The notes under the pieces are model-generated. The model saw only the letters and a program-made list of their open reading frames with translations, ran no database searches and was not told the DNA's origin. A DNA stretch of 64,000 nucleotides, from assembly GCF_014171595.1 (NCBI RefSeq), contig NZ_CP050451.1, positions 1,860,001-1,924,000 of the forward strand, in the 5' to 3' direction. Positions 1 to 64,000 of this stretch are shown here, piece after piece. Origin of the DNA: Massilia sp. Se16.2.3. Its GTDB lineage: Bacteria > Pseudomonadota > Gammaproteobacteria > Burkholderiales > Burkholderiaceae_D. How positions within the stretch are numbered: the stretch's first letter is position 1; each line of letters begins with the position of its first letter. The position numbers and the translations under genes were made by a program.

Positions 1-87
1 TTTTCCCCAGGCCAGACCAGGCATTGTGCGGCCAGCGGCCCCTCCACAGACCTGCTTGCCCGGCCATCGGCTCGACTCCCCACAAAC

Positions 88-1059
88 ATGTACACTCCCG
101 CCATTATCTCATTTCAAAGCTTCAAGACCATGGCTTCTCCCCAGTCTCCCTCCAAAATGAGTGCGCCGATTGACGCGTCGCGCGTGCGTGCGCTGTTCGC
201 GGAACCTGGGCGCGTGGCGCCAGGCGACTTCCTGCGCCGCGAGATTGCCGAACGCATGCACGAGCGCCTGAGCCTGGTGAAAATCGTGCCCCAGCGCGTG
301 CTCGATGCCGGTTGCGGCGCCGGGCCCGACCTGGAACTCCTGCAAAAGCGTTACCCGGCTGCCCATATCGTCGGCCTGGATGCGTCGCCCGCCATGCTGG
401 CGGCGGCGCGGGCGGCCGCACCGCAGGCAGGCTCGGGCATGCGTTCGCTGAACCAGATGCTCAGCCGCTTGATGCCCGCCAAGGCCGGCGTCGACCTGGT
501 TTGCGGCGACTTCGGTGCCCTGCCATTCGGGCCGAACTCGCTCGACCTGGTCTGGTCGAACCTGGCACTGCACTGGCATCCGCAACCCGACCGCGTCTTC
601 TCCGAGTGGCGCCGCACCCTGCGCGTGGACGGCTTGCTGATGTTCTCCAATTTCGGACCCGATACCTTCAAGGAGCTGCGCGCCGCCTTTGCTGAAATGG
701 ACGAAACCCCTCACACGCTGCCTTTTGTCGACATGCACGATTTCGGCGACCAGCTGATCGAAGCGGGCTTCTCGACGCCGGTCATGGACGCCGAGCGCAT
801 CACCGTCACCTACGGCACGGTGGACGCGCTGCTGGCCGACGTGCGCGCGGTCGGCGGCAATCCGCTGGCGACGCGCCGGCGCGGGCTGGTCGGCCGCGCC
901 GCATGGGGCCGCATGCGCGACGCGCTCGAGGCCGGGCGCGGCGCCGACGGCAAGATTGACCTGAGCTTCGAAGTCATCTACGGCCACGCCTTCCGGCCGG
1001 TGCCGAAGAGCACGGCGTCGGGCGAATCGATCGTGCGCTTCCAGCCACGTAAGCCGTAG
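88..1059 (+). CDS. bioC: BioC-like SAM-dependent methyltransferase
   Basis: Class I SAM-dependent methyltransferase most like malonyl-ACP O-methyltransferase, which masks malonyl-ACP so that fatty acid synthesis can build the pimeloyl moiety of biotin. The SAM-binding motif I is VLDAGCGAG at about residues 71-79, followed by the acidic end of strand beta-2 (GLDAS) and a post-I region (DLVCGDFGALPF). The segment SNLALHWHPQPDRVFSEW is typical of BioC. The protein is 323 residues from the first ATG, but ATGs at 130 and 157 are in frame. The second (MASPQ) or third (MSAPID) would better fit the usual BioC N-terminus. It stands alone on its strand before the cox locus. Assignment to BioC rather than another small methyltransferase rests on sequence resemblance only. 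Confidence 0.75.
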   Translation: MYTPAIISFQSFKTMASPQSPSKMSAPIDASRVRALFAEPGRVAPGDFLRREIAERMHERLSLVKIVPQRVLDAGCGAGPDLELLQKRYPAAHIVGLDASPAMLAAARAAAPQAGSGMRSLNQMLSRLMPAKAGVDLVCGDFGALPFGPNSLDLVWSNLALHWHPQPDRVFSEWRRTLRVDGLLMFSNFGPDTFKELRAAFAEMDETPHTLPFVDMHDFGDQLIEAGFSTPVMDAERITVTYGTVDALLADVRAVGGNPLATRRRGLVGRAAWGRMRDALEAGRGADGKIDLSFEVIYGHAFRPVPKSTASGESIVRFQPRKP

Positions 1060-1169
1060 ACCGGCTGGCCCCCGCCCGGTGCCGATCGTCGCCGTGTGGG
1101 AACGAGCGCGTGCCGTGGGCATCCTGTTCCCGCACGCACCACAACAGTTGCCCAGAACAAGGATTTTCC

Positions 1170-1199
1170 TTGAATAAAAATTAGCCATTTGAGTATAAT
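1170..1199 (+). promoter_or_regulatory. Sigma-70-like promoter of the cox operon
   Basis: TTGAAT at 1170-1175 and TATAAT at 1194-1199 are separated by 18 bases, a near-consensus sigma-70 promoter in an otherwise GC-rich region. It would give a leader of about 265 bases before coxB at 1471. I see no gene in the 1060-1470 interval; the open frame that extends coxB upstream to 1309 lacks protein-like character. Confidence 0.6.
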
Positions 1200-1470
1200 C
1201 AATGACTATTTTTTCGCCCTATGAGCCAGAAACGCTGAAAAAGCGGGCAAAACAGGGCGGCATTTAGAAAATTGAAAAGCAGCATCAGCAAGTTTCGCGC
1301 CCGCCAGTGTGTTTGCAGTTGCTGGTGGACGTTGCAAGGTTTCGTACTATGCACGTCCACGCCGCGCCGCCGGGACTTGGAACTTGCACTTGGTTTCGGA
1401 GCGGCGGCGGTTCGTTCATGGAATTGCTGACCGTTTAAAAATATTCTTATTTTGGGTGGTTGGGGACAAC

Positions 1471-2658
1471 ATGACATATGCAAAGCGACTTCACGCCATG
1501 GTGCTCGGTCTCGCGGTAGCGACCAGCATCCCGGCGCTGGCAGCCCCGGAGATCACGGGACGGCCGGTAGAACACCAGTTGAACATGCAGCCTCAGGTGA
1601 CTGCGGTCGGCGCAGACATCTATAACCTGCATAACTGGATGATGCTGGTTTGCCTGGTCATCTTCATCGGCGTCTTCGGCGTCATGTTCTATTCGGTGTT
1701 CAAGCACCGCAAATCCCTCGGCCACAAACCGGCCACCTTCCACGAATCGACCGCCGTCGAAATCGCCTGGACCGTCGTTCCTTTCCTGATCGTCATCGGC
1801 ATGGCCCTGCCTGCCACCAAGACCGTCATCGCACTGAAGGACACCTCCAACGCCGATTTGACCATCAAGGCCACCGGCATGCAGTGGAAATGGGGCTACG
1901 ACTACCTCAAGGGCGAAGGAGAAGGCATCAGCTTCCTGTCGAACCTGGCCACCCCGCGTACCCAGATCGGCGCGCCCGGCACCCCCGCCACCGAAGCGCG
2001 CGGCGAAAACTACCTGATCGAAGTCGACAACGAAGTGGTCGTCCCGGTCGGCAAGAAGGTGCGCATGGTGCTCACCGCCAACGACGTCATCCACGCCTGG
2101 ACCATTCCCGCCTTCGGCATGAAGCAGGATGCGATTCCCGGTTTCGTGCGCGATGGCTGGTTCAAGGCCGACAAGATCGGCGTCTACCGCGGCAACTGCG
2201 TCGAGCTGTGCGGCAAGGACCACGCCTTCATGCCGATCGTCGTGCGTGTCGTATCAAGCGAGGACTATACTGCCTGGGTCAACACCAAGAAGAAGGAAAT
2301 GGCTGCGCTGGCGGACGATCCGAACAAGGTCTGGACCATCGACGAACTGAAAACCAGGGGCGAGCAGGTGTACGCCGCCAATTGCGTGGCCTGCCACCAG
2401 GCCAACGGCAAGGGCGTGCCGAATGCCTTCGCGCCGCTGGACGGTTCGGAAGTCGTGAACGGCGAGAAGGGCCACCAGATCGCCGTGCTGCTCAATGGCC
2501 AGGACACCCCGCGCTACGGCACGGCCATGCCGGCCTGGAAGCAACTGTCGGACACCGAGATCGCCGCCGTGATCACCTATACCCGCAACACCTGGTCGAA
2601 CAAGGCCGCGGAAAACATCGTTCAACCGGCCGAGATCATGGCTGCGCGTAGCAAGTAA
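1471..2658 (+). CDS. coxB: Cytochrome c oxidase subunit II with fused cytochrome c domain
   Basis: Subunit II of an aa3-type terminal oxidase. It takes electrons from cytochrome c through the CuA centre. The 395-residue protein has a signal peptide ending near ALA-AP, two membrane helices, and a periplasmic cupredoxin domain whose CuA ligands are visible: H208 and the C243-x-E-x-C247-x3-H251-x2-M254 motif. A C-terminal cytochrome c domain follows, with heme site CVACH at 305-309 and a later AMPAW supplying the axial methionine. This fused form is common in betaproteobacteria. I chose the ATG at 1471 (MTYAKRL) because it begins the signal peptide; an in-frame upstream extension to 1309 looks non-coding. 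It is the first gene of the cox operon. Confidence 0.95.
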
Positions 2659-2678
2659 CAAGTACCCGGGATACTGAC

Positions 2679-4298
2679 ATGACTACCAGCATTATCGACC
2701 ACCCACACGACGACCATCACGGCCATGATCACGCGCATGACCACGATCACGACCACCACATGCCGACCGGCGCCCGCCGCTGGCTGTTCGCCACCAACCA
2801 CAAGGACATCGGTACCCTGTACCTGTGGTTCTCGTTCATCATGCTGCTCTCGGGCGGTGTGCTGGCGCTGATGATCCGCAGCGAGCTGTTCCAGCCTGGC
2901 CTGCAGTTCTTCCGTCCCGAGTTCTTCAACCAGCTCACCACCATGCACGGCCTGGTGATGGTGTTCGGCGCGATCATGCCGGCTTTTGTGGGCTTCGCCA
3001 ACTGGATGATCCCGCTGCAGGTGGGCGCGTCCGACATGGCCTTCGCGCGCATGAACAACTTCTCGTTCTGGCTGCTGCCGCCGGCGGCGCTGCTGCTGGC
3101 CGGGTCCTTCTTCTCGCCGGGCGGCGCCACCGCCGCCGGCTGGACCCTGTACGCGCCGCTGTCGACCCAGATGGGCCCGGGCATGGACATGGCGATCTTC
3201 GCGATGCACATCATGGGCGCCTCGTCGATCATGGGCTCGATTAACATCATCGTCACCATCCTGAACATGCGCGCACCCGGCATGACCCTGATGAAGATGC
3301 CGATGTTCTGCTGGACCTGGCTGATCACCGCCTTCCTGCTGATCGCCGTGATGCCGGTCCTGGCTGGTGCGATCACCATGACCCTGACCGACCGCCACTT
3401 CGGCACCTCGTTCTTCAATGCCGCCGGCGGCGGCGACCCGGTCATGTACCAGCACATCTTCTGGTTCTTCGGCCACCCCGAGGTCTACATCATGATCCTG
3501 CCGGCCTTCGGCATCGTCTCGCAGATCATCCCGGCCTTTGCCCGCAAGCCGCTGTTCGGCTACGCCTCGATGGTCTATGCGACCGCCTCGATTGCCGTGC
3601 TGTCGTTCATCGTCTGGGCCCACCACATGTTCACCACCGGCATGCCGGTCACCTCGCAGCTGTTCTTCATGTATGCGACCATGCTGATCGCGGTGCCGAC
3701 CGGCGTGAAGGTGTTCAACTGGGTTGCCACGATGTGGAAGGGCTCGATGACCTTCGAGACCCCGATGCTGTTCGCGGTCGGCTTCATCTTCGTGTTCACG
3801 ATGGGCGGCTTCACCGGCCTGATCCTGGCCGTGACCCCGATCGACATCATCGTCCACGACACCTATTACGTGGTGGCGCACTTCCACTACGTGCTGGTGG
3901 CGGGCTCGCTGTTCGCGCTGTTCGCGGGCTTCTACTACTGGGGTCCGAAGTGGACCGGCCACATGTACCCTGAACTGCGCGGCAAGATCCACTTCTGGGC
4001 TTCGCTGATCACGTTCAACGTCACCTTCTTCCCGATGCACTTCCTCGGGCTGTCGGGCATGCCGCGCCGTTACGCCGACTACTCGACCCAGTTCACCGAC
4101 TTCAACATGATCGCCACGATCGGCGCCTTCGGTTTCGGCCTGTCGCAGGTGTACTTCCTGTTCTTCGTCGTGCTGCCGACCATCCGCGGCGGCGAGAAGG
4201 CTTCGGCCAAGCCGTGGGAAGGCGCGGAAGGCCTGGAGTGGACCGTGCCGAGCCCGGCGCCGTTCCACACCTTCGAGAACCCGCCGCTGGTGAAGTAA
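2679..4298 (+). CDS. coxA: Cytochrome c oxidase subunit I
   Basis: Catalytic subunit of the aa3-type oxidase. It carries heme a, heme a3 and CuB in twelve membrane helices and reduces oxygen while pumping protons. Family hallmarks visible in the 539-residue product include [11 protein letters not shown] near the heme a histidine, [10 protein letters not shown] (CuB histidine and cross-linked tyrosine), WAHHMFTTG and VAHFHYVL (heme ligands). The first 30 residues are unusual: about eleven histidines and eleven aspartates alternate in HDH-type repeats before the conserved core starts at [16 protein letters not shown]. The stop codon overlaps the ATG of the next small gene (TAATG at 4296-4300). 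Confidence 0.97.
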
Positions 4299-4414
4299 TG
4301 AACGATTCGCGCAAGTCCGTGCAACGCAAGAGCAATCGGCGCACGGCGCTGGTGCTGGCCGCGATCGCCGCCTTCTTCTTCGCGGCGGTGATCGTCCAGC
4401 GCCTGATCGCATGA
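4298..4414 (+). CDS. Cytochrome oxidase small assembly protein
   Basis: A 38-residue protein with a basic N-terminus (NDSRKSVQRKSNRRT) and one membrane helix (ALVLAAIAAFFFAAVIVQ). Its ATG overlaps the coxA stop, so translation is probably coupled. Proteins of this size and pattern sit between coxA and ctaG in many betaproteobacteria and are annotated as cytochrome oxidase small assembly protein; their mechanism is not known to me. The TGA stop overlaps an ATG (ATGA at 4411-4414), the first copy of a duplicated start region described at 4411-4438. Confidence 0.7.
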   Translation: MNDSRKSVQRKSNRRTALVLAAIAAFFFAAVIVQRLIA

Positions 4415-4438
4415 GCCACGCAGCATGAGCCACGCACC
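4411..4438 (+). repeat. 14-bp tandem duplication at the ctaG start
   Basis: Two 14-bp units, ATGAGCCACGCAGC and ATGAGCCACGCACC, precede the real ctaG start, whose first bases (ATGAGTTACACC) resemble a third unit. Because 14 is not a multiple of three, the three ATGs at 4411, 4425 and 4439 lie in three different frames. Only the last opens ctaG. Confidence 0.8.
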
Positions 4439-4993
4439 ATGAGTTACACCCCGAGCCAGCGCCTGCGCCTGAACCGCTCCACCCTGGTCAAGCTGGTGGT
4501 GGTGGCGCTGGGGATGTTTGGCTTCGGCTATGCGCTGGTGCCGGTCTACCGCCAGATCTGCGAGGAGCTCGGCATCAACGTGCTGACCCAGCAGGACGGC
4601 ACCGTGGAGCGCCCGGCGAACACGCAAGTCGACAAGACGCGCACGATCACGGTGGAGCTCGACGGCAACGCCCAGGGGCCGTGGCGCTTCCGCCCGACCC
4701 AGCGCAGCATCCAGGTGCATCCGGGCGAACTGGCGACCGTGGTCTACGAAGTCGTGAACACCCAGGCGCGCAGCGTGAAAGCCCAGGCGATTCCGAGCTA
4801 CGCGCCGCAGTCGGCGACGCCGCACTTCAAGAAGGTCGAGTGCTTCTGCTTCCGCGAGCAGCTCATGAAGCCGAACGAGGCGCGCCAGATGCCGGTGGTA
4901 TTCTTCATCGATCCGAAGCTGCCCAGGGAGGTGAAGAACATCACCCTGTCGTACACCTTCTTCGAGATCGCCGGCGCGGTGGCGGCGAACTGA
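4439..4993 (+). CDS. ctaG: Cytochrome c oxidase copper-assembly protein CtaG/Cox11
   Basis: Copper chaperone that inserts CuB into subunit I. The 184-residue protein has one N-terminal membrane anchor (TLVKLVVVALGMFGFGYALVP) and a periplasmic immunoglobulin-like domain. The hallmark copper-binding CFCF motif is present in KVECFCFREQLMKP, and the first cysteine of the family is seen in YRQICEELGIN. The start at 4439 is the only one of three nearby ATGs that is in frame. The stop overlaps the ATG of the DUF2970 gene (TGATG at 4991-4995). Confidence 0.93.
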   Translation: MSYTPSQRLRLNRSTLVKLVVVALGMFGFGYALVPVYRQICEELGINVLTQQDGTVERPANTQVDKTRTITVELDGNAQGPWRFRPTQRSIQVHPGELATVVYEVVNTQARSVKAQAIPSYAPQSATPHFKKVECFCFREQLMKPNEARQMPVVFFIDPKLPREVKNITLSYTFFEIAGAVAAN

Positions 4994-5235
4994 TGGAAGG
5001 GCAGGAGCCGGGGCAGGGCGGCCGGAAGGGCGATGCGCCGGGAAAGAGGCAGGCCTCGTTCGCGGCCTCGATGAAAGCCGTGTTCTGGTCCTTCTTCGGG
5101 GTGCGCAAGCGCCGCGACTACGAGCACGACGCGGCCAACCTGAACCCGCTGCACGTGATCGTCGCGGCGCTGCTCGGGGTGGCGATCTTCATCGGCGTGC
5201 TGCTGATGCTGGTGCGCTTCGCGGTATCGCAGTAA
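4993..5235 (+). CDS. DUF2970 family protein
   Basis: An 80-residue protein with a charged, glycine-rich N-terminus, the segment SFAASMKAVFWSFFGVRKRRDYEHD and one C-terminal membrane helix (HVIVAALLGVAIFIGVLLML). The FWSFFGVRK region is what identifies DUF2970, a family found in betaproteobacterial cox operons between ctaG and coxC. No function is established to my knowledge; the position suggests a role in oxidase assembly. Its ATG overlaps the ctaG stop. Confidence 0.75.
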   Translation: MEGQEPGQGGRKGDAPGKRQASFAASMKAVFWSFFGVRKRRDYEHDAANLNPLHVIVAALLGVAIFIGVLLMLVRFAVSQ

Positions 5236-5271
5236 CAGCGCAGTAACAGCGCAGTAACAGCGCAGTAACAG
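5228..5271 (+). repeat. Four tandem 11-bp repeats at the end of the DUF2970 gene
   Basis: The unit CGCAGTAACAG occurs four times without mismatch. The first copy contains the stop codon TAA of the DUF2970 gene. The period of 11 rotates the frame, so TAA is presented in every frame downstream. Confidence 0.85.
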
Positions 5272-5341
5272 AGTCAGATTCAAGGGTTTTTTGCAGCAGC
5301 CACAAATTCAACGCATTAGAAGATTGATCTAGGAGATGAAG

Positions 5342-6199
5342 ATGAGTGTGTCAAAAACCGCGCCGCACTATTTCGTGCCCGGCCCTTCCATGTGGCCGAT
5401 GGCCGGCGGCATCTCGATGCTGGTCACCATGGTCGGCGCTTCCGGCTGGGTCAACAGTGCCGCGTGGGGCCCGGCGGTCTGCCTCGCCGGCATCGCTGCC
5501 ATGCTGGTGGTGCTGTATTACTGGTTCGGCGACGCCATCGGCGAGTCGGAATCGGGCCAGTACAGCCACCGCATCGATTCGTCCTACCGCTGGTCGATGA
5601 GCTGGTTCATCTTCTCGGAAGTGATGTTCTTCGCCGCCTTCTTCGGCGCGCTGTTCTATGCCCGCTCGATCACCATGCCCTGGCTGGCCGACCTCGACCA
5701 CAAGGTCCTGTGGCCCGACTTCGCCGCCAACTGGGGCAATACCGGTCCTGCCGGCGTGGTCGAGAGCTTCAATACCATGGGCCCGTTCCCGATCCCGACC
5801 ATCAACACCCTGTTGCTGCTGACCTCGGGCGTGACCCTGACCATCGCCCACCACGCGCTGCGCGCCGGCCACCGCCGCAATACCGCCGTGTTCCTGTTCG
5901 CCACCATCCTGCTCGGCGCCATCTTCATGGGCTTCCAGGCCTACGAATACATGCACGCCTATTCGGAACTGAACCTGAAGCTGACCTCGGGCATCTACGG
6001 CTCGACCTTCTTCATGCTGACCGGCTTCCACGGCTTCCACGTGACCCTGGGCGCGATCATGCTGTCGGTGATCCTGTACCGCGTACTGCGCGGGCATTTC
6101 ACGGCCGATAACCACTTCGGCTTCGAAGGCGCCGCCTGGTACTGGCACTTCGTCGACGTGGTGTGGCTTGGGCTGTACGTGGTGGTGTACTGGTTGTAA
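5342..6199 (+). CDS. coxC: Cytochrome c oxidase subunit III
   Basis: Membrane subunit III of the aa3 oxidase, which stabilises the catalytic core during turnover. Seven membrane segments are apparent in 285 residues, with family motifs HYFVPGPSMWP at the N-terminus, WFIFSEVMFFAAFFGALFY, FHGFHVTLGAIML and WYWHFVDVVWLGLYVVVYW at the C-terminus. Two in-frame ATGs exist at 5336 and 5342. The AGGAG at 5331-5335 abuts the first and lies six bases before the second, so I take 5342 (MSVSKTAPHYF). Confidence 0.95.
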   Translation: MSVSKTAPHYFVPGPSMWPMAGGISMLVTMVGASGWVNSAAWGPAVCLAGIAAMLVVLYYWFGDAIGESESGQYSHRIDSSYRWSMSWFIFSEVMFFAAFFGALFYARSITMPWLADLDHKVLWPDFAANWGNTGPAGVVESFNTMGPFPIPTINTLLLLTSGVTLTIAHHALRAGHRRNTAVFLFATILLGAIFMGFQAYEYMHAYSELNLKLTSGIYGSTFFMLTGFHGFHVTLGAIMLSVILYRVLRGHFTADNHFGFEGAAWYWHFVDVVWLGLYVVVYWL

Positions 6200-6221
6200 G
6201 CTGCCGCAAGCTCGCTTGGCG

Positions 6222-6247
6222 AAGGGACAGCCAGCCGGCTGTCCCTT
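6222..6247. terminator. Hairpin between convergent coxC and DUF2909 genes
   Basis: Perfect 11-bp stem AAGGGACAGCC / GGCTGTCCCTT with a four-base loop, placed between two convergent genes. There is no long T run, so its strength as an intrinsic terminator is uncertain, but its symmetry would serve both strands. Confidence 0.55.
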
Positions 6248-6263
6248 GTCATATCTGCCCCGC

Positions 6264-6464
6264 TCAGCGGATGCCGGTCGGCTGGATCCAGCCCATCTTG
6301 TACGAGAAGAGCAGGATCAGGAACAGGGTGATCGACAGGCCGACGCGTATCGCCAGCGCCTGCACGGTGCGGTTGCTGCGCCCCTTGTCGCGCATCAGGA
6401 AGAACAGGGCCGAGGCCAGGCTGGCGATGATCAGGATAAAGGCGATGGCAACGAAGATTTTCAT
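6264..6464 (-). CDS. Twin transmembrane protein, DUF2909 family
   Basis: A 66-residue protein with two membrane helices: IFVAIAFILIIASLASALFFL, then IRVGLSITLFLILLFSYKMGW. A short basic loop (RDKGRSNRT) joins them. This matches the DUF2909 family, which lies convergent to coxC in related bacteria. Its function is unknown; the conserved position beside oxidase genes suggests a membrane role linked to respiration. Confidence 0.75.
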   Translation of the reverse strand: MKIFVAIAFILIIASLASALFFLMRDKGRSNRTVQALAIRVGLSITLFLILLFSYKMGWIQPTGIR

Positions 6465-6502
6465 GGACGGCCTGGCGGGATCGAGAGAAGGGTTTCATTG
6501 TA

Positions 6503-7270
6503 ATGCGTTTGGCTTTCCGTTTTAGGCTCATCCCTTTCGTGGTGACGGTGTTATTGGTGGTGCTCGGTATTGCGCTGGGCAACTGGCAAACCCGGCGTGC
6601 GGAGGAGAAGCTGGCCATTGCGGCGCGGGTTGCCGAGCGGTCCGCGGCGGCGCCGGTCGTCCTCGACGCCGCGGCGGTTCAAGCGGCGGACCGCGTGGAG
6701 TCGGGACTCCACCCTACGAACGTCAGGCAGCTCGAATATCGACGGGCGCGGGTACAAGGCGAATTCGTCGCCGCCTGGCCCGTCTTCCTGGAGAACCGCC
6801 CCTACAATGGCCGCGCCGGTTTTTACCTGGCGATGCCATTTAGAATAGCGGGTTCGGATACCCATGTGCTGGTGCTGCGCGGCTGGCTGCCGCGCGACCC
6901 TGCCGACATCGCGCGCCTGCCTTCCTTTGCCACGCCTTCCGGCACGGTGGAGATCGAAGGCGTGGTCGTCGGCAGTGCCGGCCACGTCATGCAGCTTGGT
7001 ACGCCGGGCAAGCTGGCGCCGGGGGCACGCGTGCAGAACCTGGCCGTCGACGAGGTGGCGCGTGCCAGCGGCCTGGCGCTGCTGCCCTTCTTCGTGCAGC
7101 AGACCGGACCTGACCAGCCGGGCGAGACGCTGGTGCGCGACTGGCCGCTGCCCGCCAGCGGCGTCGACAAGCACCGCGGCTATGCCTTCCAGTGGTACGC
7201 GCTGGCGGCCATGGCAGCCTTATTTTTTGTGATCACGGGATTTCGTAGTGGAAGAACACATGTCGCTTGA
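6503..7270 (+). CDS. SURF1 family cytochrome oxidase assembly protein
   Basis: Membrane assembly factor for heme a insertion into subunit I. The 255-residue protein has the usual SURF1 plan of two terminal membrane helices around a periplasmic domain. The first is LIPFVVTVLLVVLGIALGNWQ with the conserved G-x-WQ ending, and the last is HRGYAFQWYALAAMAALFFV, containing the family's Y-x-x-QW motif. The central segment includes VFLENRPYNGRAGFYLAMPF and VLVLRGWLPRD. It opens the second half of the oxidase locus and overlaps the next gene. Confidence 0.9.
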   Translation: MRLAFRFRLIPFVVTVLLVVLGIALGNWQTRRAEEKLAIAARVAERSAAAPVVLDAAAVQAADRVESGLHPTNVRQLEYRRARVQGEFVAAWPVFLENRPYNGRAGFYLAMPFRIAGSDTHVLVLRGWLPRDPADIARLPSFATPSGTVEIEGVVVGSAGHVMQLGTPGKLAPGARVQNLAVDEVARASGLALLPFFVQQTGPDQPGETLVRDWPLPASGVDKHRGYAFQWYALAAMAALFFVITGFRSGRTHVA

Positions 7271-7880
7271 AAAGCAGAGCGGGGCAGGGCAGATGGGCGC
7301 CCAGGCAAAGCGAACGGGACGCTGGAAATTGTTCGCCGTGCTGCTGGTATGCGCGTCGCCCATCATCGCGTCCTACTTCGCCTATTACGTCATCAAGCCG
7401 AGCGGCCGTACCAACTACGGCACCCTGATCGACCAGCGCAGCCACCCGATGCCGAAGCTGCCCAGCACCACCCTCGACGGCCGGCCCAAGACGCTCGAGC
7501 ACTATGCCGGCAAGTGGCTGATGGTGAAGGTGGGCGGCGCCGCCTGCGACCAGGAGTGCGAGGCCCAGCTGTTCGCGATGCGCCAGCTGCGGACCATGCA
7601 GGGCAAGAACATGGAGCGGGTCGAGCGCGTCTGGCTGATCACCGACGACGCGCAGCTCGACAACACGCTGATCCGCAAATATGACGGCATGCACCTGCTG
7701 CGCGTCCCCCGCGCGGCCCTGGGCAACTGGCTGCCGGTGGAGGCGGGCGGCAAGCTGGAAGACCACATTTTCCTGGTCGACCCGCGCAGCAACCTCATGA
7801 TGCGCTTCCCGAAACACCCCGAGCCGCGGCGCGTCCACAAGGACCTGGCGAAGCTGCTGCGGGCCTCGGCGATCGGCTAG
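7260..7880 (+). CDS. SCO-like membrane-anchored thioredoxin-fold protein
   Basis: A 206-residue protein with one N-terminal membrane helix (LFAVLLVCASPIIASYFAYYV) and a periplasmic domain resembling the SCO/thioredoxin fold. It keeps the SCO copper signature: a C-x3-C pair in AACDQECEAQ and a later histidine in LEDHIFLVDP, which aligns with the VDHTAGSYVFD region of the true sco gene at 9924. Overall it is diverged from that gene. Genes in this position between SURF1 and ctaA are usually called hypothetical. A copper or thiol-redox role in oxidase assembly is my inference. ATG 7260 is preceded by GGAAG; a GTG at 7248 is the alternative start. Confidence 0.7.
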   Translation: MSLEKQSGAGQMGAQAKRTGRWKLFAVLLVCASPIIASYFAYYVIKPSGRTNYGTLIDQRSHPMPKLPSTTLDGRPKTLEHYAGKWLMVKVGGAACDQECEAQLFAMRQLRTMQGKNMERVERVWLITDDAQLDNTLIRKYDGMHLLRVPRAALGNWLPVEAGGKLEDHIFLVDPRSNLMMRFPKHPEPRRVHKDLAKLLRASAIG

Positions 7881-7883
7881 GCG

Positions 7884-9032
7884 ATGGACGCCTCTTCCCT
7901 GTATGCGATGGCGCTCACGGCGCTGGCCGTGGCGGGTGTTCCGCTGTGTATTGTCTTGCTGTCGTCGGACGCGAACAAGTACCGCAAGCTGGTCTGGGTG
8001 ATGGTATTCCTCACGTTCGACCTGATCGTCTTCGGCGCTTTTACGCGCCTGACCGACTCCGGGCTCGGCTGCCCCGACTGGCCGGGCTGCTATGGCGCCG
8101 CCAACCCCTTCATCGCCCACGAACAGATCGCGGCCGCCGAAGCGCTGATGCCGACCGGGCCGGTGACGAAAGCGAAAGCCTGGATCGAGATGATCCACCG
8201 CTACCTGGCCATGGGCATCGGCTTCCTGATCATGGTCCTGATGTGCGGATCGATCCATCAATGGATCAAGACGCACCGGCGTGCTTTTGCCCCCGGCCTG
8301 CCGGTGGCGCTGTTCCTGCTGGTCTGCGTGCAGGGCGCCTTCGGTGCCTGGACCGTGACCCTGAAGCTGCAGCCTGTCATCGTCACCATCCACCTGCTGC
8401 TGGGCATGACGCTGCTGGCCATGCTGGCCTGGCTGGGCGAGCGCGAAAACGCCTTGATGGCGCCGCCGGCACCGAGCCGGAACCTGGCCGCCTTGCATCG
8501 CCTGCGTTGGCTGACCCTGTTCGCCGCCGCCGTGCTGCTGGTGCAGATCGCCCTCGGCGGCTGGGTGAGCACCAACTACGCCACCCTGGCCTGCGACGAA
8601 TTCCCTTTCTGCGACGGCAAGCTGGTGCCGGATATGGACTTCGAGCACGGCTTCACGCTCTGGCGCGAACTGGGCAAGACCGCCGCCGGCCACTACCTGC
8701 AGTTTTCGGCCCCGGTGGCCATTCACTGGGTGCACCGCAACTTCGCGCTGGTCGTGACCGTGGTGCTGGGGCTGGCCGCCTGGCGCGCCTGGCGCGAGCC
8801 GCAACTGCGCCGCACCGCCCGCCTGATCGCGCTCGTGCTGCTGGTCCAGCTGTTCACGGGCGTCGCGACGGTGTTCTTCGCCTTCCCGCTTGCCATTGCA
8901 GTTTTGCATAACGCCGGGGCCGCGCTCCTCGTCCTCCTGGTGACCATGTTAAACTACAAGGTCAAGTACTTACTCGAAGCGTCGCGGTACGCTGGCGTGA
9001 AGAGCGCCGCGGCTGCGAACTCGTATCGATGA
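7884..9032 (+). CDS. ctaA: Heme A synthase (COX15/CtaA)
   Basis: Oxidises the C8 methyl of heme O to the formyl group of heme A. Eight membrane helices can be traced in 382 residues. Conserved segments include [20 protein letters not shown] near the N-terminus, the heme histidines in [12 protein letters not shown] and [12 protein letters not shown], and [23 protein letters not shown], whose cysteine pair is typical of proteobacterial CtaA. It starts three bases after the SCO-like gene and its stop overlaps the ctaB start (ATGA-type overlap at 9029-9032), so the two heme enzymes are translationally coupled. Confidence 0.93.
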
Positions 9033-9919
9033 CCACCCAGACCGCCTTCCCGCCGACCAGCCGCATCTCCCAATACTGGACGCTGACCAAGCCCCGCGTG
9101 ACCCAGCTCGCGGTGTTTTGTGCCGTCATCGGCATGTTCCTGGCCACCGATGGCTTCCCCGGCTGGCGCCCGCTGATTGCCGGCACGGCCGGCATCTGGC
9201 TGCTGGCCGGTGCCGCCTTCGCCGTCAACTGCCTGATCGAGGCCGAGATCGACGCGCGCATGGCCCGCACCGCGCGCCGCGCCACCGCCAGGGGCGAACT
9301 GACGCGCAACCAGACGCTCGTGTTTTCAAGCATCATCGGCGGCCTCGGCATGTGGGTGCTGTATGCCTTCGTCAACCCGCTGACCATGTGGCTGACCTTC
9401 GTCACCTTTGTCGGCTACGCCGTCGTCTACACCATCTACCTCAAGCCCGCCACGCCGCAGAACATCGTCATCGGCGGCCTGTCAGGCGCGATGCCGCCGG
9501 CGCTCGGCTGGGCGGCGGTCGCGGATGCGGTGCCGATGGAAGCCTGGCTGCTGGTGCTGATCATTTTCGTGTGGACGCCGCCGCATTTCTGGGCGCTGGC
9601 GATGTACCGGCGCGAGGACTACGCGCGCTCCGGCCTGCCGATGCTGCCGGTCACCCACGGCATGGCCTATACCGGCCAGCAGGTGTGGCTGTATTCGCTG
9701 GCCCTCGTTGCCACGACGCTGCTGCCCTACGCCGTGCGCATGAGCGGCCTGATCTACCTGGTGGCGGCGGTCCTGCTCAATGCCGTGTTCCTGCGCCACG
9801 CCTGGCGGGTACACAAGCACTACACCGACCAGGTCGCACGCAAGGCGTTTGCGTACTCCATCCTCTACCTGTCGCTGCTGTTCGCGGCGCTGCTGGTCGA
9901 CCACTACTTCAGGTTCTGA
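9029..9919 (+). CDS. ctaB: Protoheme IX farnesyltransferase (heme O synthase)
   Basis: UbiA-family prenyltransferase that attaches farnesyl to heme B, giving heme O for CtaA. The 296-residue membrane protein shows the two aspartate-rich sites of the family: [18 protein letters not shown] with the D-x3-M-x-RT-x2-R signature, and the second loop around [17 protein letters not shown]. Other typical segments are [18 protein letters not shown] at the N-terminus and [11 protein letters not shown]. It overlaps ctaA and is followed after four bases by sco. Confidence 0.93.
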
Positions 9920-9923
9920 CAAC

Positions 9924-10520
9924 ATGAAAACACCGTTTTCCGCGCTCGCGCTGGCGGCCATGCTGTGCCTGCCCATGCTGTCCGGCTGCGACAAGCTGGC
10001 CTCGACCCCGCCTGTCTTCCGGAACACCGACCTGACGGGCCTGGACTATGCCAAGGGCTTTTCGCTGACCGACCAGAACGGCAAGCCGCGTACCCTGGCC
10101 GACTTCAAGGGCAAGGTGGTGGTGCTGTTCTTCGGTTACACCCAGTGCCCCGACGTGTGCCCGACCACGATGGCGGAAATGGCCGCCGTGATGAAGGAAC
10201 TCGGCCCGGCGGCAAACGACGTGCAGGTGCTGTTCGTCACGCTCGACCCCGAACGCGACACCCAGGCGCTGCTGGCATCCTACGTACCGGCATTCGACAA
10301 GCGCTTCCTCGGCCTGCGCGGTACACCGGAGCAGACGGCGGCCACCGCCAGGGAATTCAAGGTCTTCTTCGCGAAGGTGCCAGGATCGGCGCCGGGCAGC
10401 TATACGGTCGACCACACGGCTGGCAGCTACGTGTTCGACCGCGACGGCCGCATCCGCCTGTTCCTGCGCCATGGCCAGGGTCCGGCACCCATCGTCCACG
10501 ACCTGCGCCAGCTGTTGTGA
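9924..10520 (+). CDS. sco: SCO1/SenC family copper lipoprotein
   Basis: Copper and thiol-redox chaperone for CuA assembly in CoxB. The 198-residue precursor has a lipoprotein signal with lipobox LSGC at residues 20-23, so it should be anchored to a membrane facing the periplasm. The copper site is complete: CPDVCP (C-x3-C) in FFGYTQCPDVCPTTMAEM and the distal histidine in YTVDHTAGSYVFD. LDPERDTQALLASYVPAFD is also typical of the family. It is the last gene of the oxidase locus. Confidence 0.93.
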   Translation: MKTPFSALALAAMLCLPMLSGCDKLASTPPVFRNTDLTGLDYAKGFSLTDQNGKPRTLADFKGKVVVLFFGYTQCPDVCPTTMAEMAAVMKELGPAANDVQVLFVTLDPERDTQALLASYVPAFDKRFLGLRGTPEQTAATAREFKVFFAKVPGSAPGSYTVDHTAGSYVFDRDGRIRLFLRHGQGPAPIVHDLRQLL

Positions 10521-10537
10521 TGGTTTGTTGTGATGCT

Positions 10538-10563
10538 ATGATGAGGTAAGACTACCTCATCAT
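10538..10563 (+). terminator. Palindromic hairpin after sco
   Basis: Perfect 11-bp inverted repeat ATGATGAGGTA / TACCTCATCAT with a four-base loop, between sco and the next gene on the same strand. No T run follows. It could be a weak terminator, an RNA-stability stem, or an operator for the downstream gene at 10574. Confidence 0.4.
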
Positions 10564-10573
10564 CTCCGACGGC

Positions 10574-11647
10574 ATGGAACCACGCTCCGGCAGGAACTAC
10601 ACCCGCATCGCCACCGTCGTCCTGCTCACGCTGGGCTGCCTCTACGTCCTCAAGCCCTTCCTGCCGGCCATCCTGTTCGCCGCCGCTGTCGTCATCTCGT
10701 CCTGGCCCCTCTACCTGCGCCTGCTGCACGCGATGCAGGGGCGGCGCACGCTGGCCGCGCTGACGATGACGCTCTCGCTGACGCTGCTCGTCATCATCCC
10801 GCTGGCCACCGTCGCCTACAACCTGGCCGACGACGTCGCCACCACCTTCGGCCAGATCCGGTATGCGCTGGAGCACGGCGAACTGCTGCCACCGAGCTGG
10901 ATCCGCGACCTGCCGTTTCTCGGTGAGACGGTCGACAACTACCTGCGCCAATTGGTCGCCAGCCGCGAGCAGATGCTGGCGCTGGCCCAGCGCATGGTCG
11001 AGCCGGCGCGGCATTACCTGATGGCCGGCGGCCTGATGCTGGGCACCGGCGTCGTGCAGATGAGCCTGGCCGCTTTCGTGAGCTTCTTCCTCTACCGCGA
11101 CGGCCAGGCCTTGACCGCCGTGGTCTCGGTGACGATGGCGAAGGTGATGGGCGAGGGCGCGCAATCGGTCACCGACATCGTCAGCCAGACCACCCGCGGC
11201 GTCATGTACGGCCTGCTTGGCACGGCGCTCGCCCAGGCCCTGGTGGCGGCCATCGGCTTCTTCATGGCGGGCGTGCCGGCGGTGCCCCTGCTGTCGGTGC
11301 TGGTATTCGTCAGTTCGCTCATTCCGGTGGGGCCACCCATCATCTGGGGCGGTGCGGCGATCTGGCTGTTCTCCCAAGGCAGCACCGGCTGGGGCATCTT
11401 CATGGTGATCTGGGGCACGGTATTGATCAGCGGCGTCGACAACGTCGTGCGGCCCATGCTGATCAGCCGCGGCACCAGCCTGCCGTTCCTGCTGACCCTG
11501 CTCGGGGTACTGGGCGGGGTGATTGCCTTCGGCGTGGTCGGGATGTTCATCGGGCCGGTGCTGCTGGCGGTGGGCTACTCGCTGATGAGCGAATGGACAG
11601 GCACGCGCGACCCGATCGTCAAGCAGCAGGGCGACCTGGCGCCCTAG
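10574..11647 (+). CDS. AI-2E family transporter (PerM/YdiK-like)
   Basis: A 357-residue polytopic inner-membrane protein of the AI-2E transporter family (PF01594). Members are proposed exporters of autoinducer-2 or small ions; substrates are mostly unproven. The usual pattern is present: paired helices at the N-terminus (LKPFLPAILFAAAVVISSWPLY), a hydrophilic stretch at about 100-150, and a C-terminal block with the family motif SSLIPVGPPIIWGGAAIWLF followed by SGVDNVVRPMLISRGTSLP. It stands downstream of the oxidase locus. Its stop is followed by about 150 bases with no gene. Confidence 0.85.
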   Translation: MEPRSGRNYTRIATVVLLTLGCLYVLKPFLPAILFAAAVVISSWPLYLRLLHAMQGRRTLAALTMTLSLTLLVIIPLATVAYNLADDVATTFGQIRYALEHGELLPPSWIRDLPFLGETVDNYLRQLVASREQMLALAQRMVEPARHYLMAGGLMLGTGVVQMSLAAFVSFFLYRDGQALTAVVSVTMAKVMGEGAQSVTDIVSQTTRGVMYGLLGTALAQALVAAIGFFMAGVPAVPLLSVLVFVSSLIPVGPPIIWGGAAIWLFSQGSTGWGIFMVIWGTVLISGVDNVVRPMLISRGTSLPFLLTLLGVLGGVIAFGVVGMFIGPVLLAVGYSLMSEWTGTRDPIVKQQGDLAP

Positions 11648-11803
11648 CGGCTGCCGGCACGCGCGCGCGCGGGCAGGACGCAGCCCGCCGCAAAGCCGAT
11701 CCCGGCACTACCCCAGACGAGGGCGGCGACGAATTCGAAGGCGTTGCGCAGTTCCGCGTATTTTGGAGGCCAGGCCTGGGCCGGACAGGGCGCCGCGGCG
11801 CGG

Positions 11804-13379
11804 TCAGGCCCCTCGTCCCAGCAGGCTGCGCAGCTTGTCGAAATCGATCGGCTTGGTCAGGTGGTGGTCGAAACCCGCCTCGACGGCCAGGCGCTTGTCC
11901 GCTTCCCGGCCCCAGCCGGTGGCGGCGATGAGCAGCATGCCGGCGCCGCGCGGCAGGGCGCGCGCCTTGCGCGCCAGTTCGTAGCCGTTCATGTCGGGCA
12001 GACCGATGTCGAACAGGGCCACTTCGGGCGCGAATTCGTCCAGCGCCATCAATGCGTCCTGCGCGCTGTGCACCGCGCGCGCGGTACAGCCATGCAGTTC
12101 CATGAACATGGCCAGCGTCTGGGCGGCGTCGGCATTGTCGTCGACCACCGGGATGCGCCTGGGCGCAAGGGCGCCACTGTCCTCGGCCGGTGCCGCGCAG
12201 TCCTGCGGCGTGCTCACCAGCGGCAGGCGTACCGTGAAGGTGCTGCCGCGGCCTTCGCCGGCGCTGTACGCCTCGACGCTGCCCCCGTGCAGGGCCAGCA
12301 GGCCGCGCACCAGCGCCAGGCCGATGCCCAGGCCGCCCTTGGAGCGGTCGAGCGCGGGTTTCAATTGGGAGAACATGCCGAACACGGCGTCGAGCGCGTG
12401 GCGCGGGATGCCGATGCCGTTGTCGCTCACCTCCACCACTGCCTGCCCGTTTTCGCACCACGCGCGCAGCGTGATGGCACCGCCGTCGGGCGTGTACTTG
12501 GCGGCGTTCGTCAGCAGGTTCACCACGACCTGGGTCAGGCGCGTGACGTCGGCGTCGACGATGACGTCATCGGCGGGCAGGGTGACGCTCAGGCTGTGGT
12601 GCGCCGCCTTCATCATCGGCGCGGCATCCTGGGCGGCACTGCGCAGCACGTCGGCGAGCGCGATCGGCGCGCGCCGCAATTCCGTGCGGTTCTGGGTGAT
12701 GCGCGAGACATCCATCAGGTCGTCGACCAGGTGGGTCAGGTGGTGCAGCTGGCGGTCGAACACGGCCAGCAGCTGCTGCGGCGGCGGGCCGTCGCTGCGG
12801 CCGAGTTTGAGTACCTCGAGCGCGCTGCGCATCGGCGCCATCGGGTTGCGCAGCTCGTGCGACAGCGTGGCGGAATTCGTCCTTGCGGCGGTCGGCGTCG
12901 GACAGTTCGGCATTCAGTGCACGCAGCTGCTGCTCGGCTTCCAGCTGGACCGACAGGGCGCGCTCGGCGCTCTGGCGCGCCGCCAGCAGTTCGCGCTCGT
13001 AGGAGCGGCGGTCCTTGACGACGAACAGCGCCCACTCGTCGACGACGCGCGCGTCGTCTCCGTCGCCACGGCGGCGGCGCTGGATGTTGACCAGCATCGG
13101 CACCCGTACGCCGGCACGGTCGAGCATGTCGATCTGGAGCTCGGCCAGCGAGCCCTGCATCTGCAGGATGGGGGTGCAGTGGGTCTGGTGGAACAGGCGC
13201 GCGCCGATCGGCAGGCGCTCCTGGATGCGCATTTGCCCGACCAGTTCGTCCTGGCTGAAGCCGAGCCAGCCGCAGACGGTGGCGTTCGCGCGCAGTACCA
13301 GGCCGGCCGTATCCGTCAGCAGCAAGCCGCAGGCGGCGTCCTCGTACAGGGCAGCGTCGGCGGGCAGCGTGGCGTCCAT
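11804..13379 (-). pseudogene. PAS hybrid histidine kinase with receiver domain, frameshifted
   Basis: Sensor kinase read as two frames that join at about 12870-12873. The upstream part (from ATG 13379, MDATLPADAAL) holds a PAS domain (LLLTDTAGLVLRANATVCGW, then GFSQDELVG) and a coiled linker ending RRKDEF. The downstream part holds the H-box (LSHELRNPMAPM), N-box (LLTNAAKYTPD), G-boxes (DNGIGIP, GGLGIGLALV) and a C-terminal receiver with phospho-aspartate in LFDIGLPDMNG and LTKP lysine. Two bases are missing between DEF and ATLSHEL; restoring them gives 525 residues. It follows the RsbQ-like gene by two bases, so the hydrolase probably makes the PAS ligand. The break, just before the phospho-histidine, would abolish kinase activity if real. 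Confidence 0.8.
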
Positions 13380-13381
13380 GT

Positions 13382-14188
13382 TCAGGGCAGCTGCTGTGCG
13401 AGGAAGGCGTCGATCGCCTGCGAGCTGGCGCAGGGTGCGCTCATGTGCGGGCAGTGGCCGACGTTGTCGATGATGTGCAAGACGCTGTGCGGCAGGTGCC
13501 GATGCAGGTAGTCGCCGACGCTGCGCGGCGCGATCAGGTCGTCGCTGCATTGCAGGATCAGGGCCGGCGTGTTTGACTGCGGCACGTCGGCGCGGTGGTC
13601 GGACAGGAAGGTGACGCGGGCGAAGTGCTTGGCGATTTCCGGATCGTTGCGGCAGAAGCTGTCGGTCAGCTCGGTCGCCAGTTGCGGCTGGCCCGGAGCG
13701 CCCATGATCGCCGGCGCCAGGCTGCTCGACCAGCCGAGGTAGTTGGCGTCCATCGTTTCCAGCAGTTCGTCGATATCGCCGCGGGCGAAACCGCCCACGT
13801 AGTCGCCGTCGTTGATGTAGCAGGGGGAGGGGCCGACCATGATTTGCGCCAGGAAGCGCTCGGGCGCGCGGATCGTCGCCAGCAGGCCGATCATGGTGCT
13901 GACCGAGTGGCCGACAAAAATCACGGATCCATCGGCGGCGCATTCGTCGATGATTTCCAGCAGGTCGGCGGCGTAGCCGTGCAAGCTGCCGTACTTGTCG
14001 CGGTCGTAGGCCGACAAATCCGAGCCGCCGCTGCCGACCAGGTCGAAAGTGACGATCCGGTAGCGCTCGGCGAAGGCCGGCGTCAACATGCGCCACATGC
14101 TCTTGTCACAGCCAAAGCCGTGAGCGAATACCATCGTGGTGGCGCCGCTTCCGGAAACAGATACGTTATTACGCTGGAGCACGCTCAT
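13382..14188 (-). CDS. RsbQ-like alpha/beta hydrolase
   Basis: Alpha/beta hydrolase of the RsbQ group, related to plant KAI2/D14 receptors. In Bacillus, RsbQ activates the PAS phosphatase RsbP, probably by producing a small ligand. The 268-residue protein has the diagnostic nucleophile elbow VGHSVST with S95, plus D217 in QCSDDLIAP and H245 in NVGHCPHMS, matching the positions of the RsbQ triad closely. HGFGCDKSMWR near residue 25 carries the oxyanion-hole HG-x-G motif. The gene lies two bases upstream of a PAS hybrid kinase on the same strand, repeating the hydrolase-PAS pairing with a histidine kinase as output. Transcription starts in the 14189-14270 gap. Confidence 0.85.
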   Translation of the reverse strand: MSVLQRNNVSVSGSGATTMVFAHGFGCDKSMWRMLTPAFAERYRIVTFDLVGSGGSDLSAYDRDKYGSLHGYAADLLEIIDECAADGSVIFVGHSVSTMIGLLATIRAPERFLAQIMVGPSPCYINDGDYVGGFARGDIDELLETMDANYLGWSSSLAPAIMGAPGQPQLATELTDSFCRNDPEIAKHFARVTFLSDHRADVPQSNTPALILQCSDDLIAPRSVGDYLHRHLPHSVLHIIDNVGHCPHMSAPCASSQAIDAFLAQQLP

Positions 14189-14270
14189 CGTTTTCTCGGC
14201 TAATCATTTTTTTAACTTTGTTGCGCAACAGTGTACATCAGGTAACGTTTTGCACGCGTTATGGATTTGC

Positions 14271-14300
14271 AAAAATGAAAAATCCTGCCTCGGGGCAGGA
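14271..14300 (-). terminator. Rho-independent terminator of the CorC-type gene
   Basis: On the minus strand, stem CCTGCC-loop-GGCAGG is followed by ATTTTTCATTTTT. A second strong stem (GTAAAGCCTGCC with its complement, 14301-14326) lies immediately upstream. Together they end transcription from the gene at 14343-15686. Confidence 0.8.
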
Positions 14301-14342
14301 GTAAAGCCTGCCGGGGCAGGCTTTACGGGTGCGTCATGACGC

Positions 14343-15686
14343 TCAGCCGTGCTCGTCGTCCTCGTCGCGCTCGAGCTGCGGGATCACCTTGATCAGCAGG
14401 ATGCGCGGACCATTGGTTTTCTTGACCACCACGTCGAACTTCGGGAATTCGATGCGCTGGCCCTGCTTCGGAATATCGCCCAGCTTCGCCATCAGGAGGC
14501 CGCCGACCGACTCGACGTCGTCCAGCCCCATTTCCTCGTTGTCGATGTCGATGCCGAGCAGGCGTTCGAGCGAGAAGATCGGCAGGCTGGCCTTGCCGAT
14601 ATAGGTGCCGTCGGACTGCGGCAGCCAGTCGTTCTCGTTCATGCGGAATTCGTCGCGGATTTCGCCGACCATCGCGCCGAGCAGGTTGTCGAGCGTGATG
14701 AAGCCGACCGGACGCTTGCCCTTTTCGCCGATCAGGGCGAAGTGGGGCGCGCCGCTGCGGAAACGGCGGAAGATGTCCTGCGCCGGAGTGCGCGCCGAAA
14801 TCGTCTCGACCGGGCGCAGGAATTGCGACAGGTCGCTGAGGTCCTTGCCCGACTGCTGGGCGAAGAACAGGTCCTTCAGGTGGATCACGCCCAGCACTTC
14901 CTCGCCTTCCTCGTCGAAATACGGGTAGCGCGAGAAGCGGTTGCGGCGCACGGTGTCGAGGTTTTCCTCGATCGGCTGGTCTTCGTGCAGGGCGATTACC
15001 TCGTTGATCGGCCGCATCAGGTCGGATACGGCCATTTCCGAGAATTCCAGCGACTGCGCCAGGATCTGGCGTTCGTCGTGGGTGAACTTCTCCTTGCCCG
15101 TGCTCGTGTTCGTGCGCAGGATCAGCTTCAGCTCGTCCGTCGAATAATGGGTTTCATGGCTGCCGGTGCCGGACAGTCCCGCCACCCGCAGCACCAGGTT
15201 GGCGCTGGCATTCAGGAGCCAGATCGCCGGGTACATGGCCCAGTAAAAGCCATAGAGCGGCAGCGCGGTCCACAGCGCCACCACTTCGGGGATACGGATC
15301 GCCAGCGACTTCGGCGCCAGTTCGCCGACGACGATGTGCAGGAAGGAGATGACGCTGAAGGCCACCACGAAGGAAACGCCGTGGATGATTTGCGGCGAGG
15401 TGACGCCGAGCATGCCGAACACCGGTTCGAGCAGGCTGGCAAAGGCCGGTTCACCGACCCAGCCCAGGCCCAGCGAGGCCAGGGTGATGCCGAGCTGGCA
15501 GGCCGACAGGTAGGCGTCGAGCTTGTCGTGGACCTTGGCCAGGATGCGTCCGCGCAGGCCGCTGGTCTTGGCGATGGCGCGCACGCGGGTCTTGCGCAGC
15601 GTGACGATGCCGAATTCGGCCGCCACGAAGAAGCCGTTCAACGCGACCAGGAACAGGGCGAGAACGACAAATAAAATATTTTCCAT
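14343..15686 (-). CDS. HlyC/CorC family transporter (CNNM, CBS domains)
   Basis: Inner-membrane protein of the CNNM/CorC family, implicated in magnesium or cobalt efflux and resistance. Order of domains in 447 residues: N-terminal DUF21 membrane region (FLVALNGFFVAAEFGIVTLRKTR, then SACQLGITLASLGLGWVGEPA), paired CBS domains (SDLMRPINEVIALHEDQP and TISARTPAQDIFRRF to GFITLDNLLGAMVGEI), and a C-terminal CorC/HlyC domain (ESVGGLLMAKLGDIPKQGQ). I start at ATG 15686 (MENILFVVLALF). A longer frame to 15740 would place the N-terminus inside a palindromic repeat and adds no conserved sequence. Confidence 0.88.
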   Translation of the reverse strand: MENILFVVLALFLVALNGFFVAAEFGIVTLRKTRVRAIAKTSGLRGRILAKVHDKLDAYLSACQLGITLASLGLGWVGEPAFASLLEPVFGMLGVTSPQIIHGVSFVVAFSVISFLHIVVGELAPKSLAIRIPEVVALWTALPLYGFYWAMYPAIWLLNASANLVLRVAGLSGTGSHETHYSTDELKLILRTNTSTGKEKFTHDERQILAQSLEFSEMAVSDLMRPINEVIALHEDQPIEENLDTVRRNRFSRYPYFDEEGEEVLGVIHLKDLFFAQQSGKDLSDLSQFLRPVETISARTPAQDIFRRFRSGAPHFALIGEKGKRPVGFITLDNLLGAMVGEIRDEFRMNENDWLPQSDGTYIGKASLPIFSLERLLGIDIDNEEMGLDDVESVGGLLMAKLGDIPKQGQRIEFPKFDVVVKKTNGPRILLIKVIPQLERDEDDEHG

Positions 15687-15717
15687 ATGAAGGGTAAGTG
15701 AATAAAAGGTACTACCA

Positions 15718-15820
15718 AGAGCGCCTGACAAAATCTCCATGGCGGCGTTGCACCGTCTCGCCGTACAGGCGTACTGTCTTCGACGGTGCGCCTTGCCATG
15801 AAGGTTTTGTTAGGCGCTCT
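15718..15820. repeat. 103-bp palindromic element
   Basis: Left arm from AGAGCGCCTGACAAAATC (15718) to CACCGTC (about 15757) is mirrored by GACGGTGCG (15782) to TTTTGTTAGGCGCTCT (15820). The arms are about 39 bp with a few mismatches, and the centre contains a smaller ACAG/CTGT stem. The element lies upstream of the CorC-type gene and beyond the 3' end of the NhaR-like gene. It has the size of a non-autonomous palindromic repeat or an RNA hairpin. Confidence 0.75.
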
Positions 15821-15846
15821 AAGACATTGTACAGCCCGCGTGCTGC

Positions 15847-16755
15847 TCAGGCGGCGGCAAGGCCCCCGTGCTGCGCCGCCGCCAGGATCGCTTCGACCGC
15901 CGGATGCTGGATCTTGCGCTCGTTCGAGATCGCGTAGAACTGCTCGCGCACTTCCGGCACGCGCCCGACCAGCACCGCCTTCAGCTGTTCGGCAAGGTCG
16001 TCGGCCAGCGCCGCCGGCGCGAAGAACAGGCCGTGCCCGCGCCGGCCGAAGGTGTTCAGTAGCGCGTTATCTTCAAATTCGCCGGCCACGTCGGGATGCA
16101 CGCCCTGCATCTCGAACCATTCGTCGATGCGGGTGCGCAGCGCGTTGTTCCGGGTCGGCAGCAGGAAGGGCGCGCCGTCGAGTTTTTTCGGGAAGCCTTC
16201 CGCGTAGCGTGCGGCCAGCTCGGCCGTGCCGACGACCATCATCTCGCTCTCGAACAGCATGTGGCTGAACACGCGCAGGGTGCTGCCGCTGGGCAGGGCG
16301 CGGTCGGTCAGCACGACATCCAATTTATGCAGGGCAAGGTCGGCCAGCAGCGCCTCGTACTGGTCTTCGAAGCAGACCAGGCGCACCGGCGTGGGCAGCG
16401 TGGCGGTCGCTTCCAGCAGGCGGAAGGCCGTCAGTTTCGGCAGCGAGTCCGAGATGCCGACGGTCAAACGGGTGCGCAGGTGGCCGGCCTGGTCGAGCGC
16501 TTCCTGCATCTGCTCGCCCAGCAGGAAGATCTGGTCGGCATAGCCCAGCGCCAGGCGCCCGGCCTCGGACAGCGTCAGGCGCCGGCCCTGCTGGGTGAAC
16601 AGGGACTTGCCGACGGACTGCTCGAGCAGGGTGATCTGGCTGCTGACGGTTTGTACCGCCAGCCCGAGGCGCTCGGCCGCGCGCGTGATGCTGCCTTCCT
16701 TGGCGACCACCCAGAAATAGTACAGGTGGCGAAAATTCGTTCCCGCGTTTTTCAT
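15847..16755 (-). CDS. nhaR: NhaR-like LysR family transcriptional activator
   Basis: LysR-type regulator of 302 residues. The N-terminal helix-turn-helix reads NFRHLYYFWVVAKEGSITRAAERLGLAVQTVSSQI, with FRHLYYFW typical of NhaR, the activator of sodium/proton antiporter genes. The effector domain follows from about residue 90 (LTVGISDSLPKL). It is divergent from the DUF475 gene at 16861, with about 105 bases between them, the usual arrangement for a LysR regulator and its target. The natural target here is therefore likely the DUF475/Ter group rather than nhaA; no nhaA is present in the window. The gene symbol is by resemblance only. Confidence 0.75.
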   Translation of the reverse strand: MKNAGTNFRHLYYFWVVAKEGSITRAAERLGLAVQTVSSQITLLEQSVGKSLFTQQGRRLTLSEAGRLALGYADQIFLLGEQMQEALDQAGHLRTRLTVGISDSLPKLTAFRLLEATATLPTPVRLVCFEDQYEALLADLALHKLDVVLTDRALPSGSTLRVFSHMLFESEMMVVGTAELAARYAEGFPKKLDGAPFLLPTRNNALRTRIDEWFEMQGVHPDVAGEFEDNALLNTFGRRGHGLFFAPAALADDLAEQLKAVLVGRVPEVREQFYAISNERKIQHPAVEAILAAAQHGGLAAA

Positions 16756-16860
16756 CTCTTCCGTTTTTCCGAAGTAATGCTTCGATTATCTTCGCTTTTT
16801 CAATTGAGCGCACGACTCTACACTGCGCTTTATCAATTTTCACAACGAAGGGAAATCAAT

Positions 16861-17931
16861 ATGAAGCACTTTAGAGGATCTTTCCTCGTAGCGATCATCT
16901 GTCTGGGCCTGGCCGGCTGGTGGGGTTACGAACACGCGGGCTTGTCGGGCGCGCTGACGGCAGTCGGCGTTGCCGCCATCCTGTCGATCATGGAGGTGTC
17001 GCTGTCGTTCGACAATGCCGTGGTCAACGCCTCGGTCCTGAAGGGCTGGAACGAATTCTGGCTCAAGCTGTTCCTGGGCCTGGGTATGATCATCGCCGTG
17101 TTCGGCATGCGCCTGGTGTTCCCGCTGGTGATCGTGGCCGTTGCAGCCGACCTGGGACTGACCGAAGTGTGGAACCTGGCACTGTCCGATCCGAAAGGTT
17201 TTTCAAGCCACCTGACGGCGCACCATGCTGAAGTGGCGGCTTTCGGCGGTATGTTCCTGCTGCTGGTCTTCCTGAACTTCCTGCTCGACGCGGACAAGGA
17301 AACCCACTGGCTGGGTAACTTCGAGAAGAAGCTCGGTTCGCTCGGTAAAGTGTCGTCGATCTCGGTGATGATCGCGCTCGCTTCGCTGCTGTTCTCGATG
17401 AGCTTTGTCGAGGAAGCCAAGCAGATGATCGTCCTGACCGCCGGTATCTGGGGCATCCTGGTCTACGTCGGTGTCGACATGATCAGCAGCCTGCTGGAGA
17501 AGGAAGAAGAAGAGGGCGGTAACGTCGGCGACATGGTCAAGAAGGGCGGTATCGGCGGCTTCCTGTACCTCGAAGTGCTCGATGCATCGTTCAGTTTCGA
17601 CGGCGTGATCGGCGCCTTCGCGATCACCACCGATGTCGTGATCATCATGCTGGGCCTGGCCATTGGCGCGATGTTCGTGCGTTCGATGACGGTCTACCTG
17701 GTCAAGAAGGGCACGCTGGACGAGTTCGTCTACCTGGAACACGGCGCGCACTATGCGATCGGTATCCTGGCCGTGATCATGATGGCCGGCATGATGGACA
17801 TCCACGTGCCCGAGATCGTGACCGGTTTGACGGGTGTGGCCTTCATCGCGGCTTCGCTGTGGTCGTCGATCCGCTACAAGAAGAAGCATGCGGCGCTGGA
17901 AGCACGTGAAGGTGTGAAAGAGCTGGCGTAA
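16861..17931 (+). CDS. DUF475 family membrane protein (TerC-like)
   Basis: A 356-residue integral membrane protein of the DUF475 group, related to TerC/YjbE-type metal exporters. Eight or nine membrane helices are apparent. The two signature segments with acidic residues inside helices are IMEVSLSFDNAVVNASVL near residue 45 and LEVLDASFSFDGVIGAFAIT near residue 240, which mirror each other as in TerC. The family is frequently found beside terD genes, as here. Suggested roles are metal ion efflux coupled to tellurite or oxidative-stress tolerance. The start at 16861 opens the first hydrophobic helix; the longer open frame upstream is antisense to nhaR. Confidence 0.85.
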   Translation: MKHFRGSFLVAIICLGLAGWWGYEHAGLSGALTAVGVAAILSIMEVSLSFDNAVVNASVLKGWNEFWLKLFLGLGMIIAVFGMRLVFPLVIVAVAADLGLTEVWNLALSDPKGFSSHLTAHHAEVAAFGGMFLLLVFLNFLLDADKETHWLGNFEKKLGSLGKVSSISVMIALASLLFSMSFVEEAKQMIVLTAGIWGILVYVGVDMISSLLEKEEEEGGNVGDMVKKGGIGGFLYLEVLDASFSFDGVIGAFAITTDVVIIMLGLAIGAMFVRSMTVYLVKKGTLDEFVYLEHGAHYAIGILAVIMMAGMMDIHVPEIVTGLTGVAFIAASLWSSIRYKKKHAALEAREGVKELA

Positions 17932-17990
17932 GGGGTGACGGGGCGGTGGTGGTGTTTGCCGCCGTCCCGGATGCGGAAACCTTGTACCGC

Positions 17991-18051
17991 GTGGGCTCAA
18001 GAGCCCACCCTACGGTGCACGACTTTCGTAGGGTGGGCACTCGTGCCCACG
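17991..18051. repeat. Pair of REP-like palindromes
   Basis: Two short palindromes, GTGGGCTC-AA-GAGCCCAC (17991-18008) and GTGGGCAC-TC-GTGCCCAC (18033-18050), are flanked by CCTACG and CGTAGG in opposite orientation. The same motif recurs at 31.37-31.60 kb. The rest of the 17932-18265 gap shows no gene; a ribosome site TAGGAG precedes terD. Confidence 0.8.
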
Positions 18052-18265
18052 CTGTCGCCCCGGCAGAACAGCGTAGTCGTAGCGTGATGCGGCCGGCGAG
18101 GCTCCCGACTCCACGCGGTACCGAGCAAAAACAGAGTCACAGAACAACGCGCAGCGCCACAACGGCTGCGCACAACGAACCGCACGGCGAGCGGCAGAAC
18201 ACCAGCTCGCTGTGCGTGGTTAAAACCGGTGTTCAACAAGAAGTCCTAACTTAGGAGATACACAA

Positions 18266-18841
18266 ATGGCAATCAGTCTGCAAAAAGGCGGTAACGTCAA
18301 CCTGTCGAAAGAAGCCCCTGGCCTGACCAACCTGAAAGTCGGCTTAGGCTGGGATACCCGCGCCACCGATGGCGCCGCTTTCGACCTGGACGGCGCTGTC
18401 TTCATGCTGAACTCGTCGGGCAAGGTACGCTCGGACGCCGACTTCATCTTCTACAACAACCTGAAATCAAGCGACGGCTCCGTGGTCCACTCGGGCGACA
18501 ACAAGACCGGCGAAGGCGCGGGCGACGACGAAACCGTCGCCATCGACCTGACGAAGGTGCCGGCCGACGTCGACAAGATCGTGCTGGCCGTGACCATCCA
18601 CGACGCCGACACCCGCCGCCAGAACTTCGGCATGGTCGGCAAGGCCTTCATCCGCTGCATCAATGCCAGCGGCGACGCGGAAATCGCCCGCTACGACCTG
18701 TCGGAAGACGGCTCGACGGAAGCTGCAATGATCTTCGGCGAGGTGTATCGTAACGGCGCCGACTGGAAGTTCCGCGCAATCGGCCAGGGCTTCCAGGGCG
18801 GCCTGGGCCCACTGGCCAAGAACTACGGCGTCAACGTCTAA
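18266..18841 (+). CDS. terD: TerD family calcium-binding stress protein
   Basis: A 191-residue TerD-type protein, a cytoplasmic calcium-binding beta-sandwich associated with tellurite, phage and DNA-damage tolerance in ter operons. Recognisable segments are [42 protein letters not shown], the calcium-site region [22 protein letters not shown], and [21 protein letters not shown]. The length matches TerD/TerE. It lies about 330 bases downstream of the DUF475 gene, is preceded by AGGAG, and is followed by an AIM24-family gene and a second TerD paralogue. Confidence 0.93.
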
Positions 18842-18854
18842 TTGATAGGTTTGC

Positions 18855-18880
18855 AGTCCCCGCCAGCGGGGGCTGTCTTT
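18855..18880 (+). terminator. Hairpin between terD and the AIM24 gene
   Basis: Stem AGTCCCCGC / GCGGGGGCT (18855-18874) followed by GTCTTTAAA lies in the 60-base gap after terD. It may partly terminate or protect terD mRNA so that terD is expressed above the downstream genes. Confidence 0.45.
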
Positions 18881-18903
18881 AAAAAAGAGGAAGCCTTAAA
18901 AAA

Positions 18904-19599
18904 ATGCCAACTTTTACCGTGACCGGGGATGTCGATCCCTTCCTGCATGTGTCGATGAGGCGCGGCGAGACCATCTATTGCGAATCCGATGCGATGGTGA
19001 TGATGGAATCGACGCTCGACCTGAAAGGCAAGATGAAGGGCGGGCTCGGCAGCGCGCTGATGCGTACCTTCGCCAACGGCGAGTCCTTCTTCCAGCAGCA
19101 CATCGAAGCGACCCGCGGCGACGGCGACTGCCTGCTCTCGCCGACGCTGCCGGGTGCGATGCAGGTCGTCGATGTCGGCCCGAACAACTACATCATCAGC
19201 GACGGCGCCTTTGTCGCCGCCACGTCCGGCGTGGACCTGAAGGTGCGCACCCAGAGCGTCGGCAATGCGCTGTTCGCCAACAGCGGCGGCTTTTTTGTCA
19301 CCGAGACCTCGGGTTCGGGCCAGGTGGTGGTGTCGGGATTCGGTTCGATGTCGGTGCTCGACGTGGAGCCGGGCAAGGACGCCATCATCGACAACTCGCA
19401 CGTCGTGTGCTGGGACAGCACGCTGCGCTACGAGATCTCGATCACGACCGGTACCAGTGGCGGCTTCCTCGGTAACCTGATCAACAGCCAAACCAGCGGC
19501 GAGGGCATGGTCCTGCGCTTTTCGGGCAAGGGCAAGGTCTACGTGTGTTCGCGTAACCGTGCCGCCTTCAAGGCATGGATGCAGGCGCCCGCCAAGTAA
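18904..19599 (+). CDS. AIM24/TIGR00266 family protein
   Basis: A 231-residue all-beta protein of the AIM24 (TIGR00266) family, whose repeated beta units form a cyclic barrel. Family segments include RRGETIYCESDAMVMMEST near the N-terminus, GGLGSALMRTFANGESFF, and SGFGSMSVLDVEPGKDAIID with the typical VDNGHVVAW-like NSHVVCWDS. Bacterial members often sit next to TerD genes, as here, and the molecular role is unknown. A ribosome site (GAGGAAG) precedes the ATG. The gene lies between two TerD paralogues on the same strand, consistent with a joint stress-response module. Confidence 0.85.
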   Translation: MPTFTVTGDVDPFLHVSMRRGETIYCESDAMVMMESTLDLKGKMKGGLGSALMRTFANGESFFQQHIEATRGDGDCLLSPTLPGAMQVVDVGPNNYIISDGAFVAATSGVDLKVRTQSVGNALFANSGGFFVTETSGSGQVVVSGFGSMSVLDVEPGKDAIIDNSHVVCWDSTLRYEISITTGTSGGFLGNLINSQTSGEGMVLRFSGKGKVYVCSRNRAAFKAWMQAPAK

Positions 19600-19630
19600 C
19601 GTCGCTCTTACGCGCACAAGGAGAAATACA

Positions 19631-20212
19631 ATGACTGTCAGTCTGCAAAAAGGCCAGAAAATCTCGCTCTCGAAAGAGGGCGGCGGTTCGCTCACCCGTG
19701 TCACCATGGGACTGGGCTGGGATGCCATCAAGTCCAAGGGTTTCCTCGGCTTCGGCGCCAAAACCGAAAGCGTCGACCTCGACGCCTCGGTGGTGATGTT
19801 CGACGAATCGAACCGCGTGGTCGATACCGTCTGGTTCCGCCAGTTGAAGAGCAAGGACGGCAGCATCGTCCATACGGGCGACAACCGCACCGGCGCCGGC
19901 GACGGCGACGACGAGCAGATCAACGTCGATCTGTCCGCCGTGCCGGGCAACGTGAAATCGCTCGTCTTCACCGTGAACAGCTTCACCGGCCAGAACTTCT
20001 CGCAGGTGCAGAACGCCTACTGCCGCCTGCTCGACGCGACCGGCAACAAGGAAGTGGCGCGCTACGACCTGTCGGTGCAGGGCGCCCACACCGCCCAGGT
20101 GATGGCCAAGCTGTACCGCCACAACGGCGAGTGGAAGATGCACGCCATCGGCGAAAACGCCAGCGGCCGCACCTTCGACGACCTGATGCCGTCGATTACG
20201 CCCCACCTGTAA
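19631..20212 (+). CDS. TerD family protein, TerZ-like paralogue
   Basis: Second TerD-domain protein, 193 residues. It shares the opening SLQKGQKISLSKEGGGSL, the calcium-site region SKDGSIVHTGDNRTGAGDGDDE, and CRLLDATGNKEVARYDLS with TerD. The inserted segment DAIKSKGFLGFGAKTESVDLDASV resembles TerZ. The start at 19631 follows AAGGAG. A strong terminator ends the group at 20229. Both TerD proteins and AIM24 appear cytoplasmic, with no signal peptides. Confidence 0.9.
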   Translation: MTVSLQKGQKISLSKEGGGSLTRVTMGLGWDAIKSKGFLGFGAKTESVDLDASVVMFDESNRVVDTVWFRQLKSKDGSIVHTGDNRTGAGDGDDEQINVDLSAVPGNVKSLVFTVNSFTGQNFSQVQNAYCRLLDATGNKEVARYDLSVQGAHTAQVMAKLYRHNGEWKMHAIGENASGRTFDDLMPSITPHL

Positions 20213-20228
20213 TCTGATCGTTGTGTAA

Positions 20229-20260
20229 AAAAGACCGGGGACGCGTCCCCGGTTTTTTTG
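20229..20260. terminator. Rho-independent terminator
   Basis: A perfect palindrome ACCGGGGACGCGTCCCCGGT is flanked by an A run on the left and TTTTTTT on the right. It can therefore end transcription from both the TerD group (plus) and the convergent ABC operon (minus, ending at 20285). Confidence 0.9.
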
Positions 20261-20284
20261 TTTACGTGCGCGAAAACTGCCGCT

Positions 20285-22199
20285 TCAGTCGTCGCTTGCC
20301 GGGTCCACCGGGAGGCACACCCATGGCTCATACATCATCACCGCTTCCACCCTGATGCCTGGCTGGAAGCAGATTTCGCCGCGCGTGATCAGGTCCATGG
20401 GCACCGCCGCGGAATACGTGCCCGATTCCGACCGGCTGGCGTAGCGGTGGCGATAGCTGGACGAGTCGGCGCTTTTGCCGGGCCGGTAGCGCACCAGCAC
20501 CGTGGCATCCTCTGGCACGGGCAGGTCGAAACGCAGCGCAATGGCGTACGCGCCGTCCTCGTCCTCGTCCTCCTGTTCGACCAGGCTGCCGCGCGGCCGC
20601 GGCAATTGCGCGATCTGGCGCGCATACTTCGCTTCCAGTCCCTTCAGGTGGCGCGCATAATCGTCCAGCACGAGGTCGAGGTCGAACCCGGCCAGCTGGA
20701 ACGCTGTCTGCCACAGCGCATAGCCGTTCAGGTCGCGCGGAAAATCCGCGCTTGCCAGGGCTTGCAGCAGGGTTTTCGGCGCTGCCGCGCCGTAGCGCTT
20801 GACCAGGCGGTCGACCAGAATCGCACCCAGCGGGTACTTGAGGTTGTCGTCCACCGTCCCGGCGAAGGCTTCCTGGTCGGCCAGCTGGCGCGGCGCGAGC
20901 ATCCGCCGTGCCGAGACGGTGGCCGCCGCCAGCTCCTGCTTCGGGGTCACCCCGGCCTGCCGGTCCAGCGTGTTTTCCACCCATTCGGCCAGGCCTTCAT
21001 TGAGCACCATCATCTTGTCCAGTTCGATCGAACGGGCGCCGCCGGCCAGGCGCGCCGCGAACACGTGGGCCGTCTCGTGCGCCGGGGTGGAGGTCGCGTC
21101 CTTGCCGTTCACGTGCATGCGGATGCGGTCCTGGTAGGCCGTGCCGGCGTGGTTCTCGGTCGTGCCGGACAGGTCGACGTCGATCGGCGCCGCCCCTTCG
21201 ATACCGAGCAGGGGAGGCGACGGCGGCGAAGGTGCGGTCGGCCTCGTCGACCAGGGGACGCACCCGTGCGCTGCTCAGGGCCGGGTAGCTGAAGCTGTAG
21301 TGGCGCGTGCTCGCATGGGCACCGGCGATGGGCACGAATTCGAGGGCATCGGCGCGATCGCTGTCGCCGGCGCTCCCATCCTTGCCCTGCCTGTCGCGCT
21401 TGGCCACCAGCATGAAGCCCGCCAGCATGGCGGCCACCATCAGTGCGATACCGAGCCGCACGAGCCATCGGCGCGCCATGCCGATACGCTGCACCCGTGC
21501 GCGCACCTTGCCCGCGCTGGAGAACAGGACGAAGGAGAACGAGGCGAACAGCAGCGCCGCGCCGAGCTGGGTCCAGATGGTGGCCATGGGGAGCCGCCAG
21601 GTGGTCCCGGTAAAGCGCAGGCCCAGCAGGTCGGCGGTGTTGAGCAGCGCCGCGATCGACGGCGACCATTCCTGCAACAGCTTGATCCCGATCGCGCACA
21701 GCGCCAGTGCCAGCCAGGCCACATGGCGCAGGAAGCCCAGCAGCATGCCCGCCGTCAGCGCGACGGCAGTCGTCAGGCAGCACAGCGCGAACATCGTCAG
21801 CAGCAGCGTGGGCCGCAAGGCATGGTTGAGCGAGTCGTGCGTGGCCGCGTGCAGACAGGCGTGCATCAGCAGTGCGCCGGCAGGGAAGATCAGCAATACC
21901 AGCATCGCGGCGTTCAATTTCGCCATGAAGATGGCCCGGCGCGTCACGGGCAGGCCGTCGAGGAATTGCAGGGTGCCTTCGTCGATCTCCCGGATGAGCA
22001 GGTTGACGCCCAGGGCGAATCCCAGCAGGATCTGCATGGCCCCGAGCTCGTCGGACACCAGTTGCAGCCGGTCCGCGAAGGAATGGGTGCCGAAGGGGAC
22101 GAGGAAAACATCGACGAGATCCATCAGCAGAAGCGCGAGCACGACCCAGACAAAGGGGCGCAGGCTGCGCAGCTCCTTGCGCAACAGGGCGCCGTTCAT
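20285..22199 (-). pseudogene. ABC-2 permease fused to gluzincin-type peptidase domain, frameshifted
   Basis: One gene in two frames. From ATG 22199 it encodes an ABC-2-type permease of about six helices (MNGALLRKELRSLRPFVW at the start). An extra helix near residue 290 (LGIALMVAAMLAGFMLV) precedes a domain with the zinc motif HETAH (TPAHETAHVFAARL) and a downstream glutamate in VLNEGLAEWVENT, as in gluzincin metallopeptidases. Removing one base from the GGGG at 21212-21215 joins the frames into 637 residues, so a homopolymer error is likely. The peptidase domain should face the periplasm. The start overlaps the preceding gene's stop (ATGA), making it the last gene of a four-gene operon. Confidence 0.75.
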
Positions 22200-23301
22200 T
22201 TCACCTCCCAGCGCTGTGCCGCCAGCCTGGCACTGCAGCCGAGCAGCGCGTCGCGCCGCTCCACCGCGGTGAACAGGCGGGTGCCGCGCGCGAACGACGC
22301 CGGCAGCACGCCGGCGCGGGTGCTGTCGACCCGGACAGCGCTTCCGGCGCGATTTCGCCATCCCATGGCCCCGGGGTCCGGTACAGGACCGAGAACGGCG
22401 GCACCTCGCCGGCCGCCGGCCCGGTCCGGTAATGCACCTCGAAGGTGTTCCCCGCCATGCGCTGCGCGCTGAAACGCACCTGCGGTACGGCGATCCGGTC
22501 GAGCGTGCCCGCCATGCGTGCCTGTTCGGCCTTGAACAGTGCGTCGAACTGCCGCGTCAACCTGGCCTGGCCCGGCGCGCCTGCCTGTGCCAGCAGCGCC
22601 GCAAAACCGGGGTCGAGCAGCGAGGCACGGGCGTCGCCCGGCGGGCGCTCGGCCAGCACCGAACGGCTCAGTACCCGGAAGCGCGGCTCGCCCATCTGCT
22701 GGGCCAGCGAAGCGACCATCCTCCACGCCAGCGCATCGGCAAGGCAGGGGCCGAGCTCCTCGCGCACGCTCAGCCACGCGTGTACCGCGCGTTCGGCACC
22801 GCGGCCCCGGGCCTGCAACAGGCGCGCCGCGAAAGCGGCACGCAGCGCCAGCTTGTCCTGCTGTTGCGGCAGGTCGCGCGCCACCAGCCACTGCGCGGTA
22901 CCGTCGAGCAGCCAGCGCCGGCTTTCCTCGGCGGCGCGGCCATGCGAATACCATTCCATCCACGAGGCCAGCGCATAGGCCCGGAATCCTTCGCGGTCGA
23001 AGCTGTCGCTGGTAAAAGCTGCGCGTACCACCACCCCGTCGGCATTGGGCAGCACCGCGCGCTGGAAGGCATCGCCATCGAGGGCATCGTCAGGCAGCGC
23101 CGTCAGTGCGGGAGTGTCGTGCAGGCCCAGGAAAGCCTGCATGCGCGCCAGGTCGATTGAGATCGCATTGGCCAGCTGCTGGGCGACGCCTTCGGGGCCG
23201 GCGTCGCCGACCGCGACGGCCGGGCCGCCCTCGCTGCGCACCGCGTGCGCCAGTTTGTAGGGCGGCTTGGGTTTGCGTGCCTCGATCACCGTGAACGCCA
23301 T
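22196..23301 (-). pseudogene. Degenerate peptidase-like domain protein, frameshifted
   Basis: Not a recognised family by name. Comparison within the operon shows that it resembles the peptidase domain of the next gene: WLLDGTAQWLVARD here corresponds to VLNEGLAEWVENT there. The zinc motif HExxH is missing; the aligned stretch reads REGFRAYALASW. It is therefore probably a catalytically dead paralogue. The frame changes at about 22335 (one base missing). The corrected end, RRDALLGCSARLAAQRWEVK then TGA, overlaps the next ATG perfectly, which supports the correction (368 residues). The frame is also open upstream of ATG 23301 and encodes a helix (SAVTISFPAVIMAFTVI), so this may be the second half of a fusion with the permease at 23304. 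Confidence 0.55.
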
Positions 23302-23303
23302 GA

Positions 23304-24044
23304 TCACTGCGGGGAAGCTGATGGTGACGGCGGATTTTCGCGCGAGCGCATCCGGCGCGACAAGGCCACCACCAGCGAGCCTTCGGCCGACAGCGCCAGC
23401 GCGAAGGTCGCCACGACCAGCGCCGCGGCGATGCCGCAGGTGACCAGCACCTCCGACAGGGGCAGCACCAGCCTTTCGTAAACCATCGATTCCTGCGCCA
23501 GGTAGAAAGGCGCCCAGTTCTGGATAGCCAGTTGCCCGACGGCGTTCGCCGCCATCGTGCAGACAGCCAGCATGCTCCAGATGACGTAACGGTAACGGCC
23601 GGTCAAGCCGATGGCGAAGGCCAGTGCATAGCTGAACAAGGCGAAACTGGCGCTGCGGATGGCCACCATGGCGACGTAGTGCGGCGTCAGCGTGACCTTG
23701 TGGCGCGCCAGGAGCAGGGTTGCGCCCAGGCAGGCGCCCATCGCCAGCAAGAGCAGTGCGCACCCGAGCAGCCATTTCACCGCCAGCACCTGGGTACGGC
23801 TGACGGGCAGGGTTTCCAGGAACAGCTGGGTACGGCCCATGTATTCGCGCACGACCAGGCGGTTGGCCAGCACCAGCGCCATCAGGGGCACCATGATCGC
23901 GACAATTTTCTGATAGGCCACCATCGGGCTGCCCATGATCCCCGCCGCGCGCAAGGCGACAGCCTGCCCGAGCGCCAGCAACAGCAGCATGGCCAGCAGC
24001 ACCCAGCGGTGCTCGCGCCACTCCTTGTAGAGGAGGGCGCGCAT
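23304..24044 (-). CDS. ABC-2 type permease
   Basis: A 246-residue membrane protein with about six helices, starting MRALLYKEWREHRWVLLAM and containing GIMGSPMVAYQKIVAIMVP and the amphipathic segment REYMGRTQLFLETLPVSRTQ typical of ABC-2 permeases. The ATG overlaps the stop of the ATPase gene (ATGA at 24041-24044). The C-terminus (RRMRSRENPPSPSASPQ) looks like out-of-frame sequence. If one base were restored near 23342, it would run on into the downstream peptidase-like domain and give about 616 residues, close to the 637 of the neighbouring permease-peptidase fusion. Probably one half of a heterodimeric transporter membrane domain. Confidence 0.75.
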   Translation of the reverse strand: MRALLYKEWREHRWVLLAMLLLLALGQAVALRAAGIMGSPMVAYQKIVAIMVPLMALVLANRLVVREYMGRTQLFLETLPVSRTQVLAVKWLLGCALLLLAMGACLGATLLLARHKVTLTPHYVAMVAIRSASFALFSYALAFAIGLTGRYRYVIWSMLAVCTMAANAVGQLAIQNWAPFYLAQESMVYERLVLPLSEVLVTCGIAAALVVATFALALSAEGSLVVALSRRMRSRENPPSPSASPQ

Positions 24045-24892
24045 CAGGCGGTCACGCTGTCGGTGCGGGCAAAGGCCAGGAAGATGTCTTCCGGGGACAG
24101 CCGCTCGGCGACGGCGCCTGGCGGCAAGGTGGCCCCGTCCCATAGCGTTGGATCGGCCTGCCAGATATCGCCGCGCAGCCGCGTGAAACCCTCGCCGGGA
24201 ATCGCGTCGTCAAGCGCGACGATGCGCCGCACCTGCGTGCGCAAGGCACCGACTTCGCCCTCGAAACGGCAGCTGCCGGCCTGCACGATGCCGACGCGCT
24301 GTGCGAGCTGCTCCACCTCGCCGACCAGGTGCGAGGAAAACATCACCGTCGTGCCCTGTTCGCGCTGCAAGGCCTGCAATTGATCGTTGAACTCGCGCCG
24401 TGCCACCGGATCGAGCCCGGCCGTCGGTTCGTCCAGCAGCAGCAATTCCGGGCGCGGCGCCAGCGCCAGCGCCAGCCCCAGCTTGGTGCGTGTGCCGCCG
24501 GACATCTCCGACGCGCGCCGGTCGCGTGGCACGTCGAGCATGCGCAGCAGGCGCTGGAATTCGGGCGCGTCCCAGGTCGGATAAAAGCTGCCGACAAAAT
24601 CGCCTAACTGGTCGGCCGTCATCCAGGGATAGAAATTCGGTTCCTGGCAAACGTAGCCGATGCGTTGCTTGAGCCCGGCCGGCATGCGTTTCACAGGGCG
24701 GCCGAGGACGGTGATGCTGCCGCTGTCCGGACGCAGCAAACCCATCAGCAGCTTGAGGGTCGTGGTCTTGCCGGCGCCGTTACGGCCGAGGAATCCGAAC
24801 ATTTCGCCCTGGCGCACGGTCAGGTTCAGGCCATCGAGGGCTTGCACCCGGCCATAACGGTGGGTGACGGATTCGAGCTCGACAGCGTTCAT
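24044..24892 (-). CDS. ABC transporter ATP-binding protein
   Basis: ATPase of the ABC operon, 282 residues. Walker A is GRNGAGKT at 36-43, the signature is MSGGTRTKL (M replaces the usual L), Walker B is LLLLDEPTAGLD, and the switch histidine is in VMFSSHLVGEVEQL. The C-terminal extension of about 60 residues is as in CcmA/YtrB-type ATPases that pair with ABC-2 permeases. It is the first gene of a four-gene minus-strand operon in which each start overlaps or abuts the previous stop. The substrate is unknown; attached peptidase domains suggest peptides or membrane-protein quality control. Confidence 0.88.
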   Translation of the reverse strand: MNAVELESVTHRYGRVQALDGLNLTVRQGEMFGFLGRNGAGKTTTLKLLMGLLRPDSGSITVLGRPVKRMPAGLKQRIGYVCQEPNFYPWMTADQLGDFVGSFYPTWDAPEFQRLLRMLDVPRDRRASEMSGGTRTKLGLALALAPRPELLLLDEPTAGLDPVARREFNDQLQALQREQGTTVMFSSHLVGEVEQLAQRVGIVQAGSCRFEGEVGALRTQVRRIVALDDAIPGEGFTRLRGDIWQADPTLWDGATLPPGAVAERLSPEDIFLAFARTDSVTA

Positions 24893-24995
24893 GTTGTTAA
24901 CCGGAAATTAAGTTCGGTCATTATAGTATTGCCGATTGGTATTTTGGCAAGCTGTGCCGCGGGTTGCGGATCCGTTCGCAAGCGGATCATTCGTA

Positions 24996-25134
24996 GCGTA
25001 GGCGGGTTCCCCGCCTACGCGTTCAAGTTGTCCATGCTGACCGCTCTGGCGTCATGCAGGCATGGGTTGTACGCGTAGGCGGCGCATGGGCAACGGGAAT
25101 GCGCACATTGCGGTCCGAGCCGCCTACCCTACGT
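24996..25134. repeat. REP-like inverted repeats between divergent ABC operons
   Basis: GCGTAGGCGGG-TTC-CCCGCCTACGC (24996-25020) forms a perfect 11-bp stem. A second pair, GTAGGCGGC (25075) and GCCGCCTAC (25119-25127), encloses about 35 bases and ends in CCTACG. The sequence family resembles, but differs from, the GTGGGC palindromes elsewhere in the window. No gene is seen in 24893-25199. Confidence 0.7.
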
Positions 25135-25144
25135 TCAATATTTC

Positions 25145-25196
25145 TTGACATGATAGGGAAGCGAGTCTACTGTATTAATTAACTAATACAGTAGAC
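25145..25196 (+). promoter_or_regulatory. Promoter with GntR/YtrA operator
   Basis: TTGACA (25145-25150) and TACTGT (25168-25173) are 17 bases apart. A perfect 13-bp inverted repeat, GTCTACTGTATTA / TAATACAGTAGAC with a six-base spacer (25165-25196), covers the -10 and start region just before the regulator's ATG at 25200. The position implies autorepression. Confidence 0.75.
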
Positions 25197-25199
25197 ACC

Positions 25200-25598
25200 A
25201 TGACCTCCCACACCGCCCAGCTGTTTTCCATCACCACCGGCTCCTCCGAGCCGATCTATCGCCAGCTTGTCGAGCAGGTGCGGCGCATGGTGGCCGCCGG
25301 CCAGATGGCGCCCGGCGATGCCATGCCCTCGGTACGCGAAGTGGCGCAGTCGCTTGCGCTGAACCCGATGACCGTCTCCAAAGCCTACAGCCTGCTCGAA
25401 ATGGAAGGCCTGCTGGCGCGCCGGCGCGGCATGGGCATGGTCGTCGCCGACCGCGTGCAGACAAGGCAAAGCGCCTTTGAACGCGCCGAACTGCTCAGAC
25501 CCACATTAGAACGCGCCGCCATGGAAGCGCGTCAGCTCGAACTCGATCCAGACACCGTCCTCTCCCTCTTCACCCAGATCCTGAAGGAACAAGCATGA
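25200..25598 (+). CDS. GntR family transcriptional regulator, YtrA type
   Basis: A 132-residue regulator with an N-terminal winged helix-turn-helix (PIYRQLVEQVRRMVAAGQM to LLARRRGMGMVVAD). Only a short C-terminal dimerisation tail follows, instead of a ligand domain. This length is typical of the YtrA subfamily, which controls adjacent ABC transporter genes in response to cell-envelope stress or antibiotics. The DNA-recognition segment MPSVREVAQSLALNPMTVSKAY is clear. The stop overlaps the ATPase start (ATGA-type, 25595-25598). The palindrome over its own promoter is the probable operator. Confidence 0.9.
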   Translation: MTSHTAQLFSITTGSSEPIYRQLVEQVRRMVAAGQMAPGDAMPSVREVAQSLALNPMTVSKAYSLLEMEGLLARRRGMGMVVADRVQTRQSAFERAELLRPTLERAAMEARQLELDPDTVLSLFTQILKEQA

Positions 25599-26467
25599 AT
25601 ACACCGATCGTCCAGCTGTCTTCGATCAGCAAGCAATTCGGCACTACCCCCATCCTCGCCAGCCTTGACTGGCAAGTGATGCCGGGCCAGGTCATCGGCC
25701 TGCTGGGGCGTAACGGCGCCGGCAAGTCGACCCTGCTCGAATGCCTGCTCGGCCTGCGCGAAACGGATGGCGGCAGCGTGCGCATCTTCGGCGAGGACGT
25801 GCGCAAGCTGTCCGACGCGAGCCGTGCCCGCATCGGCTACGTGCCGCAAAAGTCCGACCTGTTCGACTGGCTGACGCCGCGCCAGATGCTCGACTATTTC
25901 AAGGCCCTGTACCCGCGCTGGAACGATGCCAAGGTCGATGCGCTGCTGGCCCGCTGGGGCTTCGACCAGCGCATGCAGAACAAGGCGATCAGCAAGCTGT
26001 CGGGCGGCGAGCAGCAGCGCCTGTCGATCATCCGTGCGCTCGGCCCCGACCCGGATTTGCTGGTGCTCGACGAACCGGTATCGGCGCTCGACCCGATCGG
26101 CCGTCGCGACTTCCTGCGCGAACTGATCGACGGCGTGATCGAGCACGGCACCACGGTCGTGTTCTCGACCCACATCCTGTCGGACCTGGAGCGGGTGGCG
26201 CTGGACATCGCCTTCCTGAAGGACGGTACCATCACCCTGCAGGGCCAGCTCGACGAATTGCTGGAGGGCGCACGCCGCGTCACCGGCCCCGGTGCGATCC
26301 TCGACGGCGTGAAACTGGCCGGCGAATTGCGCCGCCAGCGTAGCCGTGACGGCACCGTCAGCGTGGTCACCCATGGCGGCGCCGTGCTCGGTGCGGTGGG
26401 CCAGCAGGCCGGCGTGCGCGTCGAGCCATTGAGCCTGGAAGACCTGTTCATCGAGGTGACGCAATGA
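25595..26467 (+). CDS. ABC transporter ATP-binding protein (YtrB-like)
   Basis: ATPase of 290 residues. Walker A is GRNGAGKS near residue 38, signature KLSGGEQQRLS, Walker B LLVLDEPVSALDP and switch histidine VVFSTHILSDLERV. The segment WLTPRQMLDYFKALYPRWN is typical of the GntR-linked ABC-2 ATPases. It overlaps both the regulator upstream and the permease downstream, so the three genes form a tight operon. Substrate unknown; by analogy with YtrBCDEF it may respond to cell-wall-active compounds. Confidence 0.88.
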   Translation: MNTPIVQLSSISKQFGTTPILASLDWQVMPGQVIGLLGRNGAGKSTLLECLLGLRETDGGSVRIFGEDVRKLSDASRARIGYVPQKSDLFDWLTPRQMLDYFKALYPRWNDAKVDALLARWGFDQRMQNKAISKLSGGEQQRLSIIRALGPDPDLLVLDEPVSALDPIGRRDFLRELIDGVIEHGTTVVFSTHILSDLERVALDIAFLKDGTITLQGQLDELLEGARRVTGPGAILDGVKLAGELRRQRSRDGTVSVVTHGGAVLGAVGQQAGVRVEPLSLEDLFIEVTQ

Positions 26468-27891
26468 TCGCCGCCCTGAGGGATTACGCGATGCTGTGGC
26501 GTGCCGCGCTGGCGATCAGCCACCGGCGCACCAACCTGATGCTGGGCTGCATGGGCCTGGTGCTGGGCGCTACCGTCGCCACCCTGGTCATGCTCAAGAA
26601 CGGGAATCCCGTCACCGCACTCGCCTACGCCCTGCGCGCCGTCTACGTGGTGCTGGCATTCGGCTGGCTGATGTATTTCGTTCCCGGCGCGATGAAGCTC
26701 AACACGCCGGCGAATGCCATCCTGGTGCCGCGCATGCGGCGCCGGCTGCGCGAGCTGACGGTGCTGGTGTGGGTTTCCGCGATCGTACTCAGTACCCTGA
26801 TGACGATTGGCACGCCGATGCGGGTGTCGTATGTCTTCCTCGGCACCGGCTTCTGGCTGGCCGCCATGGCCCTTGGACGCAGCGGCAACTTCTGGGGCAA
26901 GTGCCTGCTGTTCGTGCTGCCGCTGTTCCCCATCCTGCATTCGTCGATACCGCCCGACTGGCGCGCGCTGCTCGTCACCGCACCGGTGCTGGCGGTGGCC
27001 ACGATGCTGATGCTGGCGCTGGCGGCTTACACGCTGGAGACGATGTTCCCCAACGGTGGCGACCGTCATTACAGGCTGCAGGCCGAACAGAAGCTGATGA
27101 CCGACCAGATGAGCATGGACGGCCAGTTCAGGCAGGCACGCACCCCGCGCCTGGGGCTGTGGGCCTACCAGGCGGTACTGCGTCGCGATATCGCAGGCCG
27201 CAGGGACGGGGCACTCCTGATGCACGTGCTCGGCCCGGCTACGCACTGGACCCAGCGCAACCTGTCGCTGCTGGCCCTGGTTCCGGGTGCCGCAATCGCC
27301 ATGTTCCTGCTGCGCTACCAGTCCAGCGCCGCCACGCTCGAGATGATCGCCGAGGGCAGCTGGGTAGCCGCCTCATCGGCTCTGTTGGTCCAGCTGTTCG
27401 ACTACGAGGGCCGCTCGATGCGTCTGGTGCACACCCGCGGCGAGCAGTCGCTGGTACGGCTGGCGCCCGGCATTCCGGGCAGCGCTGCCGCGTTCAACCG
27501 CAAGCTGGGCTGGCGCCTGCTGCGCGCTGCCTTGCTCGAGTGGGCCTGCATCACCGCGGTCGCGGTGGCAGTCGTCGCCATCACTGGCGGATCGAACGAG
27601 ACCTTGTGGCGGGAACTGTTCATCTGCTGCCTGGCCCTGCCGCTGATTGCATCGAACCTGCGCGACCACGCCCGCCGCAGCGGCTCGGCCGGGTGGTGGA
27701 TCGCGTTGGGGCTGGCCGCTTCGCTGGGCCTGTCGTTCGCTGTCGCAGTCCCGCTCGGGCGCATGCTGGATACGCCGGTCCTGCCGGTGGCAGCACTGGT
27801 GTCAATCGCGCTGGGAGCGCTGGCGGTAACGCTGCGCTGGCGCCGCGTGGCGGGCGCTCCCCACGCCTTCCCGGTGGGGCGCCTGGCCTGA
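26464..27891 (+). CDS. Membrane protein, probable ABC permease partner
   Basis: A 475-residue polytopic protein with about ten to twelve hydrophobic segments, such as LMLGCMGLVLGATVATLVML and LRAVYVVLAFGWLMYFVPGAM near the N-terminus and WWIALGLAASLGLSFAVAVPL near the C-terminus. The ATGA overlap with the upstream ATPase gene indicates that it is the membrane component of that transporter. I do not recognise a named family. It converges on the gamma-glutamyltranspeptidase gene with 25 bases between them. Confidence 0.75.
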   Translation: MIAALRDYAMLWRAALAISHRRTNLMLGCMGLVLGATVATLVMLKNGNPVTALAYALRAVYVVLAFGWLMYFVPGAMKLNTPANAILVPRMRRRLRELTVLVWVSAIVLSTLMTIGTPMRVSYVFLGTGFWLAAMALGRSGNFWGKCLLFVLPLFPILHSSIPPDWRALLVTAPVLAVATMLMLALAAYTLETMFPNGGDRHYRLQAEQKLMTDQMSMDGQFRQARTPRLGLWAYQAVLRRDIAGRRDGALLMHVLGPATHWTQRNLSLLALVPGAAIAMFLLRYQSSAATLEMIAEGSWVAASSALLVQLFDYEGRSMRLVHTRGEQSLVRLAPGIPGSAAAFNRKLGWRLLRAALLEWACITAVAVAVVAITGGSNETLWRELFICCLALPLIASNLRDHARRSGSAGWWIALGLAASLGLSFAVAVPLGRMLDTPVLPVAALVSIALGALAVTLRWRRVAGAPHAFPVGRLA

Positions 27892-27916
27892 ACTGCAGCC
27901 GATGTTCAGCTGACCT

Positions 27917-29675
27917 TCAATGGCCGCGCTTCTGCACCAGCGCCGTGCCTACCCCGTGACGGCGGCCTTCGCTGACCGCCGTCACGGTGCCATCCGGATT
28001 GAACACGATGGCGTTCGCCGCGCCGATTTCCTCGGCCGGCTCTTCCCACTTGTGGCCGAAGGCTTCCAGCGCCTTCGCCTGCGCCGTGCCGGCGAAGCCC
28101 GGTTCGACCGAGGTGACGGCGCTATTTCTCTGCGAGAGGCGCGGGGCGTTCAGCGCCGCGTCCATCGGCATGCCGAGGTCGAGGTAATTGACGATGGTCT
28201 GGAGGACGGTGGTGATGATGGTCGACCCACCCGGACTGCCGATGGTGAAGGCGGGCTTGCCGTCTTTCAGGGCGATGGTCGGCGCCATGCTCGAGCGCGG
28301 ACGCTTGCCCGCTTCCGGCACGTTCGGGTGCGGGCCTGAAAAATCGAAGTCGGTCAGCTCGTTATTGAGCAGGAAACCGTAGCCCGGCACGACGATGCCG
28401 CTGCCGCCCCAGGACTCGATGGTAAAGGTGTACGACACCACGTTGCCTTCCTTGTCCGACACTGTGAAGTGGGTCGTGTGCGCACTCTCGCGCTGCAGCG
28501 GGCGCGTTTGCGGACGCAGCGGCACGCTCGGATCCTGTTGGTAGCCGTACGGGTCGCCCGCCGCCACCACGCCGGCCGCGCGCTGCATGTCGATCAGCTT
28601 GCGGCGCTGGGCGGCGAAGTCTTTCGTCAGCAGCCCAGGCACCGGCGCATCGACGAACTCGGGGTCGGCCAGGTAGGCATTGCGGTCGGCGAAGGCAAGC
28701 CGGCTCGCTTCCAGGTACAGGTGTTCGGCCTGGGCGCGCGGCATCGCTTTCAGGTCGTAGCCTTCGAGGATGTTCAGTGCTTCGGCCACGGCCACGCCGC
28801 CGCTGCTCGGCAGGGGCATGCCGTAGATATCGTAGCCGCGGTAAGTGCTCTTGACCGGCTGGCGGATGCGGGCTTCGTAGTTGGCCAGGTCCGCCAGCGT
28901 CATGCCGCCGCTGCGCACGCGCAGGCCCGCTGCGACGGGTGGCTTGTTGACGGTGTCGACGATGGCGCGCGCCAGCGGGCCTTCATAGAAGGCTTTCTGG
29001 CCGTGGGCGGCGATCTCGCGGTAGGCCCTGGCCATGCCGGGGTTGCGCAGCAGCGTGCCGGGCTTGACCGCCTTGCCGTCAGGGCCGAGGTAGAGCGCGG
29101 CGCTCGTCGTGAACTGGGCGAATTTTTTCTCGTTCAGCGCCGTCATGCTGGAAAAATGGTCGGTAACGACGAAACCCTTCGATGCCACGTCGATGGCCGG
29201 CGCCAGCACCTGCTTGAAATCCATGCTGCCATAGCGCGACAGCGCCTCGTGCCAGCCGCGCACGGTGCCCGGTACGCCGACCGAGGCGCCGCTGGCGACC
29301 GCTTGTTCGAAGTCGATGGGCGCGCCGTTTTCCGGGGAACACGTTCGGCGTCGTGCTGGCCGGTGCCGTCTCGCGGTGGTCGATCGTCACCACGCGCCTG
29401 TCCTTGGCAAGATAAATCACCATGAAGCCGCCGCCGCCGATACCGCAGCTGTACGGGTCGGTCACGCCCAGCGTCGCGGCCGCGGTCACGGCGGCGTCGA
29501 TGGCATTGCCGCCCTTGTTCAAGATGGCGAGCGCCGACTGCGAGGCTTTTTCGCTGATGGTGGCGACGGCGCCGCCGCTGCCGGTAGCAACCGGGGTCCT
29601 GGCCAGCGCCGGCGGCGCCTGCAGGACAATGGAAAGGGTCAGGGTGCAGGCGAGGGCGGTGGCTGGACGGGTCAT
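27917..29675 (-). pseudogene. ggt: Gamma-glutamyltransferase, frameshifted
   Basis: Periplasmic gamma-glutamyltranspeptidase, which cleaves glutathione and transfers the gamma-glutamyl group. A signal peptide (ALACTLTLSIVLQAPPALA) starts at ATG 29675. The N-terminal domain shows GGNAIDAAVTAAATLGVTDP and GIGGGGFMVIY, and the autoprocessing threonine lies in AHTTHFTVSDKEGN. The small-subunit GSPGGSTIITTVLQTIVNYLD is present. Two frames meet at the GGGG at 29334-29337 (minus-strand CCCC); removing one base reads NVFPENGAPIDF and gives 585 residues, the normal size. A homopolymer sequencing error is the simplest explanation; otherwise the gene is broken after about 110 codons. Confidence 0.85.
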
Positions 29676-29705
29676 GGATGGGCTATGGTGGCTAGGAATG
29701 TGGAC

Positions 29706-30095
29706 TCACGCCGGCTTGACGCGCAGCCTGACGGGAAGGGTTGGCGCCGCACCCTGCGGTGGCGGCGACGCGGCGATCGATTCGTCGAGCTCGATGCGGG
29801 CGCCGGGCAGCAGCGCGCTCGCATGGCCGGGTTTGCCGGGTTGCAGTTCGAAGCGTTCAGCGGGGCCGTTCTTGCCCTGCAAGCTGAAGTGGTAGGCGAG
29901 GACGCCGGCCCAGACGCAGTGCACGCCCGGCGGGCAGCGGCTGTCTTCGACGCTGTCGTAGGTCAGCGTGAGGCCGGGTGCAATCTGCGCACTCGCGTGC
30001 AGCGCCAGCGTGATGGGGCCCGGCGGCCCACCGCCGGGTGCGGCGCAGGCAGCCATGGCGGCGCAGAAGACGGGCAGGGCGAATAGATGGCGCAT
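29706..30095 (-). CDS. Putative small lipoprotein
   Basis: Unrecognised 129-residue protein with a lipoprotein signal: MRHLFALPVFCAAMAACAAP, lipobox MAAC with the lipidated cysteine near residue 17. The mature part contains SVEDSRCPPGVHCVWAG, a C-x5-C pattern recurrent in small secreted proteins of unknown function, and is otherwise beta-rich. I start at ATG 30095 because it begins the signal; a frame open to 30152 adds no conserved sequence. It is divergent from pstS. Confidence 0.6.
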   Translation of the reverse strand: MRHLFALPVFCAAMAACAAPGGGPPGPITLALHASAQIAPGLTLTYDSVEDSRCPPGVHCVWAGVLAYHFSLQGKNGPAERFELQPGKPGHASALLPGARIELDESIAASPPPQGAAPTLPVRLRVKPA

Positions 30096-30165
30096 CTGGT
30101 CTCGGATCGCGAAGATGTCGGTCAGTGCAGGATAGCAAAAATGCCAGGCCACCGGCGCATGGTGC

Positions 30166-30199
30166 CGGTCATACAGGCGTCATATTCGCTCGCTAGACT
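30166..30199 (+). promoter_or_regulatory. Pho box and promoter of pstS
   Basis: Two direct 7-mers, CGGTCAT (30166) and GCGTCAT (30177), are spaced 11 bases apart as in the PhoB consensus (CTGTCAT repeats). TAGACT at 30194-30199 lies about ten bases beyond and can serve as the -10 element, with PhoB replacing the -35 contact. Induction by phosphate starvation is expected. Confidence 0.65.
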
Positions 30200-30235
30200 G
30201 CGCTCGTCTCTCAACCAACCCGAGTTTCGCCAATA

Positions 30236-31279
30236 ATGAAAACCAAGCACATGTTCAAGACGATGATTGCCGGCGCCGCCGCTGCCTTTGCGATGACTTC
30301 CTCGTTCGCCGCGGACGTCACCGGCGCGGGCGCGACCTTCCCGTATCCGATCTATGCGAAATGGGCGGAGAGCTACAAGGCCGCCACCGGCACCGGCATG
30401 AACTACCAGTCGGTCGGCTCGGGCGCGGGCATCAAGCAGATCAAGGCGAAGACGGTCGACTTCGGCGCCTCGGACATGCCCCTGAAAGCGGCCGAACTGG
30501 ACGAAGCGGGCCTGATGCAGTTCCCGGCCATCATGGGCGGCGTCGTCGCCGTCGTGAATGTCGAAGGCGTGGCACCTGGCCAGCTGAAGATGACCGGCCC
30601 GGTGCTGGCCGACATCTACCTCGGCAAGATCACCAAGTGGAACGCGCCGGAAATCGCCGCCCTGAACCCGGGCGTGAAACTCCCTGGCGACGACATCACC
30701 GTCGTCCACCGCGCCGACAGCTCGGGCACCTCCTTCCTCTTCACCGACTACCTGTCGAAGACGAATCCCGAATTCCAGAGCAAGATCGGCGCCGGCACCG
30801 CCGTGAAGTGGGCGACGGGCGTGGGCGGCAAGGGCAACGAGGGCGTCGCCGCCAATGTCCAGCGCATCAAGGGTTCGATCGGCTACGTCGAATGGGCCTA
30901 CGCCAGGAAGAACAAGCTGGCGCACACCCAGTTGAAGAACCGTGACGGCCAGTTCCTGCAGCCCGACGACGAGCACTTCAAGGCCGCCGCCGCCAGCGCC
31001 GAATGGACCAAGACCCCCGGCTTCGCCGTCGTGCTGACCGACCAGCCGGGCAAGGCCAGCTGGCCGATCACGGGCGTGTCCTACATCCTGATGCACAAGT
31101 CCCAGGAAGATGCCGCCAAGGGCAGGGAAGTCGTGAAGTTCTTCGAATACGCCTTCAGGAACGGCGCCGCCGCAGCGGCCGAGCTGGACTACGTGCCGCT
31201 GCCGGCATCGGTCATCAAGCTGGTGCAGGGCGTGTGGAAAGTGCAGTTGAAGGACGCGTCGGGCGCGGCAATTTACTGA
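30236..31279 (+). CDS. pstS: Phosphate-binding periplasmic protein PstS
   Basis: High-affinity phosphate-binding protein of the Pst ABC transporter, 347 residues. The signal peptide ends at SSFAAD. The mature protein shows the PstS pattern: VTGAGATFPYPIYAKWAESY, YQSVGSGAGIKQIKAKTVDFGASD (phosphate-binding loops), VVHRADSSGTSFLFTDYLSK with R and SGTS as phosphate ligands, and GSIGYVEWAYA. The rest of the pst operon is not in the window: a terminator follows the gene directly. pstS therefore stands alone under its own Pho box. Confidence 0.95.
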   Translation: MKTKHMFKTMIAGAAAAFAMTSSFAADVTGAGATFPYPIYAKWAESYKAATGTGMNYQSVGSGAGIKQIKAKTVDFGASDMPLKAAELDEAGLMQFPAIMGGVVAVVNVEGVAPGQLKMTGPVLADIYLGKITKWNAPEIAALNPGVKLPGDDITVVHRADSSGTSFLFTDYLSKTNPEFQSKIGAGTAVKWATGVGGKGNEGVAANVQRIKGSIGYVEWAYARKNKLAHTQLKNRDGQFLQPDDEHFKAAAASAEWTKTPGFAVVLTDQPGKASWPITGVSYILMHKSQEDAAKGREVVKFFEYAFRNGAAAAAELDYVPLPASVIKLVQGVWKVQLKDASGAAIY

Positions 31280-31318
31280 TTGCGGGCGGACGCAGAGCCG
31301 CAGATTTACCGTAGGGCT

Positions 31319-31353
31319 GGCGGCGGTCTTTTACAGGAGGCCGCCGTTTTTTT
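31319..31353 (+). terminator. Rho-independent terminator of pstS
   Basis: Stem CGGCGG (31321-31326) / CCGCCG (31341-31346) with a 14-base loop is followed by seven T residues. Confidence 0.85.
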
Positions 31354-31365
31354 GGGGTGGGATTC

Positions 31366-31596
31366 TCGTAGGGTGGGCTCTCGAGCCCACGCGGTACGGC
31401 AGTCGATCAAGGAGCATGTTTGATCTCGCTGCTCCCGTTCACGGTGTGGCTGTCTTCATGCGAGTTCAGGAAGCGCCGTCTCATTAGTGATGAGACCGCG
31501 TGGGCACAGGTGCCCACGCTACGAAAACTGACCGGGTACAGGACAGGCCGCCAGTCTCAAACGATGACACCGCGTGGGCACGGAGTGCCCACCCTA
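31366..31596. repeat. Three REP-like palindromes
   Basis: Three copies of the GTGGGC palindrome: GTGGGCTC-TC-GAGCCCAC (31373-31390), GTGGGCAC-AG-GTGCCCAC (31500-31517) and GTGGGCA-loop-TGCCCAC (31574-31592). The first and last are flanked by GTAGG or CCTAAG, and GCGTGGGC/ACCGCG borders recur. A separate small stem, GTCTCAT/ATGAGAC, lies at 31479-31495. No gene is seen between the pstS terminator and 31606. Confidence 0.8.
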
Positions 31597-31605
31597 AGAA
31601 CAGCA

Positions 31606-32529
31606 TTACTGCGGATAGCGCGGCTTCAGGCGATCCGCCTCGGCGACCGGGAAGGGCGAGCCCAGTACGGTCGATTCGCCGCGGGTGCGGTTGCGGGCCT
31701 GGCACTTGTGGGTGCAGACCGTTGCCGGCGGCGCGACCTCGGTGGCGTCTTCACCCATCACTTGCCCCATGCGGCCGCCGCTGGCGACCGACCATTGCGA
31801 CACGCCGCCGCAATGGAGCACGTTGCTGATGGCGCCGGTGCGCGTCACGATCTGGTTGGTGCAGCTTGGTGCGGTGATGCGGTCGGCGAACTGCGGGCTG
31901 TCGCGGCCGACGAACTTGCGCGAGTAGTCGTTGCCGAAGTTGATGCGCGGCGTGACCTTCAGCGTGGTGTCCTTGTAGGCGACCGTGTCGCCCTCGCGGT
32001 TACGGAAGTTGCGGTTGTCGTAGTAGAAGGCGCTTTCGGCCAGCTTGTGCGTGAACACGGTCTTGGTCTCGTCGGTGCGCTGCACTTCCATCTGGAACAG
32101 GCCGCCGTTGGCGCAGTCCTTGGCCTGGATTTTCATGGTGAGGCCCGGACCGCTGCGGGTCAGCACCATGTCGGCCGAGCTGCTCAGTTCCACGCTGACG
32201 CTGCCGTTCAGGACCAGGCCGCGATGGTCGGGCATCTTGCTCTCGAATACCGGGGTCGCCTTGCCGCCGGTGATGTCGACCGGATTCGGCGCGCCCGTCA
32301 TCGTGTAGTTCAGCACGCCGAAGCTGGCGGCGTCGACGTCGAACTGGATATATTTTCCCTGCACGCGAAACACGGAGCCCACGCTGCCGGCTGCGACGCT
32401 GGTCGTTTGCGAACCGCTCTTGCCGAGCACCGTGAAGCCGCCGCCTTCGCAGCCGGTGGAGTCGGCGGCAAAGGACGATTGTGCCGCAAACAGCAGGCCG
32501 ATGCAGCAAGCCGAGATCAATTTTTTCAT
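31606..32529 (-). CDS. Secreted protein of unknown function
   Basis: A 307-residue protein with a signal peptide (KKLISACCIGLLFAAQSSFA). The mature protein is beta-rich, with six cysteines that could form disulfides, for example DSTGCEGGGFTVLG and TVCTHKCQARNRTRGE. I do not recognise the family. A good ribosome site (AGGAG) precedes ATG 32529. It ends directly beside the REP-like repeats, and about 145 bases separate it from the next gene upstream. Likely periplasmic or extracellular. Confidence 0.65.
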   Translation of the reverse strand: MKKLISACCIGLLFAAQSSFAADSTGCEGGGFTVLGKSGSQTTSVAAGSVGSVFRVQGKYIQFDVDAASFGVLNYTMTGAPNPVDITGGKATPVFESKMPDHRGLVLNGSVSVELSSSADMVLTRSGPGLTMKIQAKDCANGGLFQMEVQRTDETKTVFTHKLAESAFYYDNRNFRNREGDTVAYKDTTLKVTPRINFGNDYSRKFVGRDSPQFADRITAPSCTNQIVTRTGAISNVLHCGGVSQWSVASGGRMGQVMGEDATEVAPPATVCTHKCQARNRTRGESTVLGSPFPVAEADRLKPRYPQ

Positions 32530-32675
32530 TCTTTTCTCCTGAGGGTTGGACCGGTGCAGGGACCGGTCCGTTGACGATGACGCTTCGTTCGCACCCGGCG
32601 CGTCGGCCTTGCCAGGTGCTTCAACCCGTTAATACCGGTCAGTCGCCCGAAGGTTCACGTCGCGGAGAAAAAAAT

Positions 32676-33356
32676 TCAGAACTGCCGGCTGACGCTGGCG
32701 GTGAAGGCCGGCGCAGGGGCGGCCGGCAGGTAGGGATGCCAGGTTTTCTGCAGGCCCGCCTGCAGCAGGTAGCCCTTGGTGCGCGTGGCGAGCGCTGCGC
32801 GCAGGTCGCCGCCATCGCCAGTCGCATCGCGGTACTCGCCGAAGGGACGGCGCAGGCCGGCATGGACGGCCAGGCTCACGTTGTCGGTGAGGGGATAGGC
32901 ATCGTTCAGGTCGAGGTAGACGCTGCGCCCTTCGCCGTAGTAGCGCGGCGAGTAGAACAGCCGCGCGCTGGCGCGCCCCATCAGCAGGCCGACATGGAGT
33001 TCGCTGTAGTCGAACTGGCTGCTGCGCGGGAAGGCGCTGCGGGTAATGCCGGCGTCCAGCGTTATTGTGGGCGAGATGCGCTGGGCGCGGCCGCCATAGG
33101 CGATCAACTGGCTGCCGCTGCGTCCTTCCAGCCGGACGGGAGACGCAAAGCCGCCCACATACCAGCCGGCCGCGGCGTCGTGCTCCACCCGCAACTGCAG
33201 CACCGGCCGCGTATCGAGGGCAACGCCACGCGCCGCATAGGCCGAGAGCAGGGACAGGTTGGCGCTGGTCTGGCCGTGCGCGCTGCCGGCGCCGCACAGC
33301 AGGACGAAGGCGGCTAGGGTGAAACGGCGCGGGTTGTGGCGGAGCTTTGGGAACAT
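32676..33356 (-). CDS. TIGR02001-like outer membrane protein
   Basis: A 226-residue protein with a signal peptide (FTLAAFVLLCGAGSAHGQ). The mature part is made of alternating beta-strands, and a C-terminal phenylalanine ends it (TASVSRQF), as expected for an outer-membrane beta-barrel. The opening SANLSLLSAYAARGVALDTRPVLQL, with its SxYxxRG pattern, resembles the TIGR02001 group of proteobacterial outer-membrane proteins of unknown function. Its start lies inside the end of the subtilase gene (43-base overlap), so it probably belongs to the sigma/anti-sigma/subtilase operon. A longer frame begins at 33398. Confidence 0.65.
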   Translation of the reverse strand: MFPKLRHNPRRFTLAAFVLLCGAGSAHGQTSANLSLLSAYAARGVALDTRPVLQLRVEHDAAAGWYVGGFASPVRLEGRSGSQLIAYGGRAQRISPTITLDAGITRSAFPRSSQFDYSELHVGLLMGRASARLFYSPRYYGEGRSVYLDLNDAYPLTDNVSLAVHAGLRRPFGEYRDATGDGGDLRAALATRTKGYLLQAGLQKTWHPYLPAAPAPAFTASVSRQF

Positions 33357-34600
33357 TGGCAAACGCAGGCGTCGAAGGCCCGCCGGAGGGCGGCGCAAGC
33401 GTCTATGTTACCAGCCGAGGAGGCCGCCGCGGCGTCGAGCATGCGCCGCAGCGACTGGGCGTTGGCGCGTGGCTGCAGCTGCGCCAGCAGGGCGGACAGG
33501 CCCGCGACGTGGGCGGCGGCATAGGACGAGCCGGACACGACGCCCCAGCGCGTGCCCGGCATGCAGCTGGGGATGTCGGTGCCGGGCGCATACAGCATGG
33601 TCGACAGCGGCAAGCGCCGTTCGCCGCCGCGCCCGACCGCGATCACGCCGGGGTGGGCGGCCGGAAAGCCGCCGTCGGCGCGCTGCGGATCGGCCGCGCC
33701 GACCACGATGACGCCGCGCGCCAGTGCCGCATCGAGCAGGCTTTGCAGCAGCCGGTCGGGTGGCCCGCCCAGGCTCAGGTTAATGATGCGCGCGCCGTTC
33801 TCGAGCGCGAAGTTGATCGCCTTGCCCAGCGTGAAGCTGTTGCAGCGCGCCGGCTGGCGCGCTTGTTCCCAGCAGGCGCGCAGCGCCATGATCCTGGCAC
33901 CCGGGGCGACACCGGCGATACCGACGCCGTTGCCCGTCTGCGCGCCGATGACGCCGGCGACCGCGGTGCCATGGGTCTCGGCGGCATCGGGCACGTCGTC
34001 GACGAAATTGCGGCGCAGGACCAGCTGGCCGGCGAGATCGGGGTGCGATGCATCGACGCCGCTGTCGATCACGGCGATGTGCACGTTGCGGCCGGTGCTG
34101 ATGCGGTGCAGGTCGGCCAGGTGCCAGTCGCGCGCGGCCGGCTGGATCGGGTAGAGCGGGTCGGCGCTGCCGAGGGCCTGGAAATCCTCGATCGATTGCG
34201 CCCACACCACGCGCGCATCGTGCGCCAGGGCGTCCAGCACCCGTTCGAGCGGCGTGTCGTCGGTTTCCTCCATCAGGAAGCAGTCGACGCCGATCGCCGG
34301 CATCGACCAGTTGTCGCGTACCCGCAGGTGGTGGCTCGCAGCGAGTGCCTGCGCCAGGCGGCGGCGTGCGGCGCCGCCGCTGTCGTCGTTGTAGCCGCCG
34401 CCGTAGGCGCCGTCGGCGTGGAAGTGGTCTGGCGGCAGGCGCAGCATGACCAGGAGCTGGCGCTGCGTCGCCGCGGGAGGAGGGGCAACCGCAGGCGCTG
34501 CCTCGGCCGCCGGCACAGGGTTCGCCTCCTGCGCGCCGGCACCGTCAGAGAAGGCCAGCATGAGGACGAAGGCCAGCAGCAGGACCAGGACGCGTGTCAC
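33314..34600 (-). CDS. S8 family serine peptidase (subtilase)
   Basis: Secreted subtilisin-like protease, 428 residues. Signal peptide MTRVLVLLLAFVLMLAFSDGAGA, an alanine/proline-rich linker, a propeptide-like region to about 150, then the catalytic domain with Asp in HIAVIDSGVDASHPDL, His in ETHGTAVAGVIGAQ, the oxyanion Asn segment ARIINLSLGGPPD and the nucleophile Ser in VVSGSSYAAAHVAGL. The C-terminus has closely spaced cysteines (DACVCQCSQ). Its ATG overlaps the anti-sigma gene stop (ATGA). A subtilase co-transcribed with an ECF sigma/anti-sigma pair may be a regulon product or may take part in processing the anti-sigma factor; both are inference. Confidence 0.88.
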   Translation of the reverse strand: MTRVLVLLLAFVLMLAFSDGAGAQEANPVPAAEAAPAVAPPPAATQRQLLVMLRLPPDHFHADGAYGGGYNDDSGGAARRRLAQALAASHHLRVRDNWSMPAIGVDCFLMEETDDTPLERVLDALAHDARVVWAQSIEDFQALGSADPLYPIQPAARDWHLADLHRISTGRNVHIAVIDSGVDASHPDLAGQLVLRRNFVDDVPDAAETHGTAVAGVIGAQTGNGVGIAGVAPGARIMALRACWEQARQPARCNSFTLGKAINFALENGARIINLSLGGPPDRLLQSLLDAALARGVIVVGAADPQRADGGFPAAHPGVIAVGRGGERRLPLSTMLYAPGTDIPSCMPGTRWGVVSGSSYAAAHVAGLSALLAQLQPRANAQSLRRMLDAAAASSAGNIDACAALRRAFDACVCQCSQSSATTRAVSP

Positions 34601-35247
34601 GGCTGGCCTCCCGCGCCCAGCTGCTCGGCCAGGGTGACAGCCGGTTCGGCGCGCAGGCGGGTCACGGTCTTGCCCGGTTCGTCCTCGGTATCGAGCAGCC
34701 AGGCGCCGGTGACGGTCGGCCCGCCGACGACGCGTGCGCCGCTGGCCTGCACGATACGGCGCAATTCACGCTCCGGCGTATCGGGATTGAAGGTCACGAC
34801 CAGGCTGCTGCGCTGGCCGGCATCGGCGCCGAGCAGGCGATAGGCATCCGTGTTTGCGTCGGGGCTTGCGGGCGCGCGTGCCAGCAGCAGTGCCAGCACG
34901 GCGATGGCGCCGAACTGCAGGGCGACGGCGGTACGCAGCCAGCGGCCGTCGTTCGCTGCAAGGCGCGTGCGCCAGCCTGGCACGGGCGGCGCCGGGTCCG
35001 CGACCGGCGGCAAGGCGGCCGGCGCGTCCAGCTGCGGCAGCAGGCGCGCCAGCGCCGCCTCGGCGTCGAGCTGGGGCGCTGGCGCCGGACCTGCGGCGCG
35101 CAGCGTGTGCAGCATCGACAGGTCGAGGCGACAGGCGGCGCACACCTGCAGGTGGGCTTGCACCCGGTCCCGTTCGGTGCCGGTGAGGCTGCCGTTCGCC
35201 AGCCAGGGCAGCAGCTCCTGGGCTTCCTGGTGTGCAGGGGTATTCAT
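34597..35247 (-). CDS. Zinc-finger anti-sigma factor
   Basis: Membrane-anchored anti-sigma factor of 216 residues. The N-terminal anti-sigma domain has the ZAS motif H-x3-C-x2-C in AHLQVCAACRLDL. A single membrane helix (LRTAVALQFGAIAVLALLLA) lies near residue 110. The C-terminal periplasmic part contains NPDTPERELRRIVQASGARVVGGP, which resembles the protease-inhibitor-like (I9) domain of subtilase prodomains. The start overlaps the sigma gene stop and the stop overlaps the subtilase start, so sigma, anti-sigma and protease are translationally coupled. Confidence 0.82.
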   Translation of the reverse strand: MNTPAHQEAQELLPWLANGSLTGTERDRVQAHLQVCAACRLDLSMLHTLRAAGPAPAPQLDAEAALARLLPQLDAPAALPPVADPAPPVPGWRTRLAANDGRWLRTAVALQFGAIAVLALLLARAPASPDANTDAYRLLGADAGQRSSLVVTFNPDTPERELRRIVQASGARVVGGPTVTGAWLLDTEDEPGKTVTRLRAEPAVTLAEQLGAGGQP

Positions 35248-35831
35248 GGCCGGTTCTCCAGCTGGCCGTCGAGCAGGACGGCGAGACGTTTACGCGTGTG
35301 GAACATGCGCGTCTTGATCGTGTTGACGGGGCACTCCATGATGTCGGCGATTTCCGGATAAGTCATGTCATGATAAAAGGTCAGCTGGAAGGCAATGCGC
35401 TGCGCCAGCGGCAACGTGGCAAGGGCAGCGTCGACCGCATGCGCCAGGCGCCCCTGGTCGAACTGCCATTCGGGGCGGTCGCTCTCCAGGCCTTCGCGTT
35501 CGTCGGCAAGGGCCTCGACCGGTTCGTCCAGTGCCTGCAATGCCTTGCAGGCGCGCCGGTAGGCAATCGCGAAAACCCAGGTCGACACCTTGCTGCTGCC
35601 GTCGAAGGTCGCCGCCTTGCGCCAGACGGCCAGCAGCGTGTCGTTGACGATTTCCTCGATCAGCGGCGCGCTGCGCGTCATCCGCTGCAGGAAGCGCGTC
35701 AGTCGCGGGAAATAGGCGCGGTACAGGGTCTCGAAAGCGCGCCGGTCGCCGGCCGCAACCCGGCCGACCAGGCAGGCTTCGCCCGCCGGCGTCCTGGCCA
35801 GGCTTGCAATGTCATCGCTCGTTTTTTCCAC
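35244..35831 (-). CDS. ECF (RpoE-like) RNA polymerase sigma factor
   Basis: Extracytoplasmic-function sigma factor. Region 2 reads RRAFETLYRAYFPRLTRFLQRM to VNDTLLAVWRKAATFDGSSKVSTWVFAIAYRRA; region 4 reads ALATLPLAQRIAFQLTFYHDMTYPEIADIMECPVNTIKTRMFHTRKRL. A GGAGAG lies six bases before a GTG at 35831, so I favour that start (195 residues). ATGs at 35849 and 35906 are in frame but poorly spaced from any ribosome site. The gene heads the operon with its anti-sigma factor and a subtilase. Confidence 0.88.
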   Translation of the reverse strand: MEKTSDDIASLARTPAGEACLVGRVAAGDRRAFETLYRAYFPRLTRFLQRMTRSAPLIEEIVNDTLLAVWRKAATFDGSSKVSTWVFAIAYRRACKALQALDEPVEALADEREGLESDRPEWQFDQGRLAHAVDAALATLPLAQRIAFQLTFYHDMTYPEIADIMECPVNTIKTRMFHTRKRLAVLLDGQLENRP

Positions 35832-36114
35832 GCACGTCTCTCCCCGCATCTTTCCGCTGCCCGGTATATACCCGCCGGCCTGGAAAAGGTTCAATGGGGT
35901 GTGCAACGTGGTATGCCTGGCGATTGTCGCACGTGGTGTGCGGGCTTGCTACATGGCAATTGCGACTATGTGGGGGAATTGCAGCATGCGCAGGGCGGCC
36001 AGGCGTTTCGATCGACTGCGTCAACGAACAATCTAGGGATTATTTCCGGATCACTGCCGTACGAGGCGATGATTTCGTCGATCCGGATGTCCGCAACTGA
36101 CCCACAACCGACGG

Positions 36115-36384
36115 TCACTTCAGCCTTGAAAACGCCCGTCTCATAACCAAAACCAACTTACGGACAACTAATAAGACGATGGCGATGGCGAAAAAACCAA
36201 GCAGTAAAAATTCTCGAAGCCAAAAAGCGATGAAGGACTACAAGCTAATCGGTGGTCCACTGACTGAAGGGTATGTATAGGCGTAGTACATCAAAAATGC
36301 GAGCAAACAGACCCCACCGACAAGCTGCAATCCTTGATTTGCAGAGGGTGATTGTTTCCCTTCACCGTTACCCGTCTCATCCAT
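36115..36384 (-). pseudogene. Small two-helix membrane protein with in-frame TAG
   Basis: From ATG 36384 (AAGGA five bases upstream) the frame reads MDETGNGEGKQSPSANQG, a membrane helix (LQLVGGVCLLAFLMYYAYTY) and SGPPISL, then TAG at 36240-36238. Reading continues in the same frame for 40 codons through a second strong membrane helix (FLLLGFFAIAIVLLVV) and a basic tail (RKLVLVMRRAFSRLK) to TGA at 36117-36115. The stop could be a TGG-to-TAG change in an 89-residue protein, or the 47-residue product may be the real gene and the rest chance. No family recognised. Confidence 0.4.
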
Positions 36385-36495
36385 GCAAATCCTTTTTGCA
36401 GCCGAAAATTGCCGTCGACGAGGGCGGCCCAACCACATTCCACTGAAGCCCGCATCCCAGTTTTGAAAAGCAGTTGAACAACGGCGATATTTTAG

Positions 36496-36915
36496 TTGCT
36501 GGCTTACCAACACTCCGGTAGAGTTCTTCGTGATGACTGTCCGCGCTGCCTAGCTCGATCACTTCCGCAACTTGTCGAACTCATACCTAAAAGTGATTCA
36601 TGTTTTTCTTATTCACGCGTATGGGCGGGCTCGTTCGGTCGTTCGGGTGGTGTCACTCCCCAGGCGAGCAAGATTCTGCCCAAGCCGAACACGAGGTACG
36701 GCATCACGCTGAACAGGCCGGTAGGTGTGTTCCTGATGACGGCCGAGATATCGGCCCCGATTAAATATCTCGCCGGCTTGCTGCTCGATGGGAAAGGGTA
36801 CGCGCACGATCACCCCTTTTTGGACGAAAAAAGTCATCCGTTGGGGCCCACCTCCAACCTGCTTCCCTTCGGGTATTTGGCAATCATGATTCCTGCCTTT
36901 ATCGTCGTGTTCTGA
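36496..36915 (+). CDS. Doubtful hypothetical protein
   Basis: An open frame of 139 codons. The second half is the more protein-like part: NRPVGVFLMTAEISAPIKYLAGLLLDG, a histidine-rich middle (YAHDHPFLDEKSHPLGP) and a hydrophobic end (FGYLAIMIPAFIVVF). The first half has no protein character, and the true start may be ATG 36736. No homologous family comes to mind. It may be a remnant gene. Apart from this and the small gene at 36115-36384, I see nothing in 35832-36981. Confidence 0.25.
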   Translation: MLAYQHSGRVLRDDCPRCLARSLPQLVELIPKSDSCFSYSRVWAGSFGRSGGVTPQASKILPKPNTRYGITLNRPVGVFLMTAEISAPIKYLAGLLLDGKGYAHDHPFLDEKSHPLGPTSNLLPFGYLAIMIPAFIVVF

Positions 36916-36981
36916 GCAATCTTCACGCTGATCCAGCCGCACGCCGCACCTGCTTTCCTGCGCAACCAGAGACTTCTCTCA

Positions 36982-38166
36982 ATGCTTTATATCTTCCTGC
37001 TGCTTATAGGCCTCATCATCCTGAACCTGTCCGCCAGCCGGTCGATCCGGCGTGGCGCCGACACCAGGTACAAACAGAACATGTTGATTGCGATGATCTG
37101 GCTGGTGCCCTTCATTGGCCTGTTCATGGCGACCGGCCACATCACGCAGCATGCGCCTACGGCCAGGAAGCATGAACCGCTGCAAGGTACAGTTGACGGC
37201 TCTGCGCCCATGATCGTTCGGGTTGCCGGCTGCCCCGACTTTGATGTCCAAAGGCAGCTCGTGGAAGTACACGGATTCCCCGTCATCTCTGCGGACGCGT
37301 TTGATCATTGGCTCGCCGCCAGCCCGCAGGCCTCCACAGCCGACATGGCCTGCGTTGCCAAGGCATGGCTGATGCACATGCGTGAAGCCTGTGGACCAGA
37401 GTTCCGGCTCTTTGAAACTGAGCACGCCTTTATCCTGTCGCCACTGGAAAGCGGCGTTCTGCGGGCGACCGGCATCTTCATGGCCACCACGCGCAGGCGC
37501 ATTACGGCCGTGCTGCGTGACCTGGCCGTATTCCCGGCGGGTAGCAAGAGCGTTCTGCTGGTGCTGCATGACGAAGACGCGTACTACCAGTACGTATCGG
37601 CCTACTATCCGGACAACGGCGAATTCTCCTTCAGTAGCGGCATGTTCATTAATTCCAGTGTGCCTCACTTTGTCGTCCCGCTCGCCGAACTCGCTGCCAT
37701 TGAAGCGGTGATCGCGCACGAGATGACCCACAGCGCGTTGTCGCACCTGACTTTGCCGCGATGGCTCGATGAAGGCCTGGCCGTGAATACCGAGCAGCGC
37801 CTGACCGGTGTGCCTCGCCTTATCTACACGCCCCACGAGCTGCATGAAAAGCACCTGCGCTATTGGGGCACGGCGGAAATGCAGCAATTCTGGACCGGCG
37901 AATCCTTCTTCCGCACCGACGATGGGAACCTGCTCTCCTACGAACTGGCACGCATCCTGGTTTCGCATCTTTCCGCTGACTGGGACCGCTTTACGCGATT
38001 CGTCACCCATGCACAGCGCGAAGATGGCGGCGGGCTGGCTGCCCGCGAGCACATGAACGTTGAATTGGGCGCATTGGTTTGCGCTTTGCTGGAGCAGCCT
38101 TTTTCGGCAGATTGGGAGCCTGTAGCGGTATCGCACGTCCAGGCTGCTTGTGCGCACGCATCGTGA
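36982..38166 (+). CDS. Membrane-anchored peptidase-MA-like protein
   Basis: A 394-residue protein. Two N-terminal membrane helices (LYIFLLLIGLIILNLSA and MLIAMIWLVPFIGLFMATG) leave a long soluble domain. This carries the zinc motif HEMTHS in AVIAHEMTHSALSHL, followed 15 residues later by DEGLAVNTEQ, whose glutamate is the expected third ligand. The HExxH-plus-DEGLA layout matches peptidase-MA-like gluzincins. Upstream lies a region with DFDVQRQLVEVHGFPVISAD of unknown fold. No signal for secretion other than the helices; the catalytic domain's side of the membrane is uncertain. Confidence 0.65.
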   Translation: MLYIFLLLIGLIILNLSASRSIRRGADTRYKQNMLIAMIWLVPFIGLFMATGHITQHAPTARKHEPLQGTVDGSAPMIVRVAGCPDFDVQRQLVEVHGFPVISADAFDHWLAASPQASTADMACVAKAWLMHMREACGPEFRLFETEHAFILSPLESGVLRATGIFMATTRRRITAVLRDLAVFPAGSKSVLLVLHDEDAYYQYVSAYYPDNGEFSFSSGMFINSSVPHFVVPLAELAAIEAVIAHEMTHSALSHLTLPRWLDEGLAVNTEQRLTGVPRLIYTPHELHEKHLRYWGTAEMQQFWTGESFFRTDDGNLLSYELARILVSHLSADWDRFTRFVTHAQREDGGGLAAREHMNVELGALVCALLEQPFSADWEPVAVSHVQAACAHAS

Positions 38167-38175
38167 CACGTGTCG

Positions 38176-38322
38176 ATGAAAAGTCTTGTAGCGTTGATGA
38201 CGGCGGCAATGGTTGTTGGCTACGCGAGCGCGCTCGTCGCCGACCCGCGGCGCGAGCCGCCAGGGCTGAAATCCCTTTGTGACAATTCGTGTTCATCACA
38301 ACAAGCGCAAGCCGTTCGCTAG
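38176..38322 (+). CDS. Possible 48-residue secreted peptide
   Basis: A short frame ten bases after the peptidase-MA-like gene on the same strand. It encodes a signal-peptide-like N-terminus (MKSLVALMTAAMVVGYASA) and a short polar mature part with two cysteines (GLKSLCDNSCSSQQAQAVR). No clear ribosome site precedes it, so expression would depend on coupling. Low confidence. Confidence 0.3.
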   Translation: MKSLVALMTAAMVVGYASALVADPRREPPGLKSLCDNSCSSQQAQAVR

Positions 38323-38349
38323 TTTCTCGTAGGCGGCCTTGCTTCTCTA

Positions 38350-39039
38350 CTAGCGAACCGCCTGACAAGCTTGTTTGTATCCTCCAGTGCACGAGCTCTT
38401 GAAAAGACGCTGCGCAGTAACCACGTCCCTGCGTACGCCAATTCCATTGTGATACAGGTATGCGAGGTCGCCGCATGCTTGCGCCGAGTTTCCATTGCAA
38501 GCCTTTCTGAGCCATGTGGCGCCCAGCACAGGGTCCGCGCTGACATTCTGTCCAAACACATACCTGATGCCGAGGTCCCGGCAGGCGACCATATCCCCGG
38601 CCTCGCAGCTCCTGCGATATAGCGCGAGTCCGGCTGCACTATTTGCTGGGACGCCGACACCTCTAAGCAGAAAGTCTGCAAGGTTCGTGCAGGCCATCAT
38701 ATCCCCGCCCTCACATGCCTTGCGATACAAGGTCGCGGCTTTCGGGTTATCTACCGGGGTTCCCATACCGCGGCCGTAGAGCGAACCGAGATTGGTGCAC
38801 GCGAGGGCATAGGTGGCATCGCATGCTCTCCGGTAGTAAGGAAGCGCGGTAGCGGCCTCGTTCAACCTATACTCAAAATACGTTCCGGCTTTATAACAGG
38901 CCTCAGGAGATCCTCCGGCACATTGGGCCTCGAGCTTTTCGCGCTCGCCCGCCACGCACATACCGGCCACGGCTGTCAGAACGATCGCTAGCAATACGCC
39001 AGTTCGGCCTACACGCCTCGTTTTCTTCGATCTCATCAT
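38350..39039 (-). CDS. Secreted Sel1-repeat protein with paired cysteines (Hcp-like)
   Basis: A 229-residue protein with a signal peptide (GVLLAIVLTAVAGMCVAGE) and five Sel1/TPR-like repeats of about 36 residues, such as ALPYYRRACDATYALACTNLGSLYGRGMG. Each repeat holds two cysteines eight residues apart (AC-x7-C), as in the Helicobacter cysteine-rich Hcp proteins, in which each repeat is locked by a disulfide. This indicates a periplasmic or exported scaffold for protein-protein contact. Start at 39039 or the adjacent ATG at 39036. It converges on the short peptide frame at 38176. Confidence 0.8.
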   Translation of the reverse strand: MMRSKKTRRVGRTGVLLAIVLTAVAGMCVAGEREKLEAQCAGGSPEACYKAGTYFEYRLNEAATALPYYRRACDATYALACTNLGSLYGRGMGTPVDNPKAATLYRKACEGGDMMACTNLADFLLRGVGVPANSAAGLALYRRSCEAGDMVACRDLGIRYVFGQNVSADPVLGATWLRKACNGNSAQACGDLAYLYHNGIGVRRDVVTAQRLFKSSCTGGYKQACQAVR

Positions 39040-39192
39040 ATTTGAGCGACTCGTTTCGACCCGAAACGAAACCGCGGTCTACCGGATTCGTTTTCTGTCA
39101 GGAAATTTTTATGGCGGAGACTTGGGTTGGCTGTCGAAGGTCTGCTCTCGACCCTATTGCAGACCTTGGGCACTGCGAAATCTGACACAGTT

Positions 39193-39711
39193 TCACGGTG
39201 CAGTGTTCGCTCCAGCATGTTCAAGCGGAGAGAGCCCAAGGATTGCTCTTAAAGACGAACCTGAAGCATAGATGATATCGGCAACGCGCACCCGCCCGGC
39301 AGAGCTGTAGCCTAGATAGCTGATGCATCGCCTTTCTGGAGCGGTCGATTCCAGGCACATCTGGACTCTACGCGATGAGGAAGTTCGCCTTATCGAAAGT
39401 GGGGCTTTGTAATCAGGGTCTTGGGAATCATAAAGGACGTCGAAATCAATTCGACAGACTTCTTTGGAAGCTTCAGCGCACTGCCTGTCACGAACAAGCG
39501 CGCGTGCCAGGTCTGGCCGGAAATACTTTTCAAGGATGGCTACCGACGCCTTCTGTACAGGCTCGTCGTTTCGATGCTCCGCATACAGGTTCTTCACCAC
39601 CGTCTCAAGATCGTTCCCACCTTCGGCGGCAGAAGCGCAGCCAGAGGAAAAGAGTATGAACGCGCAAACGAGAACGCGATGTATCGCAGGCATACCGGTA
39701 GAGAGTCGCAT
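39193..39711 (-). CDS. Putative lipoprotein, DUF3828-like
   Basis: A 172-residue protein with a lipoprotein signal: MPAIHRVLVCAFILFSSGCAS, lipobox SSGC. The mature part, with ETVVKNLYAEHRNDEP, YFRPDLARALVRDRQCAE and IDFDVLYDSQDPDYK, resembles the DUF3828 family of small periplasmic proteins of unknown role. I start at ATG 39711 (MRLSTGM). A longer frame to 39810 runs through a 42-bp repeat and is unlikely to be coding. Confidence 0.6.
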   Translation of the reverse strand: MRLSTGMPAIHRVLVCAFILFSSGCASAAEGGNDLETVVKNLYAEHRNDEPVQKASVAILEKYFRPDLARALVRDRQCAEASKEVCRIDFDVLYDSQDPDYKAPLSIRRTSSSRRVQMCLESTAPERRCISYLGYSSAGRVRVADIIYASGSSLRAILGLSPLEHAGANTAP

Positions 39712-39750
39712 TACGTTGAAATCCTTCTGCTTCGTTGTCGTAAAACGTCC

Positions 39751-39792
39751 GCTCCTGGCCGATGACAGTCCTTCGTGAAGCGGCCAGTGTAC
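39751..39792. repeat. 42-bp dispersed repeat, copy 1
   Basis: Begins GCTCCTGGCCGATGACAG and ends CAGTGTAC. It matches 40264-40305 in the same orientation at roughly four of five positions and lies just upstream of the lipoprotein gene at 39193-39711. Confidence 0.55.
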
Positions 39793-39903
39793 AGGACAGG
39801 TTGTCGGCAAGGATGTGTTTGCAAGTGGATGCCTGCCTGGTGGACATCCGCTACCGATCCATTGCGTACATTCAAATCGTCGAGTGAAAACCCGATGGAA
39901 TCG

Positions 39904-40221
39904 CTATGCTTCGTCCAGAAGACGGAGAACATGGAGTCTGGAGAATACGGCAAACGCCCAGACAATGAACGGAATCAGCATTCCCCAAAACACGACATGC
40001 CAATAGCGAGCCTTCTTTTGGAAATACGGACGCGATGCACGGTTCCCGCTCCAAAAGAAAAGAGGTGCCGCGACAAGCCAGAAGAACAAGAATGGGTACC
40101 CAAGTCTGTCCGATGCAAGGAAACCATAAAGAAAGACAAACGGAAATCCCCAAGCTGGCGCGAAGTCGCGCCAGAAAATCCTGGCTGTTTTGATGAGCGT
40201 GTCAGGGCGTTCTTGCGTCAT
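39904..40221 (-). CDS. Small membrane protein of unknown function
   Basis: A 105-residue protein, MTQERPDTLIKTARIFWRDF at the N-terminus, with three hydrophobic segments (WGFPFVFLYGFLASDRLGY, PFLFFWLVAAPLFFW, WHVVFWGMLIPFIVWAFAVF). No family recognised. ATG 40221 lies inside the 3' end of the upstream gene (overlap of 20 bases), suggesting co-expression. Confidence 0.5.
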   Translation of the reverse strand: MTQERPDTLIKTARIFWRDFAPAWGFPFVFLYGFLASDRLGYPFLFFWLVAAPLFFWSGNRASRPYFQKKARYWHVVFWGMLIPFIVWAFAVFSRLHVLRLLDEA

Positions 40222-40693
40222 GGCTTTCAAATGCAGGGTTAATCGAAGCGATATCGACCGTTGGCTCCTGGCCGATAACAGACGTTCGTGCAGATGTCAG
40301 TGTACTAGCCTGCCCGCGCAAGCTTGCCCGGTTTCCTGCTTCCTCTTGCGTATCACTGTAGCGAGCGCTGATGCCGGCGTAGGTCAGCACGCCTGCAAGC
40401 AGCGTCCAAAGCACCAGGTCCGTCAATATCGCGCGTCTGTGCTTGCGTTTGCGGAGGGCAAACTGAACGGCGCTACCGACAACGAAGAACACGACAGCAA
40501 TGCCAAGCCCGATCATCGCCATGAAGACCAGTGCGCCGAAGGCGTGCTGGCCATCGCCCGGATACGTTTCACCCCACCATAGATGAGAAAGCGGTAATAC
40601 GCCTGCGAGCGATATTGCCAGGCACAGTCTCAGGGCCGCCTGGAATACCGGATGAGGTAGCGGAATGCGCATCGTGTTTCTGCCCATGTTCAT
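40202..40693 (-). CDS. Small membrane protein of unknown function
   Basis: A 163-residue protein with three membrane segments (FQAALRLCLAISLAGVLPL, FGALVFMAMIGLGIAVVFFV, ILTDLVLWTLLAGVLTYAGI) separated by a basic loop (RKRKHRR). The last 40 residues (from NRASLRGQAS) are polar and partly coded by the 42-bp dispersed repeat at 40264-40305, so the original gene may have ended earlier. No family recognised. Confidence 0.5.
   Translation of the reverse strand: MNMGRNTMRIPLPHPVFQAALRLCLAISLAGVLPLSHLWWGETYPGDGQHAFGALVFMAMIGLGIAVVFFVVGSAVQFALRKRKHRRAILTDLVLWTLLAGVLTYAGISARYSDTQEEAGNRASLRGQASTLTSARTSVIGQEPTVDIASINPAFESHDARTP
40264..40305. repeat. 42-bp dispersed repeat, copy 2
   Basis: Begins GCTCCTGGCCGATAACAG and ends CAGTGTAC, matching copy 1 at 39751-39792. 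It lies within the 3' end of the frame at 40202-40693. Confidence 0.55.
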
Positions 40694-40759
40694 GCATCGG
40701 CTGGTCGCTGGACATCGCCCGGCAGGCCGCCAGGAAGAAACCTCATCAACCAGAACGGG

Positions 40760-41017
40760 TTATTTCGTTACCAGGCTCTTTTTGTCTCGCGCATAATCTT
40801 TCAGTACCTCGGTGACGACCAATGCCACGCCGACGATCAAGAACATGTATTTCAGTGGCGCGGGGATCGCGGTCGGCAACAGCCTGTCGAACACCACGAA
40901 CGCGGCAAAGCATGCGGACCAGGTGGCGTCCATCCAGCGCCGTCGCAGAAGCGACATGAACGTCGCCGCTATCCAGAGTACGACAGGCCAGTCATTCCAA
41001 TCCATCGGTGTCTCCAT
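40760..41017 (-). CDS. Small membrane protein of unknown function
   Basis: An 85-residue protein from ATG 41017 (METPMDWNDWPVVLW) with two or three hydrophobic segments (WPVVLWIAATFMSLL, ACFAAFVVFDRLLPTAIP, YMFLIVGVALVVTEVL) and a lysine-rich end. An alternative start is ATG 41005 (MDWNDWP). It is the last small gene of the accessory patch at 36-41 kb. No family recognised. Confidence 0.5.
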   Translation of the reverse strand: METPMDWNDWPVVLWIAATFMSLLRRRWMDATWSACFAAFVVFDRLLPTAIPAPLKYMFLIVGVALVVTEVLKDYARDKKSLVTK

Positions 41018-41262
41018 GTGATATCGATGTGGTCCATCTGTTTCAGCAGGCCAGGGCTCGCATGCCGGGTATGCCAATTCCCGTCATCATAGCAATACGA
41101 CCAGCCCGATAATGCGTGAATTGTCACCGCAAAAAGCCTGTCCACTCATCCCGGCTTTTTACCGTTCACCACGAAAAACCGCCACTCGTTGTTTCCAGAT
41201 AGAAGCACACCGCATCCGCCGCTACCTTGAACGTATCCATTCGACCTTCAAGGAGCCCCGCC

Positions 41263-42150
41263 ATGCTATCGATACACCAGCTTCATAAAACCTATGCCAA
41301 CGGCGTGCACGCGCTGAACGGCATCAGCCTCGAGATCCCCACCGGCATGTTCGGCCTGCTCGGGCCGAATGGCGCCGGCAAGTCCTCGCTGATGCGCACC
41401 ATCGCCGGGTTGCAGGAGCCGGACAGCGGCAGCATCCACTTCGACGGCCGCGACGTGCTCGCGGACAGGGACAGCCTGCGCCGTGAGCTGGGCTACCTGC
41501 CGCAGGAGTTCGGCGTCTATCCGAAAACCAGCGCGCTCGAGCTGCTGAACCATTTCGCGGTGCTCAAGGGATTCACGCGGCGCGGCGAACGCAAGGAGAT
41601 GGTGGAGGCGCTGCTGCAGAAGGTGAACCTGTGGGATGCGCGAAAGCGTGCGGTGGCTGGTTTCTCCGGCGGCATGCGCCAGCGCTTCGGCATCGCCCAG
41701 GCCCTGATCGGCGCACCCAGGCTGGTGATCGTCGACGAGCCCACCGCGGGCCTCGATCCGGATGAGCGCAACCGTTTCCTGAACCTGCTGGCGCGCATCG
41801 GCGAACAGGTGGTCGTGATCCTCTCGACCCATATCGTTGAAGACGTGACCGACCTGTGCCCGCGCATGGCGATGATCGCGCGCGGCCAAGTACTGGTCTC
41901 GGGCAAGCCGCAGGAGGCGATCGCGCAGCTAGCCAGCCGCGTGTGGCGCAGTTGCGTGGACGAGGTCCAGCTGGACGAATACCAGCGCCGCTTCGCCGTG
42001 CTGTCGACGCGGCTTGTGGCCGGCAAGCCGCAGATCAACGTGTACGCCGAGACCCAGCCGGAAGAGGGCTTCACGATGGTCGACCCCAGCCTGGAAGACG
42101 TGTACTTCCTGCAGCTGCGCGCGACGCAGTCCAACGCCGCGCTGGCCTGA
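41263..42150 (+). CDS. ABC transporter ATP-binding protein
   Basis: ATPase of 295 residues, partner of the permease/aminopeptidase downstream. Walker A GPNGAGKSS near residue 35, Q-loop LGYLPQEFGVYPK, signature FSGGMRQRFG, Walker B LVIVDEPTAGLDP, switch histidine VVVILSTHIVEDVTDL. AAGGAG lies seven bases before ATG 41263 (MLSIHQLHKTY); a longer frame to 41227 is not needed. It ends 12 bases before the permease gene. The pair is a compact two-gene system, and the substrate is unknown. Confidence 0.88.
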   Translation: MLSIHQLHKTYANGVHALNGISLEIPTGMFGLLGPNGAGKSSLMRTIAGLQEPDSGSIHFDGRDVLADRDSLRRELGYLPQEFGVYPKTSALELLNHFAVLKGFTRRGERKEMVEALLQKVNLWDARKRAVAGFSGGMRQRFGIAQALIGAPRLVIVDEPTAGLDPDERNRFLNLLARIGEQVVVILSTHIVEDVTDLCPRMAMIARGQVLVSGKPQEAIAQLASRVWRSCVDEVQLDEYQRRFAVLSTRLVAGKPQINVYAETQPEEGFTMVDPSLEDVYFLQLRATQSNAALA

Positions 42151-42162
42151 GGAGCTTCCAAC

Positions 42163-45100
42163 ATGTGGAAAGAATTCTTCCGTTTCGACCTGCGCTACCA
42201 GTTGCGCCAACCGATGCTGTGGCTGGTCATGGTGGTCCTCGCGGCCATGGCCTTCGCCAGCGCCGGCAGCACGTCCTTCCGCATCGGCGCCGGCCCCGCC
42301 GGCATCGGCAACGTGCACCTGAACGCGCCGGGCGTGATCGCCAACCAGCTTGGCGTGCTGTCCATGATCGCGATGCTGCTGGTGACCGTCTTCATCGCCG
42401 GCGCCGTGCTGCGCGACAGCGAAAGCGGCATGGCCGACCTGCTGTATGCCGCGCCTTTGAGGAAACGCGATTACCTGTTCGGGCGCTTCCTGGCCGGCTT
42501 CACGGTCTGTCTGCTGATCTTTGCCGCGATCACGGCGGCGATGATGGCTGGCTCGCTGCTGCCGTCGATCGACCCTGCGCGCCTGGGCGCGTTCTCGCTC
42601 TGGCCCTATGCCTGGAGCTTCGTCGTGCTGGTCGTGCCGAACCTGCTGTTCGTGGCGGCGCTGCTGATGCTGCTGGCGACCGTGACCCGTTCGATGATGA
42701 TGGTGTACGTGGGCGTGCTCGCCTTCATGGTGCTGTGGTCGGTCGCGGCGGTGCTTGACGCGGGGAATGGCAGCGCGTCGCTTTCCCTGCTGCTCGATCC
42801 CTTCGGCGTGCGCGTGCTGGCACACCTGACCCGTTACTTTACAAGTGCCCAGTTGAATGCCGAGTTGCCGCCGCTGTCGGGCCTCCTGCTGGCCAACCGT
42901 GTGCTGTGGACCGTCATCGCCCTGGCCATGGCAGGCGCCACCGTCGCGCTGTTCAAGCCGCAGCATGCCGGCAGCGGCCGCCGCTTCGGCAAGGCGCGCA
43001 GCCAGCCGGCGGTAGGGGGCTGCGCCGGCGTCGTTCGCCAGGGTCGCTCCGGTGCGCCGCATTGCGCCGCGCTTCGACGGCTGGACCGCCCCGGGCCAGG
43101 CCTGGCATCTGCTGCGTTTCGACCTGCGCGCCACGATGCGCAGCCTGCCCTTCCTGGTCATGCTGCTGCTGGCGCTGGCCAACTTCATCGCCAACTACAC
43201 CATTGGCGGTGCGCGCTTCGACAGCGTGCCGTATCCGCTGACGCGCCTGATGCTGGACGAGCTGGCCGGCGGCATCAACGCGATGCTGGTGCTGGTGCTG
43301 CTGTTCTACAGCGGCGAGCTGGTGCACCGCGACCGCCAGCTGCGCATCGCCGACGTCAGCGACGCCACGCCGGTGCCGGGCTGGATGCCGCTGCTGGCCA
43401 AGACCGGCGCACTCGCTGCCGTGGTGCTGGCCTTCCTGGGCGCCGGCGTGCTGACCGCGGTCGCGATCCAGCTGTTCAAGGGCGGTGCGCCGGTCGAGGC
43501 AGGGCTGTACGTGCAGGGCACGCTCCTCAACGCTGCGTACTTCATCATCGCCGGCATGGCCCTGCTGGCGCTGCAGACGCTGGCCAATAACAAGTATGCG
43601 GGCTACCTGCTGGGCGCCGCGCTGGTCGCATCCGGCAGCGTGCTGGGCCTGGAACACAAGCTGGTGAGCTTCGCCGCCATGCCGCAGCTCGTGTATTCGG
43701 ACCTGAACGGCTATGGCCACGCTTTGGCCGGCTGGTGCTGGTTTGCGCTCTACTGGAGCCTGGTCGGCGCGGCGTTGCTGTTCCTGGCGCAGGCTTTCCG
43801 CGTGCGTGGTCCGGCCCCAGGCTGGCGCGCGCACCTCAAGAGCGGCCTGCGCGGCTTGCGCGGCGGCGCAGGCCTCGGCCTGGCGCTGAGCGTGGCCGCC
43901 AGCGTGGCGGTGGGTGGCTGGATCTACACCAACACGAACGTGATCAACCGCTATGAGTCGAGCGCGGCCCTGCTCGACAGGGCGGCCGACTACGAGAAGC
44001 GCTACCGCGGTTTCCTCGACCTGCCCAATCCCAGCCTGACGGCGGTGCGCGCCGATGTGGCGATCTACCCGGCCGAGCGCCGCGTCACCATCCGTGGCAG
44101 TTACCAGCTCCGCAACAAGACCGGTGCGCCGCTGGACACCCTGCGTATCCAGTTGGACCCGGCCGCCATCACCCGCCTGACCCTGGTGCCTGCGCACACG
44201 GTAACGCTGGACGATGCGCGCCATGGCATGCGCGTGCTGAAACTGCGCGAACCGATCGCGCCCGGCGCCAGCCTGCCCTTCGGCTTCACCGTCGAGGTGC
44301 AGGGGGAGGGCTTCACCAGCAGCGGGGCGCCAGACAACATCCACCATAACGGCACCATGTTCACGTCCGAGAACTTCTTCCCGAAATTCGGCTACGTGCA
44401 GGCAAACGAGATCGACGACCGCGCCGAGCGCCGCCAGCGCGGGCTGGGCGAGCCGCACCGCATGCCGCTGCTCGACGACCCGGCCGCACGCAAGGCCAAC
44501 TTCTGGAAGCTGTTCGGCTTCGACGCCGACCTGGTCGACTTCGAGACCACGGTCTCGACCAGCGCCGACCAGGAAGCGATTGCACCCGGCACGCTCGTGC
44601 GCAGCTGGGAAGAGGGCGGCCGCCGCTACTTCCACTACCGGATGGACGGGCCGATCCTGCCTTTCTTCGTCTACCAGTCGGGCCGCTGGAACGTGAAACG
44701 CGCCGACTGGCACGGGGTGCCGATCAGCGTCCGTTACGATGCCAGGCACCCGTACAACGTTGACAGCATGGTAAAGGGCACCCGGCGCGCGCTCGACTAT
44801 TACAGCGCCAGCTTCGGCCCGTACCCGCACAAGGACGTGCGCATCACCGAGTTCCCGCTCTACCAGCAGTATGCGCGCAGCTTCCCCGGCGTGATCCCGT
44901 TCTCGGAGTCGCTCGGCTTCATCAACGACCTGCGCGATCCCGATGGCGTCGACCACGTCTTCTACGTGACGGCGCACGAAGTGGCGCACCAGTGGTGGGG
45001 CGACCAGGTCATCGCCGCCAACGCCCAGGGCAGCATGATGGTGACGGAATCGGTGGCCGAGTATGCGGCGCTGATGGCGCTCGAGAAGGAGTTCGGGGCC

Positions 45101-45739
45101 GCGAAGACCCGCCGCATCCTGCGTTTCGACCTCGACCAATACCTGGCGGGACGCGGCAAGGAACTGGTGGTCGAGCAGCCGCTCGTCAAGGTGGAGAGCC
45201 AGCTGTACATCGGCTACCGCAAGGGCAGCATGGTGTTCTACCGCCTGCGCGAGGAAATCGGCGAGGCAGCCCTGAACCGCGCGCTGAAGAATTTCGTGAG
45301 CGCGCACCGCTACCAGACCGCTTCCTACGTCACCAGCCGCGACCTGCTGGCCGCAATCCGCGCCGAGACCCCGGCGGATAAGCAGGACCTGCTGACCGAC
45401 CTGTTCGAACGCATCGTCGTCTACGACAACCGCGTGAAGGCGGCGGCCGCGGTGCAGCGCCCGGACGGGCAGTGGGACGTGACGATGCAGCTGCAGCTGG
45501 CCAAGCTGGAGGCGGACGGCAAGGGCAAGGAAAGCCTGCGCACCTACGACGAGCCGGTGGAAATCGCCGTGTTCGCCGGTGACCGTGAGCTGATGCGCGG
45601 GAAGCGCATGATGCCCAGCGGTGACTCGAGCGTGACCGTCACGGTCAGGGAGAAGCCGTCGGAGGTGGGTGTCGATCCCTACAACATCCTGATCGACCCG
45701 GTGCCAGGCGATAACCGCAAGGCGGTGAGCCTGAACTGA
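42163..45739 (+). pseudogene. ABC permease/M1 aminopeptidase fusion, frameshifted
   Basis: A very large fused protein, 1191 residues once the frame is repaired. Two ABC-2-like permease blocks (MWKEFFRFDLRYQLRQPMLW and WHLLRFDLRATMRSLPFLVM openings) are followed, after a last helix at GLGLALSVAASVAVGGWIY, by an M1-type metallopeptidase domain with zinc motif HEVAHQWWG and downstream glutamate in ESVAEYAALMALEKEFG. The frame changes at the GGGGG of 43015-43019; removing one G reads QPAVGAAPASFARVAPVRRI. Such ABC permease/M1 aminopeptidase proteins are a known but functionally uncharacterised type. The peptidase is expected on the outer face. It converges on a LytTR regulator gene. Confidence 0.85.
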
Positions 45740-45757
45740 GACAGGCCGTATCGACAA

Positions 45758-45786
45758 GGCGGATGGTGCCGATGGCACGATCCGCC
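45758..45786. terminator. Bidirectional hairpin terminator
   Basis: Stem GGCGGATxGTGCC / GGCACxATCCGCC with a three-base loop and one G-G mismatch, located between the convergent aminopeptidase-fusion and response-regulator genes. No T run. Confidence 0.55.
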
Positions 45787-45790
45787 GGCA

Positions 45791-46495
45791 TCACAATCCG
45801 TTGAGCTGCCTGAACTGCGCCGCACGCCGCCGCGACATCGGCACCTTCAAGTCGTCCTTCAGCGTCAGCACCATGCTCCCCGCTGCTGATGGCGCGATGC
45901 CGACGACGAAATCCAGGTTCACGATCTGGCGCCGGCTGACCCTGAGGAAGCGCTCCGGATCGAGCTTCGCTTCCAGCTGGTTCAGGGAGCGCAGCAGCAG
46001 CGGACGGTTGCGGTCGAAGTAGACCCGCGTGTAGTTGCCCTCCGATTCGAACAGCACGATCTGCTCCAGCGCCACGAACCAGCAGCGCTCCCCATCCTTG
46101 ATGAACACCTTGCCGTCCGGCGCCTGGCGCTCGTTCTTCTGCGCGTCCGGTGCCCTCGAAGCCTTGTTCACGGCATGCGCCAGGCGCGCGGGCTCGATGG
46201 GTTTCAACAGGTAGTCGAGCGCGCTGACGTCGAAGGCACGCAAGGCGTACTGGTCGAAGGCGGTGGTGAAGATGACCGGCGGCGGATCGTCGAGGGAAGC
46301 GAGCAGGTCGAAGCCGCTCCCGCCCGGCATCTGCACGTCAAGGAAGACCAGGTCCGGCCGCAGTTCCTCGATGGCGCCGCGGCCATCGACCGCGTTCGCC
46401 GCTTCGCCCACCACCTGCAGGGCAGGGTGGACGGCAAGCAGCCGGCGCAGTTCGAGGCGTGCCAGGCGCTCGTCGTCGATGATCAGGACATTCAT
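45791..46495 (-). CDS. LytTR family response regulator
   Basis: A 234-residue response regulator. The receiver domain has DDE near residue 7, phospho-aspartate in DLVFLDVQMPGGSG and lysine in DYLLKPIEPARL. The LytTR DNA-binding domain follows from about 130 (EQIVLFESEGNYTRVYFD, LNQLEAKLDPERFLRVSRRQIVNLDFV). ATG 46495 overlaps the kinase stop (ATGA), so the pair is co-translated. Convergent to the permease/aminopeptidase gene, which is a candidate target. Confidence 0.9.
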   Translation of the reverse strand: MNVLIIDDERLARLELRRLLAVHPALQVVGEAANAVDGRGAIEELRPDLVFLDVQMPGGSGFDLLASLDDPPPVIFTTAFDQYALRAFDVSALDYLLKPIEPARLAHAVNKASRAPDAQKNERQAPDGKVFIKDGERCWFVALEQIVLFESEGNYTRVYFDRNRPLLLRSLNQLEAKLDPERFLRVSRRQIVNLDFVVGIAPSAAGSMVLTLKDDLKVPMSRRRAAQFRQLNGL

Positions 46496-47577
46496 GTGCT
46501 CTCCAGTGGCAGGACCACGTGCGCGATGACCCAGCCATCGCGTTCGGCCAGGGTGCAGCCGGCGCGGGGGCCAAACAGCAGGGACAGCCGCCTGGCGGTA
46601 TTGGCCAGTCCCAGGCGGGTGGAGTCGCTGGCCTGCGCGAGACGCCCCTCGTTGGCCACGGTCAGCTCGACCCCATCGTCCTTGCGGTGCGCCCCGATAC
46701 GTAGTTCGCAAGGGCCGATGCTGGGCTCGACCCCATGCTTGACCGCGTTCTCGACCAGGGTTTGCAGCGCCATCGGCGGAATCGCGACGGCCTCCAGGCC
46801 CGGCTCGATGTCCATCGTGATGCGCAGGCGTTCGTCGAAGCGGTGCTTTTCCATGCCGAGGTAGGCCTCGACGGCCGCCAGTTCGTCCGCGAGCGGCACG
46901 GTGGCCGTCTGCCCGGCACGCAGGCTGTGGCGCATCATGCCGCCCAGCTGGCCGACCGCGCGCGCGGCGAGCTCTGGGTCGTGGAAGATCAGCGCGCGGA
47001 TGCTGTTCAAGCTATTGAAGAAGAAGTGGGGATTGACCTGGGCCTGCAGGGCGCGCAGTTCGGCGTCCTTGACGCTGACCTCGAGCTGCAGCTTTTCCAG
47101 CTCGAAGCGCAGCGCGCGCCGCCGCGCCAGCATCGTCGAATAGCAGAGCGTCCAGACCGCGAACAGCGCGTACCACAGCAGGCAGAGTAAAAACAGCAGG
47201 CTTGGCGCCTCCGGATCGGCGAGCAAAGCCCCATGCCGGAACACCAGGTCGGACAGCGCCAGCACGCCGGTCTGCACCACGCTCAGGACCAGCAGGCCGC
47301 TGAGGATACCCTTGAGCGGTGGCGGGCCGTGGCGGTCGATCCAGCCGCGCCGGCGCAGGAACAGGCGCCAGCAGTGCGATACCAGCAGGCCGCTGACGAT
47401 GCACATGAGCTTGGCGAGGACGAAGCGCAGGGCGGCCTCGCCGAAGTTGTTCAGGGTGGACAGGATGGCCACCAGGGCAAGGCCGCCCCAACCACTGAGT
47501 TGGAAAAGCCAGTAGTCGCGCGAGGAAGAGGTACTCAGCTCGGCGCCGCGGAAAGGGATGGTGCTCGGGCTATCCAT
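46492..47577 (-). CDS. LytS/AlgZ-type sensor histidine kinase
   Basis: A 361-residue kinase of the His_kinase/LytS type. The N-terminal half has about four membrane helices (YWLFQLSGWGGLALVAIL, FVLAKLMCIVSGLLVSHCW, GILSGLLVLSVVQTGVLAL, LLFLLCLLWYALFAVW). A coiled-coil region (LEKLQLEVSVKDAELRALQA) leads to the phospho-acceptor motif QVNPHFFFNSLNSIRAL, and the ATPase domain contains LQTLVENAVKHGV and LGLANTARRL. With the overlapping LytTR regulator it forms a two-component system, perhaps sensing envelope state. Confidence 0.9.
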   Translation of the reverse strand: MDSPSTIPFRGAELSTSSSRDYWLFQLSGWGGLALVAILSTLNNFGEAALRFVLAKLMCIVSGLLVSHCWRLFLRRRGWIDRHGPPPLKGILSGLLVLSVVQTGVLALSDLVFRHGALLADPEAPSLLFLLCLLWYALFAVWTLCYSTMLARRRALRFELEKLQLEVSVKDAELRALQAQVNPHFFFNSLNSIRALIFHDPELAARAVGQLGGMMRHSLRAGQTATVPLADELAAVEAYLGMEKHRFDERLRITMDIEPGLEAVAIPPMALQTLVENAVKHGVEPSIGPCELRIGAHRKDDGVELTVANEGRLAQASDSTRLGLANTARRLSLLFGPRAGCTLAERDGWVIAHVVLPLEST

Positions 47578-47667
47578 GCATAAACGAGAACGTGTTCATT
47601 TATTCATGGTACTGCATTTGTTGCCGACAGAACAAAAATCGCGGGGCGGTGACGCTCCAAGCGCCCA

Positions 47668-47701
47668 ATAAAAAACGGCGGCCCCTTGCGGAGTCGCCGT
47701 T
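47668..47701 (-). terminator. Rho-independent terminator of rpoH
   Basis: On the minus strand AACGGCGxCTCC / GGGGxCGCCGTT pairs and is followed by TTTTTT. It lies about 35 bases after the rpoH stop. Confidence 0.85.
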
Positions 47702-47736
47702 CGGCGTTTGCCCAACGCCCGGTAAAAGCCTGATGC

Positions 47737-48627
47737 TTACACGTAGGCGGCCAGCGCGCCTTTCATTTTCTTCAGCGCCGCCGATTCGATCTGGCGGATG
47801 CGCTCGGCCGACACGCCGAATTCCTCGGCCAGCGTGTGCAGCGTGGCGCCTGAGCCGTCGTCGTTCGCCAGCCAGCGCGCTTCGACGATGCGGCGCGAAC
47901 GCGGGTCGAGCTTGCCCAAGGCCGTTTCCAGGCCTTCGGACTGCAGGCGCGTGACCTGCTCGGCTTCCAGCACCCGGGTCGGTTCCTGCTGGTCCGACGA
48001 CAGGTAGGCGATCGGCGAAAACTTGTCGTCTTCGTCGTCGGTCGGCGCTTCCAGCGCGATGTCGCGGCCCGACAGGCGGGTTTCCATCTCGATCACTTCT
48101 TCGCGCTTGACGTCGAGGAGCTTGGCGAGATCGTCCACCTGCGTCGGGGTCATCGCATCCAGGCCCACCTTGTTGCTGCGCAGGTTGAAGAACAGCTTGC
48201 GCTGGGCCTTGGTCGTGGCGACCTTCACAAGGCGCCAGTTCTTGAGGATGTACTCGTGCATCTCGGCCTTGATCCAGTGCATCGCGTACGATACCAGGCG
48301 CACGCCCTGGTTCGGGTCGAAACGCTTCACGGCCTTCATCAGGCCGATATTGCCTTCCTGGATCAGGTCGGCATGCGGCAGGCCGTAACCGAGGTAGCCA
48401 CGCGCGATCGACACCACCAGGCGCAGGTGCGAGAGCACCAGTTTTTGCGCGGCATCAAGGTCGTTCGCTTCCCGCAGACGCTTCGCCAGCGAAACTTCTT
48501 CCTCATGGGACAGCATTGGCAGGCGGTTCACCGCGGAAATATACGCGTCGATGTTACCGAGATTGCCAGTGAAACCGAGTCCCAGAGCACGGCTGCCGGT
48601 TGGAACCAATGCGGATTGTGCGGACAT
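47737..48627 (-). CDS. rpoH: RNA polymerase sigma-32 (heat shock) factor
   Basis: Heat-shock sigma factor, 296 residues. Region 2 has LRLVVSIARGYLGYGLPHADLIQEGNIGLMKAV and RFDPNQGVRLVSYAMHWIKAEM; the RpoH box QRKLFFNLR, unique to sigma-32, is present near residue 140; region 4 has LHTLAEEFGVSAERIRQIE. ATG 48627 (MSAQSALV) is preceded by GAGGAAAAC. The longer frame to 48762 overlaps regulatory sequence and is not coding. Upstream lie a CIRCE operator and an FNR-type site. It follows ftsX by 467 bases, so it probably has its own promoters. Confidence 0.96.
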   Translation of the reverse strand: MSAQSALVPTGSRALGLGFTGNLGNIDAYISAVNRLPMLSHEEEVSLAKRLREANDLDAAQKLVLSHLRLVVSIARGYLGYGLPHADLIQEGNIGLMKAVKRFDPNQGVRLVSYAMHWIKAEMHEYILKNWRLVKVATTKAQRKLFFNLRSNKVGLDAMTPTQVDDLAKLLDVKREEVIEMETRLSGRDIALEAPTDDEDDKFSPIAYLSSDQQEPTRVLEAEQVTRLQSEGLETALGKLDPRSRRIVEARWLANDDGSGATLHTLAEEFGVSAERIRQIESAALKKMKGALAAYV

Positions 48628-48749
48628 GTTGTTTTCCTCGTAGAGTAATCTGTGCTGCGCCGGCACCCCGGCCGGGACAATCCCGACGGTGACCGCCCCA
48701 TCTCGAAGCGGGCGCTCGCGATACCGTTTACATTCACTTGAACCATATA

Positions 48750-48776
48750 TTAGCACTCTCACAGGGTGAGTGCTAG
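48750..48776. promoter_or_regulatory. CIRCE element (HrcA operator) upstream of rpoH
   Basis: TTAGCACTC (48750-48758), nine-base spacer, GAGTGCTAG (48768-48776). This is the CIRCE inverted repeat (TTAGCACTC-N9-GAGTGCTAA) with one mismatch at the final base. It lies 122 bases upstream of the rpoH ATG, next to a TAATATAT stretch on the rpoH strand that can serve as a -10 region. HrcA repression of rpoH is implied. Confidence 0.85.
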
Positions 48777-48886
48777 CGAGCCCCTGGCGACGGGCGGCTG
48801 TTTAAGTCTGGCTAAAGTATTGCGCTGAATCAGCTTTGTTCAGTCGCTATTGGATTCTCACTGTAGAGCGGAACAATGCGCGACTA

Positions 48887-48900
48887 TTGATCTAAATCAA
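48887..48900. promoter_or_regulatory. FNR/CRP-type binding site
   Basis: TTGATCTAAATCAA is a perfect match to the FNR consensus TTGAT-N4-ATCAA. On the rpoH strand, TACAGT (48865-48860) is centred about 31 bases downstream, the spacing of a class II FNR-activated promoter. The rest of 48628-49094 holds the CIRCE site and no gene that I can support. Confidence 0.65.
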
Positions 48901-49094
48901 GCGTCTAGGGCGATAAATCACCTTAGGTCACAGCCTAAGTGGTCGCGACAGGCGCATTCTGTTAAATGCCGCACAGAGAGCAAAGTTCCGAATCGAGCGA
49001 GGCATCGTCCTACTTGTGCATTGCACGTTGACGCACAAAGCAGGACGGTTCAGGGAAATACTGGGAGGAAGGCAGCCAGTACTGCCTTTTGCAC

Positions 49095-50016
49095 TTAATT
49101 CAAGCGCGCAAGATGGCGTTGCACAGACAGCAAGGCGCCGATCAGGCCGAGGCCGGCGCTGATGGCAAGCAAACCGGCGATTTCCAGGCCTCCCAGTGGT
49201 GCCAACTGGAATTCCGAGGCATACAGGCGTGCGAATTCGGCAATGGCCGCGTTCAACGGACGCAGGGCCAGCAGCACCGCGCCCAGCGCCACCGCGCCGG
49301 CGCAGATGCCGAGCAGGGCGCCCGTATAGTAGAACGGGCGGTGGATGAAGTTGTCGGTTGCGCCCAGCAGTTTCGACACGGCGATTTCCTCGCGCTGGGT
49401 CAGCACCTGCAGGCGGATCGTGTTGAACACGACGGCAATCACCACCACGCCCAGCGTGATCGCCAGCAGCAGCAGGGCCAGGCGCAGGATGCCCAGCAAG
49501 GCGGCCAGGCGTTTCACCCATGCGGAGTCGACTTGTACCGTATCGACACTGGGCAGGGCGCCCATCTGCTCGACGATGCTGTCGATGCGCGCCGCGTCCG
49601 CCGTACTGGAAAAGCCCTCGAGCTTCATTACATAGCTGTCCGGAAGCGGGTTGTCGCCCAAGGTGTCGAGCGCCGCCGACAGGCCGCTGCGTTCCTTCAG
49701 GTCTTCGAGCGCGCGCTCGCGCGGCACGAAGGCGATGCGGGCGTGGCTGCCCTGCAGGATCTGGCGCAGCTGGGGCTCGATTGCCTGCGCGTCCTCGCGC
49801 GAAGCGCCCGGCTTGACGAACAGGCTGATCTCGGGGTCCACCGACAGCTGCTCGGACATCGGCCGCACGTTGTCGAGCAGGGTGATGCCGGCGAAGGGCA
49901 GGGCCAGGGCCACCGCCACCACCAGCACGTTGAACAGGAAACTGCCCGGCGCCTTGCGCACATGGGCCAGGGGCCGCGCCGAGGGCGAAGCGGTGTTGGC
50001 GGATCCAGGGGCTCAT
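49095..50016 (-). pseudogene. ftsX: Cell division protein FtsX, frameshifted near the N-terminus
   Basis: Membrane component of the FtsEX complex, which links septal peptidoglycan hydrolysis to ATP hydrolysis at the divisome. From ATG 50016 (MSPWIRQHRFAL) the frame changes at the GGGG of 49970-49973. Removing one base reads ALAHVRKAPGSFLFNVLVVAVALALPFAG and yields 306 residues, the normal length. The four-helix plan is complete (three C-terminal helices around ILRLALLLLAITLGVVVIAVVF and TQREEIAVSKLLGATDNFI). Loss of ftsX is unlikely, so this is probably a sequence error. ATG 50016 overlaps the ftsE stop (ATGA). Confidence 0.88.
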
Positions 50017-50726
50017 GCCGCACCTCCCTCGGAGGCGGGCGCATGGCCGGCATCGGCTCGGGCGTCGACGCGGCCGGCATCGACGAGTTGCCCATGTTCC
50101 AGCCGGATCACGCGTGCGGCGCCGTCGAGCACCTGCTCGTCGTGGGTCGAGATGACGCAGGTGACGCCGACGGCGTGGAAAGCGCGCAGGGCGTCGAGCA
50201 CCTTGTCGGCGGCCACGCGGTCGAGATTCGCGGTCGGCTCGTCGGCCAGGATGATCTGCGGGCGGTTGACGATGGCGCGGGCGATCGCCACGCGCTGCTG
50301 TTCGCCGCCGGAGAGTTCCAGCGGGTGCGCGCGGGCGCGATCGAGCAGGCCCACCTTGTCGAGCGCGGCGCGGGCACGGCCCTCGGCCTGCGACCTCGGC
50401 GCGCCGGACACGAGCAGCGGCAGCATCGTATTGGCGAGGATGTCGCGGTCGTTCAGCAGGCGCTGGTGCTGGAAGATCAGGCCCAGCTTACGGCGCAGGA
50501 AAGGGATACCCGCTTTGCGCAGTTTGCCGATGTCCTGGCCGAACACCACCACACGGCCGCTGCTGGGGCGTTCGATGGCGGCCACCATTTTCATCAGCGT
50601 CGACTTGCCGGCGCCGGACGGGCCGGCCAGGTACACCAGCTCGCCCTTGTCGATGTTCAGGGTGACGTCGCGCAGGGCGGTGGCGTCGAGGGAATATTTC
50701 TTGGAAACGGAATGGAACTCGATCAT
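50013..50726 (-). CDS. ftsE: Cell division ATP-binding protein FtsE
   Basis: ATPase of the FtsEX divisome complex, 237 residues. Walker A GPSGAGKS near residue 36, signature LSGGEQQRVAIARAI, Walker B IILADEPTANLD, switch histidine CVISTHDEQVL. The sequence IEFHSVSKKY at the N-terminus is typical of FtsE. A C-terminal tail of about 20 residues is rich in alanine and acidic residues. It overlaps ftsX by four bases and follows ftsY by 20. Confidence 0.95.
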   Translation of the reverse strand: MIEFHSVSKKYSLDATALRDVTLNIDKGELVYLAGPSGAGKSTLMKMVAAIERPSSGRVVVFGQDIGKLRKAGIPFLRRKLGLIFQHQRLLNDRDILANTMLPLLVSGAPRSQAEGRARAALDKVGLLDRARAHPLELSGGEQQRVAIARAIVNRPQIILADEPTANLDRVAADKVLDALRAFHAVGVTCVISTHDEQVLDGAARVIRLEHGQLVDAGRVDARADAGHAPASEGGAA

Positions 50727-50746
50727 CGGTTCAGTGGACCTTACTG

Positions 50747-51871
50747 TTATCCCAGCAGCGCTTCAACGAACTCGTCTGCACTGAAAGGCTGCAGGTCGTC
50801 CAGCTTTTCGCCCACGCCGATGAAGTACACCGGTACCGGACGGGTGCGGGCGATTGCGGCGATGACGCCGCCCTTGGCAGTACCGTCGAGCTTGGTGATG
50901 ACCAGGCCGGTCAATTGCAGCGCATCGTCGAAGGCTTTCACTTGCGCCAGCGCGTTCTGGCCGGTATTGCCGTCGATGACGAGCAGGGTTTCGTGCGGGG
51001 CGCCATCCATGCCCTTGCCGATCACGCGCTTGATCTTCTTCAGCTCTTCCATCAGGTGCAGCTGGGTCGGCAGCCGGCCGGCGGTATCGACCATGACGAC
51101 GTCGACGCCGCGCGCTTTGCCCGACTGCACGGCATCGAAGGCGACGGCAGCCGGGTCGCCCGATGCCTGGGAAATCACGGTGACGTTGTTGCGCTGGCCC
51201 CAGACCATCAGCTGCTCGCGCGCAGCGGCGCGGAAAGTGTCGCCGGCGGCCAGCAGCACCGATTGGCTGGAGCGCTGCATGTGCTTGGCGAGCTTGCCGA
51301 TGGTGGTGGTCTTGCCGGCGCCGTTGACGCCCGCGATCATCATCACCAGCGGCTCGTGGCGGCCCAGCTCCAGCGGTTTTTCCAGCGGGCGCAGCATGTC
51401 GACCATGAGCTGCTTCAGTGCGGCCTTGACGGCAGCGGCGTCGAGCAGCTTGTCTTCCTTGACCTTGCGGCGCAGGTTATCGAGCAGGAACTGGGTGGCG
51501 TCCATGCCTGCGTCCGACATCAGGAGCGCGGACTCGAGTTCCTCGTACAGGTCTTCGTCGATGCGCGCACCGACGAACAGCAGCGACAGGTTGCTCGAGG
51601 TCTTGGACAGGCCGGCCTTCAGGCGCGCCATCCAGGATTTTTTCTTCTCCGCCTCGGTGGTCGGGCGCTCGGCCGTTTCCTCGATGAAAAGGGCCGCTTC
51701 GGAGATCGGGGCCAGGGCGCGGGTGAAGCCAGGCGCCGGCGTTTCCGCCACAGGCGCGGCGGCGATATCCTCGGCAGGCGAGTCCACTACAGGCCGATCC
51801 GGGACGGGCAGGTCCTGCGCCGGTGCCGGCGTTTCGGGGGCAGCTTTTTTTCTCTTGAAGAAACTAAACAT
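50747..51871 (-). CDS. ftsY: Signal recognition particle receptor FtsY
   Basis: SRP receptor GTPase that delivers ribosome-nascent chains to the translocon, 374 residues. The acidic, alanine/proline-rich A-domain covers the first 90 residues (FSFFKRKKAAPETPAPAQDL). The N-domain helices contain KAGLSKTSSNLSLLFVG. The G-domain motifs are G1 GVNGAGKTTTIGKLA, DTFRAAAREQL, VDTAGRLPTQLHLMEEL, TKLDGTAKGG and the closing IGVGEKLDDLQPFSADEFV. ATG 51871 (MFSFFKRKK) matches other FtsY starts; the open frame beyond it lacks conserved residues. Confidence 0.96.
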   Translation of the reverse strand: MFSFFKRKKAAPETPAPAQDLPVPDRPVVDSPAEDIAAAPVAETPAPGFTRALAPISEAALFIEETAERPTTEAEKKKSWMARLKAGLSKTSSNLSLLFVGARIDEDLYEELESALLMSDAGMDATQFLLDNLRRKVKEDKLLDAAAVKAALKQLMVDMLRPLEKPLELGRHEPLVMMIAGVNGAGKTTTIGKLAKHMQRSSQSVLLAAGDTFRAAAREQLMVWGQRNNVTVISQASGDPAAVAFDAVQSGKARGVDVVMVDTAGRLPTQLHLMEELKKIKRVIGKGMDGAPHETLLVIDGNTGQNALAQVKAFDDALQLTGLVITKLDGTAKGGVIAAIARTRPVPVYFIGVGEKLDDLQPFSADEFVEALLG

Positions 51872-52100
51872 GAATTGATTGGTGGAGGTAATGCATGCAC
51901 ATGCCGGACCTGGGGCCGGCACGATGAAATGGGGTCGCGCGTATTCTACCAGAGGGCAAACCTTCCGAATCGTCAAGTCCGGAGGCGCGAGCTGTGCACA
52001 AACGCGACAGTTGCGCGTGCCCGGTAGCCGGCCATGCGCTGCCGCTGCAGGCCGGACCGGGCCTGGAGCCGGCCCCGCAAGATCGTGACAGGGAGGGCGC

Positions 52101-52874
52101 TCAGTGCACCAGCCGGCCCCACCAGTTGCCCTTTTTCTCGGGCGCGACCGCTTCCAGCCGCCAGCTGCCATAAGGGTTGTTGAAGAGCGAGTCCGGACCG
52201 TAGTCGACCGGCGTCGCGGCGACGATGCGGTAGACCGGCGCCCCTTCGCTGACCGAGAAGGTATGCCCGACCTCGATGTCGTGGGCCTCGAGCAGGTAGC
52301 GCGTGAAGGTGCGCAGCAGGTCGGCGGCAGCGGTACGGTCGATCGATCCCTTGCCGATGGCCATGACGGCTTCCGGCAGGCCGAAGTTGTGCATGCCGCA
52401 GGAATACACCTCGTGGCCGGACACGACGAACACGACCAGGGCGCGGTGCGCGGTCAGCAGGGGCAGCTGCTCGCACATCTCGGTCCAGTAAGCGGGGCCA
52501 TGGGCAATGCCGGTGCTTTCCACTTTCACGCCCAGCCCGCCGGCGTCGACCAGGGCCGCGCCTGCACGCATCATCGCCTCGGCCGCCTCGCGCGAGCCGC
52601 CCTTGCCGATCAGGTACACCACGCAGCGGTGTTCGCCCACGTCGTCCATTGCCCCTGAGGCGGCCCAATGCGGACCGGCCACGCGGAAGGCGGCGCTCAC
52701 CTCGGGATCGGCGGCGCCGTACACGAGTTCGCAGGTAAAGCCTGTTTCGGCGTCGCGCAGCAGGTTTTCAATCAGCAGGTGGCCGCTGTCGCCGTCGGCG
52801 ATGTCGTCGGCCAGCGCCTGCTGGCTGTCCCATGGTCCCGGTATGCACAGGATTAGTTCTGGTGTGTCGTTCAT
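52101..52874 (-). CDS. DUF4261 domain-containing protein
   Basis: A 257-residue soluble protein without signal peptide. Segments ELILCIPGPWDS near the start, VVYLIGKGGSREAAEAMMRAGAALVDAGGLGVKVESTGIAH in the middle and MHNFGLPEAVMAIG resemble the DUF4261 family, whose function is unknown. ATG 52874 (MNDTPEL) has AGGAG about ten bases upstream; a longer frame to 53087 crosses a strong hairpin and is unlikely. It is a single gene between ftsY and the TPP enzyme. Confidence 0.65.
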   Translation of the reverse strand: MNDTPELILCIPGPWDSQQALADDIADGDSGHLLIENLLRDAETGFTCELVYGAADPEVSAAFRVAGPHWAASGAMDDVGEHRCVVYLIGKGGSREAAEAMMRAGAALVDAGGLGVKVESTGIAHGPAYWTEMCEQLPLLTAHRALVVFVVSGHEVYSCGMHNFGLPEAVMAIGKGSIDRTAAADLLRTFTRYLLEAHDIEVGHTFSVSEGAPVYRIVAATPVDYGPDSLFNNPYGSWRLEAVAPEKKGNWWGRLVH

Positions 52875-53074
52875 GTCGGTGGGTCTCCTCATGGCGCAGC
52901 CGGCCCATGGATATGGGCGGGATACGCAATCCAGTACAGGAAGAGTGTTGCACGAAAGGCAGATCGGGTGTCGCCCTGTATTGCCGAGCGGATTGATCAG
53001 CAGCGTGCGGGCAAAGACCCACGGGGCGAAGGCGTCCGAGCGGAACGCGCCGCGCTCATCCTTCGCACCCATGG

Positions 53075-53114
53075 GCCTGCGCCGCATCGCCGTTCACCGG
53101 GATGCGGCGCAGGC
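53075..53114. terminator. Strong hairpin after the TPP-enzyme gene
   Basis: Perfect 14-bp stem GCCTGCGCCGCATC (53075-53088) / GATGCGGCGCAGGC (53101-53114) with a 12-base loop, 25 bases after the stop of the minus-strand TPP-enzyme gene. No T run follows, so termination may need Rho or the stem may protect mRNA. Confidence 0.6.
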
Positions 53115-53138
53115 AGCGCCTCCGAGAGGCTGGAGGGC

Positions 53139-54848
53139 TCAGCCGGCCTTGGCGGCCTCGGCCGCCTGACGCATCGCGTCGAGCGTCATGTTCGGCGTAA
53201 TCAGGTTGCCGTCGTAACGCAGTTCGATCAGCGCCGGCATTCCCTTGCCGTTGGCATGTTCGAGGGCCCGCGCCAGCGCAGGGGCGAAGTCGGCGGTGCG
53301 TTCGACGATTTCGCCATGGCCGCCATAGGCGCGTGCCAGGGCCGCGAAGTCCGGGTTATGCAGGGTCGTGCCCGACACGCGGCCCGGATAGGTCTTTTCC
53401 TGGTGCATGCGGATGGTGCCGAACATGCTGTTGTTGAAGACCAGGATGATGACGCCGGCGCCGTACTGCACGGCAGTCGCCAGTTCCTGGCCGGTCATCA
53501 TGAATTCGCCGTCGCCGGCGAAGGTCAGCACCGTGCGCTCTGGATCGACGATCTTCGCCGCCACGCCGGACGGCACGGCATAGCCCATCGCGCCATTGGT
53601 CGGCGCCAGCTGGGTGCGCATGCCGCCGTAGCGCCAGAAACGGTGTGCCCACGAGGCGTAGTTGCCTGCGCCATTCGTGACGATGGTGTCGCGCGGCAGG
53701 GCGCTTTGCAGGTCTTGCACCACCTGCCACAGGTCGAGCGGGGCATCAAGCGGGCTCGCATCGCGGAAGATCGGCGGCTGCGCCTGCCAGGCGGCCAGTT
53801 CCGCGCGCGCTTCCTCGACCGTGTGGCGCCAGGCGCTGCTATCGACCGGTGCCATCGCCGCCAGCATCGCGCAGGCTTGCGGCGCGCCGCTGGCGATCAT
53901 CAGGTCGGCCTGGTAGACGCTGCCCAGTTCCTCGGGGTCGGCGTGGATGTGCACCAGGCGCTGCTGCGGGACGGGCGAGGCCAGCAGGGTATAGCCGCCG
54001 GTTGTCATTTCGCCCAGGCGCGGGCCGATGGCAATGACCAGGTCGGCATTTTTCACGCGCGCGGCCAGCTTCGGATTGATGCCGATGCCGACGTCGCCGA
54101 TATAGTGGGGGTGTTCGTTGTCGAGCAGGTCCTGGAAGCGGAAGGTGCAGGCCACTGGCAGCGCGTTCGCCTCGGCGAAGCGTTGCAGGTCGGCGCAGGC
54201 TTGCGCATTCCAGGTACCGCCGCCCAGCAGCACGACCGGGCGCTGCGCTTCGGCCAGCAGGCCGCGCAGGGTGTCGATCTGCTGCGCGGACGGCGCGCCC
54301 TGCACCGGCTGGTAGCTGCGCGTGTTGGCCACTTCAGCCGTGTCGATCAGCATGTCTTCCGGCAGGGCCAGCACGACCGGGCCGGGGCGCCCGCTGGTGG
54401 CCACCTGGAAGGCGCGTGCGATGTACTCGGGAATGCGGTCGGCGCGGTCGATCTGCGCCACCCATTTTGCCATCTCGCCGTACATGCGGCGGTAGTCGAT
54501 TTCCTGGAAGGCTTCGCGGTCGACGAAGTCGTTGCCGACCTGGCCGATGAACAGGATCATCGGTGTCGAATCCTGGTAAGCCGTGTGCACGCCGATCGAG
54601 GCGTTGGTCGCGCCCGGACCGCGGGTGACGAAGCAGATGCCGGGCTTGCCGGTCAGCTTGCCGTAGGCCTCGGCCATGAACGCGGCGCCCCCTTCCTGGC
54701 GGTTGATGACGAAGCGGATATCCGAATCGTGCAGCGCGTCGAGCACGTCGAGGTAGCTTTCGCCAGGCACGCCGAAGGCGGTATCGACACCGTGGACGTG
54801 GAGCGCGTCGACCAGGATCTGGCCGCCGCTGCGGGAAGGGTGCGTCAT
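53139..54848 (-). CDS. Thiamine-pyrophosphate-dependent enzyme, acetolactate-synthase-like
   Basis: TPP enzyme of 569 residues with the three-domain plan of acetohydroxyacid synthase-like proteins. The N-terminal pyrimidine-binding domain contains the catalytic glutamate in VINRQEGGAAFMAEAYGKLTG, the central domain has RPVVLLGGGTW, and the C-terminal domain has the TPP/magnesium motif GDGEFMMTGQELATAVQYGAGVIILVFNN. A mitochondrial-type substrate assignment cannot be made from sequence; candidates include acetolactate synthase, glyoxylate carboligase relatives and oxo-acid decarboxylases. There is no small regulatory subunit gene (ilvN) beside it, which argues against the biosynthetic enzyme. 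Single-gene unit ended by a strong hairpin. Confidence 0.82.
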   Translation of the reverse strand: MTHPSRSGGQILVDALHVHGVDTAFGVPGESYLDVLDALHDSDIRFVINRQEGGAAFMAEAYGKLTGKPGICFVTRGPGATNASIGVHTAYQDSTPMILFIGQVGNDFVDREAFQEIDYRRMYGEMAKWVAQIDRADRIPEYIARAFQVATSGRPGPVVLALPEDMLIDTAEVANTRSYQPVQGAPSAQQIDTLRGLLAEAQRPVVLLGGGTWNAQACADLQRFAEANALPVACTFRFQDLLDNEHPHYIGDVGIGINPKLAARVKNADLVIAIGPRLGEMTTGGYTLLASPVPQQRLVHIHADPEELGSVYQADLMIASGAPQACAMLAAMAPVDSSAWRHTVEEARAELAAWQAQPPIFRDASPLDAPLDLWQVVQDLQSALPRDTIVTNGAGNYASWAHRFWRYGGMRTQLAPTNGAMGYAVPSGVAAKIVDPERTVLTFAGDGEFMMTGQELATAVQYGAGVIILVFNNSMFGTIRMHQEKTYPGRVSGTTLHNPDFAALARAYGGHGEIVERTADFAPALARALEHANGKGMPALIELRYDGNLITPNMTLDAMRQAAEAAKAG

Positions 54849-55041
54849 GTCTCTGTCATCCTTGTGGATTAATAGTCAGGGCATTCTATGCGAGTGCCCC
54901 AGCTCAGGCTTTTGAAATGGCGACACGAAATTTCAGAAACGACAAGGGCCGGCGGTGCAGCCAATCGCGCCGAAAATAATTGTCGACCTGCAATGGTTCC
55001 CGCGCTAGACTTGTCAAATTAATCATTCGAGGGAGCGCGCG

Positions 55042-55707
55042 ATGCCGATTTCACGACGCCAGCTGGTGCTGGGAGCATTGGCCGCGGGCACCGTCCTGCC
55101 CACCATCGGACATGCGGCCGGCGAGCATCCGCTCGACAAGGTGGCGGTCTGGCTGGTGCCGCTGGACGACTTCCCTGAAGAAATGGCTGCGACGCTGGCA
55201 AGAATCCTGCAGGCCGACCTGAAGATCAAGCTCAGGGCCAGCGGGCGCCTGCCGCCGCTGGATATCCCGACCCTGCCCGGGACCGACCAGGCCATCAGCG
55301 AAGAGTTGCTGCGCCTGGCCCTGCCGGCGTCAAAAATGGCGACCGGATCGGACAGCTATCGCGTCTTCCTCACCATGCGCGACATCAACGCACGCTCGGG
55401 CAACTTCCGCTTCCAGTTCGCCACCCACGCGCCCCGCCAGGCCTGCTCGGTGGTGTCGCTCGCGCGGCTGCTGGAGTACAAGGACGGCGAACCCCGCATG
55501 AGCGAACGCAGCGCGCTGCGCCTGCACAAGATGGTCAAGCGCGCGATCGCCGAACTGCACCGGGCTGGCGCCGCTCGCCCGATCCGACGGACCTGATGTA
55601 CGCGCCGCTGGTGAACCTGGCCGATATCGACCGCATCGACCTCCGGGCACCGCGAGCGCGCTCCGGCTGGCGCGGCGCCGGCGCAAACGCCACGCACGAC
55701 GACGATT
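55042..55707 (+). pseudogene. Tat-signal protein resembling archaemetzincin, frameshifted and truncated
   Basis: The N-terminus MPISRRQLVLGALAAGTVLP is a twin-arginine-type signal. The body, GNFRFQFATHAPRQACSVVSLARLLEY and ERSALRLHKMVKRAIAELH, resembles archaemetzincins (M54). The zinc motif HExxHxxGxxH is replaced (RAIAELH), so it is not a typical protease. The frame changes near 55562; restoring one base reads HLGWRRSPDPTDLMYAPLVNLADIDRI, matching the family's C-terminal CVMxxSxSLxEVD region. The repaired frame then runs straight into a large palindromic element at 55708, which may have replaced the natural end. Assignment is tentative. Confidence 0.45.
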
Positions 55708-55890
55708 TAAGTACTCAACCAAAAATAAATGTGTTTTTGGCTTCCAGAACCGGCGCGTTGCTGCGTCGGCTCGCGTCCGCTTGCGGGGCAGTGCTCGCAC
55801 TGCGGCGCTCTCGCCGTCTTGCACCGCATCCGAACCGGCACGTCCGGTTCTGTTTGCCAAAATTCCCATTTATTTTCGGTCGAGTACTTA
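55708..55890. repeat. 183-bp imperfect palindromic element
   Basis: Terminal inverted repeats TAAGTACTC / GAGTACTTA extend inward through AACCAAAAATAAATG with its mirror CATTTATTTTCGGTC, then TTTTTGGC / GCCAAAA and CAGAACCGG / CCGGTTCTG. Arms are about 45 bp with small mismatches around a GC-rich centre. The AT-rich arms differ sharply in composition from the flanks. It has the look of a MITE-like insertion. I see no gene in 55891-56018. Confidence 0.75.
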
Positions 55891-56018
55891 GCTGCAGGTT
55901 TCAGGCGCCTGGCGACACATCGGTTTGTTTTGGCAGCGACAATACCGTTTGGTGATCCATTCGAAGGTTTTTAATTGGCAGAAGTAGACGGTAGAAAACT
56001 CAACCAGACTCATACACC

Positions 56019-56510
56019 ATGCCACTCGAAACAACCCTCATCTATAGCGAGTCGCTGATTCGGCAAGCGACGTTTGCCTACTGGCGTCGAACAGTCGGCG
56101 TATTTTTTGTGCCGGTGCTGCTGGCGCTGACAGCGTGCTTCCTTGTACTCCTCATGCAGCGCGATCTCTCGTGGATAACGGGGATGATCGGAACGGTCAT
56201 TGGTTTCGGTTATCTCATCTCGGCCAGTCTGTATGTTGTTCACTACAGGAACTCGCTTGCAAAATTTCGTCGTTTCAAAGATGCGATGGTTACATTTCAC
56301 GCGGACAATAACTCGTTCACGATGAAGTCCAGTGCTGGAACATCCACTCTTCACTGGGCTGCCGTGAAAGAGGTCTGGAAATTCGAAGACGTGTGGCTTC
56401 TGCTATTTTCGAAAGCCCAGTTCAGCACGCTGCCTGTCGCAAATCTTTCGCCGGAACTACGACAACTCATTGTCGGCAGTGTCGAATCAGCCGGCGGCAA
56501 GGTTCTCTGA
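56019..56510 (+). CDS. YcxB family membrane protein
   Basis: A 163-residue protein with two membrane helices (VGVFFVPVLLALTACFLVLLM and WITGMIGTVIGFGYLISASLYVV) followed by a cytoplasmic YcxB-like domain of about 60 residues (VTFHADNNSFTMKSSAGTSTLHWAAVKEVWKFEDVWLLLFS). This arrangement matches the YcxB C-terminal-like family, of unknown function. It lies alone between the 183-bp palindrome and the 94-bp repeats. Confidence 0.7.
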   Translation: MPLETTLIYSESLIRQATFAYWRRTVGVFFVPVLLALTACFLVLLMQRDLSWITGMIGTVIGFGYLISASLYVVHYRNSLAKFRRFKDAMVTFHADNNSFTMKSSAGTSTLHWAAVKEVWKFEDVWLLLFSKAQFSTLPVANLSPELRQLIVGSVESAGGKVL

Positions 56511-56560
56511 ACCGCGGTCAGGCCAGCTGGGGTCAGTCTAGCTGGGGTCACAGGCTAGCT

Positions 56561-56654
56561 GGGGTCAGGTCTGACATTTGGACACGATCTCAGCCATACA
56601 TCTTGATGAAGTTTCCAAAAGTAGAGCTCGTGTCTATTTGTCAGACCTGACCCC
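56561..56654. repeat. 94-bp palindromic element, copy 1
   Basis: Begins GGGGTCAGGTCTGACA and ends TGTCAGACCTGACCCC; the inverted repeat is about 31 bp with few mismatches. Just upstream, AGCTGGGGTCA occurs three times in tandem (56525-56567), apparently partial copies of the end. Confidence 0.9.
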
Positions 56655-56832
56655 GGCGTTTTGAGCCGTCGTTATTGCTGTCGTTATTGTGACTTCGTCG
56701 TTATCGCCGGCTGTTCAGGACTTGCGTGCACATGCAATCCAATGCGCCTTTGTTTGTCGACGACATTGACAGCTTGGACGGCTTCATAAAACCAGGTTCT
56801 ATTAAGTACTTGTTATTTAAGCATCTTTGTGC

Positions 56833-56849
56833 TTGGCATGTAAATTGCT
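56833..56849 (+). promoter_or_regulatory. Sigma-54 promoter of the PEP-CTERM gene
   Basis: TTGGCATGTAAATTGCT matches the -24/-12 consensus (YTGGCAYG-N4-TTGCW) throughout. GG at 56835-56836 and GC at 56847-56848 have the required ten-base spacing. The expected transcript start, near 56860, gives a leader of about 35 bases to ATG 56895. The preceding 56655-56832 stretch holds no gene that I can support. Confidence 0.75.
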
Positions 56850-56894
56850 TGTTAGAAATTTTCTGTGCAACATCAATTTATCTCGGAAGACAAG

Positions 56895-57748
56895 ATGAAA
56901 ATTCTGAAGAAACTGGTTTACGCTGCGGCCGTTGCGATGTCGATGTGTACTGCCCACGCTGCTCCTATCGTCAATGAATGGGTATTCAACCCGAATGGCG
57001 GCGGCTTCGACAACGGTCAGCAGGTTTTTGAATACCTGGACGTGAACGGAAACAGCTTTTTTGCCCTGACGCGAACGGACGGGAATAGCTACACGTTCAG
57101 CCAGCATGCCGTCTCAACATCGTGCAAGCCGACTCGAACGGGAGGCTGTTCCCCATTAGCTACCCAGGCGGCAACATCACTGCGATGTTTGAAGCGGACG
57201 GCACAGGACGCTTTGGAGATGCGCTCAGTTTCAGCCGCGGGACGATCAGGATGTATCAGAACCCGACGAATTTGGAGTACGGCGGCACCAAAGGCATTTA
57301 CGGCGCCAACCTTGGAAATCTCATCGCGAGCTTCGATGTGCTCGGCGGTGGAGGCGATGTTGACGCGAGCGGCAGCCCGACCGCGAGCGGTCAGGTCAAT
57401 GTGCTGGCACGCGTGAACATGGACTCGCTCATGCCAGGTTATTTCTTCCGTGGCGACGGCAGCGACCTGTGGGATAAGACAGTCGTGCAATTCCGTTTCG
57501 CGAACGCAAATGTCATCGGCCTTCCCAATGCATTCCTGGTCGATGAAGTTGCATGCCAATACGCCGGCTTTACGGGCCCAGGGTGCAATGGTACGGAGTT
57601 CGCCAATGCGCCAGGCGAATACTTCTTCGTTGGAAATAACGGTCAATTTATCGTATCCGAAGTGCCAGAGCCGGGTTCCCTGGCCCTGTTCGGTATTGCC
57701 ATGCTCGGCGCCGGTATCGTCGGCCGCAAGCGCGCTGCCCAATCCTGA
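56895..57748 (+). pseudogene. PEP-CTERM sorting-domain protein, frameshifted
   Basis: Exported protein with signal peptide KKLVYAAAVAMSMCTAHAAP and a C-terminal PEP-CTERM signal: VPEPGSLALFGIAMLGAGIVGRKR, comprising the PEP motif, a membrane helix and a basic end. Such proteins are cleaved by exosortase and belong to the exopolysaccharide/floc-forming surface. The frame changes near 57111; restoring one base reads QHAVLNIVQADSNGRLF and gives 284 residues. The middle is glycine/asparagine-rich beta sequence with no named domain. It has a sigma-54 promoter and stands between copies of a 94-bp palindromic repeat. No exosortase gene is in the window. Confidence 0.85.
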
Positions 57749-57898
57749 TCGATTGGCATCGATAATCAGGAAAAAGACGGCGCTTCCGAGGTGCCGTTCC
57801 AGCCAGGACAACTGGGGGAACACTGAGCATCTCCTGATGCTCAGGCGTCCGACCCCTGGGGCCCGGTAGCACGGTATGGGCGAGACGCGTGGCGAACC

Positions 57899-57992
57899 GG
57901 GGTCAGGTCTGACATTTGGACACGATCTCAGCCATACATCTTGATGAAGTTTTTAAACGTAGAGCTCGTGTCTATTTGTCAGACCTGACCCC
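57899..57992. repeat. 94-bp palindromic element, copy 2
   Basis: Same length and ends as copy 1 (GGGGTCAGG...CCTGACCCC), differing mainly at the centre (GTTTTTAAACGTAG versus GTTTCCAAAAGTAG). A lone right end, TTTTCAGACCTGACCCC, follows at 58001-58017. Confidence 0.9.
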
Positions 57993-58027
57993 GGCGTTAT
58001 TTTTCAGACCTGACCCCGTGGCGAACT

Positions 58028-58121
58028 GGGGTCAGGTCTGACATTTGGACACGATCTCAGCCATACATCTTGATGAAGTTTTCAACCGTAGAGCTCGTGT
58101 CTATTTGTCAGACCTGACCCC
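58028..58121. repeat. 94-bp palindromic element, copy 3
   Basis: Third copy in the same orientation, only 35 bases after copy 2, with centre GTTTTCAACCGTAG. The interval 57749-58292 consists of these repeats and holds no gene that I can support. Confidence 0.9.
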
Positions 58122-58292
58122 GGCGTTATGAGCCCGCCGGTAGGAATGACCCCGCCGTTTAGGAACAGGCGAGGAGCAGGCCCTTGCACGGTGTCGAGGT
58201 CAATGCCTCAGCCAGGCTGCGGCACCGTGCGTACCGTTGCGCTCAGAGAAACCAGACCGGCGCGGCGGCTATTTCTCCACCGACAAAGCCGG

Positions 58293-59408
58293 TCATTTCG
58301 GTTTGGCCGGACTCAACTGCGCAAACAAACTCCCGGCCAAGCCCATCAACACCTGGTCGGCGCCCATGTCCGGCCCTGCATTGGCCACCATCAGTGCCCC
58401 GGTCCCTTGCTCGGGAAACAGCACTGCAATGGCCAGCCAGTTGCCGTCCGAGCCCTGATGCACCAGGACGGGACCCTGGCGGCCCGCGATCGATTGCTGC
58501 ACCCCCCAGTCGAGGCCGGCTGGACTGCCCGGCTGCGCCGTCTGCATCAGCCGGTAGGACGCAGGCGAGAGCAGCTTGCCCTTGCCTGCCGCCCCGGCCA
58601 GCTGGTCCAGATTGAACTTCGCCCAGTCCTCCAGGCTCATGTGCAGGAAGCCCGCGGGCGCGTACATGCGGGGCGCGCCGTCGTTGAGTCGCGCCATGTG
58701 GCGCATCGGCTTACCGTGCTGGTGGCCACGATTCTGACCCTCACCGGTGTTGCCGAAGCCGGCACGCGTCATGCCCAGCGGCTTGAATACCTCTGCGCCC
58801 ATCAGCTCCTCGTAGCTTGCATGCGCAGCGCGCTCGGCGATGACGGTGGCGACAATGAAGCCGGCGTTGCTGTAGCTGAAGGTGCCTGCTTTCGCTTCAG
58901 GCTTGTCCTTGAGTGCGACGGCTACATAGCTCAAGCGCTGCTCCGCGCTCGGGCGGCCGTCGCGGAAAAATTTCACCATCGTCTTATCGTTGCGCAGGTC
59001 GCGCGGAAAGCCCGCGCGGTGCGAGAGCAGTTCGACCAGGGTCACCTTGCGGTATTCCGGCCGCATGCTTCCCGCCATGTCGGGGAGCATGGCGTCGAGC
59101 GGAGTGTCCCATGCAAGCACGCCGCGTTCGACCAGGCGGGCAATCATGGCTACTGTCATGACCTTGCCCGTCGAACCGATCAGCCACACATCGTCGAGCG
59201 TCACCGCGGCCTTGCTTCCCGCCTCGCGCACGCCCAGCACGGTCTGCGCCGAGACGGCACCGTCGCGCAGGATGACGGCGCCGACAGCAGGCACTTTCGA
59301 TCCGGACTTTGCCGATGCGATGGCGGCCGACAGCTCCTCCGATGGGGTCGCGGCAGCTACTGCAGCCAGGCTGAAGGCGGCAACGCCGAAGAGAAATCGT
59401 TTCAGCAT
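58293..59408 (-). CDS. Serine hydrolase of the beta-lactamase/esterase (class C-like) family
   Basis: Secreted 371-residue protein with a signal peptide (RFLFGVAAFSLAAVAAATP). Motifs of the PBP/class C beta-lactamase fold are present: S-x-x-K in LIGSTGKVMTVAMIA, Y-x-N in GTFSYSNAGFIVATV, and HQGSDGN replacing the KTG box, as in EstB-type esterases and D-aminopeptidase relatives. The substrate is not predictable; esterase or peptidase on cell-wall fragments is as likely as beta-lactamase. ATG 59408 (MLKRFLFG) starts the signal peptide. It converges on the 94-bp repeats. Confidence 0.82.
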   Translation of the reverse strand: MLKRFLFGVAAFSLAAVAAATPSEELSAAIASAKSGSKVPAVGAVILRDGAVSAQTVLGVREAGSKAAVTLDDVWLIGSTGKVMTVAMIARLVERGVLAWDTPLDAMLPDMAGSMRPEYRKVTLVELLSHRAGFPRDLRNDKTMVKFFRDGRPSAEQRLSYVAVALKDKPEAKAGTFSYSNAGFIVATVIAERAAHASYEELMGAEVFKPLGMTRAGFGNTGEGQNRGHQHGKPMRHMARLNDGAPRMYAPAGFLHMSLEDWAKFNLDQLAGAAGKGKLLSPASYRLMQTAQPGSPAGLDWGVQQSIAGRQGPVLVHQGSDGNWLAIAVLFPEQGTGALMVANAGPDMGADQVLMGLAGSLFAQLSPAKPK

Positions 59409-59766
59409 ACTGAATCCCTTTTTTTGATTTTGGTAGCCGAAGTGTAGCGGGCGCGATGGCAACCTGGTCTATATTGCGATGAGTGGAAGAATGCCGGCAA
59501 TAGAATGCAGTAATTGCTGCCAAGCTCACTGGATACACGCAGTTTCTCCTCGGTCGTCCGGCCCTCAAGGAGTCAATAGCACCGGCATGGGGCCAGACGC
59601 GGCCTCTGAAGATCGTGTGGCAGGCTTACTCGCCTTGAAGCGCTGCGCCGTTTGTCGCCGACCAGTGCCGTTCAACCCATCGAGTCCACCGCTTGTCTCG
59701 GCAGGCTCGTGCTACGGTCACCGGCTGCATATGCTGTCGGCTCGATGAACTCACTCCAACCGGCAT
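59409..59766. other. Intergenic region without a supported gene
   Basis: Divergent promoter region of the serine hydrolase and the NTF2-like gene. An 89-codon frame (59479-59748) lacks protein character and conserved start context. I see no repeat or strong operator. Confidence 0.5.
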
Positions 59767-60270
59767 ATGAAACTCGCTCTCACCGCGGCCTTGCTGGCCA
59801 CGCTCGTCCATCCGCTCACCGCAGCCGCGCAAGTCACCAATGACAACTGGGAAACCACATTACGACAGTTTGACAGCGACTACTGGAAAGCCTTTAACAG
59901 TTGCGAAGTGCAGAAAATGACGATGATGAATGCCGAGGATCTGGAGTTCTATCATGACCTTGGTGGTCCGATGCGCGGCCGGCAGGCATTTGCGGATGCG
60001 ACCAGCAGGAATATCTGCGGCAAGCCGGACTGGCGCCTGCGCAGGGGAGAAGTGCCCGGAACGGTCCAGTACTACCCGCTAAGGAACAATGGGACTGTAT
60101 ATGGTGCGGTCATCACCGGTGAGCATTACTTCTACCACCTGAACAAGGGCCAGCCCGAGCGGGTGGAGGGAAGGGCGCGTTTTACGCATACCTTGCTGCT
60201 CAAGGATGGGCAGTGGCAGGTTGGGCGGATGCTCAGTTTTGATCACGGGCCGGCAAAACAAGCAGAGTAA
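59767..60270 (+). CDS. Secreted NTF2-like (DUF4440/SnoaL-type) protein
   Basis: A 167-residue protein with a signal peptide (LALTAALLATLVHPLTAAAQ). The mature domain resembles the NTF2-like cone fold: WETTLRQFDSDYWKAFNSCEVQKM, EDLEFYHDLGGPMRGRQAFAD and the closing ARFTHTLLLKDGQWQVGRMLSFDHG. These domains form small pockets for ligand binding or simple enzymology; no specific role can be given. It precedes rnpB by about 115 bases. Confidence 0.7.
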   Translation: MKLALTAALLATLVHPLTAAAQVTNDNWETTLRQFDSDYWKAFNSCEVQKMTMMNAEDLEFYHDLGGPMRGRQAFADATSRNICGKPDWRLRRGEVPGTVQYYPLRNNGTVYGAVITGEHYFYHLNKGQPERVEGRARFTHTLLLKDGQWQVGRMLSFDHGPAKQAE

Positions 60271-60384
60271 TGACACCGTCACTATCCCGCCAGGCTGAAC
60301 GCTCACCTGTAGCAGGCGTGTCAAGGTGTCGCCAGGCCATCTCCGATCGCCTGGAAGATCGCGCATCGGTTACAATGCTGACCG

Positions 60385-60732
60385 TGAAGCAGGCCAGACA
60401 GCCGCTGGCTGGCACCTGCAAGGGTGCCGGCGGGAGGAAGGTCCGGACTCCACAGAGCGGGGTGACGGTTAACGGCCGTCCGCTGAAAGCCAGGCGCAAG
60501 CCGGGTATAAGGCGAGGAACAGGGCCACAGAGACGAGCGTATTCAGTTACGGTGAAACGCGGTAACCTCCACTCGGAGCAATTCCAAATAGGCACGCGTT
60601 GATGTTGCTCGCGGAGCGTGCGGGTAGGAAGCTTGAGCGCCGGAGTAATTCGGCGCCTAGAGGAATGGCTGTCATAGGGGCGTCCCGCAAGGGAGACCAC
60701 TACACAGAATCCGGCCTATCGGCCTGCTTTAC
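60385..60732 (+). ncRNA. rnpB: RNase P RNA (class A)
   Basis: Catalytic RNA of ribonuclease P, which matures tRNA 5' ends. Helix P1 pairs GAAGCAGGCC at the 5' end with GGCCTGCTTT near 60730. The conserved core is clear: GGAGGAAGGTCCGG near 60433, GGGTAAGG-like GGGTATAAGGCGAG, ACAGGGCCACAGAGACGAG and the 3' AGGGAGACCACTACACAGAA-type segment near 60690. Length of about 348 bases is normal for bacterial type A. TACAAT at 60371-60376 is the probable -10 element. It is followed directly by glpK on the same strand. Confidence 0.93.
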
Positions 60733-60789
60733 ACTAATTCTTGTGCCCGGTCTCACGCCGGGTGCCATCTCGTCAGCGGCGGAGTGGTC

Positions 60790-62289
60790 ATGCCTCAACA
60801 TGTACCTCAATACATCCTTGCCCTCGACCAGGGAACGACCAGCTCCCGTGCCATCCTGTTCGACCGCGAAGGCCAGGTCGTCGTCTGCGCCCAGCAGGAA
60901 TATCCCCAGCACTTTCCCCAGCCCGGCTGGGTCGAGCACGATGCCCTCGACATCTGGAACAGCCAGCTTGCCTGCGCGCGCCAGGTGCTGCGCGACTCCG
61001 GCATCGCCGCCAGTCAGATTGCCGCCATCGGCATCGCCAACCAGCGCGAGACCACCGTTGTCTGGGACCGGGCCACGGGCGAACCGATCGCGCGCGCCAT
61101 CGTCTGGCAAGACCGGCGCACGGCCGGCGCCTGCGACCGCCTGCGTGAAGCAGGCCATGCACGACTGATCAACCGCAGCACCGGCCTGGAGCTGGACGCT
61201 TATTTTTCCGCCACCAAGCTGCAGTGGCTGCTGGAGAACGTGCCGGGCGCGCGGGACCGCGCCGAGCGCGGCGAGCTCTGCTTCGGCACGGTCGACAGCT
61301 GGCTTGCCTTTCAATTGTGCGGGCGCCACGTCACCGACGTCAGCAACGCTTCGCGCACGATGCTCTACAACATCCACACGATGCGCTGGGAGCCGGCCTT
61401 GCTCGACCTGTTCGGCATTCCGGCAGCGATGCTGCCGGAAGTCGTGCGCAGTGCCGACCGCATCGGCACCGTGCGCGAGGAGTGGCTGGGCGCGGCCATC
61501 CCGCTGATGGGTATTGCCGGCGACCAGCAGGCCGCCACCTTCGGCCAGGCCTGCTACGCCAAGGGCATGGTCAAAAATACCTATGGCACCGGCTGCTTCA
61601 TGCTGATGCATGCCGGCTATGTGCCGCCGGTCTCGCGCAACCGTCTGCTGGCCACCATCGGCTGGAAGGTCGATGGCCGCGTCGACTACCTGCTCGAAGG
61701 CAGCGTCTTCATGGGCGGCGCCACGGTCCAGTGGCTGCGCGATGGCCTCGGCATCATCAAGCAATCGAACGAAGTCGAGGCGCTGTCCATGTCGGTGCCC
61801 GACAGCGGCGGCGTGATGCTGGTGCCGGCCTTTGTCGGCCTCGGTGCTCCGCACTGGGACCCGTATGCGCGCGGCACCATCGTCGGCATGACGCGCGGAA
61901 CCACCGCCGCCCACATCGCCCGCGCCGCGGTGGAGGCGATCGCCTACCAGAGCGCGGAGCTGCTGGCGGCCATGCAGAAGGACGCGGCCTGCCCGGTAAC
62001 GGAAGTGCGCGCCGACGGTGGCGCCGCCCGCAACGACTTATTAATGCAGTTCCAGGCCGACCTGCTCGGCGTGCCGGTGGTGCGCCCGGCGGTTACCGAG
62101 ACGACGGCGCTGGGCGCGGCCTACCTGGCCGGGCTGGCGCAGGGCTTCTGGAGCTCGCGCGAGGAAATCGAAGCCTTGTGGCGCGCCCAGCGCCGCTTCG
62201 AGCCGGCGATGGCGGCCGAGCGCCGTGCCGAACTGCGCGCACGCTGGGCGCGGGCTGTCGAGCATGCCAAGGGATGGGTGGAGCATTGA
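60790..62289 (+). CDS. glpK: Glycerol kinase
   Basis: FGGY-family kinase of 499 residues that phosphorylates glycerol to glycerol-3-phosphate. Hallmarks: [21 protein letters not shown] with the phosphate-binding loop, [48 protein letters not shown], and the FGGY signature region [14 protein letters not shown] to [27 protein letters not shown], plus [24 protein letters not shown] at 60784 is in frame, but ATG 60790 (MPQHVPQ) is the better start. No glpF or glpD is adjacent; the next gene starts within the stop codon. Confidence 0.96.
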
Positions 62290-62853
62290 GCGCGGGGCAG
62301 GGAGTCGCGTTCGCGATCGCGCCCGCGGGACCGGGCGCGTACTGGCTGCTCGCCGCGATCACGCTGCTGGCCTGCGCCGCGCCCCCGGTCGTGATCCGCC
62401 GCGATGGCCTGGGGCTCAGTTTGAAGAACATTGGCCTGGCCGCCATCCCCGGTGCTGCCGTTCACGGCTTCGCTGGCCTATGGGGTGCGTGACAACAGCT
62501 TGCGCGTGGAGGACGGCAGGATCCTGCTGCGCGCGGCGCGTTTCTATCAGCATGACCGGCCGCTCGCCGATTTCGACCTCGCGCGGGCGCGCGTCGGCGG
62601 CTATGACGAGATCATGGAAGCGCAGCTCGGCCTGCGCCGCAACGGCATCGGCTTGCCGGGCTACGCGGCGGGACGCTTCATGGGACCTGGCAAATCGACG
62701 ATCTTTGCGCTGCTGACGGACCGCAGCAGCGTCGTGTTCCTGCCGGCGAAGAGCGGGCCGTCGCTGCTGATCAGCGTCGAACAGCCGCAAGCGTTTCTTG
62801 CGGCGCTACGCGGCACGCACCCGGCATCCGCAGCTGCCGTCCTGCACCCCTGA
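62286..62853 (+). pseudogene. Putative PH-domain-like membrane protein, frameshifted
   Basis: Starts at a TTG overlapping the glpK stop (TTGA at 62286-62289). The N-terminus (VAFAIAPAGPGAYWLLAAITLLACAA) is hydrophobic. After a frame change at the CCCC of 62447-62450 (one base too many) it continues VLPFTASLAYGVRDNSLRVEDGRILLRAARFYQHDRPLADFDLARARV, beta-rich sequence like bacterial PH domains, then RRNGIGLPGYAAGRF and LLTDRSSVVFLPAKSGPSLLISVEQPQAFLAAL. Repaired length is 188 residues. Function unknown. Confidence 0.6.
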
Positions 62854-62865
62854 GCCGGCAAGGAC

Positions 62866-63564
62866 TTACCGCTCGACGATCTCCAGGTCGAACTCGTCCA
62901 CCCCCGCCACTTCGCCATGCACCCGGTCGCCAGGCTTCAGGGCTCCGACCCCGCCCGGCGTCCCCGTGAAGATCAAGTCCCCCGGCGCCAGCGTTACCAG
63001 GCGAGAGAGGTGGCTGATGATGTCGGCGATCGGCCAGATCATTTCGTTCAGCGAACCATCCTGGCGCACTTCGCCGTTGACCGTCATGCGGATGCAGGCG
63101 TCCTCGGACGGGTGGCCGAAGCTGCTGACCGGACGCAGCGGGGAGCAGGGCGCGGAGGCGTCGAAGCCTTTCGCCATGTCCCAGGGCCTGCCGTGCTCCT
63201 TGGCGACGGCCTGCAAGTCGCGCCGGGTCAGGTCGATGCCGACGCCATAGCCCCAGACCTTGCCGAGTGCCTCGTCGGCGGGAATGTCGGCGCCGCCGGC
63301 GCGCAGGGCCACCACCAGTTCGATCTCGTGGTGCAGGTCTTCCGTCGCCGGCGGGTAGGCGAGCGTGCCCTCGGCCGGCACCACGGCGTCGGCCGGTTTG
63401 GTGAAGAAGAAGGGCGGCTCGCGGCTCGGATCGCTGCCCATCTCGCGGGCATGGGTGGCGTAGTTGCGGCCGACGCAGAAGACGCGGCGGATCGGGAAAC
63501 GGGCGCTGCTGCCGTAAATGGCGAGCGAAGGCGTGGCGGGCGGCGTGATGGCGTAGTCGGGCAT
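62866..63564 (-). CDS. Fumarylacetoacetate hydrolase family protein (fumarylpyruvate-hydrolase-like)
   Basis: A 232-residue hydrolase of the FAH family, closest in look to fumarylpyruvate hydrolases of aromatic degradation. VFCVGRNYATHAREMG, PPFFFTKPADAVVP and the metal-ligand glutamates in DLHHEIELVVALRAGG are characteristic, as are GYGVGIDLTRRDLQ, AKGFDASAPCSPL and GDLIFTGTPGGVGAL. ATG 63564 (MPDYAITPP) is the natural start; the frame stays open to 63726 without conservation. No pathway neighbours are present. Confidence 0.85.
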   Translation of the reverse strand: MPDYAITPPATPSLAIYGSSARFPIRRVFCVGRNYATHAREMGSDPSREPPFFFTKPADAVVPAEGTLAYPPATEDLHHEIELVVALRAGGADIPADEALGKVWGYGVGIDLTRRDLQAVAKEHGRPWDMAKGFDASAPCSPLRPVSSFGHPSEDACIRMTVNGEVRQDGSLNEMIWPIADIISHLSRLVTLAPGDLIFTGTPGGVGALKPGDRVHGEVAGVDEFDLEIVER

Positions 63565-63640
63565 GGGATCTCGCGTGGACGGTGGAGCCTTCATTCTACC
63601 GGCGCCTGCGCACTCCTCGCGCGCCGTACCACGCCCGGGT

Positions 63641-64000
63641 TCAGAACCCGATCCGGCTCCGTCCCGGCAGCCCGCGCAGGCGCACGTCCTCGAGCATGAT
63701 GTGCCCGCGCCCACCCGCGACCGCATAGCCCAGGCTGTCGAGCAGGGTCTTGCGCAGGTCGCGCGGCGAGACCGGCGCCAGTTTATCGAGCACGGCGTCG
63801 CCCAGCAGCGCGTCGAAACCGGTCAGGTTCAGTTCCTCCAGCAGCGAAGCATACATGCGCTGGGCGATGCCGGCCGCCTGGTCTGGCGTGGGCGCCGGCA
63901 CCTCGTAGACGGCCATGCGATTGAGCAGGGGAGCGGGAATGCCTTCGACCGAATTCGCCGTCAGCACCCAGAAGATCTGGCTGGCGTCGACTTCGACGTC
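63641..64000 (-). CDS. AAA family ATPase, C-terminal part (cut by window edge)
   Basis: Only the last 119 codons are in the window; the gene begins beyond 64000. The visible part reads VDASQIFWVLTANSVEGIPAPLLNRMAVYEVPAP, i.e. sensor 1 (TAN) and the arginine-finger region of an AAA module, as in Lon proteases, then a C-terminal helical lid with VSPRDLRKTLLDSLGYAVAGG carrying sensor-2-like PRDLRK. There is no Lon protease domain after it, since the protein stops at 63641. So it is a Lon-like AAA ATPase without the serine-lysine protease. Confidence 0.7.
   Translation of the reverse strand, partial: DVEVDASQIFWVLTANSVEGIPAPLLNRMAVYEVPAPTPDQAAGIAQRMYASLLEELNLTGFDALLGDAVLDKLAPVSPRDLRKTLLDSLGYAVAGGRGHIMLEDVRLRGLPGRSRIGF

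Follow-up and report, generated by a model that had tools for sequence, protein, structure and literature searches.

An ABC-2 transporter operon pairing putatively active and inactive gluzincin-fold half-transporters in Massilia sp. Se16.2.3 and bacteria of four phyla

We describe an operon of Massilia sp. Se16.2.3 and its relatives in which a single ATPase gene accompanies two paralogous half-transporters, each of which joins a NosY-like ABC-2 permease, by way of one additional helix, to a gluzincin-fold domain that ends in a beta-sandwich. One half-transporter (here termed live) carries an HExxH motif and its partner (inactive) lacks it, and this split between the two sets of homologues is beyond chance. 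We consider it probable that the two halves form an obligate heterodimeric ABC-2 transporter in which a zinc peptidase (the live half) works alongside an ancient pseudopeptidase, the two together extruding and cutting peptides. We infer that the complex is 1:1 and faces the periplasm, that zinc is bound and peptides are cut, and that the inactive half docks the substrate, itself taken to be a peptide.

Organization of the operon and its frame breaks

The window, which is the whole 64 kb stretch of DNA that was analyzed, holds the operon on its minus strand between positions 24892 and 20285. Its sequence and open reading frame (ORF) listing show an ATPase followed by two permease-domain pairs: the first permease is followed by a peptidase-like domain that lacks HExxH, the second by a HETAH domain (Table 1). 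The same order had been reported in a first-pass annotation of the sequence, which counted four genes; the operon instead comprises three, with three internal frame changes. The stop codon of the ATPase gene overlaps the start codon of the first permease gene (TGATG), and in the ATGA at 22199-22196 the TGA of the inactive protein runs into the start codon of the live gene. The ABC-2 permease assignments of both permease pieces in the window passed their Pfam cut-offs narrowly, and a Pfam search with the larger inactive ectodomain piece returned zero matches up to E 1. The live ectodomain is 73% identical, over residues 4-312 of the query, to the nearest named unbroken copy, a 630 aa protein of Massilia brevitalea (G019).

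Table 1. Features of the operon in the window.
Feature	Position	Strand	Basis
ABC ATPase, 282 aa, single intact frame	24044..24892	-	PF00005, E 7e-31
Inactive half-transporter, permease half	23332..24044	-	PF13346, 25.4 bits against a cut-off of 25; frame segment 23332-24046
Inactive half-transporter, last helix and gluzincin-fold ectodomain without HExxH, in another frame	22332..23331	-	Frame segment; intact relatives
WLLDGTAQWLVARD, inactive counterpart of the live third-ligand motif	22873..22914	-	Sequence; profile alignment
Inactive protein tail, frame changed again	22196..22331	-	Frame segment; matching tail in frame with the ectodomain in relative L002
Live half-transporter, permease half (ATG at 22199)	21213..22199	-	PF12730, 27.5 bits against a cut-off of 27; frame segment
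Live half-transporter, HETAH gluzincin-fold ectodomain, in a frame other than that of the permease	20285..21212	-	Frame segment; match to the G019 copy
HETAH zinc-binding motif (predicted)	21065..21079	-	Sequence; H, E and H invariant in 56 aligned relatives
VLNEGLAEWVENT, including the third zinc-ligand glutamate (predicted)	20969..21007	-	Sequence; E399 invariant in 56; spacer of 22 in 120/120 listed

According to codon-usage modelling of the window, the frame changes lie near 23332, 22332 and 21213, the inactive gene being broken twice and the live gene once, between its permease and its HETAH domain. The live fusion had been described as a single frame of 637 residues, a description that does not hold in the window, where the change near 21213 sets its two parts in different frames. 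The one break suggested for the inactive gene (near 23342) corresponds to the change near 23332, but the protein breaks again near 22332. Programmed frameshifting was considered for the two permease-ectodomain joins, both of which change frame in the window, and is disfavored because relatives have both joins in frame and a third frame change lies close to the inactive gene's tail.

Genuine decay would make this copy a pseudo-operon. The three internal changes fall in two genes of an assembly in which rpoB, rpoC, dnaE, gyrA and carB each occupy a single unbroken frame, and the operon can evidently be lost, since G041 retains no more than a live-type fragment of 169 aa. We nonetheless regard decay in Massilia sp. 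Se16.2.3 as unlikely. The same codon-usage model detects four more within-gene frame changes in these 64 kb (near 12870, 29336, 43031 and 57112), one of which hits a gamma-glutamyltranspeptidase whose main-frame Pfam match starts at profile position 70, and the pN/pS values of the focal pieces against the Massilia brevitalea locus (0.33-0.44) resemble those between intact relatives. Both observations suggest, short of proof, that indel errors in the assembly are a likelier source of the breaks than real decay. The asymmetry between active and inactive domains rests on relatives and is independent of the window genome.

Conservation and co-evolution of the active/inactive pair

Among the 62 genomes of the genus, the live domain was matched in 12, counting that of the window, and most of the relatives that carry a name belong to Massilia. 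Scanning a single genome for each species identified 26 loci, distributed over Massilia and other Burkholderiales, Steroidobacter and other Gammaproteobacteria, Myxococcota, Sulfidibacter (Acidobacteriota) and Verrucomicrobiota. Both fusions are present in 25 of these loci, with the inactive gene upstream of the live one, and the 26th (L048) holds a live-type domain alone, without a permease match. The genus survey contributed one further operon (L051) from outside the scan, bringing to 26 of 26 the operons other than the window's, from four phyla, in which the inactive gene precedes the live gene. We identified an ATPase ORF in all of the 25 two-fusion loci except L033 and L036 (23/25). In ten Massilia/Burkholderiales loci the inactive permease and ectodomain occupy one frame of 602-616 aa, bearing out the fusion of about 616 residues that the first-pass annotation had envisaged. 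Protein searches returned 186 homologues of the live fusion (120 listed, most of 620-660 aa) and 140 of the inactive fusion (120 listed, most of 600-625 aa).

The HExxH motif is present in 25/25 live and 0/25 inactive chains of the two-fusion loci (26/26 and 0/26 with L051), and in 120/120 live and 0/120 inactive homologues among the matches listed, a set that overlaps with the operon set. Searching with a profile built from 13 distant inactive chains brought up seven proteins, among them the first query; all seven lack HExxH. A second domain regularly bearing HExxH had been set beforehand as one refuting observation; the motif occurs in 0/127 of the inactive homologues listed, and the live/dead asymmetry recurs together with the gene order in four phyla.

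The two families also differ in what they conserve. All 120 listed live homologues present the pattern HExxH-x22-E, and an alignment of 56 sequences shows no variation at H372, E373, H376, E399 and Y453. In 55 sequences of the inactive family, no ectodomain histidine is conserved at 90%, and V339, E374, G382, E429, G432, C434, C604 and R607 are invariant; by order of secondary structure, six of these eight positions (residues 339-441) may be read as matching the active-site region of the live model. The place of the third zinc ligand in the inactive WLLxG motif is taken by D in 100 of the 127 listed homologues, by E in six, by G in six and by L in one, and the motif is absent in 14. The coupling-helix regions are likewise distinct, with Q-L-F-L-E invariant in the 55 inactive sequences and F-L-D conserved at 90% or more in the 56 live ones.

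Peptidase family M1 is recognized by the pattern HExxH-x18-E and a GxMEN motif. Membership of the live chain in this family was considered and dropped, given its spacer of 22 in 120/120 listed homologues, the presence of GxMEN in 0/120 listed and the lack of a significant match to the Pfam family PF01433, for which no match was listed for P0001 up to E 1 and only weak matches appeared in 2/56 members (best E 0.019). The C39 cysteine peptidase family, the mark of peptidase-containing ABC transporters (PCATs), is absent among the Pfam families shown for the 56-member live alignment (25 of 33 families) and the 55-member inactive alignment (19 families). The HExxH, downstream glutamate and peptidase fold of the live chain place it among the putative gluzincins (clan MA), with zinc binding and activity predicted.

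Several lines of evidence indicate that the two halves have evolved together. In a tree of 50 permease halves, live and inactive sequences part at one branch (SH-aLRT 100), with a single label change that none of 500 shuffles equaled, and the same groups (L028 with L031, four Myxococcaceae and three Verrucomicrobiota) cluster on both sides. Distance matrices of live and inactive ectodomains correlate over the 25 loci (r 0.963; 0 of 2000 permutations as high). The two genes overlap by ATGA or GTGA in 24/25 loci, and the inactive partner is present in 25/25 loci holding a permease-bearing live chain. This strict one-to-one co-occurrence, the gene overlap, the co-varying distances and mirrored trees, and the invariant predicted zinc site of the live half all weigh against the half-transporters acting unpaired, be it as separate homodimers sharing the ATPase or with ectodomains that serve as scaffolds for an outer-membrane or periplasmic partner, cleavage being incidental. 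ABC-2 permeases such as NosY do act as homodimers, but we find this alternative highly improbable for the operon described here.

Across six pairs of relatives, pN/pS spans 0.31-0.62 in the inactive ectodomain and 0.43-0.63 in the live one, and the inactive identity is the higher in each pair; over all 25 loci, mean identity is 30% for the inactive ectodomain versus 35% for the live one. To judge by these sequences, the inactive ectodomain is a maintained pseudoenzyme rather than a decaying domain. Tentatively, the division of roles may be older than the operon's dispersal among four phyla.

Predicted folds and relation to known systems

AlphaFold2 models of the two chains (moderate pTM: 0.62, 0.57) match the same solved gluzincins, namely APN, IRAP, ERAP2 and a collagenase, and share the order of their secondary structure, an M1-like fold being predicted for both ectodomains. 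With Foldseek, the inactive model has a single match below E 0.001, to ERAP1, and that match is loose (TMq 0.22). Comparison of ectodomain-only profiles derived from 120-sequence alignments detected no similarity between live and inactive domains (probability 0.1 percent), after which deeper full-length profiles and structure were used. The full-length profiles match each other at E 2.8e-19, a value partly carried by the permease, and their alignment places WLLDGFAQW on VLNEGLAAW, in agreement with the correspondence between WLLDGTAQWLVARD and VLNEGLAEWVENT previously drawn by eye. Unrelated folds, the other observation set beforehand as refuting, are not what the models show, although the ectodomain-only profiles detected no relationship. 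A sequence-profile search of the PDB with the live alignment gave no hit up to E 1, and with the inactive one gave NosY alone (E 0.0046).

NosY is also the best fold match of both models, covering about residues 1-230. Hydropathy analysis yields seven segments for the live chain, if the long stretch at 126-178 counts as two, and six for the inactive chain, whose model shows one further helix at 149-169. One additional helix (from 234 or 235) lies past the NosY-matching region and precedes the ectodomain. The N-terminus of NosY is inside. If the same holds here, the one extra helix beyond the NosY-like part would place the ectodomains outside, in the periplasm.

Fusions of ABC-2 permeases and M1 aminopeptidases are a kind known from genome annotation, and the window contains one of its own 17 kb away (42160-45736), with PF12679 followed by PF01433 (E 7.2e-14), HEVAH and a downstream TES; the frame change near 43031 falls within it. 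Like the focal chains, this fusion has a permease followed by a C-terminal gluzincin-type peptidase and stands beside an ATPase-bearing operon. It differs in holding two permease stretches and one M1 domain apparently in one long chain, whereas the focal system consists of two separate half-transporters with shorter ectodomains, a spacer of 22 and no GxMEN, one of them without HExxH. A blastp comparison with the focal chains gave a single match below E 0.01, covering 56 aa of the permease (E 8e-4). The ABC-2/M1 fusion is the closest known kind, of which the focal system is a variant with split halves and a strict active/inactive pair.

Other systems share parts of this design. NosY lacks a peptidase ectodomain and comes as the product of a single gene, whereas the focal system, compared with NosDFY, has two different permeases, each with a peptidase-fold ectodomain. 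Active/inactive peptidase pairs and pseudopeptidases are exemplified by the M16 pairs and by TAF2 of TFIID, none of which is known to be part of an ABC transporter. The peptidase domains of PCATs are cysteine peptidases, N-terminal and cytosolic; those of the focal system have a metallopeptidase fold, are C-terminal and probably lie outside, and occur in active and inactive versions within one operon. PCATs are alike in that the exporter incorporates a peptidase module; degenerate C39 domains have been described as kept in such exporters and needed there for substrate interaction (PMC10986499), the precedent to which we liken a substrate-holding role of the inactive ectodomain. Searches of an open-licence literature library, at the level of titles and the starts of abstracts, gave no description of this operon.

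Proposed mechanism and significance

The operon's single ATPase gene and two distinct permeases suggest a dimer of the ATPase beneath a heterodimer of half-transporters. Two copies of the ATPase would drive the two NosY-like half-permeases, each of which would run through its additional helix into a gluzincin-fold domain on the outer face, capped by a beta-sandwich. The live half would be a zinc peptidase, with its HExxH-x22-E and invariant tyrosine. The partner, which retains the predicted fold and conserved residues of its own but lacks the HExxH site, would be an ancient pseudopeptidase. ATP binding and hydrolysis would push peptides out, or raise them from the membrane, to the outer face, where the inactive domain would dock, hold or orient the peptide and the live domain would cut it. 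Against this reading stand the negative ectodomain-only profile comparison, the loose ERAP1 match, the moderate pTM values, the lower mean conservation of the inactive ectodomain over 25 loci and the broken state of the window's own copies. It is possible, and we propose it with some reserve, that these operons form a distinct class of peptidase-containing ABC transporter that works at the outer face, in which an asymmetric gluzincin pair, with a pseudopeptidase that has a groove of its own, cuts peptides as they emerge.

By-eye inspection of the ORF listing of 16 loci revealed neither a neighbor gene recurring across clades nor a substrate gene near the operon, the latter a further point against the proposed mechanism, and the substrate may therefore be encoded elsewhere or be external. 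For the same reason, a defensive role of the same heterodimer, which would pull membrane-active peptides out of the inner membrane and destroy them on the outer face, conferring antimicrobial-peptide resistance, stays a serious rival to export and maturation. The resemblances of its ATPase and NosY-like fold are common to many exporters, and we deem the defensive role rather doubtful. We also dropped the idea that the operon is connected with the GntR/ABC genes at 25193-27889 of the window, as no such neighbor was seen in the same 16-locus inspection. Separately, a gene resembling NAD-dependent dehydrogenases recurs beside the operon in four loci of one Massilia group (L029, L032, L037 and L039) and is taken for shared synteny.

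If the heterodimeric peptidase transporter is real, a single complex would couple the ATP-driven movement of peptides to their cleavage outside the membrane, and its conserved pseudoenzyme would probably serve to hold the substrate. The strict rule of one active and one inactive half leads to a clear prediction for mutants of either, and provides a testable hypothesis for proteins now labelled 'hypothetical protein', 'ABC transporter permease' or copper-enzyme maturation permease.

Neighbouring genes and a second permease-peptidase

The group lying divergently from the focal operon encodes an ABC ATPase that is 35% identical to the ATPase of the operon, together with the regulator and membrane protein listed in the table; no such group was seen adjoining the operon in the loci of 16 relatives. 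Elsewhere in the window, a second permease-peptidase comprises an ABC-2 permease stretch, then a further permease and a Peptidase_M1 domain.

Features of the window and of relatives' loci
Feature	Location	Strand	Remarks
GntR-family (YtrA-like) regulator, ABC ATPase, long membrane protein	window 25193-27889	+	by eye
Second permease-peptidase	window 42160-45736	+	Peptidase_M1 (PF01433), motif HEVAH...TES
Frame change	near 12870		histidine-kinase-like gene, by eye
Frame change	near 29336		gamma-glutamyltranspeptidase, Pfam
Frame change	near 43031		ABC/M1 fusion (second permease-peptidase)
Frame change	near 57112		secreted protein, PEP-CTERM-like tail, by eye
Live-type domain fragment, 169 aa	L057 (genus relative G041), 1904-2410	-	
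Live-type domain (HETAH), 574-aa frame	L048 (relative's locus), 5920-7641	+	

Frame changes outside the operon

Besides those in the focal operon, the 64-kb window contains four within-gene frame changes (see table), which suggest indel errors in this stretch.

Matches in the same genome and in relatives

Outside the window, a 147-aa frame approximately 4 kb from rpoC in the same genome also matches a short part of the rpoC model (model positions 928-1055), at G000:C1:507776-508168; this is the model's second match there.

Neither an ATPase nor an inactive partner was present in the 8 kb that hold the L057 live-type fragment, which is possibly a remnant. The L048 frame, which showed no match to the permease part, is possibly a free-standing relative of the ectodomain.
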